A stretch of 64,000 nucleotides of DNA from assembly GCA_036426205.1 (NCBI GenBank), contig CM071570.1, positions 5,637,562 through 5,701,561 on the forward strand, given 5' to 3'. Source of the DNA: Ascaphus truei (lineage: Eukaryota; Chordata; Amphibia; Anura; Ascaphidae). This document shows, one piece after another, positions 1 through 64,000 of this stretch (its first letter is position 1; each line of letters opens with the position of its first letter). The notes below the pieces were generated by a model, which made no database searches, was not told where the DNA came from, and saw nothing but the letters and a program-made list of their open reading frames with translations. The position numbers and the translations under genes are program-made.

Positions 1-685
1 GATTTTACATTTGTAATATTCATATTTTATTCTTGTATAGCTCTTTGTGTGAGTGTAATGCTTAATGGGGCACATGCAGAGAGTGCCAGGACGGGCTATC
101 GCACCCATCCTGGAGTTATCTCCTATGGACATGACTGGGAGTTACATAGTTACTTACAGTACTGTAGTAGATGAGGCTGAAAAAAGACACATGCTCGTCG
201 AGTTCAACCTATGTTAAATTTAGACGGAGGATACTTCTCTTTATATTTACAGTATTTTGATCCATAGGAACCGAAACAAAAAATCCCCAGTGAGACATTA
301 CGTCGGAAAGAGTGCAACAACCTGTGTCGGCACTTGCATGCGCCCGATGTTTCTTAAATATTACAATACTTAGAGACTCATCTTGTATCATTTAAATGTA
401 CAGTAACAGGCCTGTTCTGGAACAGGTTGTCCATGGTTGTCAGTGGTTTACCAAATAGATTTCTCTAATGACCTCTGTCTACATAAGTGTAATTGACAAG
501 ACAAAAGGGAAGATAGGACATGTTTTTAATTATGCAAATATACTGAAACCCAAATAATAAATATGCTGCCTCAGGCATCCAGCTGTAGACTGGGAGTTAT
601 TTATTCCATGTGGTTCTGGGATTTCTTAGTGATTTCTGAATGTCAGTGTCCTTACGTGGCACTGTTCATGATCTTGTCTATACAT
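1..685. other. Unassigned sequence
   Basis: No coding exon, RNA gene or recognisable repeat was seen. The open frames here are short and lack codon structure or family motifs. A 19-bp minus-strand stretch near 160-178 has a good pyrimidine tract and a gtaagt donor, but it is too short to claim as an exon. Confidence 0.5.
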
Positions 686-911
686 TTTAATCTGGTCTGT
701 AACTGTTACATACGCCCATAATATATATTATCTCTAACTGTGCACGCAATGTCTTGTATATAATGTATACCCTGTTCACTTATGTAACTGTATTTGTAAC
801 CATATACTTACTATTTGTCATTTTAACTCTGTGCCCAGGACATACTTGAAAACGAGAGGTAATAACTCTCAATGTATGACTTCCTGGTAACACGTTTTAT
901 AAATAAATAAT
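686..911 (+). mobile_element. 3' end of an L2/CR1-like LINE (family B)
   Basis: The segment from 'aatctggtctgtaactgtt' through 'gtgcccaggacatacttgaa' to a terminal run of AAATAAATAA matches the 3' ends of the longer copies at 49,208-53,010 and, inverted, at 63,006-64,000. Only the last codons and the 3' UTR remain. This is the usual outcome of 5' truncation during target-primed reverse transcription. Confidence 0.8.
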
Positions 912-1194
912 ACACAGTCAGAGCTAACCTTATCTCATTGGTAAAGTAGTCTTCATGGTCTCAGTGCATGAGAACCAGTTTAAATGATTGTTGATTTTGA
1001 CCCAAAGGTGTATGTAAATGAACAGCTGGCTTCATGTTTTACTGTCAAAGAAATAAAATAATAACGGACAGTAGGGAGGAAAGTGGCATCTACGTTTATA
1101 ACCACACAAAAGAAAGCATGATGTTTTAGTAAGTAAAATGAATGAGTCCTGAAGCATCTCTGCTGTGATTAAAATGCTAAATTTCTAAATTAAA

Positions 1195-2227
1195 TGTAAC
1201 CCTGCTGTCCCCCCCCCCCCCCCCCCCCAGACTCTACGGTGGTGTCTAGGGTACATGAGGGCTGATAACATGCGGTGTGGTGCGTACCTGTGAGGAACCT
1301 GAGCTTCCCGCGGTGTTGTGGGGGAGCAAGGACCGGGCTTCTGGGGTGATAGCCTCCATGATCTCTTAGTGGTGCAGCGCCTCCATCTTCTATACTCCCA
1401 GGGTAATGGGACAGGACCGGTATAGAAGAACCACTCGGGTCCCAGGGTTATACTCTCCAAATCACACACAGTCTTTACGGGTGCAGAATAGTCTCTTTAT
1501 TTGACAGAGCAACAATATCCCAAAGATAAGGCTTCCAGCAGCCGCAACACAATCGCCAGGACGGGGTATACACAGCTCACCTCCATCCAAATACTTCCAC
1601 CTCTCCTTCCCTCCAAGTCACTCTTCCGACAGGATGGTCTGAGCTAGGGCTTCAATACCCCGTGGCCCACCCCCGAGGTTAGCCTCGAGGTGGGTCTTGA
1701 ATTCTCCCCCCATCATCCCTGGCAGTGGGGTGAGGGCATTGGTCCACCAGTCTATAATTCTATCAGCTCTACCTATAGACGCTGATCGTTTCAGTTCCTC
1801 TCGCTCTCTTCCGGCACGCTGCGCCGGGGAGCCCGCAGCCTCCTGATACTCCTCGGACCGTTCCGCAGGACTCGTGGCTCACGGCATAATAACCAGCAAC
1901 TCTAGACTCTCGATATCACGGTTCACTCGAACTCTTCCTAAACTACTCTCTCTTCCGAAGAACCATCAAAAGAGAAGAACAAGACAAGAACACCCCCGCC
2001 ACTCACCGGAATTGGCTGCTAAATATAGAGCTAGCCCCTCCCCTCATGGTGTCAGTAGAGCCTCCCCTCTTGCTCACGCCTGCAGCAGAGTCCAGGCCTG
2101 CGTCTACCACTCAGGGCAGGGCTATGAAGGGGGAAAACCCATGATGATTACTGGCGCCTGATCTTTACAGGGCTTATCACAGCAGAAGGAAGATAGGTAT
2201 AGCCTGTGCTGTTTACAGGGGGCTACA
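1195..2227 (+). mobile_element. Solo LTR (family shared with 25.4 kb and 58.4 kb)
   Basis: The element begins TGTAACCC and ends GGGGGCTACA, so it has TG...CA termini inside a short TGTA/TACA inverted repeat. It is flanked on both sides by TAAA, a 4-bp target-site duplication. It shares the core 'gtgcagcgcctcca' and its order of motifs with the elements at 58,441-59,528 (same orientation) and 25,407-25,891 (opposite). There is no gag/pol-like reading frame, so it is a solo LTR left by recombination. A run of about 20 C residues near 1,209-1,229 is a likely sequencing weak point. Whether the parent was an endogenous retrovirus or a Gypsy-type element cannot be told from the LTR. Confidence 0.7.
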
Positions 2228-2682
2228 TAAACAAAATAATAGCACTAAAATAGAGCTGAAATTTACCAGATGTCGGCCTCTCCGGGTACATTGTATTTTT
2301 TTTTACCAAGTATATTCTCAATTTTGAAAAAACAAGAAAATTGTCCTCCAAAATTAGTTTTAAAATGTACAAATGTAGAATATTTTCTAGACTCTTGCTT
2401 TTGTGTTGATTACATATTTAAATGACGCTGCTACCTACAGATGTAGGGAATGTTTGTGGGAACCAGTCCCAGATCCGGCGCACCAAAAACCTTGCAGAAA
2501 ACATGTGTACATTGTATAAAGGCTGATAATGAAGCACCTAAAACAGGTGTGAAACTCATAAGAGGACTTTTCCTGAGACATGTTTGCTTAAGAGCTCAAT
2601 AAACTATTTTTCCTCTGAGTTTCACGTCTAGCTTTTTGTCGTTGTTGCAGTGCACCGCCGTCCTTTGGATTTGTGTCCCTAC
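2228..2682. other. Unassigned, with a degenerate hammerhead-like hairpin near 2,525-2,560
   Basis: AT-rich sequence with no coding signal. Around 2,525-2,560 (+) there is TAATGAA, then a stem GCACCT/AGGTGT, then GAAAC. This is the same order (TGA-purine core, hairpin, GAAA) as the hammerhead motifs at 41.8 and 28.1 kb, but the CTGANGA box is interrupted. It is at best a decayed copy. Confidence 0.3.
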
Positions 2683-2822
2683 CTACAGATCTAGCAGACT
2701 TTCTCACACTTGCTGGAACGTGCTAGTGGGTGAAGTAACGCGCGGCTAATGCAGGCACAATGGGGTCTGTTCCCGCTGGAGCGCTGTGTGTCGCAGGATA
2801 ATAACATCTGCTACATCTGTAA
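2683..2822. mobile_element. 140-bp MITE with 16-bp terminal inverted repeats
   Basis: The left end CTACAGATCTAGCAGA (2,683-2,698) is the near-exact reverse complement of the right end TCTGCTACATCTGTAA (2,807-2,822). A second copy of almost identical length lies at 32,320-32,461. It encodes nothing. The superfamily is not assigned because no clear target-site duplication is visible. Confidence 0.6.
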
Positions 2823-3055
2823 TCTCACTCAGATTTTCTATTAAAATAGGAAATGGGGAGGAATACACACCGATTCTCATCCCAACCTTATTTTATAAAA
2901 CCTATGTAATATTAATATGCCAGCTATCAATTTTCCCTTTGCTCTTCACTAATTCTAGTTTTTTTTTGGACAGCTGATCACATATCTAGAAGGATTACCA
3001 AATGTTTCAATAAAATCTGCTAACATAAAAATACGGTTTAAGAACTAATTAATTC

Positions 3056-5720
3056 TTGATTCCACTTTGTGCTCCTCCCTCTCCTGTCTCTGGAGACTTA
3101 GACAACCTGGTCATGAACTGTACTGTAACTCTGCCTTATCCTCCTCTCTTGATCTACATGCCCATCTTTTTCTCTGCTGTTCTCGCTCTTCTAACCCCAG
3201 ACCCTGGCTAAACTCCCACATGTGAATGCTCCATTCCTGCACTCGCTCCTCTGAACACCTCTGGAACAAATGTCAAACTCTTGCAGACTTCCTTCACTAC
3301 AAATATACCCTATCCTGTTTCAACTCTGCCCTCTCCCAGGCTAAACAACCCTACTTTTCTTCACTGATCAACACTCACAAATCTAACCCACGCCGCGTCT
3401 TTTCCGACTTTGACTCTCTACTCAGACCACCATCTGTTACCTGTTTTACCTCCTCCATTTTACTTCAGGACTTTGACTATTTCAAGACAAAGGTGGATTC
3501 CATTTGTCAAGACATCCCCTCTGTATCCTCCTCCCATCATACACCTCTTCCTAATTCTCCTCCTGCCTTCCTTGACTCTTTTTTTCCTCTGTCACATAGG
3601 AGGACGTATCGCTGCTGATCTCCTCTTCTCACTCTACCTCTTGCCCTCTTGACCCCACTCCCTCCCACTCCTCAGGCCACATGCCCCCACTCTAATCCAT
3701 ACACACAGATATATTCAAATCCTCCCTCTACTTTGCTACCTTTTCCTCCTCCTTCAAGCAGGCAATAGTTTTACCCTTTCTCAAAAAATACCAAGCTTGA
3801 CTCTACCTGTCTCTCTAAATATTGCCCTGTCTCCCTTCAGCCTCTAAACTCCTTGAACGCCCTGTATTCTCTCATTTACTCCATTTTCTCACCTCCAGTT
3901 TTCTCCTAGATCCTCTACAATCTGGCTTCCGCACTTTTCACTCAACTGAAACAGCCCTCACCAAAATAACTAATGACCTCCATGCTGCCAAAGTTCATTA
4001 TGCTCTGCTCATATTGCTCGACCTCTTGGTAGCCTTTGATACTGTCGACCACCGTCTTCTTCACATTCTCCATACTCTTGGTATCGGTAACAGAGCTCTA
4101 TCATGGATATCCTCTTACCTCTCCCATCATAATTACAGTGTCTTGTTTGCTAACCTCCTCCATTGATCTCTCAGTGGGTGTATACCAGGGTTCTGTCCTG
4201 GGACCTCTTCTCTTTTCTCTTTACATCCTCCCTCTAGGTGACCTGATCACATCTGTTGGGTTCAAATATCCTCTCTATGCTGATGACACACAAATTTACC
4301 TTTCAACCCTTGACCTTACACCTGCTATACAGAACAAAGTCTCTGAATGTCTCTCCGCTATATCAACCTGGATGGCCCTCCGCCGACTCAAACTTAACAT
4401 GTCAAAGACAAAGTTCCGCAACCTTCCTCCCAAGCCTGGTTCTACTTTCCCCTTCTACATTACTGTTGGCAGTAATATCATACACCCAGTATCCCAAGCA
4501 CGCTGCCTAGGTGTCACATTGGATTCCTCCCTCAAATTCACAATGTAGCTAAAACCTGTTGTTTTTTCCTCCGTAACATTACAAAGATACACCCTTTCCT
4601 CTGTCGCTCTACTGCTAAAACTAACACAGGCCCCTTTTCTCTCCTGTCTCGACTATTGTAACTTTTCACTGGCCATCCTTCTAGCCTCTCAACTGTCTCC
4701 CCTTCAATCTATTCTAAACACTGCTTCTGGAATCACTTTACTCTCTCCTAAATTTGTCTCAGCGTCTCTCCTGCTGAAATCCTTCTCCTGGATTCCGATT
4801 AAACTCTGTATTACTTACAAAATTCTCACCCTCTATTTTAAGGCTGTACATTCTTCTGCCTCTCCTTACATCTCAGCCCTAATTTCTCACTATACTGCTG
4901 CGGCCGAGTTTATTCGAGCATTTGACCGTTCTCGGCCGCAGCAGTAACCTGGCGCGCGCCGGAGGGTGCCGGGCGCGCGCCAAAGCAGCGGAAGAGCGCC
5001 CTCCGATCGGGGCGCTCTCCCTACCGCTGCCGGGTCCGCCGGGTACCCCGGAACCCCCTGCCGCCGTCCCGCGATCGCGGGACACCAGGGCTCCCTCGGG
5101 GAGCCCTGGACGTGCGTGCAGGGGGCGCTGACACCCGATGACGCGTGACCGCGCATCGGTGACGCGCGGCACGCCGAGGGAGTGGGGCTAGCAAGCCGGG
5201 GCATCCCCCGGCTTGCGGAACTAGCCCTGCTAGGATAAAGTGTGTCGGTAGTGTACACCTGCTCAACTCTGTCTTTTGTCTACCCCTTTTGTATCTAAAG
5301 CCCTCTCTCGCCTAAAACCTCACTCACTCACTGCCCCACACCTCTGAATGACCTTCCCATCAATATCCGACGGGCACCCTGTCTCTCCAACTTTAGGACC
5401 TTTCTTAAAACACACCTCTTTAATGATGCATATGGGTAGCTCTGTTGGCTGGTACTATACATTTCATATGCATTGATCTTGGCCCCTTGCAGACACACTC
5501 TCCTTCTGTCTCTGTAAGTTCTCCCAACTTACCACTTAGATTGTAAGCTTTTTGGGGCAGGGACTCCTTTTCCTATTGTTACTTTTATGTCTGAAGTACT
5601 TATTCCCATTATGTGTTATAATATTACGTTATGTATTACTGCTGTGAAACGCTATATACATGGATGGTGCTATATAAATAAAGCTATACATACATACATA
5701 AATGAATCTGCCATAAATAG
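3056..5720 (+). mobile_element. 5'-truncated L2-like LINE (family A), reverse transcriptase remnant
   Basis: This is a decayed non-LTR retrotransposon of the L2/CR1 group. Translations in shifting frames show reverse-transcriptase blocks in order: QSGFR..HSTETAL near 3,925, [10 protein letters not shown] near 4,035, [18 protein letters not shown] near 4,190 and YADDTQIYL near 4,280. The catalytic YADD is intact. Stops and frameshifts separate the blocks, so no functional protein is made. The endonuclease half is missing at the 5' side. The 3' tail (5,545-5,720) holds 'agattgtaagctt', 'ggggcagggact' and a terminal gctatataaataaag followed by a tacata repeat. A 359-bp MITE interrupts it at 4,895-5,253. 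Confidence 0.85.
4895..5253 (+). mobile_element. 359-bp GC-rich MITE (copy 1 of 3) inside the LINE
   Basis: The element starts CTGCTGCGGCC and ends GTCGGTAGTG, flanked by TA on both sides. Removing it restores a continuous LINE flank, so it is a clean insertion with a TA duplication. The two ends are imperfect inverted repeats converging on a shared TTTATT. At the left end, CTGCTGCGGCCGAG and CTCGGCCGCAGCAG form a perfect 14-bp hairpin. A second copy at 40,607-40,965 has exactly the same length; a diverged copy is at 46,132-46,533. The open frames in it are GC-rich artefacts. The TA duplication suggests Tc1/mariner-type mobilisation, but the ends are not typical of that group. Confidence 0.75.
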
Positions 5721-5918
5721 ACTGGCTGTGTATGTCTGGACTTCTACTATGAAGACTATATGTTCTTATCCTTGTAAATAGTTATAGCTGATAGTTATGG
5801 GAACAGCGGACAATCTTGCCTTGTACGCCTAATACATTTTTTTTTCTGACAACATATCTTGTAATAACAATAAATTAAAGGTGTAGTTCAACTGTGTTTT
5901 CTTTTTGTACTAGGTGGT

Positions 5919-6140
5919 AAGCAGGTCTCCAGAGCTGAATTGCATTAATTTCAGCTCCATGGACCCTCTGCACCTCCGAAGGTGCCCTGGTACTGTGCCC
6001 TCCAGGGTGAAAGTCCTGTGTGATGCGAGACTTTTAAATCTACATAAAGAACTGAGGCAACTTTCGAGGTACGTATCTCAGGAAGCAAGGGGTCCCCGGA
6101 TTGGAAATTAACCCGCCTCGGCTCTGGAGGCCCTCTGCTT
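5919..6140. mobile_element. Palindromic GC-rich MITE (AAGCAGG...CTCCAGAGC family)
   Basis: The left end AAGCAGGTCTCCAGAGC pairs with the right end GCTCTGGAGGCCCTCTGCTT, allowing one short insertion. The same inverted ends recur at 23,017-23,390 and, in a variant form, at 26,397-26,696. Non-coding. Confidence 0.55.
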
Positions 6141-6233
6141 CCCATCTAGAGGTGGGGCATTATATTTTTCATTAAATGGTCCTGTAATGTAAGCATAAAG
6201 TCTCAAACTAAATAAATCAGGAACCTCTCAAAT

Positions 6234-6402
6234 CAGTGGTTCCCAACTCCAGTCCTCAAGTAACCCCAACAGGTTCGGTGTTAAGCATATCCCTGCTTTA
6301 GCACAGGTAGCTCAATCAAAATGACTAAGACACTGATTGAGCCAGGATAACCTTAAAACCTGGTCTATTCTTGGCTCTTGATGACTAAGTTTGGCCACAA
6401 TT
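6234..6402. mobile_element. Fold-back MITE (CAACTCCAGTCCTCAAG family), decayed
   Basis: The left end carries 'caactccagtcctcaag' and the interior 'ccctgctttagcacaggta', which match the better preserved copies at 21,981-22,205 and 36,932-37,222. The right arm, which should be its reverse complement, is strongly diverged here. Confidence 0.6.
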
Positions 6403-9400
6403 GATCTAAATGTATTGATTAAATCCTTCACAGTTTTAAAGCTACTGTATGTATTGCAGGTCTCTCCAGCACTGACGGGTTTATGCTGGTAGTATGTCTA
6501 ACATCCGTGTTTTATTGATGCACAGTCACCCATATTTCTCTCTCTGATTTGAGACTTTAGCCTATTTGTTGCATTTAATCAAACAGAATATCTAACTGTG
6601 GGGAAAGGAAGTCTCCAAAGTTTTGAAACAAAAAAAAACATACCATCCAATCCTGGAACTTTCCCCGATTCAACTGCCTTGTTAATTCACCTCCCCCCAT
6701 CATTTTACGATGTGTTTTAAGTTAGAGAGGAAGAAAGAAAATTGACATTTTTAACTTAGAGGGGAGAAGTCTCTAGTCATGTGTAAAGAAGTTTTTTCTT
6801 TCATATAAAGTACTAGCCAGATTTGAATTTGCATGAGAACAAAAACACGGTTAGCTTTTCCTACAAATAAGACCCCAACTTAGTGTAAGCAAAAAAAATA
6901 GGCATGAAATAAATTTTGCGTGGGGACCTAAACATAACGATTCGACAGGTGGAGCAGATGGTGGGTCCATTCGTAATTTAATTAAATGATCTCAACATGT
7001 GTGTACACACGTTAAATGGCGCCGGTCGCATTAGCGCCCAATATAGAGCTGGATTAATGGCTGCTACGTTAGTTAAATATACATAGAGGGCATTAATGTT
7101 ATATTGTAATGCTTTCTGATTTAAACCATACCATACTTACCATCACTTGCTTCTTCATAAGCAAATCAGATAACCGCTACCTACTCTCCTGGGATTTGGG
7201 GGATTTAAAATATAAAGGGTAATTGAAGGTTTCCGTATTGAAACCCAAGGTAACCATTAATTGTTACTTCATCAGAAAATAACATAACATCTACTCCCTG
7301 GGGATGATTCTTGTGCCAATAGTATTATTAGGAGCTAATTGAAAGATGTTGATGTTTCTTTATTGAAACTGTAGTTGAACATTGTACGGTCAGTAACTCC
7401 TGAGACCCAACAGGTGGAAACAGCTGTCCGAGGAGCTGTGCTGCACATGCACTTCTGTAACCCAGGCTGTGCTTTAAACGCTGTGTACAACGGCAGGCAG
7501 AAGCTTAAATGGATCCATGGTAAAGTGGATAAGACCCAAAAAGTGACGTACTATGGACTAGATCCACAAAGCTTCATCAAATGAGGGCTCATAAAAGGTG
7601 AGGAGGGAGGAAGGAGAGATAGAAAGAGAGGGGAGGGGGGGGGGGCAGGGAGAGGGAGACAGTTTATTTTAGTAAAGGACCCATTGACTGTGAACATACC
7701 AGTGATACCTGGGAAATATGGTAATCGGAATATGCAAAATATATTGAAATTATATGGATTGGCATAGGTATCTCTCCGCCTGTTATAAAAATGAGTATTT
7801 TTGGAGGTATGTAGGTCAATGGGTACTTTAAATAAAATAGTACACCCCCCTCCCCCCCACACTTGTTTTCTCCTTTCTCTCTATCTCTCCCCCTCTCTCC
7901 ATAAAGCCCCTTTTCAGGTTTTGGATTGGAGTAATGCCAAGTTTAGGTCTAACTTAACTAATGTAATGTTAAGTTGCTGCGTTAATCTTAATAGACTTTA
8001 GTGGATATGTAATGTTAGGTTAAATGCCTCATTTGTATCTCAGAATTACTAATGGCCATTATAGTTAACGCAATGCTGCTTACGAGAAAAAAAAAACGAC
8101 TTTGTTACGTTATGTTATTGCCCTTTGAAGATATGCGGTTATGTTACCGTCACGTTAAACCACCAACCAGAGATCAGCCTATGAGTATACATTTGCATGT
8201 CAGCTTCAGACACTCGGATACTCTTCTACCAGATGACTACAACGTCTGAGCTATCACCCCATCCTGGTAAACCCAATGCAACCTCAGTGATTCGAGTTTG
8301 GAAATCTACATCAGTCAAGATAAGTTTTCCCACACAATTCACATCTGCAGCAGTTATAGGACCCGAGAGTCCGCTCAGAATCTTCCTCGCTTAACCTGCC
8401 ACTCTCTTTTTTTTCCGTGGAAGAAGAGGGACAATAGCCAGCCTTAAAGATAACCAGTATTAAAGAAAGCAAATGCCCTTTCCAAAAGATAGGTCAGATT
8501 TACATGCTGTACTATTGCAGAAGATATCTAATTTATGGAGATCAAATTGAGAAACAATAGCATAAACAATGTTAGCACACTGAATCATTGGCACGCACAT
8601 CTGTTGACTAATGTGTGTTTATGCCAGCTGGCTCAACAACAGTACATTTTTCCTTTCATCGAAGGAAAAAGAAGCACTCTAAGCTTTAGTTAAATAATCA
8701 TTTTCTTTTAAGAAAGTTAATGAATTTAGTAGCATACAGTACTTATTAGTGTTCTTTCTAAGCTAAATCTGCATTATCCCTTATAAACCCCCAAGTGCAT
8801 GACGCACTTTGTACCCTGATGGAGCACTAGCAGAGTATCTGCGATAAGTAACTTGTAAGTTACTAAATAAATACAAAGACAACTTTGTTACCGTTTTAGG
8901 TCCTGGTACTCATTTATGTAAAATCCAACACAGCTGAGGATTAAAGATGTGTAAACTATCCAAAATCTAGAACATGCGTTTTCCCCCATTTAGCCAAGCT
9001 TCAGGACCAAGGCCAAATTAGTACACTTTCAGTAAAAAAAATTGCCAACCGGCTAAACACAGAATGTGTGCCCTATTTATCATCAACGCATTAAGTGAAT
9101 CTAGCCATTTTAAATCATTTTGCAAGCAAATCTAGTGATTCTCGAGAATTTAGCAAATTAGCATTTAAGTGAAATTGCAATGCACATTGACGTAATACTT
9201 GGCAAATTGTTTGTGAACTCTGAAAAGGTTGAGGCTTTTTTTATTTTTATTTTTTCCTTTATAAAGGGCACATTTTGCTGGTTCATGACCTTGGCCGAGT
9301 GTTTCAGACAACTCCACCCCGATGTCTATTCTTGCGGCTTCCTATTGGCCCGTGAAACACATGAGATTTGGCGCCCATATTGATTTCCCGGTGATAGCTT

Positions 9401-9942
9401 TAAACAGAAGCATCAAAAATAGTTGGAATCTCGTAAACCAAGGGGTCTGCAGGGCCAAAAACAACAGTTAGCCGGTTCCGATTATGTAAAAATATCAAGA
9501 AAAAGAAATTGAGCAGCCAGGACTGGTCAGGAATATGGATTTTACAACATTGGTTTAAACAAACAAAAAGTTGTTAGATGCAGCTGACCGAACCATAAGA
9601 TATTGCAGTGTGGACTCATCTACTACATATTTTGGAAAGTTGTTTGTCTGGTCGCTGTGCATTTAGACACCTTTTAAGATATCACAACCAAATTTATGCA
9701 TGATGTTTCCTGAGGTCAAGGAGAAGGTTTTTGTCTATGTTTGTAAATTAGATACATTCTATTTTTAATTCTGTGAGTTATTACAATTTCTCTAAGCAAG
9801 TCACGCACTGGGTGTTGTATCTGGGAGGCTATGTATCTGTCACGTGACATCATATGAATGACATTCTAATACACATAGCCTGGTGGCAGATAAGGAGTCG
9901 TATAGCAATAAAGTTTACACAGAAATCAGACTGACTGACCTT
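6403..9942. other. 3.5 kb without recognisable genes
   Basis: Mostly AT-rich sequence. A G/A-rich tract lies at 7,592-7,662 and a C/T-rich one near 7,845-7,905. The minus-strand stretch 7,190-7,146 ends in a strong gtaagt donor (LSDLLMKKQVM in one frame), but there is a stop just upstream and no good acceptor, so I do not call it an exon. No RNA gene was seen. Confidence 0.4.
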
Positions 9943-10347
9943 GGTGGGTGACTGACTGACTAACTGACTGACCTGAGTGGGCTTGATTGACTTACTGACC
10001 TGGGTGGGTGACTGACTTACTGACCTTGGGTGACTGACTTACTGACCTTGGGTGACTGACTTACTGACCTTTGGGTGACTGACTGACTGACCTTGGTGGG
10101 AGGGTGAGTGACTGACTTACTGACCTTGACTGACTGACCTGGGTGGGTGACTGACTGACTGACCTGGGTGGGTGACTGACTGACTGACCTGGGTGGGTGA
10201 CTGACTGACTGACCTGGGTGGGTGACTGACTGACCTGGGTGGGTGACTGACTGACCTGGGTGGGTGACTGACTGACTGACCTGGGTGGGTGACTGACTCA
10301 CTGACCCGGGTGGGTGACTGACTGACTGACCTGGGTGGGTCTGTCCG
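9943..10347 (+). repeat. 25-bp minisatellite (GACCTGGGTGGGTGACTGACTGACT)-like
   Basis: About 16 tandem units built from GACCTGGGTGGGTGACT plus one to three extra GACT steps, giving 21- and 25-bp variants. The first units (before about 10,130) are more degenerate than the last ones, which are nearly identical. The minus-strand open frame across it (HPGQSVSQSVT repeats) is a by-product of the array. Confidence 0.9.
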
Positions 10348-10474
10348 AGTCGCTCATGATCAGCCCCCCCCATCTCTCCCCCCGACGCAATGAGCAGTCC
10401 ACCTCCACCCTCTCTCGGTGGCGCAGTGAGTGTGAGTGAGTCGCCCAGGGCAGGGCATGGAGCACTTGTATATA

Positions 10475-11869
10475 CAGTTAGGTCCGGAAAGAATTGGACA
10501 CTGACACAATTTTTAGAATTTTGGCTCTGTACGCCACCACAGTGGATTTGAAATGAAACAACTGAGATGCAATAGAAGTGCAGACTTTCAGCCTTAATTC
10601 AAGGGGTTGAACAAAAATATCGTTTGAAACGTTTATGAATTGCAACCATTTTCATGCACAGTCCCCTTATTTCAGGGGCTCAAATGTAATTCGACAAATT
10701 AACACAATCATAAATAAAATGTTCATTTTTAATACTTTGTTGAGAATCCTTTGCAGGCAATGACTGCTAGAAGTCTGGAACGCATGGACATCACCAAACG
10801 CTGGGTTTCCTCCTTTGTGATGCTTTGCCAGGCCTTTACTGCAGCTGTCTTCAGTTGTTGTTTGTTCGTGGGTCTTTCTGCCTTAAGTTTTGTCTTCAGC
10901 AAGTGAAATGCATGCTCGATCGGGTTGAGATCAGGTGATTGACTCGGCCATTGCAGAATATTCCACTAAACACTAGTGACCCAGTGCCATTGTAAGCCAT
11001 GCATGCCCATGCAATCACACTGCCTCCACCGTGTTTAAAGATGATGTGGTATGCTTCGGACCATGAGCCGTTCCAAGCCTTCTCCATACTTTTTTCTTAC
11101 CATCATTCTGTTACAAGTTGATCTTAGTTTCATCTGTCCAAAGAATGCTGTTCCAGAACTGGGCTGGCTTTTTTTAGATATTGTTTGGCAATGTCAATCT
11201 GGCCTTTCAATTCTTGAGACTTATGAATGGTTTGCACCTTGTGGTGAACCCTCTGTATTTGCTCTCATGAAGTCTTCTCTTTATGGTAGACTTGGATAAT
11301 GATATGCCTACTTCCTGGAGAGTGTTCTTCACTTGGCTGGAAGTTGTGAAGGGGTTTTTCTTTACCATGGAAAGGATCCTATGATCATCCACCACTGTTG
11401 TCTTCTGTGGACGTCCAGGCCTTTTGGGGTTGCAGAGCTCACCAGTGCGTTCTTTTTTTCTCAGAATGTACCAAACTGTTGATTTGGCCACTCCTAATGT
11501 TTCTGCTATCTCTCTGATGGATTTTCTTTTTTTTTAAGCCTAAGGATGCCCTGTTTCACTTGCATCCAGAGCTCCTTTGACCGCATGTTGTGGGTTCACA
11601 GCAACAGCTTCCAAATGTGAATGCCACACCTGGAATCAACTCAAGACCTTTTACCTGCTTAATTGATGATGATTAAAAAGAGGGGGCTATATATTAAAGA
11701 GATGTAATTCCTAAACCCTTCCTCCAATTTGGATGTGAATACCCTCAAATTAAAGCTGATATACTACACTTTAAGCACATATTCATTATTTAACTGTAAC
11801 TTGAATTTATTTGTACAACAGCAAAATAACAAAATCTTGTATCAGTGTCAATTATTTCCGTCCCTAATG
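10475..11869 (-). mobile_element. Nearly full-length Tc1-like DNA transposon
   Basis: Terminal inverted repeats begin CAGTTAGGTCCGGAAA at 10,475 and, inverted, CATTAGGGACGGAAATAA at 11,869. Both are flanked by TA, the Tc1/mariner target. The transposase remnant runs on the minus strand. At 1,395 bp the copy is shorter than intact Tc1 elements (about 1.6 kb), consistent with an internal deletion. AT-dinucleotide sequence follows directly at 11,872. Confidence 0.9.
10730..11586 (-). pseudogene. Tc1-like transposase, internally deleted
   Basis: The frame starts at an ATG near 11,586 (MRSKELW). It continues through the paired helix-turn-helix DNA-binding region, with a GRPQKT linker near 11,400, to the first catalytic aspartate in WTDETK near 11,140. 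KHGGGSV and AWACMAYNGTGSLVF follow. The sequence then jumps directly to the C-terminal CNG...ISTRSSMHF segment, the counterpart of the usual LQWPSQSPDLNPIEHAF block. The block holding the second catalytic aspartate (DNDPKH in relatives, including the copies at 34 and 48.8 kb here) is missing. An A-run frameshift near 11,530 and stops add further damage. The DD34E triad is incomplete, so the protein cannot be active. Confidence 0.85.
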
Positions 11870-11871
11870 TA

Positions 11872-11984
11872 CTATATAGGATATATAATATATCGATATA
11901 TATCATGATATACTATATTTATATATATATTAATATAATATATAGTAGATTATATAATACTATATATATATATATATATAAATC
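11872..11984. repeat. AT-rich dinucleotide repeat
   Basis: Interrupted TA/ATA repeat immediately outside the Tc1 right end, ending in a pure (TA) run before 11,981. Confidence 0.9.
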
Positions 11985-13054
11985 AAAGTTTTGCAAATAC
12001 AGGCCTATGTATTTTGTCTACATAGTGGCCATCTTGACGTTCTCATAGCTGGAACAGCGAAACTTTATATGAAAAACTCTCTTTTTTCCCCTTTTCAATC
12101 TCAAACTAGCACCTCTCATCAACTTAGCGGGAATCTCAGGTCTCACTGCAAGGTACAGTTCGGTCCCATTCATTTTTGCATAACAGTCAACAGATTAACC
12201 GGTGTTGGCTTCTAAGACCTTTATAATTAAGAACATACAATTACTTAATGTTATTGTTACACAGTAGGTTATACACATCGAGCTTCAATGCAGGTGGTTA
12301 GCTGTTAAAAAAGACACGAGTGAAGTACTGTACCCAAGTTGGTGCTTACCTGCCTTAAAACAACCTCATGAGCTCATTCAAGTGAAGGTTCAGTATTTGG
12401 AGGTGTTGTCGCGCCATTATAAATTTTGGCACCTACGTGCAGCATCTAAAACAAAGTGCTCCTCTTTTCACACACAACTTTCTGCAGTTTGTGTGCTTTA
12501 CAATGAGTTATATAGAAGGGTGACAGGTGGCTCTCCAAAAAATACGGGCCCATGCTTGAAAGGGATGATGATGTTATGCTCGAGACACACACCACACACC
12601 TTCTCACTGCTTCATGATGTTTAATCCTCTCCTGGCCCCCCGCCGAGGATTCCTCCATGATTGGCTGCATTAACCAGCAGCAGCCAATCAGGATAGAGGA
12701 ACAGGGAAGTGCAAAGCCCTTACCAACAGCCCTCACTCTCCGCTGGGGGAAATTCTGCACGCCTCCCCCAAGCTAGTTACTGTAGGCTAATAGTCCAGAG
12801 AAGGTAATACCGGACACATACTTGTACCAGCATTACCTCTAATTGATTTATTGGACAGACGTGTACCAGTTCAATACTGGACACCTGGCAACCCTATAAT
12901 ATAGAAGCAATAGGCACGAGTTATGAGTGGAGTTATTACCTTACAGTTATCATTACAGTTGATAAAAGCAATAATCCTTTTTGTAATTATTTAAAAGACT
13001 TTTGAGCAGACAGAGAAAAGACAAAGTGAGAAGAGAGAAAGTGTACCAGAATAT
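11985..13054. other. Unassigned sequence before the minisatellite block
   Basis: No exon with matching splice signals was recognised. A minus-strand stretch ends in a gtaagc donor at about 12,345 but its frames contain stops. The part from 12,560 to 12,900 has GC-rich, repeat-like character, but I see no partner copy in the window. Confidence 0.4.
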
Positions 13055-14888
13055 ACTACTGATTAAGTGTGCTAACTAACATGTGAATACAGCACTATAC
13101 TATGATGAAGGTGTGCCTACATAACATTGAATACAGCACTACACTCTACTGATTAAGCTGGGCCTAACTAACATGTGAAATACAGCACACTACTACTGAT
13201 TAAGGGTGGGCCTAAATAACAGGGAATACAGCACTACTACTAACTGATTAAGTGTGCCTAAATAACATGTGAAATACAGCATACTACTACTGATTAGGTG
13301 TGCCCTAACTAACATGTAATACAGCACCAATACTACTGATGTAAGGTGTGCCTAACAATAACATGTGAATCAGCACTACTATACTGATTAAGGTGTGCTA
13401 AATAATTGTGAATAAGCACTACTACTTGAGTGATTAAGCTGTGCATAATAACATGTGAATACACACTCACACTACTGATTAAGGTGTGCCTAAAAAACAT
13501 GTGAATACAGCACTATCTAATGATTTTAAGGGTGACCTAATAACATGGATACAGCACTACATACTATGATAAGGGTGTAGCCTAACTAAAGGAGTACAGC
13601 ACACACGAATTAAGGTTGCCAATACATGGAACACCCCTATAAGATTGGTGGCCTAAATACATGCGAATTACAGCACTACTACTACTGTTACGTGGCCTAA
13701 CATTGCGAAACAGCACACTACTCACGATAGAGGTGTGCCTATAAGAACAGGGAATACAGCACATCTATACTGATAAGGGTGCCTAAATAACATGTGAATA
13801 CAAGCACTACTATATGATAGGGCTGTGCCAGAATAACATGTGAATACAGCACACTATAGCTAAGGTGACGATAAATTTGAAAAACCTAAGGATAGGTGTG
13901 CCAAATAAAGTGAATACAGCACCTATACTGACTTCGATGAGGCTTGTCCTAAATAACATGTGAAACAGCAACACTATACTGATTAAGGTGTGCCTAACTA
14001 ACAGTGATAGCACCACAACTAGCGATAAGGTTGCACTACATGATACAGGATAAGTTGACTAGGTGTGCTAAATAACATCGTAATACAGCACACTACAATG
14101 ATTAAGGGTGCCTAACTAACATGTGATACAGCCACTACTACATGATTTTTTTTAAAAAAAGGGGGGGTGTGCCAATAAAATGGAAATACCAGCACTACTA
14201 CTACTGTTAAGGGTGCCTAAACAACAGCTGATTAGCACCACTACTATGATTAAGGTGTGCCTAAAGAACATGGTGAATACAGCAACTACTATACTGATTA
14301 AGGGGTGCCTAAAAACATGTGAATACAGCACCTACTAGATAGCGATTAAGGTGTGACTAACTAAATGTGAATACAAGCACTATCTACTGATTAAAAGTGT
14401 TGCCTAAATACAATAGGAATACGCACGCTACTACTGATTAAGGTGTGCCAATAAACACATGTGATATTCAGACACTACTATAATGATTAAGGTGTGCCTA
14501 AATAACATGTGAAGTGAATTACAGCACTATACTACTGATAGGTGTGCCTCTTAAAAAAATGTGAAGTACAGCAATCACTACTACTGATTAAGGGTGTGCC
14601 TAAACTGAACGGTGAATACAGCACTATACTACTGATTAAGGTGGCCTAAAATAACATGTGAATACAAGACTAGCTACTGATTAAAGTGTGCTAAATAACA
14701 TGTGAATACAGCACACTACTACATGATTAAGGGTGCCTAAATAAAATGTGAATTACAGCCACTACTACTGATTAAGGTGTGCCTAAATAACATGTGAATA
14801 CAGCACTACTACTACTGATTAAGGTGTGCCTAAATAACATGTGAATACAGCACCACTACTACTAATTAAGGTGTGCCTAAATAACATG
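13055..14888 (+). repeat. 44-bp minisatellite, heavily indel-ridden
   Basis: About 42 tandem units of an ACTACTACTG-ATTAAGGTGT-GCCTAAATAA-CATGTGAATACAGC consensus. The last three or four units (14,760-14,888) are almost perfect. Nearly every earlier unit carries one to several single-base insertions or deletions, including a spurious T/A/G homopolymer patch near 14,145-14,168. The indel-dominated pattern looks more like uncorrected long-read error than biological divergence. Confidence 0.95.
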
Positions 14889-16386
14889 TGACACACCACA
14901 AGCTGAGAGAGCAGTCACACCACAACCTGCGAGAGCAGTCACACCACAAGCTGAGAGCAGTCACACCACAACCTGAGAGAGCAGTTCAACACAACATGAC
15001 GAGAGGTCACACCAACCTGAGAGAGCAGTCAAACCACAACTGAAGAGAGCAGTCACACCAAAATGTCAGAGAGCAGTCTACCACAAGCTGAGAGAGCAGT
15101 CACACCACAAGAGACGAGGCAGCAAGTCAACCACAAGTGAGAGAGCAGTAAACAGCTACACAGCACCACATAGAGAGAGCAGTCACACCACAAGCTGAGA
15201 GAGCAGTCACAACACAAGCTGAGAGAACAGTCACACCACAACCTGAGAGAGGACAGTCACACCACAACCTGAGAGAGCAGTCACACCACAACCTGAGAGG
15301 CAGTCACACCAACAAACATGAGAAGACAGTCACACCACAACCTGAGAGAGCAGTCACACCACAACCTGAGAGGAGCGCACGTCTCACACCACAAGCTGAG
15401 AGCAGTCACACCACAAGCTGAGAGAGCAGCCACACCACAACCTGAGAGAGCAGTCACACCACAAGCTGAGAGAGCAGTCACACCACAAGCTGAGAGAGCA
15501 GTCACACCACAAGCTGAGAGAGCAGTCAAACCACAAGCTGAGAGAGCAGTCACACCACAAGCTGAGAGAGCAGTCACACCACAACCTGAGAGAGCAGTCA
15601 CACCACAACCTGAGAGAGCAGTCACACCACAAGCTGAGAGAGCAGTCAAACCACAAGCTGAGAGAGCAGTCACACCACAAGCTGAGAGAGAGAGCAGTCC
15701 CACACCACCACAAGCTGAGAGAGCAGTCAAACACAAGCTGAGGAGAGAGCAGTCACACCACAAGCTGAGAGAGCAGTCACAACCACAAGCTGAGAGAGCA
15801 GTCACACCACAAGCTGAGAGAGCAGTCCACACCACAAGCTGAGAGAGCAGTCACACCACAAGCTGAGAGAGCAGTCACACCACAAGCTGAGAGAACAGTC
15901 ACACCACAACCTGAGAGAGCAGTCACACCACAACCTGAGAGAGCAGTCACACCACAACCTGAGAGTGCAGTCACACCACAACCTGAGAGAACAGTCACAC
16001 CACAACCTGAGAGAGCAGTCACACCACAACCTGAGAGAGCAGTCACACCACAAGCTGAGAGCAGTCACACCACAAGCTGAGAGAGCAGCACAACCACAAA
16101 GTAGAGAGCAGTCACACCAAACATGAGAGAAGCAGTCACACCACAACCTGAGAGAGCATACACACCACAAGCTGAGGAGAGAGCAGTACACCAAAGTGAG
16201 AGAGCAGTCACACCACAAGCTGAGAGCGAGTCACACCACAAGATAGAAGCAGCCACACCACAACCGAGAGAGCAGTCACACCACAACCTGAGAGGCAGTC
16301 ACACCACAAGCTGGAGAGCAGTCACACCACAAGCTGAGAGAGCAGTCACACCACAAGCTGAGAGAGCAGTCACACCACAAGCTGAG
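14889..16386 (+). repeat. 24-bp minisatellite (GAGAGAGCAGTCACACCACAAGCT)-like
   Basis: Roughly 60 units, with an AAGCTG/AACCTG variant at one position. It abuts the 44-bp array with no spacer. Because 24 is a multiple of three and the unit lacks stops, long open frames appear on both strands (ERAVTPQA on plus; LSACGVTA or CDCSLSLW on minus). They have no start context or non-repeat sequence and are not genes. The centre (15,400-16,080) is clean; the edges contain many indels. Confidence 0.95.
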
Positions 16387-16506
16387 GTAACATTGTTAGT
16401 CTAAGGAATGGCACCACTTGCTTCAGAAGTAGGACATACGTGTTACAACATGGGCCCTGAACACGCGCCACAAACGTCATTGAGAGAAAGCTGTGCGTTT
16501 ACTTAC

Positions 16507-16562
16507 TAATTCTGTTCCTGACTTTATTCACTTCTTCTCCAAGAGATTTTGCTTCAGCATAT
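16507..16562 (-). CDS. KIF6: KIF6 internal exon (56 nt)
   Basis: The exon reads from 16,562 down to 16,507. The acceptor is excellent (a pyrimidine-rich ccattttatttttattag) and the donor is gtaagt. Exactly one frame is open, beginning with one base that completes a codon: YAEAKSLGEEVNKVRNRI, then one base of the next codon. The preceding exon at 23,652-23,547 ends with two bases (AG), so the join makes AGA (Arg) and reads LLKQRYAEAKSLG. This matches, from memory, the coiled-coil part of the C-terminal half of vertebrate KIF6, a kinesin of motile-cilium and ciliary-motor function. The exon sits in a 440-bp island between two minisatellites. No later KIF6 exon was recognised to its left. Confidence 0.8.
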
Positions 16563-16830
16563 CTAATAAAAATAAAATGGAAATGTCGAAGTTAATTATT
16601 TTGCAAAAATCTGAAACATTGAAACGAAATCAAATGCAAAGTGTATATACTGTTGTGGCACTATTCAAGTTCCCCCTGTGTGGCACTTGGAGCGGGTGGA
16701 GTGCGGCTGTGATCGCAGCCAAACACCATCACAGCCCAGAAAACAGTGTTTCCCAGAAGGATTAATGCAGAGGGGTCACCGCTTCTGAATTGGAATCCTG
16801 CAGCGTTAATCCTATCGGACCGCCAGCAGT

Positions 16831-18958
16831 CTGTAAGAGCTGCGCAGAGAGAGCAAAGAGAAGCTGCCCCTCTGTCTGTGTCTCCCCGCACAGCTCTTAC
16901 AGCAGAGTTAGAGAGAAGCGGTCATCTCTCTGTGTCTCCCCGACAGCGCTTACAGCAGAGAGATCAGAGAGAAGCGGCCCTCTCTCTGTGTCTCCCGCAC
17001 AGCGGCTTACAGCAGAGAGATCAGAGAGAAGCGGCCCCCTAGCTGTGTCCCCGAAAGGTCTTACAGAGAGAGACAGAGAGAAGGCGGCCCTCTCTCGTGT
17101 CTCCCGCACAGGTCTTACAGCAGAGAGAGCAGAGAGAAGCGGTCCCTCTCTCTGTGTCTACCGCACAGCTCTTACAGCAGAGAGATCAGAGGAAGCGGCC
17201 CCTCTTCTGTGTCTCCCCGCCCACAGGTCTTACAGCAGAGAGATCAGAGAGAAGCGGTCCCTCTCTGTGTCTCCCCGCACAGCGCTTACAGCAGAGAGCA
17301 GAGAGAAGCGGTCCCTCTCTGTGTCTCCCCGCACAGGTCTACAGCAAGAGAGATCAGAGAAACAGGCGGTCCCTCTCTTGTGTCTCCCCGCGCAGCTCTT
17401 ACAGCAGAGAGATCAGAGAGAAGCGGTCCACTCTCTCTGTGTTCAACCGCAAGCTCTTACGCAGAGAGTTCAGAGAGAGAAGCGGTCCCTCTCTGTGTCT
17501 CCCCACACAGCTCTTACAGCAGAGAGAAGTGGCTCCTGTTCTGTGTCCACCACGCACAGCTCTTACAGCAGAGAGATCAGAGAGAAGCAGTCCCTCTCTC
17601 TGTTTTCTCCCGCACAGCTCTTAATGCCAGAGAGATCAGAGAGAAGCGGGTCCCTCCTCTGTGTCTCCCGCACAGCTCTTACAGCAGAGAGATCAGAGAG
17701 AAGCGGTCCCTCTCTGTGTATCTCCCGCACAGCTCTTACAGCAGAGTTCAGAGAGAAGCAGCAGCCCCTCTCTGTGGTATCCCCGCACAGCGTTACAGCA
17801 GAGGAGACAGAGAGCAAGTGTCCTGTCTCTGTGTCTCCCGCCACAGCTCTTACAGCAGCGGTCAGAGAGAAGCAGCCCCCTCTCTGGTGTCCCCGCCAAG
17901 CTCTTACAGCAGAGAGATCAGAGAAAGAGAAGCGGGTCCTCTCTCTGTCTCCCCGCACAGCTTACGCAGAGAGAAGAGAGGGAAGCGCCCCTCTCTCTGT
18001 GTCTCCGCACAGCTCTTACAGCAGAGAGAGCAGAGAGAAGCGGCCCTCTCTCTGTGTCTCCCGCCAGCTCTTACAAGCAGAGAGCAGCGGGGGTCCCTCT
18101 CTGTGTCTCCCCGCACAGCTTACAGAAGAGAGAGCAGAAGAGAAAGCGGCCCCTCTCTCTGTGTCTCCCCGCACAGCTCTTACAGCAGAGAGAGCAGAGA
18201 GAAGCGGTCCCTCTCTCTGTGTCTCCCCGCACAGCTCTTACATCAGAGAGATCAGAGAGAAGCGGTCCCCCTCTCTGTGTCTCCCCACACAGCTCTTAGA
18301 GCAGAGAGACGTGGTCCCTCTCTGTGTGTCTCCCCACACAGCTCTTAGGCCCGGGCCATAGAGGGGTGAGGCGATCCGAGCCGCGCTGACGCTGAGGCTC
18401 GCCTGCTGAAATCTGGGCGATTTCATGCCCATACAGGCGAGCCAGCGGGCGCGATCGGAGCCGGGGGGAGGTGGTTGGAGGCGGGGCAGTGACGTCGCTG
18501 GGCCAATCGCCCGCGACGCACTGACGTCGATGTCACGGCGCCGACGTCACGGCGCCGTGACGTCGACACTGCTGTGCTGTGATTGGAGGTTTTCAGCCGA
18601 CAGCGCGCTGAAAAACAGCTTGGCGCTCGGCTGAAACCTCCATCTCGTTAGCACGCCTGCGGACGCTCGCGTGAGCCCCCTCTCAAGGCATCCTCATTGA
18701 GGATGCAGGGGCTCAGCGAGGAGCGTCCGCATGCCTCAGCACGGCCTCTCCGTCTATGGACTCGGCCTTACAGCAGAGAGATCAGAGAGAAGCGGTCCCT
18801 CTCTCTGTGTGTCCCCGCACAGCTCTTACAGCAGAGAGAGAAGCGGCCCCTCTCTCTGTGTCTCCCCGCACAGCTCTTACAGCAGAGAGATCAGAGAGTA
18901 GCGGCCCCTCCCTCTGTATCCCCGCACAGCTCTTACAGCAGAGAAATCAGAGAGACAA
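16831..18958 (+). repeat. 58-bp minisatellite, interrupted by a MITE
   Basis: About 29 units containing CTCTCTGTGTCTCCCCGCAC, AGCTCTTACAGCAGAGAGAT and CAGAGAGAAGCGGTCCCT. The array runs 16,831-18,347 and resumes 18,768-18,958 after a 420-bp insertion. Units between 17,000 and 18,120 carry many single-base indels; those at 18,140-18,300 and after the insertion are clean. Long open frames here (up to 523 codons, plus strand) are read-through of the array and are not genes. Confidence 0.95.
18348..18767. mobile_element. 420-bp Harbinger-type MITE inserted in the minisatellite
   Basis: The ends GGCCCGGGCCATAGAGG and (inverted) GGCCGAGTCCATAGACGG are imperfect terminal repeats, flanked on both sides by TTA. 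In the array unit this site reads CAGCTC-TTA-CAGCAG, so the element duplicated the 3-bp TTA already in the unit. TWA duplications are typical of PIF/Harbinger. The interior is GC-rich and carries palindromic clusters around ACGTCACGGCGCC. Non-coding. Related ends occur at 24,042-24,401 and 57,426-57,765. Confidence 0.8.
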
Positions 18959-20492
18959 CTAGCGGTGGGACAAGAGGACCATGTGAGCGGAGCAGAAGGG
19001 GAGAGGGGAGGGAGGGGCTTGAGGACTGAAGTTGAGCCCCCCTGTTGTAATTATTTGACGACCTGCTGCTTTTCCTTCGTGCTCTCACGGGTTTGTGTGG
19101 GGGCTCCTTTTATTATGGATAACACAATCAGCAAACCTGTCCTGGTGACCCCACCTTATTGCCTTCAATTATTGAAGTCTCATTGTGTGTCTTTGGTAAA
19201 GTCCCTTATCCTCATAGTAACAGAAATATGCATCTGTTCTCCTGTACATTGTTTGAACAGTAGGAGCCATGCTTGCATCACATAACACTGGTAAAGAGCA
19301 GCTAGCGAAAGACCAGAAACAGTAGGAGAAAAAGTGAAATAGGCATTGAGTGAGTAGCAAAAAGGATCGTTGTACTGCATGCATTTGGTGACAGGATGCT
19401 GTAATCAGTACAGGGTTTTGGGCTGCTGCCCTTTACAATGTATGTTTTAAAAATGTGTTTTTGTTTTTTTTTAAAGACCGCTATCCAAGCAATATTCTAC
19501 GTGTTTTTTTTTTAATCAATCAGTTCTGTGTATAATAGCTTTTCTATTTTAAAATTCAACTCTTAGTACCATTTTTAGTTAGTTACAATACTGTATATGG
19601 AGCATCTTTTGATTTCTATAGCAGGTTTAAGTACACCTCCCCAGCAGTGCAAGATCTTTGCAACACTCTCCTGTTGGTGATAATGTCTTTTGTAAATGAG
19701 CCTGTCAGACATCCACACTCTGCCTGTAATTTGATATATCCTTTGTATTTTTATAGGATGTCCTGTTATTTATATATGAATGTACACAATTATTTCTTTA
19801 CTAGCTGAAAGAACCCGGAGTTGATCAGAATTCTAAAAAAACAACCTCATCCCTCCCATCCTGCTCTCTCCCCTCTCCCCACTTCTCTCTCTCCCCCTCC
19901 TGTCGCTCTTTCACCTCATCTCTCTCCCTCCCATCACTTCCCTTTAATACCTTCTGACGCCAACATTTCTGCGTCTCTCAGTCTCCAGCATTCTCACGTT
20001 CTCCTCACGTGACAACTGACTTCCTCGATTTCTTTCTTCGTCTGTTTTCTGTGTAAACTTCATAGCCACCTGACTCTCCTTATCTGCCAGCAGGCTATGT
20101 GCATTATGATGGCACTAGTATGATGTCAGGTGGCCTGCCATGTACAACACCCAGTGGCCGACTTGCTTGTCAGAGAAATTGTAATAACTCACAGGGTCCA
20201 ATTCTAGTAGCTTCGATGAGATTGCTGCTACCTCGTAAAGTTTGGCATGTTCACGCCGAACGGTTTGTCATTTGTGTTATCACGGTATTCAGAAAGAATC
20301 TGAAACCATCCCAATCCGTGAGGTAGGAAAATGCCCAAACGGTTCGGCGTAGCAGCAAAGTAATTATATATATCCTGCTCAGCCATTCCTTCTTTGGCTC
20401 AGCATAGTTCTTTGGTAGCCTTGTGTTTCCACAGTTCTGCCTTGCCTTGTGCGTTAACCTCTCGTCTTCTCTCCATTCGCCATTCTGGAGCT
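18959..20492. other. Unassigned, with a C/T-rich tract
   Basis: No gene recognised. At 19,802 the sequence CTAGCTGAAAGAACCCGG resembles CTAGCTGAGAGACCCGG at 54,662. Here it is followed by a C/T-rich tract (19,840-19,995), there by a G/T-rich block. Both may be heads of one repeat family joined to low-complexity DNA. Confidence 0.35.
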
Positions 20493-20712
20493 GTGATAGG
20501 CCTCGATAAACTAATCAAGGCTACTAGAGTTGCACGAGTTTCAGAACCTGCCGATAAGTGGCTTATCGCCGCTCACTCGGCGACGTGTTTTTGACGGCTG
20601 CAAAAAATTGGCGATTCATGCCTTTATCGCCCACTTATCCAGGCTTACAGAATAGCAGTGGGCATTTTGGCCGAAAAGGCCTCGATAAGTAGGTTATCAA
20701 GGCTTATAGAAT
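20493..20712. mobile_element. Possible palindromic MITE (GGCCTCGATAA family)
   Basis: AGGCCTCGATAA...ATCAAGGCT occurs at both ends, as direct copies of a partly self-complementary end sequence. The interior holds GATAAGTGGCTTATCGCC and TTATCGCCCACTTATCC, which can pair. Non-coding. The boundaries are approximate. Confidence 0.4.
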
Positions 20713-21980
<1,268 letters not shown>

Positions 21981-22205
21981 AGCAGGGGCGGCCAACTCCA
22001 GTCCTCAAGGGCCACCAACCTGTCAGGTTTTAAAGATATCCCTGCTTCAGCACAGGTGGCTCAATCAGTGGCTCAGTCGAAGACCTGTGCTGAAGAGCCA
22101 CCAGTGCTGTCTTCAACTGAGCCACTAATTGAGCCACCTGTGCTCAAGCAGTGATATTTTGAAAACCTGCTGGTGGCCCCTGAGGACTGGACTGGCGAGG
22201 AGCAG
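21981..22205. mobile_element. Fold-back MITE (CAACTCCAGTCCTCAAG family)
   Basis: The left arm (CCAACTCCAGTCCTCAAGGG, then CAGGTTTTAAAGATATCCCT) pairs with the right arm (TGATATTTTGAAAACCTG, then GGCCCCTGAGGACTGG). The interior contains CACAGGTGGCTCAATCAGTG and its reverse complement. Copies at 6,234 and 36,932. Confidence 0.75.
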
Positions 22206-22251
22206 GGCAGGCAGGGATTATTGGGGGGCTGGGTGCCGGGACATGTGGTGT

Positions 22252-22627
22252 GGGGGCCTCTTACCTTCTCCTTTGCCATCTCCTTTTGCAGGATCCCTCA
22301 TCATGGCGCCACGAAGACAAATGGTGTTGCGTGACATCCCATTGACATGGCAACGCTACATCACAATGCCATACCGTGTCACGTTGTCATGTCTACGCAG
22401 CAATGCAGGGCGTCCTGTTGTCATAGCAACGTGACGGTGCAATACATCACAACATAACCTGCCGTCTTGCTGTCATAGCAACGTGCCAATTTGACGCTGC
22501 GACGCCATGATGAGGGACCCTGCAGGAGGAGATGGGGAAGGAGAAGGTACAGTAAGAAAGTTACAGAGGCCCCGCGCTCTCTCCCAGCAATCGGTTTCAT
22601 AGTTGTGTTGGTAAGAGCGCGGGGCCG
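22252..22627. repeat. Two adjacent inverted repeats
   Basis: Outer arms: 22,252-22,310 (GGGGGCCTC...CTTCTCC...GGATCCCTCATCATGGCG) and 22,501-22,574 (CGCCATGATGAGGGACCC...GGAGAAGG...GAGGCCCC). The loop repeats GTCATAGCAACGTG-like motifs. Directly overlapping the right arm, GGCCCCGCGCTCT (22,568) pairs with AGAGCGCGGGGCC near 22,615-22,627. It is probably a fold-back MITE; class not assigned. Confidence 0.6.
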
Positions 22628-23016
22628 CTGCACCCGCAGGGCTCGGTGCAGCGGCACCGACGGCACGGCCATCAAATGGGCCCTGGGATATGACGCAATC
22701 GCAGCGAGGTCCAGGGGAAGTATCAGGAACTGAATATTTATATATCAGAAACACGATTCTGAAATAAAAGTTTATATGTTACCAACCATCACAGCACTTT
22801 GAACACTACTTGTTTAGTTCATGTTTTGACACAACTAAACGGGGCAAAACATTTGGAGCATTTTCCATTTAAACACGCCTCATTATATCCTCCTTTATTG
22901 GTCGGCGCGACACAATTACGCCATTTAAAGGAGCAATTTATGCTTTTTTTTTTTTTTATTACTGTTTTTAACACAGTTCAATTGACGCAAGGGGGTGTCC
23001 ATATCTGAACCCCGTT

Positions 23017-23390
23017 AATTTTTTAGCTCTGGGGACCCCCTGCTTCCCGAAATACAGACTTCAAAAGGGGGTTCCGGTATCTCAGCAAAGTTTAAAGCCC
23101 CAGTGTCACGCGGGCCAATGGGAAGCCGGACCTGATGACATCACAGCTTCCTGCTGACCCACAGGGGGCGGGATCACTGGAACTCCGCCTCTACTGAACG
23201 TGAAGCCAGCTAGCCCAGCGGAGCTGCTACTGGCACCCCCTAAGGAGGCGAGCATTTCCGCAAGCAGGGGGGCTCCAGAGCTGAAACTCCGCCGGTACTG
23301 AACGTGAAGCCAGCTAGCCCAGCGGAGCTGCTACTGGCACCCCCTGAGGCGAGCATTTCCGCAAGCAGGGGGGCTCCAGAGCTGAAATGA
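23017..23390. mobile_element. Palindromic MITE with an internal tandem duplication
   Basis: Left end AGCTCTGGGGACCCCCTGCTT, right end AAGCAGGGGGGCTCCAGAGCT (inverted). A block of about 100 bp beginning ACTCCGCC and ending CTCCAGAGCTGAA is present twice in tandem (about 23,182-23,285 and 23,286-23,387), so the right terminus itself is duplicated. Confidence 0.7.
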
Positions 23391-23546
23391 GTGGTGTTCA
23401 GTTCTAAAAACTCCCTGCTTCAATCCTATGTCAAAAAATAAAAGAGAAGTAGCCAAAGAATGCGCCAGCTTGGATTGCCGCTTTAAAGTACATTATTTAC
23501 AGCATTCTGCTCTTCTGTAGCCAGCGTGTAGCCGGCTATGACATAC

Positions 23547-23652
23547 CTCTGTTTAAGGAGCTTTTTGTTGTCTTCAATGGTGCCTCCGTCAGCATAATCC
23601 CTCTTAAAAATTTCAAATGCTTCTTGGCGTCCGAGAGAAATGTCTTCTCCTG
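23547..23652 (-). CDS. KIF6: KIF6 internal exon (106 nt)
   Basis: The exon reads from 23,652 to 23,547; an alternative acceptor 3 nt inside is possible at the CAGCAG. The donor is AG|gtatgt. The open frame starts with two bases of a split codon, encodes GEDISLGRQEAFEIFKRD, YADGGTIEDNKKLLKQ, and ends with two bases of a split codon that joins the 16.5-kb exon in phase. The segment closely resembles the KIF6 tail (QEAFEIFKRDHAD, TIDDNKQILKQRF as I recall the human protein). KIF6 is a kinesin with an N-terminal motor and coiled coils in the C-terminal half; this exon lies well after the motor, so it contributes to the coiled-coil tail. About 7 kb of repeat-rich intron separates it from the next exon. 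Confidence 0.85.
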
Positions 23653-23784
23653 CTGGCAGATATAATCAGACGTTACAAGGCAGTCAGACGCAGAACATGT
23701 TACATGTAAAAACAGTCAGCACATGCCAACAGTATAACTGACCCCATCTCTGCTGAAGAAGCATGTAGCGCAGCAATTAGATTG

Positions 23785-23960
23785 TGAGCTCTTCGGAGCA
23801 GGGACTCCTTTTCCTAATGTTACTTTTATGTCTGAAGCGCTTCTTCCCGTCATGTGTTATTTATATGATTGTCACGTGTATTACTGCTGGAGCGCTATGT
23901 ACATGAATGGCGCTATATAAATAACGATATATATAAATACGTACATACATACATAGCAAA
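23785..23960 (+). mobile_element. 3' tail of L2-like LINE family A
   Basis: The sequence from AGATTGTGAGCTC through GAGCAGGGACTCCTTTTCC to GGCGCTATATAAATAA and a tacata repeat matches 5,545-5,720. No coding part remains. Confidence 0.8.
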
Positions 23961-24041
23961 CCAATGTTATTGTGGCTTCTATCAAAGGTGTTAAAGTTAA
24001 GAGTTAAAGAACAAAGGAGGGGACTAGAAATTTGCCTGTAA

Positions 24042-24401
24042 GGCCGCGGTCCCAGTGTGCACTGTAGCACGCGCGCCAGGCATGGAGACGGCGCGTGCAC
24101 AGCGCTTCACCGCGATCTGCATCCTGGGAGAAGATACCGGAGATTGCGACGGGTGGGGAAGTGTGGCTGGGGGGGTTCCAGGGGCGTGGCATGACCTCAC
24201 GCGACTGATTCGCAACTCATTGGCTGAACCATCGGTGGGGGCGTGGCCACCCCTCCGTCGCAACTTGTAAATTCAATTTCAATGTCTTTCTGAAAAATTG
24301 CAGTAAAGTGCGGCTGCAGCTTCCGCGCGAAGGTGCGTACTGGGCCCAGCCCCATTGAGGCGCGGTGTTTGTGCACTGTAGAAGGCACTGGGACCGCGGT
24401 C
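24042..24401. mobile_element. 360-bp Harbinger-type GC-rich MITE
   Basis: The terminal repeats GGCCGCGGTCCCAGTG and (inverted) GACCGCGGTCCCAGTG are almost identical. They are flanked by TAA on the left and TTA on the right, consistent with a TWA target with one change. The interior is GC-rich with CpG-rich patches. Non-coding. Confidence 0.75.
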
Positions 24402-24466
24402 TTACACTTACATAGTGGTTAAAACGCTGCAGCATTGGCCTGTACTTCACCTTGTCACTATTACAG

Positions 24467-24577
24467 GTTACATTTCCAGGTGATCACACATCCCCGTGGC
24501 CTTGGCATGCCTCCGTTTCCTTGCACATGGATCAGCTGATGGGGAGTGAATCATTGGAATGCACGATTGCCATTTCG
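24467..24577 (+). other. Exon-like segment of unknown identity
   Basis: A 111-nt stretch has an acceptor (cttgtcactattacag), a strong donor (TTTCG|gtaaga) and one frame open throughout (37 codons, phase 0 at both ends). The peptide contains SPWPWHASVSLHM, faintly like the N-terminal PWPWQVSL block of chymotrypsin-fold proteases. It lies antisense to KIF6. I could not find a partner exon, so this may be chance. Confidence 0.2.
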
Positions 24578-25154
24578 GTAAGATATGAACACAAGCACTT
24601 ACAGAAGTGTGCGGCTGTCACCGAGATTATGTTTCTTAGAGCACCGGTGAAGCGACTCCTTTAAAGGGTCATTGGCAAAATGCATTCGGAGCTATTGTTA
24701 TTCACAAAGACAAAAACAATTGACTTATTGTAGATTAATAACGGTTGAAATTGTGGCAAAGACATTAAGGGTGAATTTAAGATTACTTTATTTATCAGTT
24801 ATTTGTTACTTTAGTTTCTAGTTTGAGAAAAATAAATGCATTTATATAAATGTTTTTTGTCCCACTGTGTACTACTGGAAAAGGGAACAATGACATTCTA
24901 TATCTACATAACATGACAACTGTACACGTGATTGATACTTATTGAGGGGGAGGCTTAGCGAGTAAGGACACTGGGGGTTATGCACAAAGCACTCAATATT
25001 GCGTGCAGCGCGATTCACAAAGCAATGATAACACTGCAGTATCACGCTTAAAAGGCTTGTTATCACCAACACACAGTCATTGCTAAAAAATTTGCGCCAT
25101 AAAGCATTTATCTCACTTAAAAACACTTATCACTCCCGACTGACTGATAACAAC

Positions 25155-25960
25155 GACACTGAGTTTGGAGCAGGGGAACCTGGTTCAATTCCCGGTGTCA
25201 GTTCCTTGTGACCGTGGGCAAGTCACTTGATCTCCCTGTGCCTCAGGCACCAAAATCATAGATTGTAAACTCATCTGGCAGCGCTATGTGAGAAAAAAAA
25301 CTATGATTATTAATCTTCTTGAAACAGGGTACCTAAGATAATCGAGGAAATGCTTTTACTTGGGCTCTGTGAGTGCTGCACTAAGTATGTGCCCACTGTG
25401 TACTAATGTAGCAGGGTCCCCCTTACCTGCCTACAGGAGGGAGAGCAGCCCCTGCATTGCTCCGTCGAATCGGGAGAAGTTGCGGTGGCCATTTTGGGAA
25501 TCAGGAACTACAATTCCCAGAAACCTCGGGCGAGAGTTACGACGGCCATCTTGGTCAGGGTTTCAGGTGCCCAGGGCACCCTCAGTACTTTGGGGGAACC
25601 ACCATTATTATTGTCATGGATTACCGTGTATTGTTATGTTGGTGTCATTATATTATTTATGATTAAAGTGTGTTTATATACATTGGTTGTATTATTATTA
25701 GTGAGTATTGGTTCCTATGAGGAGTCAATCCCGCCTACGCTGGGATCCTCATAGGTGGAGGCGCTGCACCGCGAGAGATAGCATCCCAGGCTCCCCTGGA
25801 GCGGAGGTTTCGGCTTCCTGTGAGCCTCACAGGTACAGCAGCACGCGTAAGCGCCTGCGGTTTCCCCCAGGCGTAGGGAAAGGGGGTTACATTAATATGA
25901 ATAAATATAGCCTTTGGAGCATTAGAAGTCTTTGATGCTTTCAAACGTACGAATCTATTC
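25155..25960 (+). mobile_element. tRNA-derived SINE composite, split by a solo LTR
   Basis: The segment holds a pol III box B (GGTTCAATTCC, about 25,182), CCTTGTGACCGTGGGCAAGT and CTGTGCCTCAGGCACC, then a tail with AGATTGTAAACTC. The part from about 25,316 (ATCTTCTTGAAACAGGG...) to 25,406 matches, inverted, the copy at 62,160-62,572. That match resumes after the LTR with GCCTTTGGAGCA near 25,911. The tRNA-like 5' head is truncated. Confidence 0.65.
25407..25891 (-). mobile_element. Solo LTR, internally deleted copy
   Basis: On the plus strand it runs TGTAGCAGGG...GGGGGTTACA. Inverted, it matches the 58.4-kb LTR, including GTGCAGCGCCTCCACC and TTCCCCCAAAG. At 485 bp it is less than half that copy's length. 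Flanks CTAA/TTAA fit a mutated 4-bp duplication. It sits inside the SINE composite. Confidence 0.7.
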
Positions 25961-26396
25961 TGATAGCCATGACTTATAAATAGGAAAAGGTACGGTATTA
26001 CTTGACCTCTGTAATGAAGTAAAAATGCATTAAACTTAAGCCTTTGAAGTCCCATCTACAACGAAAGTGATCTAAGGATAATGGCATGCTTACTAGGTCA
26101 CATCTAACGAACGCACTCCTATTTTAAAACAAATCAGGCGAATAAGTGAGTTTTAAATATTTATTTATTTTCACTTTCAACTTTTCCATGACAAACCAAA
26201 ACTTTGTAGGGGTTTTAACAATCATTATGTAATGTTTTTGGGTAGTAAGACTGTTTGCAGTCCTCGGTGCTATGGAAATGGTTCTTTCTGCTCATTATTA
26301 GCCGAACACATAAACAGATGTATCAGACATGCATGGTCTCTGGGAAGCAGCAATACAGGTTTCACTTTCATTTGCACTTTATTTTTTTATTACAGG

Positions 26397-26696
26397 TTTG
26401 AAGCAGGGGGTCTCTGGGGCGGAGCTGTATTAATTTCAGGAGGGGACCCCCTCCTTCCAGAGATACTTACTGCACCTCCGTAGCAGTGCTGGTATCTCTG
26501 CAGTCTGTCCCGCGTCACGTGGACCAATAGGAAGCTGTGATATCATCCGGTGCGACTACCTATTGGCCCGCGAGACCGGGACATTTAAACTGTTAAGAGA
26601 TACTTACCTTCATAGGGGGCGCAGGTATCTCTGGAAGCAGGGGGTCACCGGAGCTGAAATTAACACAGCTCCACTATGGAGACCCCCTACTTCAAA
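26397..26696. mobile_element. 300-bp palindromic MITE (TTTGAAGCAGGGGGTCTC)
   Basis: The left end TTTGAAGCAGGGGGTCTC and right end GAGACCCCCTACTTCAAA are 17/18 complementary. The interior has a second nested palindrome around CTATTGGCCCGCGAG and GGACCAATAGGAAG. Non-coding. Confidence 0.8.
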
Positions 26697-28021
26697 TCTA
26701 TAATAATCATTTAAAAAAAATAAACCTGTGTTTGTTTTTTAACCAGTTTCCAAGAGCACTACTGTTAAATATTGTGCCACTATTAAAGCAACGCATCGCG
26801 TTAACTGGAGCAGTAACGAGCATCTGTAGTTGATATGCTTAAATCTAATGTTAGAAACCCAATGAGAAATACAGCACTCATCTCTTCTCCCAAAATAATT
26901 ATACTCAAAAATAAAGACAGAACATTTTTTGCTCTGAAAAAATATATATTTGTTATATGTTGTTCCAATTACACAGATTGTATCAATGATATGGTTAAAG
27001 CAGTGGTGTCCAACCTTTTCTTGGTTAAGGAACCCTATATGAAATTCTGAGGAACCCCAACCCTCTCTAATAGCACGTCTGAGATCAGATGCATTGTAAG
27101 GAACCCCAACCCTCTCTAATAGCGCGTCTGATATCAGATATGCATCTGTAAGGAACCCCAACCCTCTCTAATAGTATAAAAAAAGAGGAAAGTTGCGCCA
27201 AAAGAGAGTTATCCTACTGTTCAGTATATGGCTCCTGTCCTTGACACAATGCAGTTCCGCAGCCTGAGTCTCTCAGAGGTGATTCACCAACCTCTGTGTG
27301 AATACTGGTAGAAAAAAGGGGGGTCCTCCGGCGCGTTGTTCTGCTTGTGGCTCCACGGCGGTTTTAGATATATAGGGTAAAGAAGAAGAGGGACCACAGT
27401 AAGGGACCAACACAGTGATTATACACACCTCTTCGTTTGATTGTGAGGGGGGGGGGGGGTGATTGGGGGTGTAGGAGATCAATGGAGAGATGAAAAATAC
27501 TGCGTGAATGAAAGGAGACACACTTACATCAGAGGTGTCTAGTATCTTGAATTCTTGTACTCTTTTCTTTATTTAGCTGTATTTTGGGGGTTGAGGTGAG
27601 GAAAAGCCTCCTGGTATCCTCCTTAGCCAAAAATATAAAGGGAAAAATAGTGCAATAAAATTTATTAACATGGAAAAAAGAGATTGAACACTTACAACGG
27701 CCGATAATTTCAGCATAGAGAGGAGATGCTGCCAGACTCCACAACGAATCCCTTCCTGGGTTGGAGTGGTTTGTCCTGGCTGTTTCCCTGTGGCAGATGA
27801 TTGCTGCGTTGATCTTCACTTCGGGTGGCTGGGATTGAAGGTTTCCAAGAGCCCTGCACAGGCTATGTCCTCCTCAAAGCGCCTGTCCCTCAGCATACCA
27901 GCATAACAGATTTCAGCTCCCTGCTCCGGTGCGCGTGCGCATGTCGCGACGGCGGGATCGCCGAGCCAGATAGTACAGGGAAATCAAGTCCCTCACTACG
28001 GTGGCTTGTAATGGCCAAAAA

Positions 28022-28057
28022 ACGTCAAACCGTTTCGCCAATGCTTCCTCAGTGAAC
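28022..28057 (-). ncRNA. Hammerhead-like motif, left arm (degenerate)
   Basis: The minus strand has CTGAGGA, a short AGC...GC stem, GAAAC and GGTTTGACG. The upstream TTCA pairs only partly with TGACG. This is the mirror of the better motif in the right arm. Confidence 0.4.
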
Positions 28058-28060
28058 ACA

Positions 28061-28096
28061 CGTCACTGAGGAAGCATTGGCGAAACGCGTTTGACG
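28061..28096 (+). ncRNA. Hammerhead-like ribozyme motif, right arm
   Basis: In order: outer strand CGTCA, core CTGAGGA, a 9-nt AGCATTGGC that can make two G-C pairs, core GAAA, self-complementary CGCG, TT (triplet GTT, which fits the NUH rule), and TGACG, which pairs perfectly with CGTCA. The order is that of a type I hammerhead with minimal stem III. Stem II is weak and has an extra A after CTGAGGA, so activity is doubtful. Confidence 0.5.
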
Positions 28097-30299
28097 TTTT
28101 TTGGCCATTACAACCACCGTAGATGAGGACTGATTTCCCTGTACTATCTGGCTCGGCGATCCCGCCGTCTGCGCATGCGCACGCGCACGGCGCACCGGGC
28201 AGGAGCTGAAATCTGTATGCTGTGTATGCTGAGGGACAGGCCGCTTTTGAGGAGGACATAGCCTGTGCACGGGCTCTTGGAAACCTTCAATCCCAGCCAC
28301 CCGAATGAAGATCAACGCAGCAATCATCTGCCCACAGGGAAACAGCCAGGACAAACCACTCCAACCCAGGAAGGGATTCGTGTGGAGCTGGCAGCATCTC
28401 CTCTCTATGCCTGAAATTATCGGCCGCTTGTAAGTGTTCAATCTCTTTTTCCATTGTTAATAAATTTTATTGCACTATTTTTTCCCTTATATTTTTTTGC
28501 TAAGGAGGATACCAGGAGCGTTTTCCTCACCCTCAACCAAATACAGCTACTAAAGAAAAGAGTACAAGAATTCAAGATACTAGACACTCTGATGTAATGT
28601 GTGTCTCCTTTCATTCAGCAGTATTTTTCATCTCTCCATTGATCTCCTACCACCCCCAATCACCCCCCCCCCTCACAAATCAAACGAAGAGTGTGTATAA
28701 TCACTGTGTTGGTCCCTTACTGTGGTCCCCTCTCTTCTCTCCTTTACCTATATATCTAAAACGCCGTGGAGCCACAAGCAGAACAACGCGCCGGAGGACC
28801 CCCCTTTTTTCTCTCTAATAGTATGTCTGAGATCAGATGCATTGTAAGGAACCCCAACCCTCTCTAATAGTGTGTCTGAGATCAGATGCATTGTAAGGAA
28901 CCCCAACCCTCTCTAATAGCGCATCTGATATCAGATATGCATTGTAAGGAACCCCAACCATATATAATAGCGTGTCTGAGATCAGATGCATTGTAAGGAA
29001 CCCCAACCCTCTCTAATAGTGTGTCTGATATCAGATGCATTGTAAGGAACCCCAACCATATATAATAGCGTGTCTGAGATCAGATGCATTGTAAGGAACC
29101 CCAACCCTCTCTAATAGTGTGTCTGATATCAGATATGCATTGTAAGGAACCCCAACCATATATAATAGCGTGTCTGAGATCAGATGCATTGCACATTCTT
29201 CTGTATTTGGTACAATTTTAAAATGACGTGAAAATTAGAGAGAACCTGTAACAGGGCCTTAACTACTGTGTAAAAGGGGCTTCATTAGGAAGCCTGTATT
29301 GGTCTGAGGAATCCAGCAGGGAGCTGGTTAACTGCAGCTTCAGACAATTAACCAGTCTCCACCTGGCTCATCAGACAGGTAGAAAAGCCTCCTGCTGTAA
29401 CTACAGGGGAGATCTCTTGAGCACAGGAGGACTGTGCTGTCCGCAAGACACCAGGAACCAGACCTCTATTCCAGGACACAGCTGGCCATGGCACCCACCA
29501 GAGGGTGACCCCCCAACGGACACAACCCATACCCACAGATTGACATAAATAGCCCCCTGGCTTATAGGTTCCTCTTTGAACTTTGGGGTCAAAGGTTGGA
29601 AAGAGGCTTATCCTCCCAGCCCTGCAGATAGGGACAGGGAAAGTGAGTTAGCCATTACAAAGGGATAGGATGTTTATTTATCTTTGTGTTTCCTTAAACG
29701 ATAGTTTTTAAAGTGACGGGCTAAATAAATGCCAGGGTTTAATTTCCCCAAACCTGTCTCCCTGGTTGTACCTCTGCACGTGTCTCTTTAAGAACCCATT
29801 AGGGATGCCCGGGGAACCCAAGGGTTCCTAGTTGAAAAACACTGGGTTAAAGTATGCTGCTTGAAAAAGTACAATTGCTACAACTATTGCTGGCACTTGA
29901 AGTATGCATTGCAATAAGTGCCAGCTGGAGAGCATCCCTCTTATTGACGTCACAGCTTTATTCTAACAAGATATTTCTCTGCTGTTACTGTAAGTCAACC
30001 GTATCATATAGCCGTATAATGCCGCATAATAGCACAGGTTTGCGTTGGTTACTAACAATAGAGCACATCAGCTAGCTCTGGGGAGAACAGCACAAAGAGA
30101 ATGTTTCACTTCACAAACATGTGGGAAATGACCCTCTCTCATACGTAGAAGTGCACATATTTATCCCGTGCATAGGGGATCAAAGAAATACGTCGGATAA
30201 ATGCAAGATAACGTAATAATACCTCAAGAAGAAATGAGTATTAAAAATGCAGTATTTTATACGTTTATTATGATATACATTTCCTTATTTATTTTTGAT

Positions 30300-30515
30300 A
30301 TGATGACCTTATTGCATATAGCGCGTTTCTCCCAGCGGGACTCCAAGCGCTTCACAAGTACAGTCCGTGGCACATAGGGATGTGACAGATGTGGTCCCTG
30401 CCCCGTGGAGCTTACAATCTATGTGTTTGGTGCCTGAGGCACAGGGAGATAAAGTGACTTGCCCACGGTCACAAGGAGCCGACACCGGGAATTGAACCAG
30501 ACCCCCCTCTTCCAG
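30300..30515 (-). mobile_element. tRNA-derived SINE copy
   Basis: Inverted relative to the 25.2-kb copy. It has GGAATTGAACC (box B complement) near 30,488, GTGCCTGAGGCACAGGGAGA, and the tail complement CCCGTGGAGCTTACAATCTA. A second end motif, AAGCGCTTCACAA, is shared with 62.2 kb. The tRNA-like head is missing. Confidence 0.75.
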
Positions 30516-30960
30516 CCCTGTCTTGTATCCTTTAAGTTGCTGGAAGTCCGAATGCACCCGAGTGCCGCCAGTCTTCTGGTATCACCATGAGAAGTGATCT
30601 ACAGAGGTGGACCTCACAGGTCTCTTCTTCCAGTGTACTTCTCAGCATCACAAGCTAAACCTACACTCCTCGTGGTCCAGTGTAGCTTGTAGAACCGTTG
30701 AACTGTACATACGTATTACGGCCAAAACAAACACAAAAGATGCAGGTTGCAAATGATAAAAGTAAAACAAATGATCAAAGTTTTGATTTTAGAATAGAAA
30801 TTGTAATTTAATACACAGGCAAATCTCCAAATCGGTCCTAAATGAGAATAGAAATGTACGGTAATTGGTAGAGTACGTGGACTATGGTAAATAAAACAAA
30901 CTATATTTGAGACAGTCTCTTTTCAAATATATATTAACAATGTGAAAAATGTCCTGTAAT

Positions 30961-31236
30961 GCACAAGTGTGCAAACTGGGGGCGTGAGATTTTATTGGGG
31001 GCGCGCTGTGGTAATAGAGGCCTCGTGCTCTTCCCCAAGGCATTTAAATGAAATGCTGGTTGACCGCGCAAGGCCTCTGTAACTCACTTACCTTGATTCC
31101 GCCGGCTTTGGGCAACGTGTCGCCATGGCAACGCAGCATCATTTGACACCGGCGCAAAGGTAAGGGGGGGGGTGCGAACACTGGGGGAGAGCATGCAGGG
31201 GGGCACAGCACCAAAAGTGTGCGCACACCTGCTCTA
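30961..31236. mobile_element. Possible MITE with GTGTGC-containing inverted ends
   Basis: The left end ACAAGTGTGCAAACTGGGGG and, inverted, the right end GCAGGTGTGCGCACACTTTT are loosely complementary. The GC-rich interior has CGCCATGGCAACGCAGC, similar to motifs at 22.3-22.5 kb. Boundaries are tentative. Confidence 0.35.
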
Positions 31237-31825
31237 ATTCAATGCAAAGATAAGTCTGCATAACAATAATGAGAAATCACACAAATAAAGACAATAATAA
31301 GTACTGTATAAAAAGTTTAAGAAGAATATAAATCACTTCAATCTGTGGCCCCTATTTATTATTTAGGTGGGTAGCTAGTAGCTGGAACTAGTGGATGGTA
31401 CCCCATGTTCTGGTTAGGGATCAGGATTTGGGTTTGAAATTGAAACATAGCTAGTATATAGTATGCTGTTATGTATTCACTATAACCAGCTAGGAGGCAC
31501 ACGGTCCGCCCGTGGGGTTACCTTTTTATGTTAGAACATTAACACTCGTATTCACTCATTGAGAACGCTGACAATAGTATTTCAACTCTTATTGATATGA
31601 TTGTTAGTGTTTTGATTTTATGGTACATATATGTACATTGATGTAGTTATTAAAAGTTAATTGACTTCTCATTTTATATACGCTCTCTACATTTAGCAGT
31701 GTGCACAATATATAGGATCTCTTTCGTGTGCTCCTTTGCGCACACTTTATCTGGTTATCAGCATCTCCCAGGTGTCGCCTGCTTCTATATTCTCTATTTG
31801 GGCGAGTGTGGACTCTCCTTACAAT

Positions 31826-32040
31826 AGATGGGTAGCTGCACAGAAAGTATTTGAAGGCAAGACAGGAAAAAATAACTTTGTGCCTAGACTCCAGTGATGA
31901 CCAATCTAGTTATGTGAGCATTTCACAGCGATGTGTGTTGTAGCTGCATTGTAAGACAAAGCAGCATATTAAGTTGTAGAGGGTGTTTAGTTTGCTACGG
32001 TGAGTTTGGGGTCCTGTACCATATTCAGTGAGGTGGAATC
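31826..32040 (-). mobile_element. Fragment of LINE family B
   Basis: GAAGGCAAGACAGGAAA, AGTGATGACCAATCTAGTT and GAGGGTGT.AGTTTGCTA match, in the same inverted orientation, 63,450-63,620 in the LINE at the right end of the window. Only part of the C-terminal coding region is present. Confidence 0.75.
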
Positions 32041-32319
32041 AGAGTAATGCATAGCTGAGGCTGCTGACTGTACCTGAGATCAATAGGGGTATACATGCTT
32101 ATGCTTCAAATAAATGCACTCACTTCTGTGGGGAAATTAATGACAGCAGAGCTCTGGTGTCATCTTCCAGATGGTAGTATTTTATTATTAGCAAACTATG
32201 TAAGCAGAAGCTAGGAGCAATTGAGTGATATGTGCAATATTACGGGGGATGTGGCTTGAGAAAGTCAGATCCAGTACCATATGGGGACAAACTTTGTAAA
32301 AAAGGAAAAACAGTGACAC

Positions 32320-32461
32320 TTACAGATGTAGCAGACCTTAATGTTCCCCCTAGCTCGTTGCAGCGGGACACACAACGCGCCAACCAGATCAGACACCATT
32401 GTGTTTCAATTAGCCCCATGCAAAAAAGGTGCGCCAGCAATAGTACCTGCTGCATCTGTAT
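32320..32461. mobile_element. 142-bp MITE, second copy of the 2.7-kb element
   Basis: The ends TTACAGATGTAGCAGA and CCTGCTGCATCTGTAT are inverted repeats matching 2,683-2,822 in sequence and length. Confidence 0.6.
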
Positions 32462-33539
32462 TGTGATGATGTCCACTGGGCCAATGACTGCGATGGTGAG
32501 TAACCAGAGCACCTTTTTCCTTCTGACGCTATTGAACAAACTCTTAATAAAGTTATAACTAGGCGGCATGCCATCCATTATCTGTTTCTTTGCTCTCGTT
32601 CGGGACATTTTTTAGTCCCAACACCATTGTCAGTGAGGACCTTACTATTTCAGGACAGTTGGTAACGTAAATGTCTTAAGCACCAAGCTATGCCTCCTCC
32701 AAAAATGTGTTGACTTGTGTTGGAACTGGCAACACATTTGCCTCAATATTAAAAAACATTACGGCCCATACTGTATTTACTAAGCAGTGTCATGAGACAC
32801 AATACGGCCCATTGAAGTAAATAGGCTGAAAGGGGACATCCAGCGCTGGGAGATGTTGCATAGCATAATGGCCCTTAATCTCTGGGAGCTTCAATTAAGA
32901 TCTGACCCAAAAGCATCTACATTTTCAGTTTGCTTTTTCCGCACAAACGGTATAAGCACATGGCATACAGCAGCCTGACAAATCATTTATTAGGAAAGGA
33001 TTCATTTTCAAAGAGAGGTTTTGGTAACTTCTTGTTAAAAATCCTTCCATATTTAACATACCTTCTCCCAACTGAGAGCAATTATTACTTGTTATTAGAC
33101 CGCTCAAAAGGAAATATGGGGAAAATGTTGGAAACGGAATGTATTTTTGGATCCCATGAAACATTGTTGATTTGACCAGAATCTCCGTTAATCTACTCAG
33201 ATATTTTAGTCTTCAATAAGAGTTAGCTCTCCATTACACGCAGCGACTCAGCCATTGGAAAACGTGAGCACAAACATTGCCTTGCAGAAAGGATGTTATG
33301 GATGGCCTTTCCTTGTGCTTCTTTCAAATGCAGTTGATTAATCTGGCACGGTGCTAAAAATAAGTGCTAGTATAACTCTAAACTCGCTATTTGCTGACAT
33401 TGGTAGAATAAACCCTCCGTACAGTTACCACATCTGTAAAGATCAAAAAGAATCTGGACACAACGTTGTACATGGTCTAAAAAAAATAAAATAATATTAA
33501 ATATTACGACATCTCACCAGTAATTTGAAAGATCTGCAA
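32462..33539. other. Unassigned
   Basis: No gene recognised. Minus-strand frames at 32.6 and 33.3 kb are open for 30-120 codons but show no domain and lack matched splice sites. Confidence 0.35.
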
Positions 33540-33652
33540 TTTATATATATGTGTATATATCTATTTATATAATGTTATCTATATATATCTTCTATATAAT
33601 ACTATATTTTCTAATATATATTATATATATCAAAATATATATAATATATATA
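33540..33652. repeat. AT-rich dinucleotide tract
   Basis: Interrupted TATA repeat directly abutting the Tc1 terminus at 33,653. Confidence 0.9.
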
Positions 33653-34268
33653 CGGGTGTGAAAAAGAAAGTCACCCTCTTTGATTCTTGGATTTCGATAT
33701 CAGGACATAATAACAATCATCTGTTCCTTAGCAGGTCTTAAAATTAGGTAAATACAACCTCAGATGAACAACAGCACATGACATATTACACCGTGTCATG
33801 TATTATTTAACAAAAATATGGAGAAGCTATGTGTGAAAAATTAAGTATACCTTATGATTCAATAGCTTGTAGAACCACCTACAGTATAGCAGCAATAACT
33901 TGAAGTAATCGTTTTCTGTATGACTATCACTCTCACATCGTTGTGGAGGAATTTTGGCCCACTCTTCTTTACAAGGTTGCTTCAGTTCATTGAGGTTTGC
34001 GGGCATGTTTATGCACAGCTCTCGTAAGGTCCAGCCACAGCATTTCAATCTGGTTGAGGTCTGGACTTTGACTGGGCCATTGCAACACCTTGATTCTTTT
34101 CTTTTTCAGCCATTCTGTTGTAGATTTGCTGGTGTGCTTCGGATCATTGTCCTGTTGCATGACCCAATTTCGGCCAAGCTTTAGCTGTCGGACAGATGGC
34201 CTCACATTTGACTCTAGAATACTTTGGTATACAGAGGAGTTTATGGTCAACACAATGACTGCAAGGTT
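33653..34268 (-). mobile_element. 3' half of a Tc1-like transposon
   Basis: The inverted-repeat end CGGGTGTGAAAAAGAAAGTC follows a TA at 33,651. Minus-strand translation shows VMQQDNDPKHTSKST (second catalytic Asp), VLQWPSQSPDLNQIEMLW (third catalytic residue, Glu) and the C-terminal DYFKLLL block. The N-terminal DNA-binding half is missing beyond 34,268, where the match to the 48.5-kb copy stops. Stops and frameshifts are present. The subfamily differs from the 10.5-kb element. Confidence 0.85.
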
Positions 34269-36704
34269 CCCAGATAGATTATATTTACACAGCATTTTAT
34301 CCAGGGTCTCTGACACAAAACCAGGATATTTCCCAGTGGGAAATGGTGCGATGTATGTCCTCATTGCCGTAGTGCTCAATGACACTATGCAGCCTTCCCT
34401 GGCAGGTTCCCGCCGGCGTTCTCCCTGCATCTTCCCGTGCTGCCCATTGTATTTGGTAAGAAATGTAAAATGCTTTATAGTTTTGCTGTCTGTAGTCCAA
34501 AATAATCCTTGACCAAGGTGACAGCGGGCACATTAAGTTGGATATGTCACTGGCATACGTTTATAAACTGCAGTATACTCCACGTATACATGAACAATCT
34601 CCCATTTGTCTAATTTGGTGTGCAGAAACGATTTTTTCTTTTCCTAACTTAAGCAGCAGAAGAATGAATGAGAAAACAAGGATAACGTGGCAGCGAAATA
34701 GAACGAGACATTTGCAGTGGAGCCAACATATCTGTGATACACTAACAGTATTACACGTGGTTATTTTCATACTTTTCAATGGATCACAAAAACCTGGGCA
34801 AATATAGTTCATATATGTAACCCGAGATCATGACTCAAGCAAAGATTAAGGTACAAAAATTCAGCAGCCACTATATTTTTCATTACGGAAAATATCGCCC
34901 CACTTCTCAGACCAGCATATAAAATGCTGTCTAATTCCCTGAAGATAATATTCAGAGTTTGTAAATTGCACTTTACCTGATTAGAGATATGGTACCAAAC
35001 ACCCAGGAAATTCATAACAAAACGATGTTACCATACAAAAAGAATGGGTAATTCCTTTCAAACACGTAATAGTATGAACAAGGAGGGTTATGGGTCAGTG
35101 ACTTCTCATTCTGCCATCTTTTTGCTCTGGCATCAGCTTAGAAACAATGTCTAAACAGTTTCACCAAACATTGTATGAAATAGATAGCGTTTGGATTCTT
35201 AAATGTACATTTCTGTATCTATACATTTGAGGGAGAGACCTAAAAAAAAATTGTTTTTTTTTTAAATGACTTGCTCGTTCTTTACTCCTCATCAAATGTA
35301 AGACATCTGTTCATTAAATACTCTTAACACGTCTAAAAAATAATAATAATAGAACTGCTAGAAACAAGATGTTCAAATAAAAGCAAATGCTGCACAAGAT
35401 GAGAAATGTAGGAGGGTGGGAGACGGAACGGGGAATATGTGCAGAAGCCTATTACCTTAGAGGACCTAGGGGATGATTCCAAGTACAACAAACAGGATGG
35501 GCTGTCCCCATCACAACTGAACCATTTTGGCGTAACTGGCAATGCCTCACGGTAGAATAACACAAAATAGTCAGAGCTGAAGTGCCTTGGCACCACCGTG
35601 GGAGGAAATCTGCTCAGTGTCTTGATGCACTGTTACCTCTTTCTTATAAGTGGTACAATATTTCTTCTTGAAGAGAACAAACGGTCTGAAACGCATGTTA
35701 GAACACATGGGGCAACTTATCACCGCCCCCAACGTCTTGTTGTCTGCTACCAGTTATAGCTGACAGATGTTCAAATAGAAGAAGATAGTTTGAAAATGTA
35801 TTTTCTACAGATGATTCTTTAAAAAAATCATTTCCAAGCTTGGAAGCAGTCGGATGCTCCACTGTGTTATATGTGGACTACAGACAATGCCTCAGTTTTA
35901 TAATATTTTTACCTTGCATTTGTCTTTTACGCACAATAGGAAAGTACCCTTGAATGGTGGGTATTGTGTCCACTATCAATGAAAGGAACCCATATATTTT
36001 CAGGCATAATATTGTGTATGTGAGCACTTATCACTTATTGCAACGTCCCTCCCCTCCCCCCACAAAATAAATATAAATATATGATGTCTTTACTGTGTGT
36101 GCGTTTCTAAAATATACTGTAATATCAAGCAACCCACTAAACACTTAGATTAATATTTGGGACTCCAAACCTTCCATTGTTGGGGTTACCCCTGTATGTT
36201 AAAACATCTGATCAATCACAAAGGGTGATCATGAAGTACCCACCTCCTATAGCATACAGCCGGTTTAGCGCAGCGAGGAGGAATAATGCTCCTTGTGAGG
36301 GCCAGAACGGTAAGGTAACCTCACACAATCTAAACGTAGTAAAGAAGTAAAACTGGGTGCAAACCAAATAAGACACAATGTCCCTTAAATTACACAAATC
36401 TGATAAAACCACCAAGGGAGGGATCATTTAAAATCCCACACCATACATAACCCATCTAAATGGATTAGTATTTTTGGAAGGATGGTGATCACCTTCTAAT
36501 GGTTTAAGTTCCCCAGCCACTACTTCCAGGTGATCTAATGGCAAGGTACTGTGTAAAATACATGTATTGTAAGTTTGCAAGTCAGGTTGTCTTTCTCCAT
36601 GAAAACTAAAGAGAGACGCAGGAGGATTTCAGCCTGGAGAAGGAAAAAGAATTATTCAATTTGACATTTGGACTTGCCTGGACTGGGGTAACCCTGGTGT
36701 GGTG
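34269..36704. other. 2.4 kb without recognised features
   Basis: A minus-strand frame at 35,596-35,440 ends in a gtaata donor but has a weak acceptor and an unrelated peptide. Another at 36,640 has a strong acceptor (ttctttttccttctccag) but no donor. Neither is called. Sequence is AT-rich elsewhere. Confidence 0.35.
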
Positions 36705-36931
36705 GGTGAGCTTGGCATACCATGCTGTGGTCAAGCTTGGCATACCATACGGTGGGCAAGCTTGGCATACCATACGGTGGGCAGGCTTGGCATACCATAC
36801 GGTGGGCAAGCTTGGCATACCATGCTGTGTGCAAGCTTGGCATACCATACGATGGGCAAGCTTGGCATGCCATACGGTGGGCAAGCTTGGCATACCATAC
36901 AGTGGGCAAGCTTGGCATGCCATACGGTGGG
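36705..36931 (+). repeat. 25-bp minisatellite (CAAGCTTGGCATACCATACGGTGGG)-like
   Basis: About nine units with few substitutions (ATACGG/ATGCTG/ATACGA/ATACAG variants). Because the period is not a multiple of three, several frames stay open; they are not genes. It runs straight into the fold-back MITE. Confidence 0.95.
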
Positions 36932-37222
36932 GGGGCTCAACTCCAGTCCTCAAGCCCCCCAAGCAGGTCAGGTTTTCAGGATATCCCCGTTTCAGCACAG
37001 GTGGCTCAATCGGAGGCTGAGTCAAGGACTGACATATTCAGGCTTCAGTCTTTGACTGAGCCTCGATTGAGCCACCTGTGCTGAAGTAGGGACTGATTGA
37101 GCCACATGTGCTGAAGTAGGGACTGATTGAGCCACCTGTGCTGAAGCTGGGATATCCTGAATACCTGACCTGTTGGTGGGGGGGGGGAGGGGGTTGAGGA
37201 TTGGAGTTGAGCACGCCTGCTC
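36932..37222. mobile_element. Fold-back MITE with a partially expanded stem
   Basis: The left arm (CTCAACTCCAGTCCTCAAG...CAGGTCAGGTTTTCAGGATATCC) pairs with the right arm (GGATATCCTGAATACCTGACCTG...GAGGATTGGAGTTGAG). The right stem segment ACTGATTGAGCCACCTGTGC is present three times in tandem near 37,050-37,142. Confidence 0.8.
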
Positions 37223-37439
37223 TAACTAATAGGCTGAAGTCAGTCGCATTTGTGATCAAAAATAGAGATGAAAGTGCTCAAGACGGCAAATAATGTAAAT
37301 GCCTAAAAAGTCCCCGAGTCCCCTGAGAGATTGTAACTGAATACGAGTAATCAAGTATTCATATAACTATCTGTAACAAAATGTGCTGGTTTTTGAAGTT
37401 GACTAAGGAGTTAAATAATTATGATTTTACATTACGGAG

Positions 37440-37740
37440 ACTGAGACTCTGATTGAGCAACCCGTGCTGAAGCTGGGACTGATTGAGCCACCTGTCCTGA
37501 AGCTGGGACAGATTGAGCCACCTGTGCTGAAGCTGGGACTGATTGAGCCACCTGTGCTGAAGCAGGGACTGATTGAGCCACCTGTGCTGAAGCTGGGACT
37601 GATTGAGCCACCTGTGCGGAAGCTGGGACTGATTGAGCCACCTGTGCTGAAGCTGGGACTGATTGAGCCACCTGTGCTGAAGCTGGGACTGATTGAGCCA
37701 CCTGTGCTGAAGCAGGGACTGATTGAGCCACCTGTGCTGA
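37440..37740 (+). repeat. 30-bp minisatellite derived from the MITE stem
   Basis: Ten units of GCTGGGACTGATTGAGCCAC-CTGTGCTGAA, nearly identical, with GCAGGG variants. The unit is the stem sequence of the MITE ending 220 bp upstream. 30 bp is a multiple of three, so both strands stay open (LGLIEPPVLK; AQVAQSVPAS), without gene context. Confidence 0.95.
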
Positions 37741-40606
37741 CAACGTTTACGATATTTTACACGACAAACTGTCACCGGAGTAGACAGAATAAAGGGTGAA
37801 GAGACGGGATAGCAAAGTCGCCTCTTTCTATGGAAATGTGCCGTTCGGGTGAAAGATACACAGACGTTTCTGGGAGGCCGCTCCGGTATCTCCGCCTACT
37901 ATATAAAAGGAACAGACGAGCGCTTCAGCACGGGGTCCCGTTTTATTTCTGTCAGAACAGTGCCTCTGTGAGGAACACAGAATATGGCCCCGAGCCTACG
38001 TGACCTAATACCCATACAAATTAGCTGCTAAATATAACAGGATCAACAATTGCTTTAATGTTTTGTACTGTTAATCTTCATCTAATGCTGAACTATATAT
38101 GGCAACAAACACATAAACTGAAGACAAAAGCCTCGAAGGCTAGTGGGCTGAGTCATCAAACCTTATTTGACAAAAGCATAACACGAACAGCCGTATTCAG
38201 CCTTATCCCAAACCAAAGCACCAGGCCGGTATTCCTCGGTAGCGTTGCAGTGTTCGAGGGCCGTACATGTACATAGAATTTGCAGGCATTATAAGTCCCT
38301 GTCCTGAAGCGGATGGTTCAGCAGCACAGTGACTCGTCCACAGTCACCAGAAGCGGTCACTGGATCTAAAATATATATTCAATAAACTATAAATTCAGTG
38401 TAAAGAACTCGCATGACTAATATGGTTAGTTATCGTAGGGGATGATGCCAACTAATGACATCGACCTTTGCAAGGCACGCGCTGGTGAACATCACTACGT
38501 GCGTCTCTCCACGGCTCTTCAGAAGGATTCTCCGTGACTTCTTAAACGGAAGCGATGATCATAGCGAGCGGAATGACAGCTTCGATGCACAGTACATACT
38601 GTATGTAACCAGCCTCCGCGTGCCTGCTGCACCCGCGGCACAGAACTCGCGGCTTCTCCCGGCAGCGAGGAATTCTCTGGGGGGTGTGGGGGTCCGTTTG
38701 GCAGAAGGGACCCCCCCCCCCCCGCAGGCAGCCGTGGCTGTTTGCTTTTCTTCCCGCAGCTTCAAGGGATAGTAAGTCTGGCTGCATCTGTATGTAAAAC
38801 AGTATGATTGGAATAAACATGTAATGATGATCTGTAAAATGAACGACTTCTCATGGGATCGGTACCAGAAGTCGCTCACTGCATTTTTATGTTTGGTCTT
38901 AGCGCCACTAATCTTGTGACTGAACACTGGCTGGGATTGGCATTAAAGGGAGCTACTGTAAGTGCATTTTAGGCTATGCTGATTTTTCATTTAATGCCGC
39001 TTAAGTTGGACATAAAAGTTATTTATTCAGCAATCCCTCCTTAGCACATGACGAATGCAGAGTATTTATATTGAAACTAACCTCGCTTCATAATATCACA
39101 AGTTAGAGATCTACTTACTGTATGACTCAAGAGCAAATTGAAACATGTATACTCGAGTGGCAGCAATCCATTCAATTTATACCGCACATGGTATTATTTT
39201 GCTATGCTTTTTATTTCTCCGAGCAGCAATAACGATGCATCACATTTATTTTTGTGGTTCAGGGACAGACAATAAGACGGGGTTAAAATATGACAGAGGT
39301 GAACGGAGAGTGATACAGATGGGGTTTGCTTGCCAATGACATACTGTACAAGTGAAGGGTTAGGACTCATAACATGGAATCAAAGATTATATACAGTAGA
39401 TGCTCAAAAATGTGCATCATGGTGTTTAACACGTAGTATTGCTTTATTCTTGCATAACATTGGCAGGATAGTTCATTCTTACAGACACAATGTAAATAAT
39501 TCTGGTACCAGATGCACAACATAAGCCAGGAATTCTGTAAGTGAAAAATGGCAAAATAATTATTATATCTCATTATATACAGTAGTTTTACTAACGAATG
39601 CACAATTGTACAAAGCAGAATACAAACAGAGCGAGGTGCCTACATTTACAGTGCATAAGCCACACAACCTCTCCTATTCCCCAAGCGAAGAACTTTATAT
39701 ACAGGCATTACAGCACAGTAACTATTTCTACTAAATATACTACTGTATCTAATCTGTTTCTGTTTGTATTTAGAATGCCCGCGTATTTATAGTCTTTCTA
39801 GATCTAAAAAAGAGAGTTAAGGAAGGAAGGGCAGCTGTAATAAGTGGGTTGACATAGACGCACTAAGCCAAACTGTAGCATGGCAGGTTTGGCACAGGCT
39901 GGGAGTAATGGATACAAGGGAAAACTTAAACCCACAAGAGCCTTTACCAGACCCACCCAGCAGGGCTACCACACCTACATAAATAAAGAGGAGCCATGCC
40001 TTGTAGTGCCAGAAATCACACATTTTACATAGCGTAGCTCCGGACAAACAGGATACAGGTCACAGACCGCGTCGCGCAGTTTGCTCTAAGGGATGGACAT
40101 TAAAGGCATGTAGGCTTTTTACTTCTTGGAAACTTCCTCCCGTGGCAGAGAGAGCGTAGTTAAAGGCATACATGAAAAAAGAAACAGTCCTGCTCCAAAG
40201 AGATATTAGTGCAACATGCAGCTATTATATTGGCATTTGGTAAAAAACCAGACCCAGCTCGTGCTTGGCGGCCACACAAACATTTCACCACATCCGTGAA
40301 CAAAAGTGTGGGAAGGTTCCAACATTCTGCAGAAACAGAAGTGTGCGGATTGTTTGTAATAATGTGGCCGGCTGTAATGCTAACATTCCCTCCGAACGTG
40401 CTCTCCTTATTGCTAATGAATGCCGGATAATGTTACTGAACACTGTGTCAGCAGGTACTGTACACTAGATAGCTGATTGTACACTGACGTTCAAATGGCT
40501 GAATCATCGCAGACTGCATTCATTCTCTTGTACGGTATATTAACATACGCCCCTGGTGAAGCCGCAGTACAACATTTCCCACCCACCCCCTGTTTTTTTA
40601 TTTGTA
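37741..40606. other. 2.9 kb without recognised features
   Basis: No exon, RNA gene or repeat with a partner in the window was seen. A run of C at 38,710-38,722 lies in a locally GC-rich patch (38,600-38,760) whose open frames look fortuitous. Confidence 0.35.
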
Positions 40607-40965
40607 CTGCTGCGGCCAAGTTTATTCGAGCATTTGCCCGTTCTTGGCCGCAGCAGTAGCCTGGCGCGCGCCGGAGTGTGACGGGCGCGCGCCGAAGCAG
40701 CGGAAGAGCGCCCTCCGATCGGGGCGTTCTCCCTACCGCTGCCGGGTCCGCCGGGTCCCCCGGAACCCCCTGCCGCCGTCCCGCGATCGCGGGACACCAG
40801 GGCTCCCTCTGGGAGCCCTGGACGCGCGTGCAGGGGGCGCTGGCACCCGATGATGCGTGACCGCGCATCGGTGATGCGCGGCACGCTGAGGGGCGGCCAC
40901 TAGCAAGCCGGGAAATCTCCCGGCTTGCGGATCTGGCCGATGCGCAATAAAGCGTGTCGGTAGTG
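40607..40965 (+). mobile_element. 359-bp GC-rich MITE (copy 2 of 3)
   Basis: Same length, hairpin (CTGCTGCGGCCAAG/CTTGGCCGCAGCAG) and ends as 4,895-5,253, with TA on both flanks. The hairpin arms differ from copy 1 by a matching pair of changes (GAG/CTC to AAG/CTT), so pairing is kept. Confidence 0.8.
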
Positions 40966-41319
40966 TATATGTAAAGCACGTGGCAATGTATAATTCCACA
41001 TTCTTACCTAAGCTGGCAATCGTGTGGTGCTCCGGTTATAAATCTGTAAAAGCCTGATTGTGTGCCTAACATAATTGCCACCTTGCAGTTTCAATCAATC
41101 CTTCAGTCAGTGTAACTAAGCAGCTACAATTGTATCCTTATATTACTAAGGTAACATTATCTATTGTTATAGTTTTGCAGCTCAAACTGCTGGAAACATT
41201 GGCAACAAATTATCACAAACAGGAAAGTGTTGCACATATCTTGCACTACCAGGGAGGTGTGCTAAACCTGCTATAGAAATCAAAGGATGGTTTAAAACTC
41301 ATTAAAGTGACATTAAGAG

Positions 41320-41321
<2 letters not shown>

Positions 41322-41362
<41 letters not shown>

Positions 41363-41533
41363 AATATATATATATATACACAGTGGTCGACAAATCACCA
41401 AAAAATCTACTCGCCGAGCAAAATAATCTACTCGCCGCCTAGTACCACACGTGTGCTGCTTGGGCCAATAGGAGCTCGCCACGATGTTAAATCCACTGGC
41501 CCGGGGCGTGCAGATGTATTGGTTTGTCGAACA

Positions 41534-41592
<59 letters not shown>
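41322..41592. repeat. Two (TA)n microsatellites flanking a short MITE
   Basis: TA runs at 41,322-41,378 and 41,537-41,592. Confidence 0.9.
41381..41536. mobile_element. 156-bp MITE inserted in a TA microsatellite
   Basis: The left end CAGTGGTCGACAAATC and right end GGTTTGTCGAACACTG are inverted repeats. CAGTG-type ends and a TA-rich target suggest Tc1/mariner mobilisation. Confidence 0.6.
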
Positions 41593-41594
<2 letters not shown>

Positions 41595-41605
41595 AATATA
41601 ACTGT

Positions 41606-41876
41606 ATGCTCATCTGCATGTCTTAGGCAGGTCTGCAACCCCACCTTTCCCCATTATCACCCAGCATACAGCACTTCCACTGCAGCAAGGGATTCTGGGA
41701 AATGACATGCAAATGAGCAATGTGTCACTACGTTGCCTCTAATAAACCCTTTTAAACTCGGTTCCCTATAGGCTTAAGCTTGCTGCATGGTACCCACAGC
41801 TTTGAGCACAGCCCACAGACAGCTGTTTCGACCTTGATGGGTCTCATCAGTGTGGGGTTGATTTTACATGTATATA
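41606..41876 (-). mobile_element. Hammerhead-bearing repeat, copy 1
   Basis: Shares GCATGTCTTAG.CA.GTCTGCA, CCATTATCACC, CTTCCACTGC.GCAAGGGAT and GACATGCAAATGAGCA with 48,128-48,500, in the same order. It carries a hammerhead motif on the minus strand. There is no coding frame. Confidence 0.75.
41812..41857 (-). ncRNA. Canonical hammerhead ribozyme motif (type I, minimal stem III)
   Basis: Reading 41,857 to 41,812: CCCCACA (stem I), CTGATGA (invariant core, rc of 41,844-41,850), GACC-CATCAA-GGTC (4-bp stem II with 6-nt loop), GAAA (core), CAGCTG (self-complementary stem III), TC completing a GTC cleavage triplet, then TGTGGG, which pairs with CCCACA. All invariant positions are present. Hammerheads with such tiny stem III are known from Penelope-like elements and other retroelements, where they are thought to work as dimers. 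Self-cleavage would occur after the C at 41,818. Confidence 0.8.
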
Positions 41877-42457
41877 TATATACATGCAGTCACTATTATC
41901 TAATACAACAGAACTAATTTATTTCAATTTATTTTTTAAACCCCCATAAGATTTCACATGTTTTGCTGCTTTCAGTGCAACTCAAACTGCTTCACATGTT
42001 GTTCTGTGCTGATCCTGATTCAGTGCTACGTTAATGTGGTTGAGGTCCTCTATGGGGTCTATGTATCAAGAAGTACTGTAAGTGTGTGCTAACGAGGTTG
42101 CGTAAAACAAATGTGCATTTTATAACCATGACATATTTATGAAGTGTATTTCTACTGTTTTACTGTTATGGCGCATGCAGTGCAAGTATCTTACTCTAAA
42201 AAACAGATTTACGCCTCCTTTAAGGTGACGGATAAAACCCACGCAGAAATCCATCAAAAATGGTTGCGGAACTTCTGTTTTCCTCCCAGTGTTTCTCCAC
42301 CCCATCCTAACTGGAATCCACCCACACCCATACAGACCAGGAAAGCTACAAAACAGGGAAGGGCATGTTCTCCGACACAATGGAGCTCTCAAACAGATCA
42401 TTGCAACAATAGGTCAGACAGGGAAAAATCCTCTATAAAGACACTTTAACTAAAGGA

Positions 42458-44255
42458 ATGGCTAGTTATCTAAAAGTAATCACCCAGAACGTTAAGGGTC
42501 TAAACTCGCCCATGAAAAGAAGGCTCATGTTCAGGGACCTAAAAGCCAAGCAAGGGGATATATATATATCTATATATATGATTCGGGGAACTCACCTTAA
42601 CAGAGAAGATCTGTCTAGGCTAAAATACAAAAATTTCCACCAAATCTATCATTCTCCAGCGGAAAACAAAAAGGCAAGCGTAGCCATCTTGATTAAAACC
42701 AATGTCCCCATCGTAATCGAAAAGATAAAAAGAGACAAGGTAGGCAGCATGCTAATCATCACTGGTAAATCAGGTTTAGCAGAATTAACTGCGGCGTGCC
42801 TATACGCCCCTAACGAAAACCAAGCAACCTTCATTAATGACGCCTATGACACTATCGGTGAGTATAGGAAAGGGTACCTAATTTTAGGAGGATAATAATA
42901 ATACATAGCGCTGCTAGTTTTACATAGCGCTTTACAGAGACATTTTGCAGACACAGGTCCCTGCCCCGTAAAGCTTACAATCTATGTTTTTTGGTGCCTT
43001 GGGCACAGGGAGATAAAGTGACTGCACAAGGTCACAAGGAGAAGAAACCGGGAATTGAACCAGGCTCCCCTGCTTCAAACTCAGTGCCAGTCAGTGTCTT
43101 AACTCACTGAGCTACTCCTCCCACAACATCACTATAGATAGTAATAATGAGAATCCCTAACAAGGAACTCCAATCAAAACTAAAAAACTCAAGGGCCTTG
43201 AAATACAATATAAAGACGTGCGGGTTAGTAGACACTTGGAGACTGATGAACCCTACAACTAAAGGGTACTCATTCTACTCAGATACACACGCATTGACTA
43301 CATACTCCTATCTAGGGCCCTGGCCAGTCGTATTGTGAAAATGGAGATGGATAATATCACTTGGTCAGACCACGCCCCAGTGACTCTGTTATTAAGGGAT
43401 ATACCCCAGAGACCAACCGGTGCTCGATGTTGTATGAATGACCTCCTGCTTAGACTACCAGAGACAAAAGATGCTATAGGAGTAGCTCTATGAGAGTATT
43501 TTTCATTAAATGACAGTGGGCAAGTAAGAGATAGTACTCAATGAGCCGCGCATAAGGTAGAATAGTCAGCATCGCCTCATAAAGAAAAAAAGTAGGAGAA
43601 TAGACAGACTAAATAACATAAATAAATAAACAGACTAAATAACATCAGGGGAAATGAAGAGGTCTTCCAAAAAAAACCTTCAGACGATGTCAGAGGCCAA
43701 ATAGACAAAGATACAATTGAACTCAAAAACATATTGATTGAGGACACTGAGAAAGCAATGTGCTGGACTAACCAGACCTTCTACGAGACGAGTAACAAGG
43801 CAGACAGGTACCTTGCAGCTAAGCTCCAAAATAAGATGGCCAGTTTAAATACCTACAGCATAAAGAACAAACAGGATGTGTTAACATATAACCCTGCCGA
43901 AATCAATGAGGAATTTGTGACATATTATAGCAACATATACAACCTGGCGAAACATGAGTAGTTCAGACTTAGAAACAAAAATAGACGAGTATATAAAAAT
44001 GTCTAGACTTCCTAAACTCGACACCCCGGCCGCTAATCAACTAGGCGGCCCAATAATGGCAGAAGAGGTATCCGAAACTATCAAATCCCTTAAAAATTTC
44101 AAGGACCCTGGACTGGACAGGTTCTCCAACCTTTACTATAAAAAGCATGAATCTATACTAAAACCATACCTGGTCAGATGGTTCAATAAAATTTTACAGG
44201 GTGAAGGCTTGCCGAATGAACTACTGGAAGCCTCAATCATTGTAATCCCGAAAAT
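42458..44255 (+). mobile_element. Tx1/L1-like LINE, 3'-truncated
   Basis: The ORF2-like start is MASYLKVITQNVKGLNSP at 42,458, the usual opening of an APE-type endonuclease. The LQETH block is degraded to MIRGTHL next to a TATATA expansion, losing the catalytic Glu. After an inserted SINE come RIDYILLSR near 43,300 and WSDHAPVTLLL near 43,360, the endonuclease end. Reverse-transcriptase onset follows near 44,080 (SLKNFKDPG, SNLYYKKHESIL, LEASIIVIPK). Similarity stops near 44,255, before the catalytic RT motifs. Stops and frameshifts abound. The upstream frame at 42,144-42,449 may be the end of ORF1. Confidence 0.8.
42893..43122 (-). mobile_element. Full-length tRNA-derived SINE inside the Tx1-like LINE
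   Basis: Read on the minus strand it begins GAGGAGTAGCTCAGTGAGTT, with box A TAGCTCAGTGAG (43,103-43,114) and box B GGTTCAATTCC (43,051-43,061). These are spaced about 40 bp, as in a pol III tRNA promoter. A unique body follows, then AGATTGTAAGCTTTACGGGG, AGCGCTATGTA and a short TTATTATTA end. The insertion splits the LINE codons between ILGG and NITIDS. Confidence 0.85.
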
Positions 44256-45040
44256 ATTCTGGTGTGCAGCTAAAATAGTGGGAGTAGAATTGCACAATAA
44301 TATACATGTTCAATTAATCATTGTAAGCACTTAGCAAAGACAACAGATTTACTTTAAATATTAGAGCAATTTAAACTGCACAGTACTCTGTAAAACTTGC
44401 AATGAAGTTGTTTTTGGCTTAACAAGTAACCAGTCTCTGTTCTGTGCTATCCCTCTCCGAGGAACAGTACATGCTTCACATCTTGGGAATGTACGAGCAA
44501 AAAAAGCTTATTCTTCCAAACGGTTTTCTCCTTCATTTCTTTTCCCTTATGGGGGAGATGTGGCAAAGATAAGCAACATATTTTAATAGTCAGTCTTCCA
44601 TCTCAGAGATTTGTGTGCTGCAATTATGTAATAGGAATGTGATTAAATGATATATATATATAATAATATAGAGATAATCTATAGAGATATATAGCTAGAT
44701 AGATATATATATATACATATACACACACACACACACACAACAAAAGACGGGGTGCCCAATGCTACATCCAATTGACAAAACATATATGGTAATAAGTATA
44801 AAGTTTAAATACTTAAATAATAATTACTTGGTTATTTAGTTAAACCTTTTGGCCAAAGCGTTGTAAGCCTGCATACCAAACGTCAAGGTATAACCAAAAA
44901 TGCAGGTCCTACACTACACAGTGAACCCTTCCTTTTACCTCTGTATGAGGGGAAAGAACCATAGTAAGGCCTGTTCAATGATGTGGTGGGTGTAGGAGTT
45001 TGAGCTAGCTGGGAATGTGTGTGTGTATATATATATATAT
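44256..45040. other. Unassigned with microsatellites
   Basis: Contains an AT/GATA and CA microsatellite at 44,649-44,738 and a TG/TA run at 45,017-45,041. No gene seen. Confidence 0.5.
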
Positions 45041-45200
45041 ACATGTAGTGGTATCAGTACCGTGTTAGCCGAGCTTCAATAATCAAAAAATAAATAGATG
45101 ATACCGTTCTGTGGCTAACGAAATGCTTTTATTTGTGCGAGCTGTCGGAGATTTTATTATCTCTTTCCGTTGGCGATTGTTACCCTGGAAATTATTATGT
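45041..45200 (-). mobile_element. Diverged repeat related to the 45.56-kb element
   Basis: Contains ACCGTGTTAGCC and GATACCGTTCTGTGGCTAAC, parallel to CCGTGTTAGTCC and GATACCTTTTTTATTGGACTAAC at 45.57-45.65 kb. A hairpin (GAGAT/ATCTC) next to CGACAGC sits where that element has its CTCTCGAAAGC motif. Confidence 0.4.
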
Positions 45201-45290
45201 ATATATATTATATCTGATATACTATATATATAATATATACACACACACACGCGCGCGTGCGTGAGTGTGTGTGTTGTGTATAATCACACA
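45200..45290. repeat. TA/CA/CG/TG mixed microsatellite
   Basis: Alternating purine-pyrimidine dinucleotides including a CACGCGCGCGTGCGTG core near 45,247-45,262, a sequence type prone to Z-DNA. Confidence 0.85.
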
Positions 45291-45351
45291 CTTACTTAAG
45301 GTTATGGTGGGTTTTAAAAAAAGTGACAAAAACCCTCCACAGTAAAGCATG

Positions 45352-45466
45352 ATAGCAACTGTAATATTACTGTATATTCATGTGCATGTCTTAGACAGGT
45401 GAAAGACAGGGTTGCAGACCTGTCTAAGACATGCAAATGAATTTACAGTAATATTTACAGTTGCTA
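45352..45466. mobile_element. Snap-back derivative of the hammerhead-bearing repeat family
   Basis: Arms 45,352-45,400 and 45,418-45,466 are nearly perfect inverted repeats (TAGCAACTGTAATATTACTG ... CATGTCTTAGACAGGT) around a 17-bp spacer. The inner part (GCATGTCTTAGACAGGT) is the 5' sequence of the 41.6- and 48.2-kb repeats. Confidence 0.75.
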
Positions 45467-45468
45467 TA

Positions 45469-45479
45469 TATATATATAT

Positions 45480-45550
<71 letters not shown>
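45469..45550. repeat. (TAGA)n tetranucleotide microsatellite
   Basis: About 17 TAGA units after a short TA run; uninterrupted. Confidence 0.97.
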
Positions 45551-45551
<1 letters not shown>

Positions 45552-45559
45552 CTATATAT

Positions 45560-46090
45560 CAGAAAAATAGCCGTGTTAGTCCAGTTGCGATAGTGCAGAA
45601 TAAATGAGTTCTTCAGTATTAGGTGATACCTTTTTTATTGGACTAACAATTTTGTCATAGGACAAGCTTTCGAGAGTTTTTCCTCTCTTCTTCAGGTCAG
45701 CAATACTGATATACAAAGGATTCAATGGCTAAAACAGTGTAGAGAAAGGGAAAAAAAACAGATATGTACTGTAGATAAGGTAGGGTGTTAAAAGTGTTTG
45801 AAGCCAGGGGAAGATGACAAGGAGGAAAGGTGGGGAGTGGGAGGGTGCTGGGGGGGGGGGGGGGTAGGGGGTAGAAGAGAAAGTGTGGATAGGAAGGAGG
45901 GCAAAGCAGGATGATAATGATAGAAACAATTTTGATAGGGGGGTGTGAGGAAACCATGTCCGCATTATTAAGTGCCTTTGGTTTGGTGTCAAAGGAGTCT
46001 TATCATTCTGAGTTCAATGTTTGTTCGTCTTGGGTGTGTTTAAACTATTCATTGAGGATCGCAACTGGACTAACACGGTTCTATTTTGAC
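45560..46090. mobile_element. 530-bp element with 29-bp inverted ends
   Basis: The left end AAAAATAGCCGTGTTAGTCC-AGTTGCGAT (45,563-45,591) is complementary to ATCGCAACTGGACTAACACG-GTTCTATTTT (46,058-46,087). The interior holds a CTGAAGA/GAAA hairpin on the minus strand (45,695-45,661) and a G-rich tract near 45,840-45,865. No transposase frame. Class not assigned. Confidence 0.7.
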
Positions 46091-46131
46091 GTTTTATATA
46101 TATATATATATTAATATACGCTACATATATA

Positions 46132-46533
46132 CTGCTGCGGCCGAGTTTTATTCGAGCATGTTGCCCATTCTCGGCCGCAGCAGTTACCGGCGAGCGCCCG
46201 GAGGGGCGTTGGGCGCGCGACGAAAGCAGCGGAGGAGAGGCCCCGCCGATCGCGGCTGTCCCTCTCCCTCTCGGGTGCCGCGGGGTCCCCTGGTAACCCC
46301 CTGCCGACCGTCTCACATCGCGGGACACCAGGGCTCACCTCGGGGAGCCCTGAGAAGCGCTTCGGGCATGAGGGTGCAGGCACCGCGATTGACGTGGACA
46401 CCTCGCATTCGGTGTACGGCGGAAGCGCGTGGCGCAAGGGGATCCACTACTGCAAGCCGCGGGAAATCTCCCGTCCTGCAAATTGCGGTGGGAACACGTG
46501 GCACAGCTTCAATATAACCTCGTGACGCCAGTG
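46132..46533 (+). mobile_element. GC-rich MITE (copy 3, diverged)
   Basis: Starts CTGCTGCGGCCGAG with the same hairpin and follows copies 1 and 2 throughout, with many indels (402 versus 359 bp). The right end GACGCCAGTG is degraded. Confidence 0.7.
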
Positions 46534-46544
46534 TTTACAGATAG

Positions 46545-46660
46545 AGATAACCACACATCACAAACAAACACACTACACACAGCACCATCAGCACATTCAT
46601 CACTACACTCACACACACATCAAACACCACACACAACAACACACACACACACACCTATAG
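46545..46660. repeat. Cryptic CA-rich repeat
   Basis: ACCACACATCACAAACAAACACACTACAC-type sequence. A related tract starts at 47,988, and the minus strand of 54.8-57.0 kb is similar. Confidence 0.8.
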
Positions 46661-47987
46661 CATATTAAATGAATTTGTGACCACACACTGAGTGAATAAA
46701 TCTCAATAGGCACATTATCTGATTGGGCTTGCTGGTATTTCAGATTAGATAAAAAGAAGATATTGTATAGTGCTTTAATAGCACACGCTATTGGAATGAC
46801 TGAAGAGAGCTGTGTCTGCTATAAGAAAACATAACATTGATATTGAAGTCCTACTGTATAGGGAAATACACAACGTTTAAAGAAATGTCCCGAGAAATTC
46901 GAGCTTTTAGAATATCGGCATGCGCCAGGCACAGCTTTAACTACTAATAATAAAACTTATTTATTGGCATTGAAATGATGAAATACTACTCCAACTTCTA
47001 CATTAAAGTAGCCATACTGTACTACAAAAAACACAACCAAAATTTCATTATTTCACAAAAATACAAAAATTAAAAGATAGTGCACTTTATTTTTTTGCAT
47101 ACTCACTATAGTGTACCCCACATTTTTCCATTCGCAGCAGAAATTAAACATTTAGCAGCATTATAACATTTGGCCTAGATGATTATTTTAAAAACTCTCA
47201 CAATGTTGCAAAGTTATTCCCATATTTAGCGGAAACCTTTAATCCCTGAATAAGATATGTGGAGATTTTTGGCATGTTTGCCAGTTTCTCAACTTTTTCA
47301 AAATGTCCAAAGTTTGGCAATTTAACATTAGTACATAATTGTTTGAATGTGTTGCCCATCTCAACACCTTGGCCAATTGGTGAAAAAAAAAGGTGTACAA
47401 ACAGCGCTTGTGCAAACAACAAGTGATTGACCTTAGATACAATGTCCAAATGGTAGTCCTGGAGCTGCCTGTAGAGATTGTTGATATAAGAAATTTCAAG
47501 CCCCCACCTCAGCGCCAGAGGAGGTTGCCTTTTTCCACAAATCAAACCTTGGCCAATTGAATGCTATTCTTTCCCAATACTCCTCATTCTCATACAAATT
47601 TTATTTGAATAATTCACATTTTATTACATTTCCTTATGTCTCTATAAGAAATACCCAGCTCACAGACTTGGACCGGACACTGGGGTGGGTGAACCCCACC
47701 CGTACCGTGTAGTTTTGGTGCCAATGTTCCGGTACTACTAGCGTCCTCGCCAGTAACACCATAAACCACAAAAAGGCGTGTGACTTTTAAGGGAAAAGGT
47801 TGCAGTCCAGAAAAGGGATTAGTCTAAATATGGATTGGGTTTCCAACATCGGTCAAAATCCCAAATCATTTTATACATTCCCTTTCTTCATCTACATTAC
47901 ATTGTTTTCAATGGCTAAAGTTTGATGTTGTACATAACATTGATGTGTGTGCATGTTTGGGCAAGAGGGAGGTATTTTAAAGGACAC
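46661..47987. other. Unassigned
   Basis: A 115-codon minus-strand frame (47,545-47,198) shows no domain and no splice sites. CCTTGGCCAATTG occurs twice (47,370 and 47,549). Nothing else recognised. Confidence 0.35.
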
Positions 47988-48118
47988 CAACCACACATCA
48001 TTCACACACACAACACACATCACATAACACCTTACACATCACAACACACACACTACACACACCCATACACATCACCACAAACAAACAACAGCACACACAA
48101 AATATAACCACATCACAC
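47988..48118. repeat. Cryptic CA-rich repeat
   Basis: ACCACACATCATTCACACACA-type tract; see 46,545. Confidence 0.85.
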
Positions 48119-48127
48119 ACGTGGAGG

Positions 48128-48500
48128 GGATTAGGTGGGTGAAAAAGGTGACTGAAACCCCCCACCATATAGCGTACAAAATAGCACATGAAAATATATT
48201 ACTTGTGAGCACATTCACATGTCTTAGACAAGTCTGCAGCCCTGCTTTTCACCATTATCACCAAGCATACAGTGCTTCCACTGCCGCAAGGGATTCTGGG
48301 AAATTACATGCAAATGAGCACACAGTGCCACCTTTTGCCTTAAATATATTATTACATGGAACCCTTAAGCCAATGCTCACTGTTTTAAACACACATTTTA
48401 AACACAGCCTGGGATCAGATGCAAAGCCAGTAAACCCACTCACAGACAGGTGTTTCAACATTTTGGGTCTCATCAATGTGAGGTTGGTTGTACTGGCTTT
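48128..48500 (-). mobile_element. Hammerhead-bearing repeat, copy 2
   Basis: Same motif order as 41,606-41,876. It retains an extra outer segment (GGTGGGTGAAAAAGGTGACT) also visible in decayed form before the snap-back at 45.3 kb. Ends at the Tc1 sequence near 48,505. Confidence 0.7.
48439..48482 (-). ncRNA. Hammerhead ribozyme motif, diverged copy
   Basis: From 48,482: CTCACA, TTGATGA (first core base C to T), GAC-loop-GTT stem II, GAAA, CACCTG, TC, TGTGAG. The outer stem CTCACA/TGTGAG stays fully paired although both strands differ from CCCACA/TGTGGG at 41.8 kb. The core change and broken stem III predict loss of activity. Confidence 0.6.
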
Positions 48501-48504
48501 GCAA

Positions 48505-51500
48505 TTCAAGACTTGGAACAATGTCCTTTGGACAGACAAGACCAAAGTGGATATGTTTGGCCATAATGCACAGCGCCACGTTTGGCGAAAAACCAAACAA
48601 AGCATATCAGCACAAACACCTCATACCAACTGTCAAGCATGGTGGTGGAGGGGTGATGATTTTGGCTTGTTTTTGCAGCCAGAGGACCTGGGAACCTTGC
48701 AGTCATTGAGCCGACCATGAACTCCTCTGCATACCAAAGTAATCTAGAGTCAAATGTGAGACCATCTGTCCGACAGCTAAAGCTTGGCCGAAATTGGGTC
48801 ATGCAACAGGACAATGATCCCAAGCACACCAGTAAATCTACAACAGAGTGGCTGAAAAAGAAAAGAATCAAGGTGTTACAATGGCCCAGTCAAAGTACAG
48901 ATCTCAACCTGATTGAAATGCTGTAGCGGGACCTTAAGAGAGCTGTGCATAAACAAATGCCCACAAACCTCGATGAACAGAGCAACGTTGTAAAGAAGAG
49001 TGGTCCAAAACTCCTCCACAATGATGTGAGAGACTGATAAAATCATACAGAAAGCGATTACTTCAAGTTATTGCTGCTAAAGGTGGTTCTACAAGCTATT
49101 GAATCATAAGGTGTACTTAGTTTTTCGCACATGTCTTCTCCATTTTGGCTTTATTTTTGTTAAATAAATCATGACACTGTGTAATATGTCATGTGTTGTT
49201 GTTCATCGATGGAACTGCATTAGGCAGTGAGGCCATTGTAACAGGAGGTTTTTATGATACAGTTAGACTACAGTTTGACTAGAGTGACGGGGGACTGGTC
49301 TTCTGCACACACTTTTACTCAAGACATTAATCGGTAAGCTATTCAGATCACACTTGATCCCCTGCTTGTTACCTGCATAGTTTACCCCCCCCCCCACCCT
49401 TTACATTACAACTTCTTTCATCACTCAGCCTCTCCAAACTAACTCACAATACACTTAACCTTGAATTGACCCTACATTTGCAATTGGCAGCAAAACACTT
49501 GACAAGGTACGCGGCCCCACCCTGCTGTTTAGTCTGGCACACACTCACTCTGCTCACGCAGCCTCCTTGCAGCACTGCTACCTCTGTCATCATGAACCTG
49601 CTATTGTCTTCTATACTTTTTTCTTTTTCTTCTCCTGGCTCACTGAGTATGTACTTCCCTCTATCCACTACAACTCCTCCACCTTGCCCACAAACAACAT
49701 CACCATACACCCTGACTACTCAAAAGCCTTGCACTATCTACTGAATGTGGTGGAGACTCTAAAAAACCAGAACACCAACCCACCGCACACCTCAAATGAA
49801 AAACCACAATTTTACAACTTGCTCAACAACTACACCCAATTTCCTACTCATAACTTTCCTCTCTAGCAGGTGATGTTGAAACTAACCAGTGTCCCCACAT
49901 GTCACTCTGGTCCCATTGCCCGAGAATTCCACCTTTAAATTCCAAAGGTCTATCTGCGCCCATATAACATCCGGAAGCCTGCTGCCCAAATGGATGAACT
50001 AAGTGGCTGGGGCCTTATGCATAAAACCTAAGCCATCGATTCTACAGAAACATGCTATCCTCTAAACCCCTCGATGGCCATATCGCCATTCAGGGATACG
50101 CCATTTTTTGGAGAGATAGGTCAAAGAGGATGGAGGGGTGTTATTTATTTGCATTCAGGACACTCTACAATTTACCACTGTTACATTGCCACCAATCCAC
50201 CCTCTTTTGAAACTCTAGTTGGCAAAATCTCTCCTCCCTTTTTCTATAAGCCCATCTGCTTGCTGCATCTATCCTACCGCCGCCCTAAGCCTCCTCTACA
50301 ATCCTTGACTGATATCACCCAATTTCTTTTGCCTCCATTTCCTCTCTGAGAGATAGTGAGCTTTAGTTCTAGGGATTTCAACTTCAATTGGCTTGACCCT
50401 AAAACCACAAAATCCAGAACACTCAAGTCACTTACCCTATCACAACAACTCATTTCCCAACCCAACGAATAAACCTGAATCCATAAACCATTCCTTGCTA
50501 GACTGGATTCTTCCTCAAACCCAGCAGAATCCAATCCTCTGGCATCCTTCCTGATATTTTCCAGTGGACCATGCAATATGTACTGTGTAAGGAAAATTAA
50601 AACGCACCGCCATTCAAGCCCAAAGTTCTCCTCACTAAACATTTAAAAACTTTAACCACCCACAACAGTTTCTGGATGACCTTACAACTGCCCTGGCACA
50701 GAATCGTTTATTTCCCGACCTGATTCGCGTCGACTATTTTCCAATCCGAATTCTTAACTCTGCGATACCCATGCTCCACTACGCAAAATAAGGGTACGGT
50801 GGCCCCACCTTCCTGGGTTTACACACTGACCTTATGCACTGCTAACCATCAGGGATTTGCCTTGTGGAAAAACTACAAAGTGAACTGGCACTACCAAGGA
50901 TCTCATCAATCCTACAGATGCCTCGGAACGTTGCACAAGGCAAACAAGGTATGCAAACGCACAATATTACTCTGACAATCTCCACCAATACATCCAACAC
51001 CCAGCTAACTTCTGGAAGTTATCACAAAGTATTCCAGCCTCCTAACCATCAACAACCAAGTAATATCACTAAGGGGGATTTACTCTGACAACCCCACGTA
51101 CATGCAAATGCATTCAATGATTATTTGTTGGGTGTGCCACTAACTTATTAGCGAACGCAGCACAAACCCCAAAACATGAATCTCATCCTGGGAGTATCCC
51201 TACAGTCCCACCCCCTCCCAACACTGCCCACTTTAATTTATCCCAGTATCTGAAGAGGAGATTACACAAGCGCTCCTCAAACTAAATAAGCAGACCATGT
51301 GGACTCCGATCTTACTACAATCTAGGTTCTACGATTGGTGCCACATCCTTCCAAACCAATTTGCGTCCATGTCAACTCTATCCTGTTCTGCAGGCCATAT
51401 CCTAAGACCTGGAAAACGCCAGAGTGTCCCAATCTTCAAAAGTGGGGACAAAAAAACACTGTCTCAAACTACGGCCACTACACCTCTCCTTTCTTTCCCA

Positions 51501-53127
51501 TTCTATCTACCAAAGTTATGGAAATGTGTCCACTCCCAATTAAGCGATTTCTACCAAGACAAATTCCCTATAGCAAGTCAGTCTGGGTTTCGTCCCAAAC
51601 ACTCCACAGTAACTACCCTGCTAAAAGTTTTGATGAATCCAGTTGGAATGGAGACGGGGACAACTCACTGGTGGCAGTATTCCTAGATTTGCAAAGGCTT
51701 TTGACACAGTTGATCATGTTATCCTGCTTAAACAACTCCAGAGCTCTGGAATAGGGGAAACATGCTTTAAATGGTTTCAGTCCTACCTATCAGGATATCC
51801 CAACATGTGTCCATCTCAGGCTCTAACTCCAACCCCCTGGATATCACCTGTGGTGTACCGCAAGGCGTCTGTTTGGGGCCCCTACTCTTCTCAGTGTCAT
51901 TATTACTTCCCACAGCTTGTAAGAAGCCTCAATACACATGTATGCGATGACACAATCTGTATGCACACAGCAATAGCCTCTCTGACCTCTCAACACATAC
52001 TCAGTCTGACTTTTTGAGACTCGAAAACGGATTTCCCAAACAAACTGTTTTTAAACACCTGACAAGACTGGAACAATGGTATTTGGGACCAAGACTTAAA
52101 TTTGTAAAGGCTTCCAGTGACTGAGCTCCTGATTAGAACCAACGCTACCACCACCCTAACACCGTCACTAGTTTTAAATACCTGGGCTTATGGTTTGACT
52201 CCCACTTAACATTCGGGATGCACATGATACCCTGACAGACCAAGACCTATGCCAAACTAGGGGTATACTTTACAGGAACAATCCTCCCTAAGTCTCCGTT
52301 CAGAAAGCGTATTGCACAGCAGATGCTAATGCCAATTATTGACATGGAGACATAGTATATGGCATCGGCTCCTCAAACCCACCTTATCAAACTGGACAAC
52401 CCTCTACAATTCAATTTGTCGTTTTTGTTCTCCAATGCAACTACAACACACAAACATCTGCGAAGCTCAAAGACAGATTGGTCATCACTAGAGTCTAGGC
52501 CAAAGTTCACCTTGCTGTCTCGTCTCAACCCTCAATCTTTTCTGGGCAAGCTACCCATCTGAACAAGCTTCCTCACCCCTACCACATGCAGTACCTATCA
52601 CCTGAGATCAGACTCCAAAAGACTATTCATGGTCCCAAGTCAACAAAGTATCCGGACGTTCCTCTTTCTCCTTCCGTGCACCCCAAAACGGACAACCTAC
52701 CAGAGACTCTCATATCCCACCACCAGCTTAAGTTCTTTCAAATCTAAGGCTTGTCTCACACTTAATCTGGTCTGTAACTGTTTCATCATCGCTCATAATA
52801 TATATTTTCTTAACTGTGCATCAATGTCTTGTATATAATTATTTCTTTTCTTTGGGAGTGGATGAGCGCTGGATATAATGTAACCTTGTTCATTATGTAA
52901 CTGTATTTGACCATTTATTATTTTGTTTTACTCTGTGCCCAGGACATACTTGAAAAACGAGAGGTTAACTCGTCATGTTTACTTCCTGGTAAAATTTTTA
53001 AATAAATAAATCTGAGGTTGTATTTACCTAATTTTAAGACCTGCTAGGAACAGATGATTGTTATTATGTCCTGATATGTAAAACCATAGAATTCAAAAGT
53101 GTGTACTTTTCTCTTTTTCACACAAGT
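48505..53127 (+). mobile_element. Tc1-like transposon split by a LINE
   Basis: The two parts are 48,505-49,207 and 53,011-53,127. Transposase blocks: VLWTDKTKVDMFG (first Asp), KHGGGGVMILACF, WVMQQDNDPKHTSKST (second Asp), VLQWPSQSTDLNLIEML (Glu), SDYFKLLLL. The C-terminal side stops at ...GTTGTTGTTCATC (49,207) and continues at TCTGAGGTTGTATTTACC (53,011) to an inverted end (CTTTTTCACACAAGTG). The uninterrupted order is seen, inverted, at 33,653-33,800. The N-terminal half and left end are missing; stops occur. Confidence 0.85.
49208..53010 (+). mobile_element. Near full-length, decayed L2/CR1-like LINE (family B)
   Basis: A 3.8-kb insertion with recognisable order: endonuclease remnants (MDELSGWGLMHKT, near 49,990; IAIQGY-like block near 50,080), then reverse-transcriptase blocks SQSGFRPKHSTVTTLLK (51,575), AKAFDTVDHVILLKQL (51,695), a degraded [11 protein letters not shown] counterpart near 51,865, and the C-terminal end ending FKSKACLTLNLVCNCF near 52,785. 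The 3' end is AAATAAATAAA. Many frameshifts and stops. It has ATC or shorter shared bases at the junctions. Better-preserved coding of the same C-terminus lies at 63.2-63.97 kb. Confidence 0.85.
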
Positions 53128-53139
53128 GTGTTGTGAGTT

Positions 53140-53430
53140 GTGTTATATATTATATATATCTGTATTATATATTATATATCTATATATATATAATATTATA
53201 TATATGTTGACGTGGGGAGGTGTCCGCTCTGCCGCTGTTCGCTGCCCTCTCTGTGAGTCCCCCTCCCTTCACACACACACACCCCTCAATCACTCTACTC
53301 CCCTCTCTAACCCCTCCTTATTCACACTCACCCCTCTTCTCTTCCCCCCTCGCTTTCCCTCGGTCCCCTTTCTCTCACTGCCCCCTTTCCCTCTCTCAGT
53401 CTATCTCCCCCTTCCGGTCCCTACCTCTGA
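53140..53430. repeat. AT microsatellite followed by a C/T-rich tract
   Basis: TATA repeat to about 53,205, then C/T/A-rich low-complexity sequence from 53,245. Confidence 0.85.
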
Positions 53431-54655
53431 AGCAGAGTACATATAGGCCCTACGCAGTGCTGGAGGAGGGCCTCCCTAGATGTCCGAAAAAGGTAGTTGG
53501 GACACACAGGGTCGCTGATAGGGTGGGATAAATGGGTTTGGTATTCCAGGCCTGGAGATAGAAGAGGCAATGCCAACTGTAAGTAACCTTCCAAGGTCAC
53601 TCCCAGCATCAGCAAGGTCAGGGCCTCCCACACTGGACAAACAGACCCTGGACGTGCCTCCACCCCCCCTAATGCTTAACGAGTGGCCTGGGGCCAAGGT
53701 AGTCGTCGGAGTGTTGGGCCCCAATAACCCTGTTGGCAGTCCTTCTTTATATAGGGAGAGACGTATTGCAGTGACTCTAAACACTCTCCTAGAAATACAA
53801 CAGGCACATCAAAAATTAGGGAAAAAACTATAAATTTAGCAGATACACATGCATTTTAAAAGTTTAAAGATTACATTAATATGGGTTGGTTATTCCTGAA
53901 ACATAAGCGTTGATATAGTCTAATTACTAAAATCTCCGGTCTGGAGCAAAACTTTTGCACAAAAATATCAAAGAACCGGAATCCCACTGAAAGCAATGGG
54001 GGAGGGGCGGAGGGGCTTAGGGGCGGTTCCTTTGGCAAATCAGATAACATCACATTGTTCCTACTTGTTTTTAGTTTGGCAAGTAAAAAGTTGTTTTGTT
54101 GGTCCACAATTGAACCATTGCATCAGATAATACAAACATGCAGAATTTTTCTGGGTCATTACAAAAGTGGTGATAATTCATCTGCAATGATCATTGATGA
54201 AAATGGTCTAACATCACCGTGTATAGCCCTCGTGATTTCTTGCTCTAGAGGAGTCCTGTTTAAACGGGCTGTAAAGAGCTACGCAGGAACTTAACACTGT
54301 ATTTTAAAAAACATTATAAACTTATAACAAAGACACTTAGGACGGCATCTGCTAAATTTGACAAAGTGCTGCAAACTGCTCCAAATCCTTTTGGGCTTGT
54401 GATGGTTTTCTGCAGGTTTGGGTTACATTTAAATGCATCAGGCAGACTGAACACAGTGATACGCTTGGCTCAGGATTAGTACTGTATGCTCCACTGGATC
54501 TTCAAGCCAGGCCCGCCATGGCTGACTTAGAAGAAACTTCCCTACTGATGAAGACTGAATACGTGAAGACATCACTTGGAACTGAAAAAAAGTAGCTCGC
54601 TCAATACAAGTTCCAACCCCAACTTTCATGTGCAATTAGTGTTCCATGGATTTAT
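53431..54655. other. Unassigned
   Basis: A plus-strand frame at 53,570-53,833 is open for 87 codons with no recognised family. A minus-strand frame near 54,600 follows a fair acceptor (ctactttttttcag) but the peptide fits nothing I know. Neither is claimed as a gene. Confidence 0.35.
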
Positions 54656-54660
54656 AAGAC

Positions 54661-56620
54661 ACTAGCTGAGAGACCCGGCGTTGCCCGGGATGTGAACCGT
54701 GAATAAGTATGTGTAAATGTTGTATGATAATGTATATAGCAAAGTTTTAATGTCATGTGAATGTTATGTAATATTTGTGAAAAGTCAATTAGCAATGTGT
54801 TGGTAATTGGTTTTATTGAAAGGAACAGCGGAGTGGGTGTGTGAGGTGTGGTGGTAGTGGAGGGTGTGCGTTGGTGTGCATGTTTTTGTGGTGTGTTGTG
54901 CGTTGTACGGAAGGGGTGTGTGGTGTTTGAGGTGCAAGGGAAGGGGGTGCATAGACGTGTCAATCTGCATTGTCTTGAGTGTTGTGTGTGTGGCACCACG
55001 GAGAAGTAGAGTTGTGTTTTCAGCGTTGAGTGTGTTGTGGGGGTAGGGGTGTGTTTAATTGTTGTTGTGTGTGTTGTCTCAGCACAGGAGGGGTGTGTGA
55101 GGGTGTGTTGTGTGTGTGAGTTGAGTGTTGTGTGGGTGTGTGTGACTGTTGTGTGGGTATTGTGTGTTGGTGTGCTGACAGTTTTTGCAAGAAATGACAC
55201 AGACGGCAGATGTGTGAGGGCTGTTGTGGCAGCGGAGGGTGTGTGTTGGTGCACACGTTTGGGGGGTTGGCGGATTGAGGTGCAAGGGGAGAGGTGTTCC
55301 AGAGGTGTAAATGTGGATTGTGTTGAGTGTAGTGTGTTTGTGGCAGCACAGTGAAGGGGAGGTGTGTTTGGTGGGGTGAGGATGTGTTGTTGTGTTTGTG
55401 CGTCCGTGTGTGTGTTGTAGGGGAGTTGTGTGGAATATGGTGCAGCATGCGTTGTGGTGTTTGTGGTGTGGGGGGAAGGTAGGGGTGTGTGGCAGTCTTG
55501 TTTTGTGTGGCGTATCAGCACAGGAGGGTTGGGTGTGTGTGTGAGGCGTTCTGGCTGAGGGTGTGTGTGTGCGCGTGTTGCGTGTGTGAGTGCGTGAGTG
55601 AGGTGGTGTGTGGGTGACGGCGTGTGTTGTGGCTGAGGGCGTGTGTGTGTGCGTGTGGTGCGTGACTGAGTGTGTGTGTGTGTGTGTGGTAAGTGAGGGC
55701 GTGGCATAGGGCGTGTGGTGTGGGAGATGTTTTGTGAATGTTGGTTGTGTGTGTCTGAATAGTGTGTGTATGGGTGTTGTGTGTGATAGTTGCTTGTGTG
55801 TGGGTGAGTGTGGGGTGTGTAGGTGGATGAGTGAGTGTGGGGTGGGTGTGTGATGTGGCAGAATACTGTGTGTATGTGTGTTGTGTGTGATTCTTGCTTG
55901 TGTGTGTTGTGGGTGGTTGAGTGTGGGGTGTGTGGGTGGATGAGTGAGTGTGTTCTGGGTGTGTGAGTGTGTGGGTGAGTGTTGGGTGGGTGAGTGTGTG
56001 GTGGGTAGGTGATTGAGGGTGGGTTGGGTGTGTGTGTGTTGTGTTGTGGTGTGGGTGAGTGTGTTTTCTGTAGTGTTGTGTGTGTGTGTGTGTGGGTGAG
56101 TGTGGGTGAGTGTTGTGTGTGTTATGTGGGTGTGGGTGTGTTGTGTGTGTGAGTTGAGTGTTGTGTGATTGTTGTGTGGGTGTGTGTGAGTGTTGTGTGT
56201 GTGTTGTGTGTGGGTGTGCTGAAAGTTAGTGCAAGAAATGACACAGACGGCAGAATGTGGATTGTGTTGTGAATCTATTTTATTGGACCGAAGAGCTGAT
56301 TTCGTGTGTGAGGTGTGGTGGCAGCGGAGGGTGTGTGTTGGTGCGCACATTTGGGGTGGTGGCGGGTTGAGGTGCAAGGGGAGGGGTGTTGCAGACTTGT
56401 AAATCAGCATGGTGTTCAGTGTAGTGTGTTTGTGGCAGCACGGTGAAGGGGATGTGTGTTTGGGGCGGGAAGGGTGTGTTGTTGTGTTTTGGCGTCCGTG
56501 TGGGTGTGTGTTAAAGCGTTGTGTAGGGGAGGTGGGTTGAATATGCCGCAGCATGCGTTGTGGTGTGGGGGGTAGGTGTGTGGAAGTGTTGTTTTGTGTG
56601 GTGTATCAGCAGAGGAGGGT

Positions 56621-56651
<31 letters not shown>

Positions 56652-56985
56652 ACGTGTGTAGTGGGTGAGGGCGTGTGCCGTGGCTTAGGGCATGTGTGTG
56701 TTGGTGTGTTGCGTGTTTGAGTGCGTGTGTGTGAGGTGGTGTGTGTGGTGCGTGGCTGAGGGCGCGTGGCGTGTTTGAGGGCGCGTTTGTGTGCGCGTGG
56801 CTGAGGGTGTGTGTGGTGCGTGAGTGCGTGGGTAAGGGTGTGTGGCGTGGCTGAGGGCATGTTGCGTGGCTGAGGGCGTGAGGCGTGGCAGAGGGGTTGT
56901 GCGGGCACGTGATTGAGGGTGCGTGTGGGTGGCTGTTGCGTGTGTGGTTTAGTGTTGTGTGTGTGTGTTTGTGTGTAAGGGACAC
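54661..56985 (+). repeat. 2.3-kb GT-rich higher-order repeat
   Basis: After CTAGCTGAGAGACCCGGCGT the block is almost pure G/T on this strand. A longer module recurs three times (about 54,845, 55,215 and 56,305): GTGGCAGCGGAGGGTGTG, then TTGAGGTGCAAGGGGA, then GTGTTTGTGGCAGCAC. Two are preceded by GCAAGAAATGACACAGACGG. Overlapping minus-strand frames of 351, 491 and 189 codons are Thr/His/Pro low-complexity translations of the array, in different frames over the same DNA, and are not genes. Confidence 0.9.
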
Positions 56986-57425
56986 AGTGATCCTATATTG
57001 TTTTATGAAGCAGACATGTGTCAGGAGGTGTTGTTAAATGGAATGAGTGCTATGTTATTTTGTGAAGCATTGATATAGCATGAGGTTGAAGGTGAGGTGT
57101 GTTGGGCTACAGGAGGTGTTGGTGTGTTTGCAGGATACGTGTGGCGATGTGGGTGGTGGGGGGGGGAGGGGCACGGTGGGGTTTGTGGGGTGGTGAGGGC
57201 TAGGGGACTGTTTTGAGGTGGCTGGCTAAGGTAGTGTTGGGGGGGGGCATGCTCCTAATGCAAGTGAATAATAATTCAATTTATTAAAAATAGGACAAGC
57301 ATTGTCCATCCAGGAATAAGAAAAGAATGCGAAAACTGCATATTTGGGAAATAGGCCACATAGATACAGTGTGACACTGCTGGATTAAACTCCAATGGAG
57401 GAGGAAGATAAGGTGAACAGCCTAA
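56986..57425. other. Unassigned
   Basis: G/T-biased sequence fading into ordinary DNA; no gene seen. Confidence 0.4.
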
Positions 57426-57765
57426 GGCCAGGTCCCTGCTGCCTGCTGCAGCGCCCGCTATGGCGTGCGCTGCAGGAACCCACCTAAATGGGGCCGGGCC
57501 TGCTACCAGTGTTGGCCGCCGCATTGCGCCGACAGATTTTTCTGAAGACAGAAAAACTGTGTTCAGATCTGGCGATAGAGTGCTGACCACGCCCCCCAGC
57601 AGTTCAGCCAATTAGGGTGAACCTGCCAGGTGATGTCACGGCCGCACCCCCCGCCCCTCACCCTCCCGTCTTTCCTCTTGCAGCTCTGCAGAGACCGGGG
57701 AATAGAGCTGCACGCGCTGCCAGCCTGGCAGGTGCGCATGCAGCGCCGACACCGGGGACTAAGCC
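57426..57765. mobile_element. 340-bp Harbinger-type GC-rich MITE
   Basis: Ends GGCCAGGTCCCTGCTG and (inverted) GGCTTAGTCCCCGGTG with TAA on both flanks. The interior is GC-rich. Same group as 18,348 and 24,042. Confidence 0.7.
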
Positions 57766-58440
57766 TAACCTGTACGGCTGACTGTGTGTAGCTGAGAGTT
57801 GTGTGGCGTGATTGACTAGCTGAGTCACTAGATCAAAATATTCCAATTAAATCCAATGTACTCTGTATGAAATTGGTATTAGGTGAAGTGGGTATACTGT
57901 ATATTACCATGCTGGCAGTCACTCCGGTCATCTTCAAATATTTAGAAAAGATACAAAAAAAAAACAAAAAAATACCTTCATACCAATATAAAAGATAATC
58001 TAAATATACCAGTCTGACACCGGGGAAAGAGAGACAATGTTTCAGGCTAAAATCGGTCCTTTGTCAAGAGTCTTGACTGTGAAGACACTTAAAAAATGTT
58101 TGAAGTTATTTTTATACATACACATGTATAGCAAATAATTTGTCTGTGGCAAGTTTGTTGGATGTTATATATGTCCAATACAAATATGATTTCACATAAA
58201 ATAGAATGAGTGATGTCTTTATTTTTCCTTTTGATGTGACACGTCCCTTCATCTTTTCATAATGACCATTAAACTCATGTCCCATCTTCCATTCATTATT
58301 TTTAAATACCGACCTCAAAATCATTCTTTAAGAAAAAAAAAAGTACAACACGAGATGGATTAATAACAACAAGATGCCAGACTAAGGTTCTCTGTGTGTA
58401 TCCCGGTTTTGCCGAATTTTCTTCCATTCATAGAATTATG
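57766..58440. other. Unassigned, with a GAAAC-containing hairpin
   Basis: On the minus strand near 58,070-58,030, TTGACAAAGGACCGATTTTA is followed by GCCTGAAACATTGTC. It resembles the hammerhead-like layout but lacks the CTGANGA core. Confidence 0.3.
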
Positions 58441-59528
58441 TGTAGCCCCCTTTCCCTATACCTAATGGAACTACGCGGGTAACCACGCATGCTGCTATAT
58501 CTGTCTGCTCCCAGGAGGCCTAAGCCTCCGCCTCTGGGAGCCTGGGGTGAGCTCTTTCTCCTTGCAGTGCAGCGCCTCCACCTATGAGGGATTCCAGCGT
58601 TGACGGTGTAACCCCTCACAGGAACCGATATACAGTAGTAAGTAATACACCACACAATGTATATAACTAAGGTTTACTGTACACACATACTAATACAGAT
58701 AACACAATAAATGGGTACCCACAGTATAAACCCAGTGACCCAACACGTGGAGGTTCCCCCAAAGCACTGAGGGTGCAGTGGCACCAATACCCCTGGTGTC
58801 CTGCCAGAGCAATTCCCACCCAAATGTGAGGTAGCGCTACCCCCTGTAGATGTAGGTACACATTGGGTACCTGCCTGGGTACTTCAGTACCCAGGTGCTG
58901 CTTGGCGTAATGAGTTGGAGCGGGTCCCACATAGCGGGTCCTACAACACAAATCCCCTCTCTCCTAAAGTGTCCGGATCCTCCTCGCATTGTGAGCTCCA
59001 GCTTGGGGGGGGAGGGGGTCACACAATGTCTCTGAATCCTGTGACCTGGTCCCAGACCACTGCGTGGCTGTCTGGTCACCGGTGCAGGAATAACAATAAG
59101 GGGAAGAGTCCATATCTGGGGCCTTCCTTACAACACTCCTCTACTATGGCTCAGGGCTTGACTGGGGCCTAGGGGCAAGATCTAGGCCTAGGCCAGGAAG
59201 CACTGCTCTCTGGACACTATCTTCCTCTTTGCCTCCTCTGCCTCACTGCTTTCTGCACGTGGAGGATATCACGTCCTTCCTGCCTGCGCGAATCCCATTG
59301 GCCCCATGTCGGCAGTCCCTCCCTCTAGGGATTCTGGGACATGTAGGTCCGCTATACTCAATGCAGAGCCATTCTAAGATGGCCGCCGCCTCCTCCTCCA
59401 GTGCACGGGTGCCTCATCGCATGCGCGACTCACAAAATGGCCGCCCCACACTCCCGATCTCGCGGAGCTCATGGCAATAGCCGAGTAGCTTCCCCGCACA
59501 GGAGGCAGGGTAAGGGGACTCTGCTACA
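58441..59528 (+). mobile_element. 1.09-kb solo LTR
   Basis: Begins TGTAGCCCCC and ends CTCTGCTACA, giving TG...CA ends. Flanks TATG/TAGG are compatible with a mutated 4-bp duplication. Shares CAGTGCAGCGCCTCCACC and the CCCCCAAAG block with the other two copies. No internal retroviral genes adjoin it. Confidence 0.75.
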
Positions 59529-61173
59529 TAGGTTACCACACATGGATTTATTAATCTGATATTACACACAGTCGTAATGGAAATCCTACTTCAATAGATA
59601 TTAGACTTCTTGGAAATTGGTCAACAATGGCGGTTTATGAGTTTGTGACAGGAATCCTGAGAGTGAATTCTTTACTAAAAATACTTTCCCCCCGGTGTAC
59701 TCTGCCCTCTCCGTGGGCCTTTAAAAATTCCTTTGATATCACTGGCCGTTGCAGAATGAGTCTGGTTAAGCATCGCAAAGAGTTAAAGGATGTAGTGACT
59801 CATCGGGGGATTTTAGGAGTGCTGAATGGTTCCAGGTGATGATTTGGAATACACATACAAGTAACATTTAGAAAAAGGCTCAGACCGCTGCTATTTTAAA
59901 GAGAACAATATGGGCTTTTTGTCAGCTTCAGAGTTGAACAAGCAGGGCTTTTCATTATTTCAATAAAATAAAAACAGACGCTGAAGGAAAGGAAAAAAAA
60001 AAAAACCTGGCTTGGTTAAGTGTTTTTAAAGACCGTGCACACTACATAAACTCTCCGGTGAGTCACGAATTTAGTTTCATTTTGAATTACAGACGTTTGA
60101 GGCGGTAGTAGGATCTTACAATAACCGAAGCAAGATTCTGAGCAGATAATATGGATGGTCAGGTACATATAAACAGATATTCAGTTCGGACGTTACTGAT
60201 AAGGCAAGTTACAGAGGCATAGTAGTCATCATTGAACCCGTTAACGCTGAAGTGTTATTTAACCGTAGTGCTATTGATAACAATGGTTAGGGAGATAACA
60301 CACGTGTTACTGCATTTAACGCATTGTTTTGTGCGTTAACGGAGTAATAATGTCTGCCACATTTGTGTATTCTCTGTAGTAATATATGTTCCTGAAATGT
60401 CATGGAAATTAATTTTTGTCCCATACAACTGCAATGGTTAATGACATCCCAACGCTTCTGACACGATTCCACCACGGGAAATGGTAATGACTGACAGGAA
60501 CATGATATAAACATGACATTTTGCTATGGCTATAGTACACCCAATTTGGTAAAGCAGCAAACTGAACATCTTTCTTTTTTTTAATGAGTCAATGGCAATT
60601 CCATGTTATTACCTCTTAGGCTACTGAGAATAGACTTCAACAACTCCCTTACTGGTGAGCTAATCTTCTATGGTACCTTCAATGCACCCCTATAACCCAA
60701 AGACCCTTTCCTTAATCATTTACTCAAAGTCTCTGCCAGACAAAGAAGGCAAAAATAGAAACACAATATTTCCAAAGACACCGACTCCCAGAGAAATGCC
60801 TGATCTAGTCCCAGTGGGAGAAGAGCATGCTGAGGTCTGAAATGGAAAAAAAAACCATAATGTCCTTCTACTCGTGTATATAATCACAATTAGAAAGGAG
60901 TCAACTTTTATTTCTGTGCTTATGCAAAATGATCTTATTCCTGCTCACACCGTACGCTGCTTACAAATACTTTGTAGGAATTTGTTTTGTAGGGTTTCCT
61001 CTGATGGGGGGTTATTTCTTGTCCTTTGTGGGGAAATCGGCTACTTGAAATGCACCATGACAATGGCAGTTACTGTACGTAAAGGACGCAGTTCAAACAG
61101 AGAACCTTTTATCCTTTGGAAATGTTTCTATAAAAGTTATCACGATTAAATGAATAGGGGTCACTCATTATAC
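59529..61173. other. Unassigned intronic sequence
   Basis: No gene or partnered repeat recognised. A short minus-strand segment ending in a gtaata donor at about 60,615 was considered and not called. Confidence 0.35.
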
Positions 61174-61289
61174 CTTCCCAGCAAAGTCATTCTGAAGTTG
61201 GATTTTGAAGCCGGTACAATAGTTTTCTTCCATGTCTGCCTCTATCTCCACTGATGTAACCTGTGGTTCCTTAAAATCTAACAACACAA
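61174..61289 (-). CDS. KIF6: Possible KIF6 upstream exon (116 nt)
   Basis: Reads 61,289 to 61,174 between a modest acceptor (tgtacagatgcag, poor pyrimidine tract) and a gtataa donor. One frame is open for 38 codons after two bases of a split codon and contains VEIEADMEENYC and KIQLQNDFAGK. From memory, human KIF6 has LEVGADM followed by a Cys and LKKLLND in the linker after the motor domain, so spacing and several residues agree. It is on the correct strand and upstream of the 23.6-kb exon. The match is partial and the intervening exons are not found, so this is tentative. Confidence 0.4.
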
Positions 61290-62159
61290 CTGCATCTGTA
61301 CATATCCATAAGTATGGTCACATATGTATTTATCTACAAACACATCTATATATATATACAAACATGAACACATTTATATGTATTGCCTTAAAAGCTGTTT
61401 AAAGCAGGACTCCAGTGTACAGTTTATGTGTCTTTAATAAGAAGTAAAAGGATGGTCTGTGATGAGAGTCACAGGCCAACCATAAGAATTGCGTTGGAGG
61501 TACACACCTGGGCAAATGAGAATGTAACTTGTTATCATTGTAATTAAAATAAGATGGCAATAATAAAATAAACCCGTGCAGTGAACAAAAATAAAAGTGT
61601 CAAAATGAAGTTAAAAACCCAGGGTAGAGCACAGATCTCAAATAGTAACCTGTTGTGGCTAACTTCAGACTGGCCAGAGAGCCTGTGCAGGTGAACAGAC
61701 AGCAAGTAGGGAAATACCCAAGATGCCAACAATAAACAGGGGCAGAAACAGAGATATACCCTATATGTTCCTTATCTGAATGTGTAAAACCTAGAGCAGG
61801 GTGTAACTGTATAACCCAGGGGTGCGCAATATTGCATTATAGCACAAAAGCACAGGTTCACAGGCTGGGAAGACAGTAACAATGTATCTATACAAAAATC
61901 ATTTTGGGGAGATTTTTTGACAAATAATAGATCTTACAAACTTCATATCAGTATCATAAGGTAGTTAATAAATAATATTCAGATAAATACAGTAAAGCAA
62001 AATTCTATGATAATAACATTTTATATTCCCCCTAGCTCTTTATTTCTGACTTAATCTATATATATATATATATATTTTTCCCCAAATAATTTTATTAGGC
62101 ATTTATACAACAGATATATATTTATTTTTTTAATTATTATTATTATTGTAACAAATTAT
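61290..62159. other. Unassigned
   Basis: AT-rich sequence with a TA run at 62,058-62,078; nothing recognised. Confidence 0.4.
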
Positions 62160-62572
62160 AATAATAACTTTATTTTATATAGCGTTTTTCTCCCAATGGG
62201 CTCAAAGCGCTTCACAATTACACGTAGGAATTTTTACAGCAACAAGGAGACTTCTGCTCCAAAGGCATGTTTGTTACATGATAGTACACAGTGGGCATAT
62301 ACTTTGTGCAGCACTCACAGAGCCCAAGTAAAAGCATTCCCTTGATTATCTTAGGCACCCAGTTCCAAGAAGATTATTAATAATAATAGTTTTTTTTCTC
62401 ACATAGTGCTGCCAGGGGAGCTTACAATCTATGTGTTTGGTGCCAGAGGCACAGGTAGATAAAGTTACTTGCACAAGGAGCTGACACCGAGAATTGAACC
62501 AGGATCCCCTGATTCAAACTCAGTGTCATGGCTTACAGAGTCAGTGTCTTCACTGAGCCGCTCCTTCTCCAT
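62160..62572 (-). mobile_element. tRNA-derived SINE composite, longest copy
   Basis: Inverted. Box B complement GAATTGAACC near 62,493; box A region AGTCAGTGTCTTCACTGAGC near 62,540. After the usual SINE tail (TTATTAATAATAATAG) it continues for about 220 bp, including GGGCTCTGTGAGTGCTGC and AAGCGCTTTGAGCCC inverted, ending near an ATATAAAATAAAG motif. The same extension is in the 25.2-kb copy. Confidence 0.75.
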
Positions 62573-62599
62573 ATACTACATACTGAACATTGACCTTTA

Positions 62600-62946
62600 G
62601 GTTATATCTCTAGTGCGAATCTGCATCCTATAAAACCGTCTCAGACAATGCCTCTGTGGAACCCTTTATGTGGATGAAACCACAAGCGTAATAGAGGAGA
62701 ATAAGTGAATACAAAAGTCTTATTAGGAATAAGTCACATATCTTCAGTTTCCGGGCACTTCCAGGAACACGGCCATACAGTGTGGCCGTTTAGAGTTCAG
62801 GCAATAGAACCAATAATTAAACCAAGACAAGGGGCTAATCGTATGAAACTGCGGAAGATAAGACAAAGGTGGATATACTGTATGAACTGGATAACATGAT
62901 ACCAAGAGGCATGAACGAGGATAAAAACTTCTCATGTTTCTTGTGA
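62600..62946 (+). pseudogene. Penelope-like element: GIY-YIG endonuclease remnant
   Basis: Translation gives CGTLYVDETT (GIY-YIG core, here GTLYV), EYKSLIRNKSH, SGHFQEHGHTVWPFRVQAIE, then RQGANRMKLRKIRQRWIY and the C-terminus YELDNMIPRGMNEDKNFSCF followed by a stop at 62,944-62,946. This is the C-terminal single-strand-cutting endonuclease of Penelope-like retroelements. At least three frameshifts and no reverse-transcriptase part, so it is a dead fragment. Confidence 0.8.
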
Positions 62947-63005
62947 GATGGTGTTCTGTGATCCAGATTATACATACCAAAAACTATTCTAAATACCAAG
63001 TCTTA

Positions 63006-64000
63006 TTTATTTATAAAATATTTTACCAGGAAGTAATACATTGAGAGTTACCTCTTGTTTTCAAGTGTGTCCTGGGCACAGAGTAAGACAAATAATACAT
63101 GGTTACAAGTACAGTTACATAAATGAACAGGGTATACATTATATACAAGACATTGCGTGCACAGTTAAAGAAAATGTATATTATGAGCGTATGAAACAGT
63201 TACAGACCAGATTAAAGTGTGAGACCGCCTTAGATTTGAAAGAACTTAAACTGGTGGTGGATGTGAGAGTCTCTGGTAGGTTGTTCCAGTTTTGGGGTGC
63301 ACGGTAGGAGAAGGAGGAACGGCCGGATACTTTGTTGAGCCTTGGGACCATGAACAGTCTTTTGGAGTCTGATCTCGGGTGATAAGTGCTACATGTGGTT
63401 GGGGTGAGGAGCTTGTTCAGATAGCTGGGTAGCTTGCCCATGAAGAATTTAAAGGCAAGACAGGAAAGGTGAACTTTGCGCCTAGACTCTAGTGATGACC
63501 AATCTAGTTCTTTGAGCATTTCGCAGTGATGTGTGTTGTAGTTGCATAGGAGAACAAAATGACAAATTGAATTCTAGAGGGTGTCAAGTTTGCTAAGGTG
63601 GGTTTGGGGTGCCGAGCCATATACTATGTCTCCATAGTCAATAATTGGCATTAGCATCTGCTGTGCAATACGCTTTCTGACCAGGAGACTTAGGGAGGAT
63701 TTGTTCCTGTAAAGTATCCCTAGTTTGGCATGGGTCTTGGTTGTCAGGGTATCAATGTGCATTCCGAATGTTAAGTGGGAGTCAAACCATAAGCCCAGGT
63801 ATTTAAAACTAGTGACAGGGGTTAGGGTGGTGTTAGCATTGGTTCTAATCAGGAGCTCAGTTGCTGAAAGCTTTAAAAATGTAGTCTTGGTCCCAAATAC
63901 CATTGTTACAGTCTTGTCAGTGTTTAAAAACAGTTTATTTTGGGAAATCCCGTTTTCGAGTCTCAAAATGTCAGACAGAAGAATGTGTTGAAGGTCAGAG
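63006..64000 (-). mobile_element. LINE family B, best-preserved C-terminal coding, runs off the window
   Basis: Inverted: the 3' end TTTATTTATAAAATATTTTA at 63,006, then the C-terminal frames. At 63,966-63,574: KLFLNTDKTVTMVFGTKTT, SFKYLGLWFDSHLTFGMHID and MLMPIIDYGDIVYGSAPQTH, the region after the catalytic YxDD of the reverse transcriptase (thumb/connection). At 63,519-63,181: LDWSSLESRRKVHL, YRAPQNWNNLPETL and LSSFKSKAVSHFNLVCNCF, typical of L2/CR1-group C-termini. One frame change separates the two. Confidence 0.9.

Follow-up and report, generated by a model that had tools for sequence, protein, structure and literature searches.

The locus described here raises, in a countable form, the question of the route by which animal retrozymes return to DNA: how does a short repeat that bears a ribozyme motif come to be inserted, many times over, in the genome of Ascaphus truei? 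The window (that is, the whole 64-kb stretch of DNA that was analysed) holds on its minus strand a motif that an earlier note, made from the letters, had described as a canonical hammerhead ribozyme in an interspersed, non-coding repeat. In the reading that we prefer, and consider likely, this motif belongs to a degraded copy of an animal retrozyme of about 403 bp, whose RNA would be processed by the ribozyme and inserted by target priming at (TA)n, most likely by a Penelope-like enzyme.

The hammerhead motif and its extended stem I

In the 64-kb window, the type I hammerhead model of Rfam (RF00163, release 15) matches positions 41812-41856 of the minus strand over model positions 1-45 with 35.9 bits (E 2.7e-5, or E 6.7e-7 for a search of 1.6 kb), the gathering score being 34 bits; no other Rfam match in the window reaches gathering level. 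Matches to MIR810, the pestivirus 3'UTR, RUF, snoR11 and mir, all overlapping (TA)n stretches and far under their gathering scores, were rejected. The motif and the copies of its repeat in the window are as follows, with unit positions counted from the first base of CCCACA and the cut placed after 39:

41812..41856, minus strand: core and inner stems of a type I hammerhead ribozyme (from Rfam RF00163 and the sequence), with the predicted cut between 41818 and 41817
41821..41824, minus strand: AGCU, centre of the helix III octamer ACAGCUGU (41819-41826), which pairs between copies in the dimer model
41588..41867, minus strand: retrozyme copy A, 280 bp, truncated in 5' at unit position 393 and with its 3' end at unit position 295
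48130..48506, minus strand: retrozyme copy B, of another subfamily, with a full outer stem I and a broken core (TTGATGA)
7364..7519, plus strand: 5' part of retrozyme copy C, with a decayed hammerhead (CTCCTGA)
45292..45469, both strands: retrozyme copy D, made of a minus-strand piece (45292-45400) and a plus-strand piece (45402-45469), both from the 3' end and placed head to head

On the minus strand, the type I elements CUGANGA, GAAA and UH stand in order together with three stems. Stem I is formed by CCCACA (41856-41851) and TGTGGG (41817-41812); the core comprises CTGATGA (41850-41844) and GAAA (41829-41826), followed by C, AGCT and GTC (41820-41818); stem II consists of GACC and GGTC with the loop CATCAA. 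Letters, strand and order are all as the earlier note gave them, and the placement of C17 puts the predicted self-cleavage site after 41818, the very base that had been proposed. The claim that chance is very unlikely stands for the motif taken with its stems (E 2.7e-5) but not for the core by itself, for which a loose pattern is expected 0.12 times per shuffled window and was present in 12 of 100 shuffles; since the core pattern is not so rare, the significance of the match rests on the paired stems.

The family ribozyme, as read from the aligned copies, appears to be an extended hammerhead: beyond an internal loop, stem I continues into a second helix, at least 8 of whose 11 outer pairs are kept in 24 of 33 aligned rows. 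Copy A does not keep these pairs. It starts just outside the inner stem I, and 30 nt are missing after TGTG (with GG on both sides of the break, the copy being otherwise close to the unit of locus L026), so that the 5' truncation and the deletion together account for the loss of the outer helix and its loop. Because the Rfam model, with its 45 positions, does not reach the outer helix, this helix provides a test of the fold which is independent of how the loci were picked. The cells of this helix are paired in 80.2% of cases, against 74.8% after shuffling and 20.6-43.0% with the partner strand slid; its covariation score (0.192) was reached by none of 500 shuffles, and its number of cells with both sides changed (19) by 2 of 500. 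Further pair types are weakly above the shuffles (22 of 500), and the pairs changed on both sides, four in number, show no excess (285 of 500 shuffles reach 4). Two outer pairs switch type (GC 16/CG 6 and UA 9/AU 6), as does a pair of the inner stem I, at columns 39-81 (UA 16/CG 12). Drift of the copies without covariation, which the earlier note had named as evidence against a hammerhead, is not what is found: stem I carries compensatory changes.

Helix III, described beforehand as a self-complementary stem of 6 nt, is indeed palindromic, and is better taken as the octamer ACAGCUGU, which as a monomer would form two pairs and a tetraloop. This octamer occurs in 15 of 33 rows, and the octamer is fully self-pairing (G-U included) in 26 of 33. 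When two copy-A motifs are cofolded, the predicted optimum is the exact double hammerhead (-35.5 kcal/mol), in agreement with the suggestion of a type I ribozyme with a minimal helix III for which dimers may matter; for a single motif another fold is preferred (-15.0 kcal/mol, against -9.8 for the hammerhead fold). Energy folding of monomers against shuffles gave z values of -1.01 (copy A), -4.48 (copy B) and 0.30 (copy C), the copy A fold being no better than shuffles and not the hammerhead. In the predicted fold of the closed unit of about 403 nt the motif is not in hammerhead form either, which could mean that the circle is protected or could reflect a weakness of the prediction. These predictions for the monomer and the closed unit count against the preferred reading. 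The dimer result has a parallel in the newt and axolotl hammerheads, for which passages of PMC7229834 describe weak cleavage by monomers and stronger cleavage by dimers.

A family of tandem, non-coding units

When RF00163 was run against the 2.82-Gb genome, in which the window is C4:5637562-5701561, a first look gave 344,898 candidates; 74 of them were scored, of which 68 match at E <= 10 and 44 pass the gathering score. Among 14 control genomes, 11 gave matches at E <= 10 and none over the gathering cut-off; since the controls also match at E <= 10, only the 44 places over the cut-off are counted. The covariance search that had been proposed as a check was thus positive both in the window (35.9 against 34 bits) and at these 44 places. 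A genome search with RF02276 gave 0 matches and is uninformative, as its control also rang nowhere. The best 30 of the 68 matches, ranked by hammerhead score, were fetched (loci L001-L030), a selection that biases their cores and inner stems and leaves the outer stem and the flanks unselected. All 30 match the repeat unit, each with a hammerhead, and all 30 are matched by an extended covariance model (R1) that they helped to build; CTGANGA is kept in 29 of these loci, picked as they were by hammerhead score, and the core is broken in L016.

Run over 264 kb including the window, R1 gives six rows for five hammerhead sites, as one site is also matched in antisense. Three of the sites are window copies used in building R1, and the other two, in L037 and L040, are independent of it; copy B, one of those used in the building, scores 101.1 bits. 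In the same 264 kb, blastn places pieces of the repeat at seven places, several of them inside the window. Extrapolated from this one neighbourhood, the copy number of the family would run into the tens of thousands. When copy A was used as the query of a DNA search, in which 40 of 1343 candidates were scored, the result was 42 rows, ten of them sharing one score (E 5.4e-81). Exact patterns of 31 and 33 bases, which leave out ends elsewhere in the unit, were counted over the genome: junctions from ...TTTGCATAT to (TA) occur 1136 times and read-throughs to ...TTTGCTTTCC 1498 times, with 0 occurrences of either pattern reversed. The equal scores and the exact matches suggest a recent spread, and the genome, 264-kb and exact-pattern searches all bear out the description of the repeat as interspersed. 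Copy B seemingly lies (region 48130-48720) within the decayed frame 48506-48889 of the minus strand, which we take to be a Tc1/mariner-like transposase, and would accordingly be younger than that element.

The unit, as taken from L026, is 403 bp long with 45% GC; when it is tripled, its longest stop-free stretches are of 50 codons (transcript strand) and 91 codons (opposite strand). Two hammerheads are 403 nt apart in L026 and 407 nt apart in L029; L020 carries two of different subfamilies, 580 apart, and L006 also carries two. Tandem arrangement was further counted on C1 up to 176 Mb, using 88 of the first 100 listed (TA) rows (of 1136) and the first 100 listed read-throughs (of 1498). Among the matches listed, another copy lies on the same strand at most 1.3 kb upstream of 16 of the 88 (TA)-ended copies, making 17 same-strand pairs against 0.03 expected; the spacing is 398-410 nt in 15 of the pairs. 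Animal non-LTR retrozymes are characterized by non-coding tandem units of low GC, about 150-450 bp long, that bear a type I hammerhead; units of about 404 bp without a long frame fit this class, and with it the proposal of a short non-autonomous retroelement.

Judged by its sequence, the repeat is better placed among the animal retrozymes than among the Penelope-like elements proper, and it goes beyond known retrozymes in having a preferred internal end, often directly in (TA)n. The LTR retrozymes of plants are reportedly non-autonomous, hammerhead-bearing elements with a circular RNA intermediate; the repeat is likewise non-autonomous and hammerhead-bearing, and would share the circular intermediate. 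Plant retrozymes use, according to passages of PMC7229834, type III hammerheads and LTRs, both of which are absent here. The closest likeness in those passages is to Rtz_331 and Rtz_353 of the axolotl and to newt satellite 2, which have type I hammerheads with a weak palindromic helix III and an extended stem I, in short non-coding tandem units with GC below 50%, very many copies and an expected activity as dimers. The axolotl units measure 330 and 350 bp, against about 403 bp here, and their sequence is taken to differ, a judgement made without comparison to axolotl sequence; internal 3' ends in (TA)n and head-to-head pairs, both seen here, do not appear in the same passages. Type I hammerheads in interspersed vertebrate repeats are also described for Xenopus tropicalis in part of PMC3088659, a likeness drawn from their description.

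Copy ends, (TA)n and a possible route of insertion

For 32 copies (one chain for each of the 30 loci, plus copies A and B) the ends were mapped onto the unit. In 13 of them the 3' end falls at unit positions 284-297, an interval picked after looking, where 1.1 would be expected if ends were uniform. The other 19 (7 at 256-281, 6 at 343-362 and 6 scattered) count against the preferred reading, and some of the early ones may be alignments that stop in diverged copies. By this mapping, inserted copies tend to end inside the unit, away from the ribozyme cut site. The 5' ends are variable and several copies exceed one unit, with 853 nt in L026, 741 in L006, 711 in L029, 599 in L020, 524 in L019, 519 in L030 and 515 in L025 (the 843-nt span of L010 was excluded, being made of two pieces with an insertion between them).

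The flanks are rich in (TA)n. Within 20 nt, (TA)5 is found downstream of the 3' end in 8 of the 32 copies and upstream of the 5' end in 4 of them, the background being 0.0026; of 11 copies selected by hand for their closeness to the unit of L026, 8 are followed by (TA)4 (background 0.0055). Copy A itself runs at its 3' end into the (TA)n of 41537-41592; L002 and L026 end in GT-rich runs in place of (TA)n, and poly(A) is absent at the mapped ends. Copies also occur as head-to-head pairs: among the matches listed in C1 to 176 Mb, the 3' ends point outward in all 11 inverted pairs, which occupy 10 places, and a head-to-head partner is present in 7 of the 30 loci (L002, L004, L009, L010, L022, L027 and L028) and in the window copy D, whose plus-strand piece runs into (TA)n. 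One locus of the 30, L019, has a tail-to-tail pair instead, which counts against the preferred reading.

Other insertions were seen beside these ends. About 360 nt (1549-1907) interrupt the retrozyme copy of L010 and end in an A run, apparently a nested retroposed insert. Between (TA)n runs, at 41380-41536 of the window, lies an element of about 157 bp with the inverted ends CAGTGGTCGACAAA and TTTGTCGAACACTG, which resembles a short DNA transposon with a TA target and whose start has a similar counterpart after the (TA)n of the L013 retrozyme. Beyond the tandem and the GT-rich flank of L026, at about 2310-2500, stands a sequence that we take to be U2 snRNA-like.

For copies that cross the cut site and exceed one unit from an internal start, a linear, once-cut monomer is excluded as the template, and a circle or an uncut multimer can yield copies of this kind. 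Target-primed reverse transcription of circular or multimeric RNA, probably by Penelope-like machinery, is the likely route. Tandem genomic copies would be transcribed; the hammerheads of the multimer would cut mainly as dimers, via the palindromic helix III; unit-length RNAs would be closed into circles, or uncut multimers would persist. A retroelement enzyme, most likely Penelope-like, would then cut (TA)n-rich DNA and prime reverse transcription at TA-compatible points within the unit, chiefly at positions 284-297. Copying would go on over a varying length, whether round a circle or down a multimer, and priming would often take place from both target strands, giving head-to-head pairs. The ribozyme motif, the family, the tandem unit, the preferred internal 3' end, the (TA)n flanks and the head-to-head pairs can be read off the DNA; from them we infer transcription, cleavage, circles and an enzyme, and any choice between circle and multimer, or between Penelope-like and LINE machinery, is likewise a matter of inference.

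A narrower proposal, in which a Penelope-like protein copies a ribozyme-made circle by target priming on both strands at (TA)n microsatellites, is put forward tentatively, as somewhat short of an even chance. If it is true, the genome holds thousands of records of rolling reverse transcription on circles, in which entry is at a fixed point, copying exceeds one turn by varying amounts, and double starts lie head to head. In passages of PMC7229834, Cervera and de la Pena hypothesized that Penelope-like elements are a strong candidate for retrozyme mobilisation, on the grounds of type I hammerheads, tandem copies in both and co-occurrence. The insertion record makes this idea testable, turning it into countable predictions that could also be addressed with an existing in vitro system.

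Elements that may be of the kind required are found beside the retrozymes. In five of the 30 loci (L004, L006, L025, L029 and L030) an element on the opposite strand, at most about 100 nt downstream, stands tail to tail with the retrozyme; we take these neighbours to be Penelope-like. The gap between the two is TA-rich in 4 of the 5 loci and short and AT-rich in L006. In one type of neighbour there is a hammerhead-like core that ends in GAAAGCTTGTC, and in the second type a fainter resemblance to one; most copies show CTAACACGG near the end. The element of L025, separate from the retrozyme and on the opposite strand, has a frame of 162 codons with a GIY-YIG match of 12.7 bits, under the cut-off of 22.6, so that the Penelope-like label is provisional, a point against the preferred reading; when the Penelope-like frame was compared with Pfam and with solved structures, the matches were weak or unrelated. 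Fragments of both types are present in the window:

45039-45183 and 45550-46087, minus strand: Penelope-like fragments of two types, with 3' ends at TA-rich DNA

The second fragment has a hammerhead-like core (CTGAAGA...GAAAGCTTGTC), which Rfam does not call, and an inverted head-to-head end piece at 46058-46087.

The retrozyme unit of about 403 nt has no reverse transcriptase or GIY-YIG frame, which sets it apart from Penelope-like elements, and its likeness to them is one of mechanism only, in AT-rich insertion and an internal start of reverse transcription. A purified Penelope-like protein of Anolis cleaves DNA that is rich in AT, extends the two strands and begins reverse transcription within its RNA, at a site not homologous to the cut DNA, and hammerhead mutants left insertion in vitro unaffected (PMC11167929). 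The ends here look TA-matched, whereas the starts in that system are not target-homologous, a difference that, like the result with the mutants, weighs against the preferred reading. The tandem terminal repeats of Penelope-like elements contain type I hammerheads in which helix III is slight (passages of PMC7761336 and PMC6155905); with the repeat they share such hammerheads, tandem copies, AT-rich targets and extension of both strands, and the repeat differs in lacking a frame, in its extended stem I and in its unit of about 404 nt.

Other origins for the ends and for the repeat

The same retrozyme might have been inserted by LINE-type machinery, with the (TA)n as a tail grown from its own ...GCATAT end and the head-to-head pairs as products of twin priming, which in LINE style likewise yields such pairs. 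The window does contain frames that we take to be LINE-like, a (TA)n tail could start from the 3' end ...TTTGCATAT, and the (TA)n beside copies could indeed be a copied tail, against the preferred reading. We nevertheless regard this explanation as unlikely, though the best of the alternatives: 4 of 32 copies have (TA)5 no more than 20 nt from their 5' end as well (background 0.0026), the GT-rich ends of L002 and L026 are those predicted by a choice of target, Penelope-like copies occupy the same TA stretches at several loci, and no poly(A) is seen at mapped ends.

It is less likely still that the hammerhead is a dead relic, inherited in an ordinary repeat and with no part in its recent spread. 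Loop contacts matter for hammerhead activity, and copy A is without its outer stem I and loop, while the cores of copies B and C and of L016 are broken. Against this stand the ten rows of one score, obtained though only 40 of 1343 candidates were scored, and the 1136 and 1498 exact matches, both pointing to recent spread, as well as the subfamily differences that keep stem I paired by compensation and the CTGANGA intact in 29 of 30 loci, though these were picked by hammerhead score.

That the repeat is the terminal piece (pseudo-LTR) of a Penelope-like element, and no independent retrozyme, seems very improbable and was rejected. Penelope-like tandem terminal repeats do bear type I hammerheads (same passages of PMC7761336 and PMC6155905), and both kinds of element sit in TA runs here; the units, however, succeed each other at about 404 nt with nothing in between, have no long frame, and find no match in the Penelope-like copies of the same loci, which are of different sequence. 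A chance resemblance to a hammerhead, for which the 0.12 bare core patterns expected per window could be cited, has next to no probability given the E value with stems and the 44 places over the cut-off, and is ruled out by the independent covariation of the outer helix, whose score none of the 500 shuffles reached.

Elsewhere in the window, long minisatellite arrays (15281-18361, 36603-37895 and 54652-57033) give long repetitive open frames, in several frames and on both strands.
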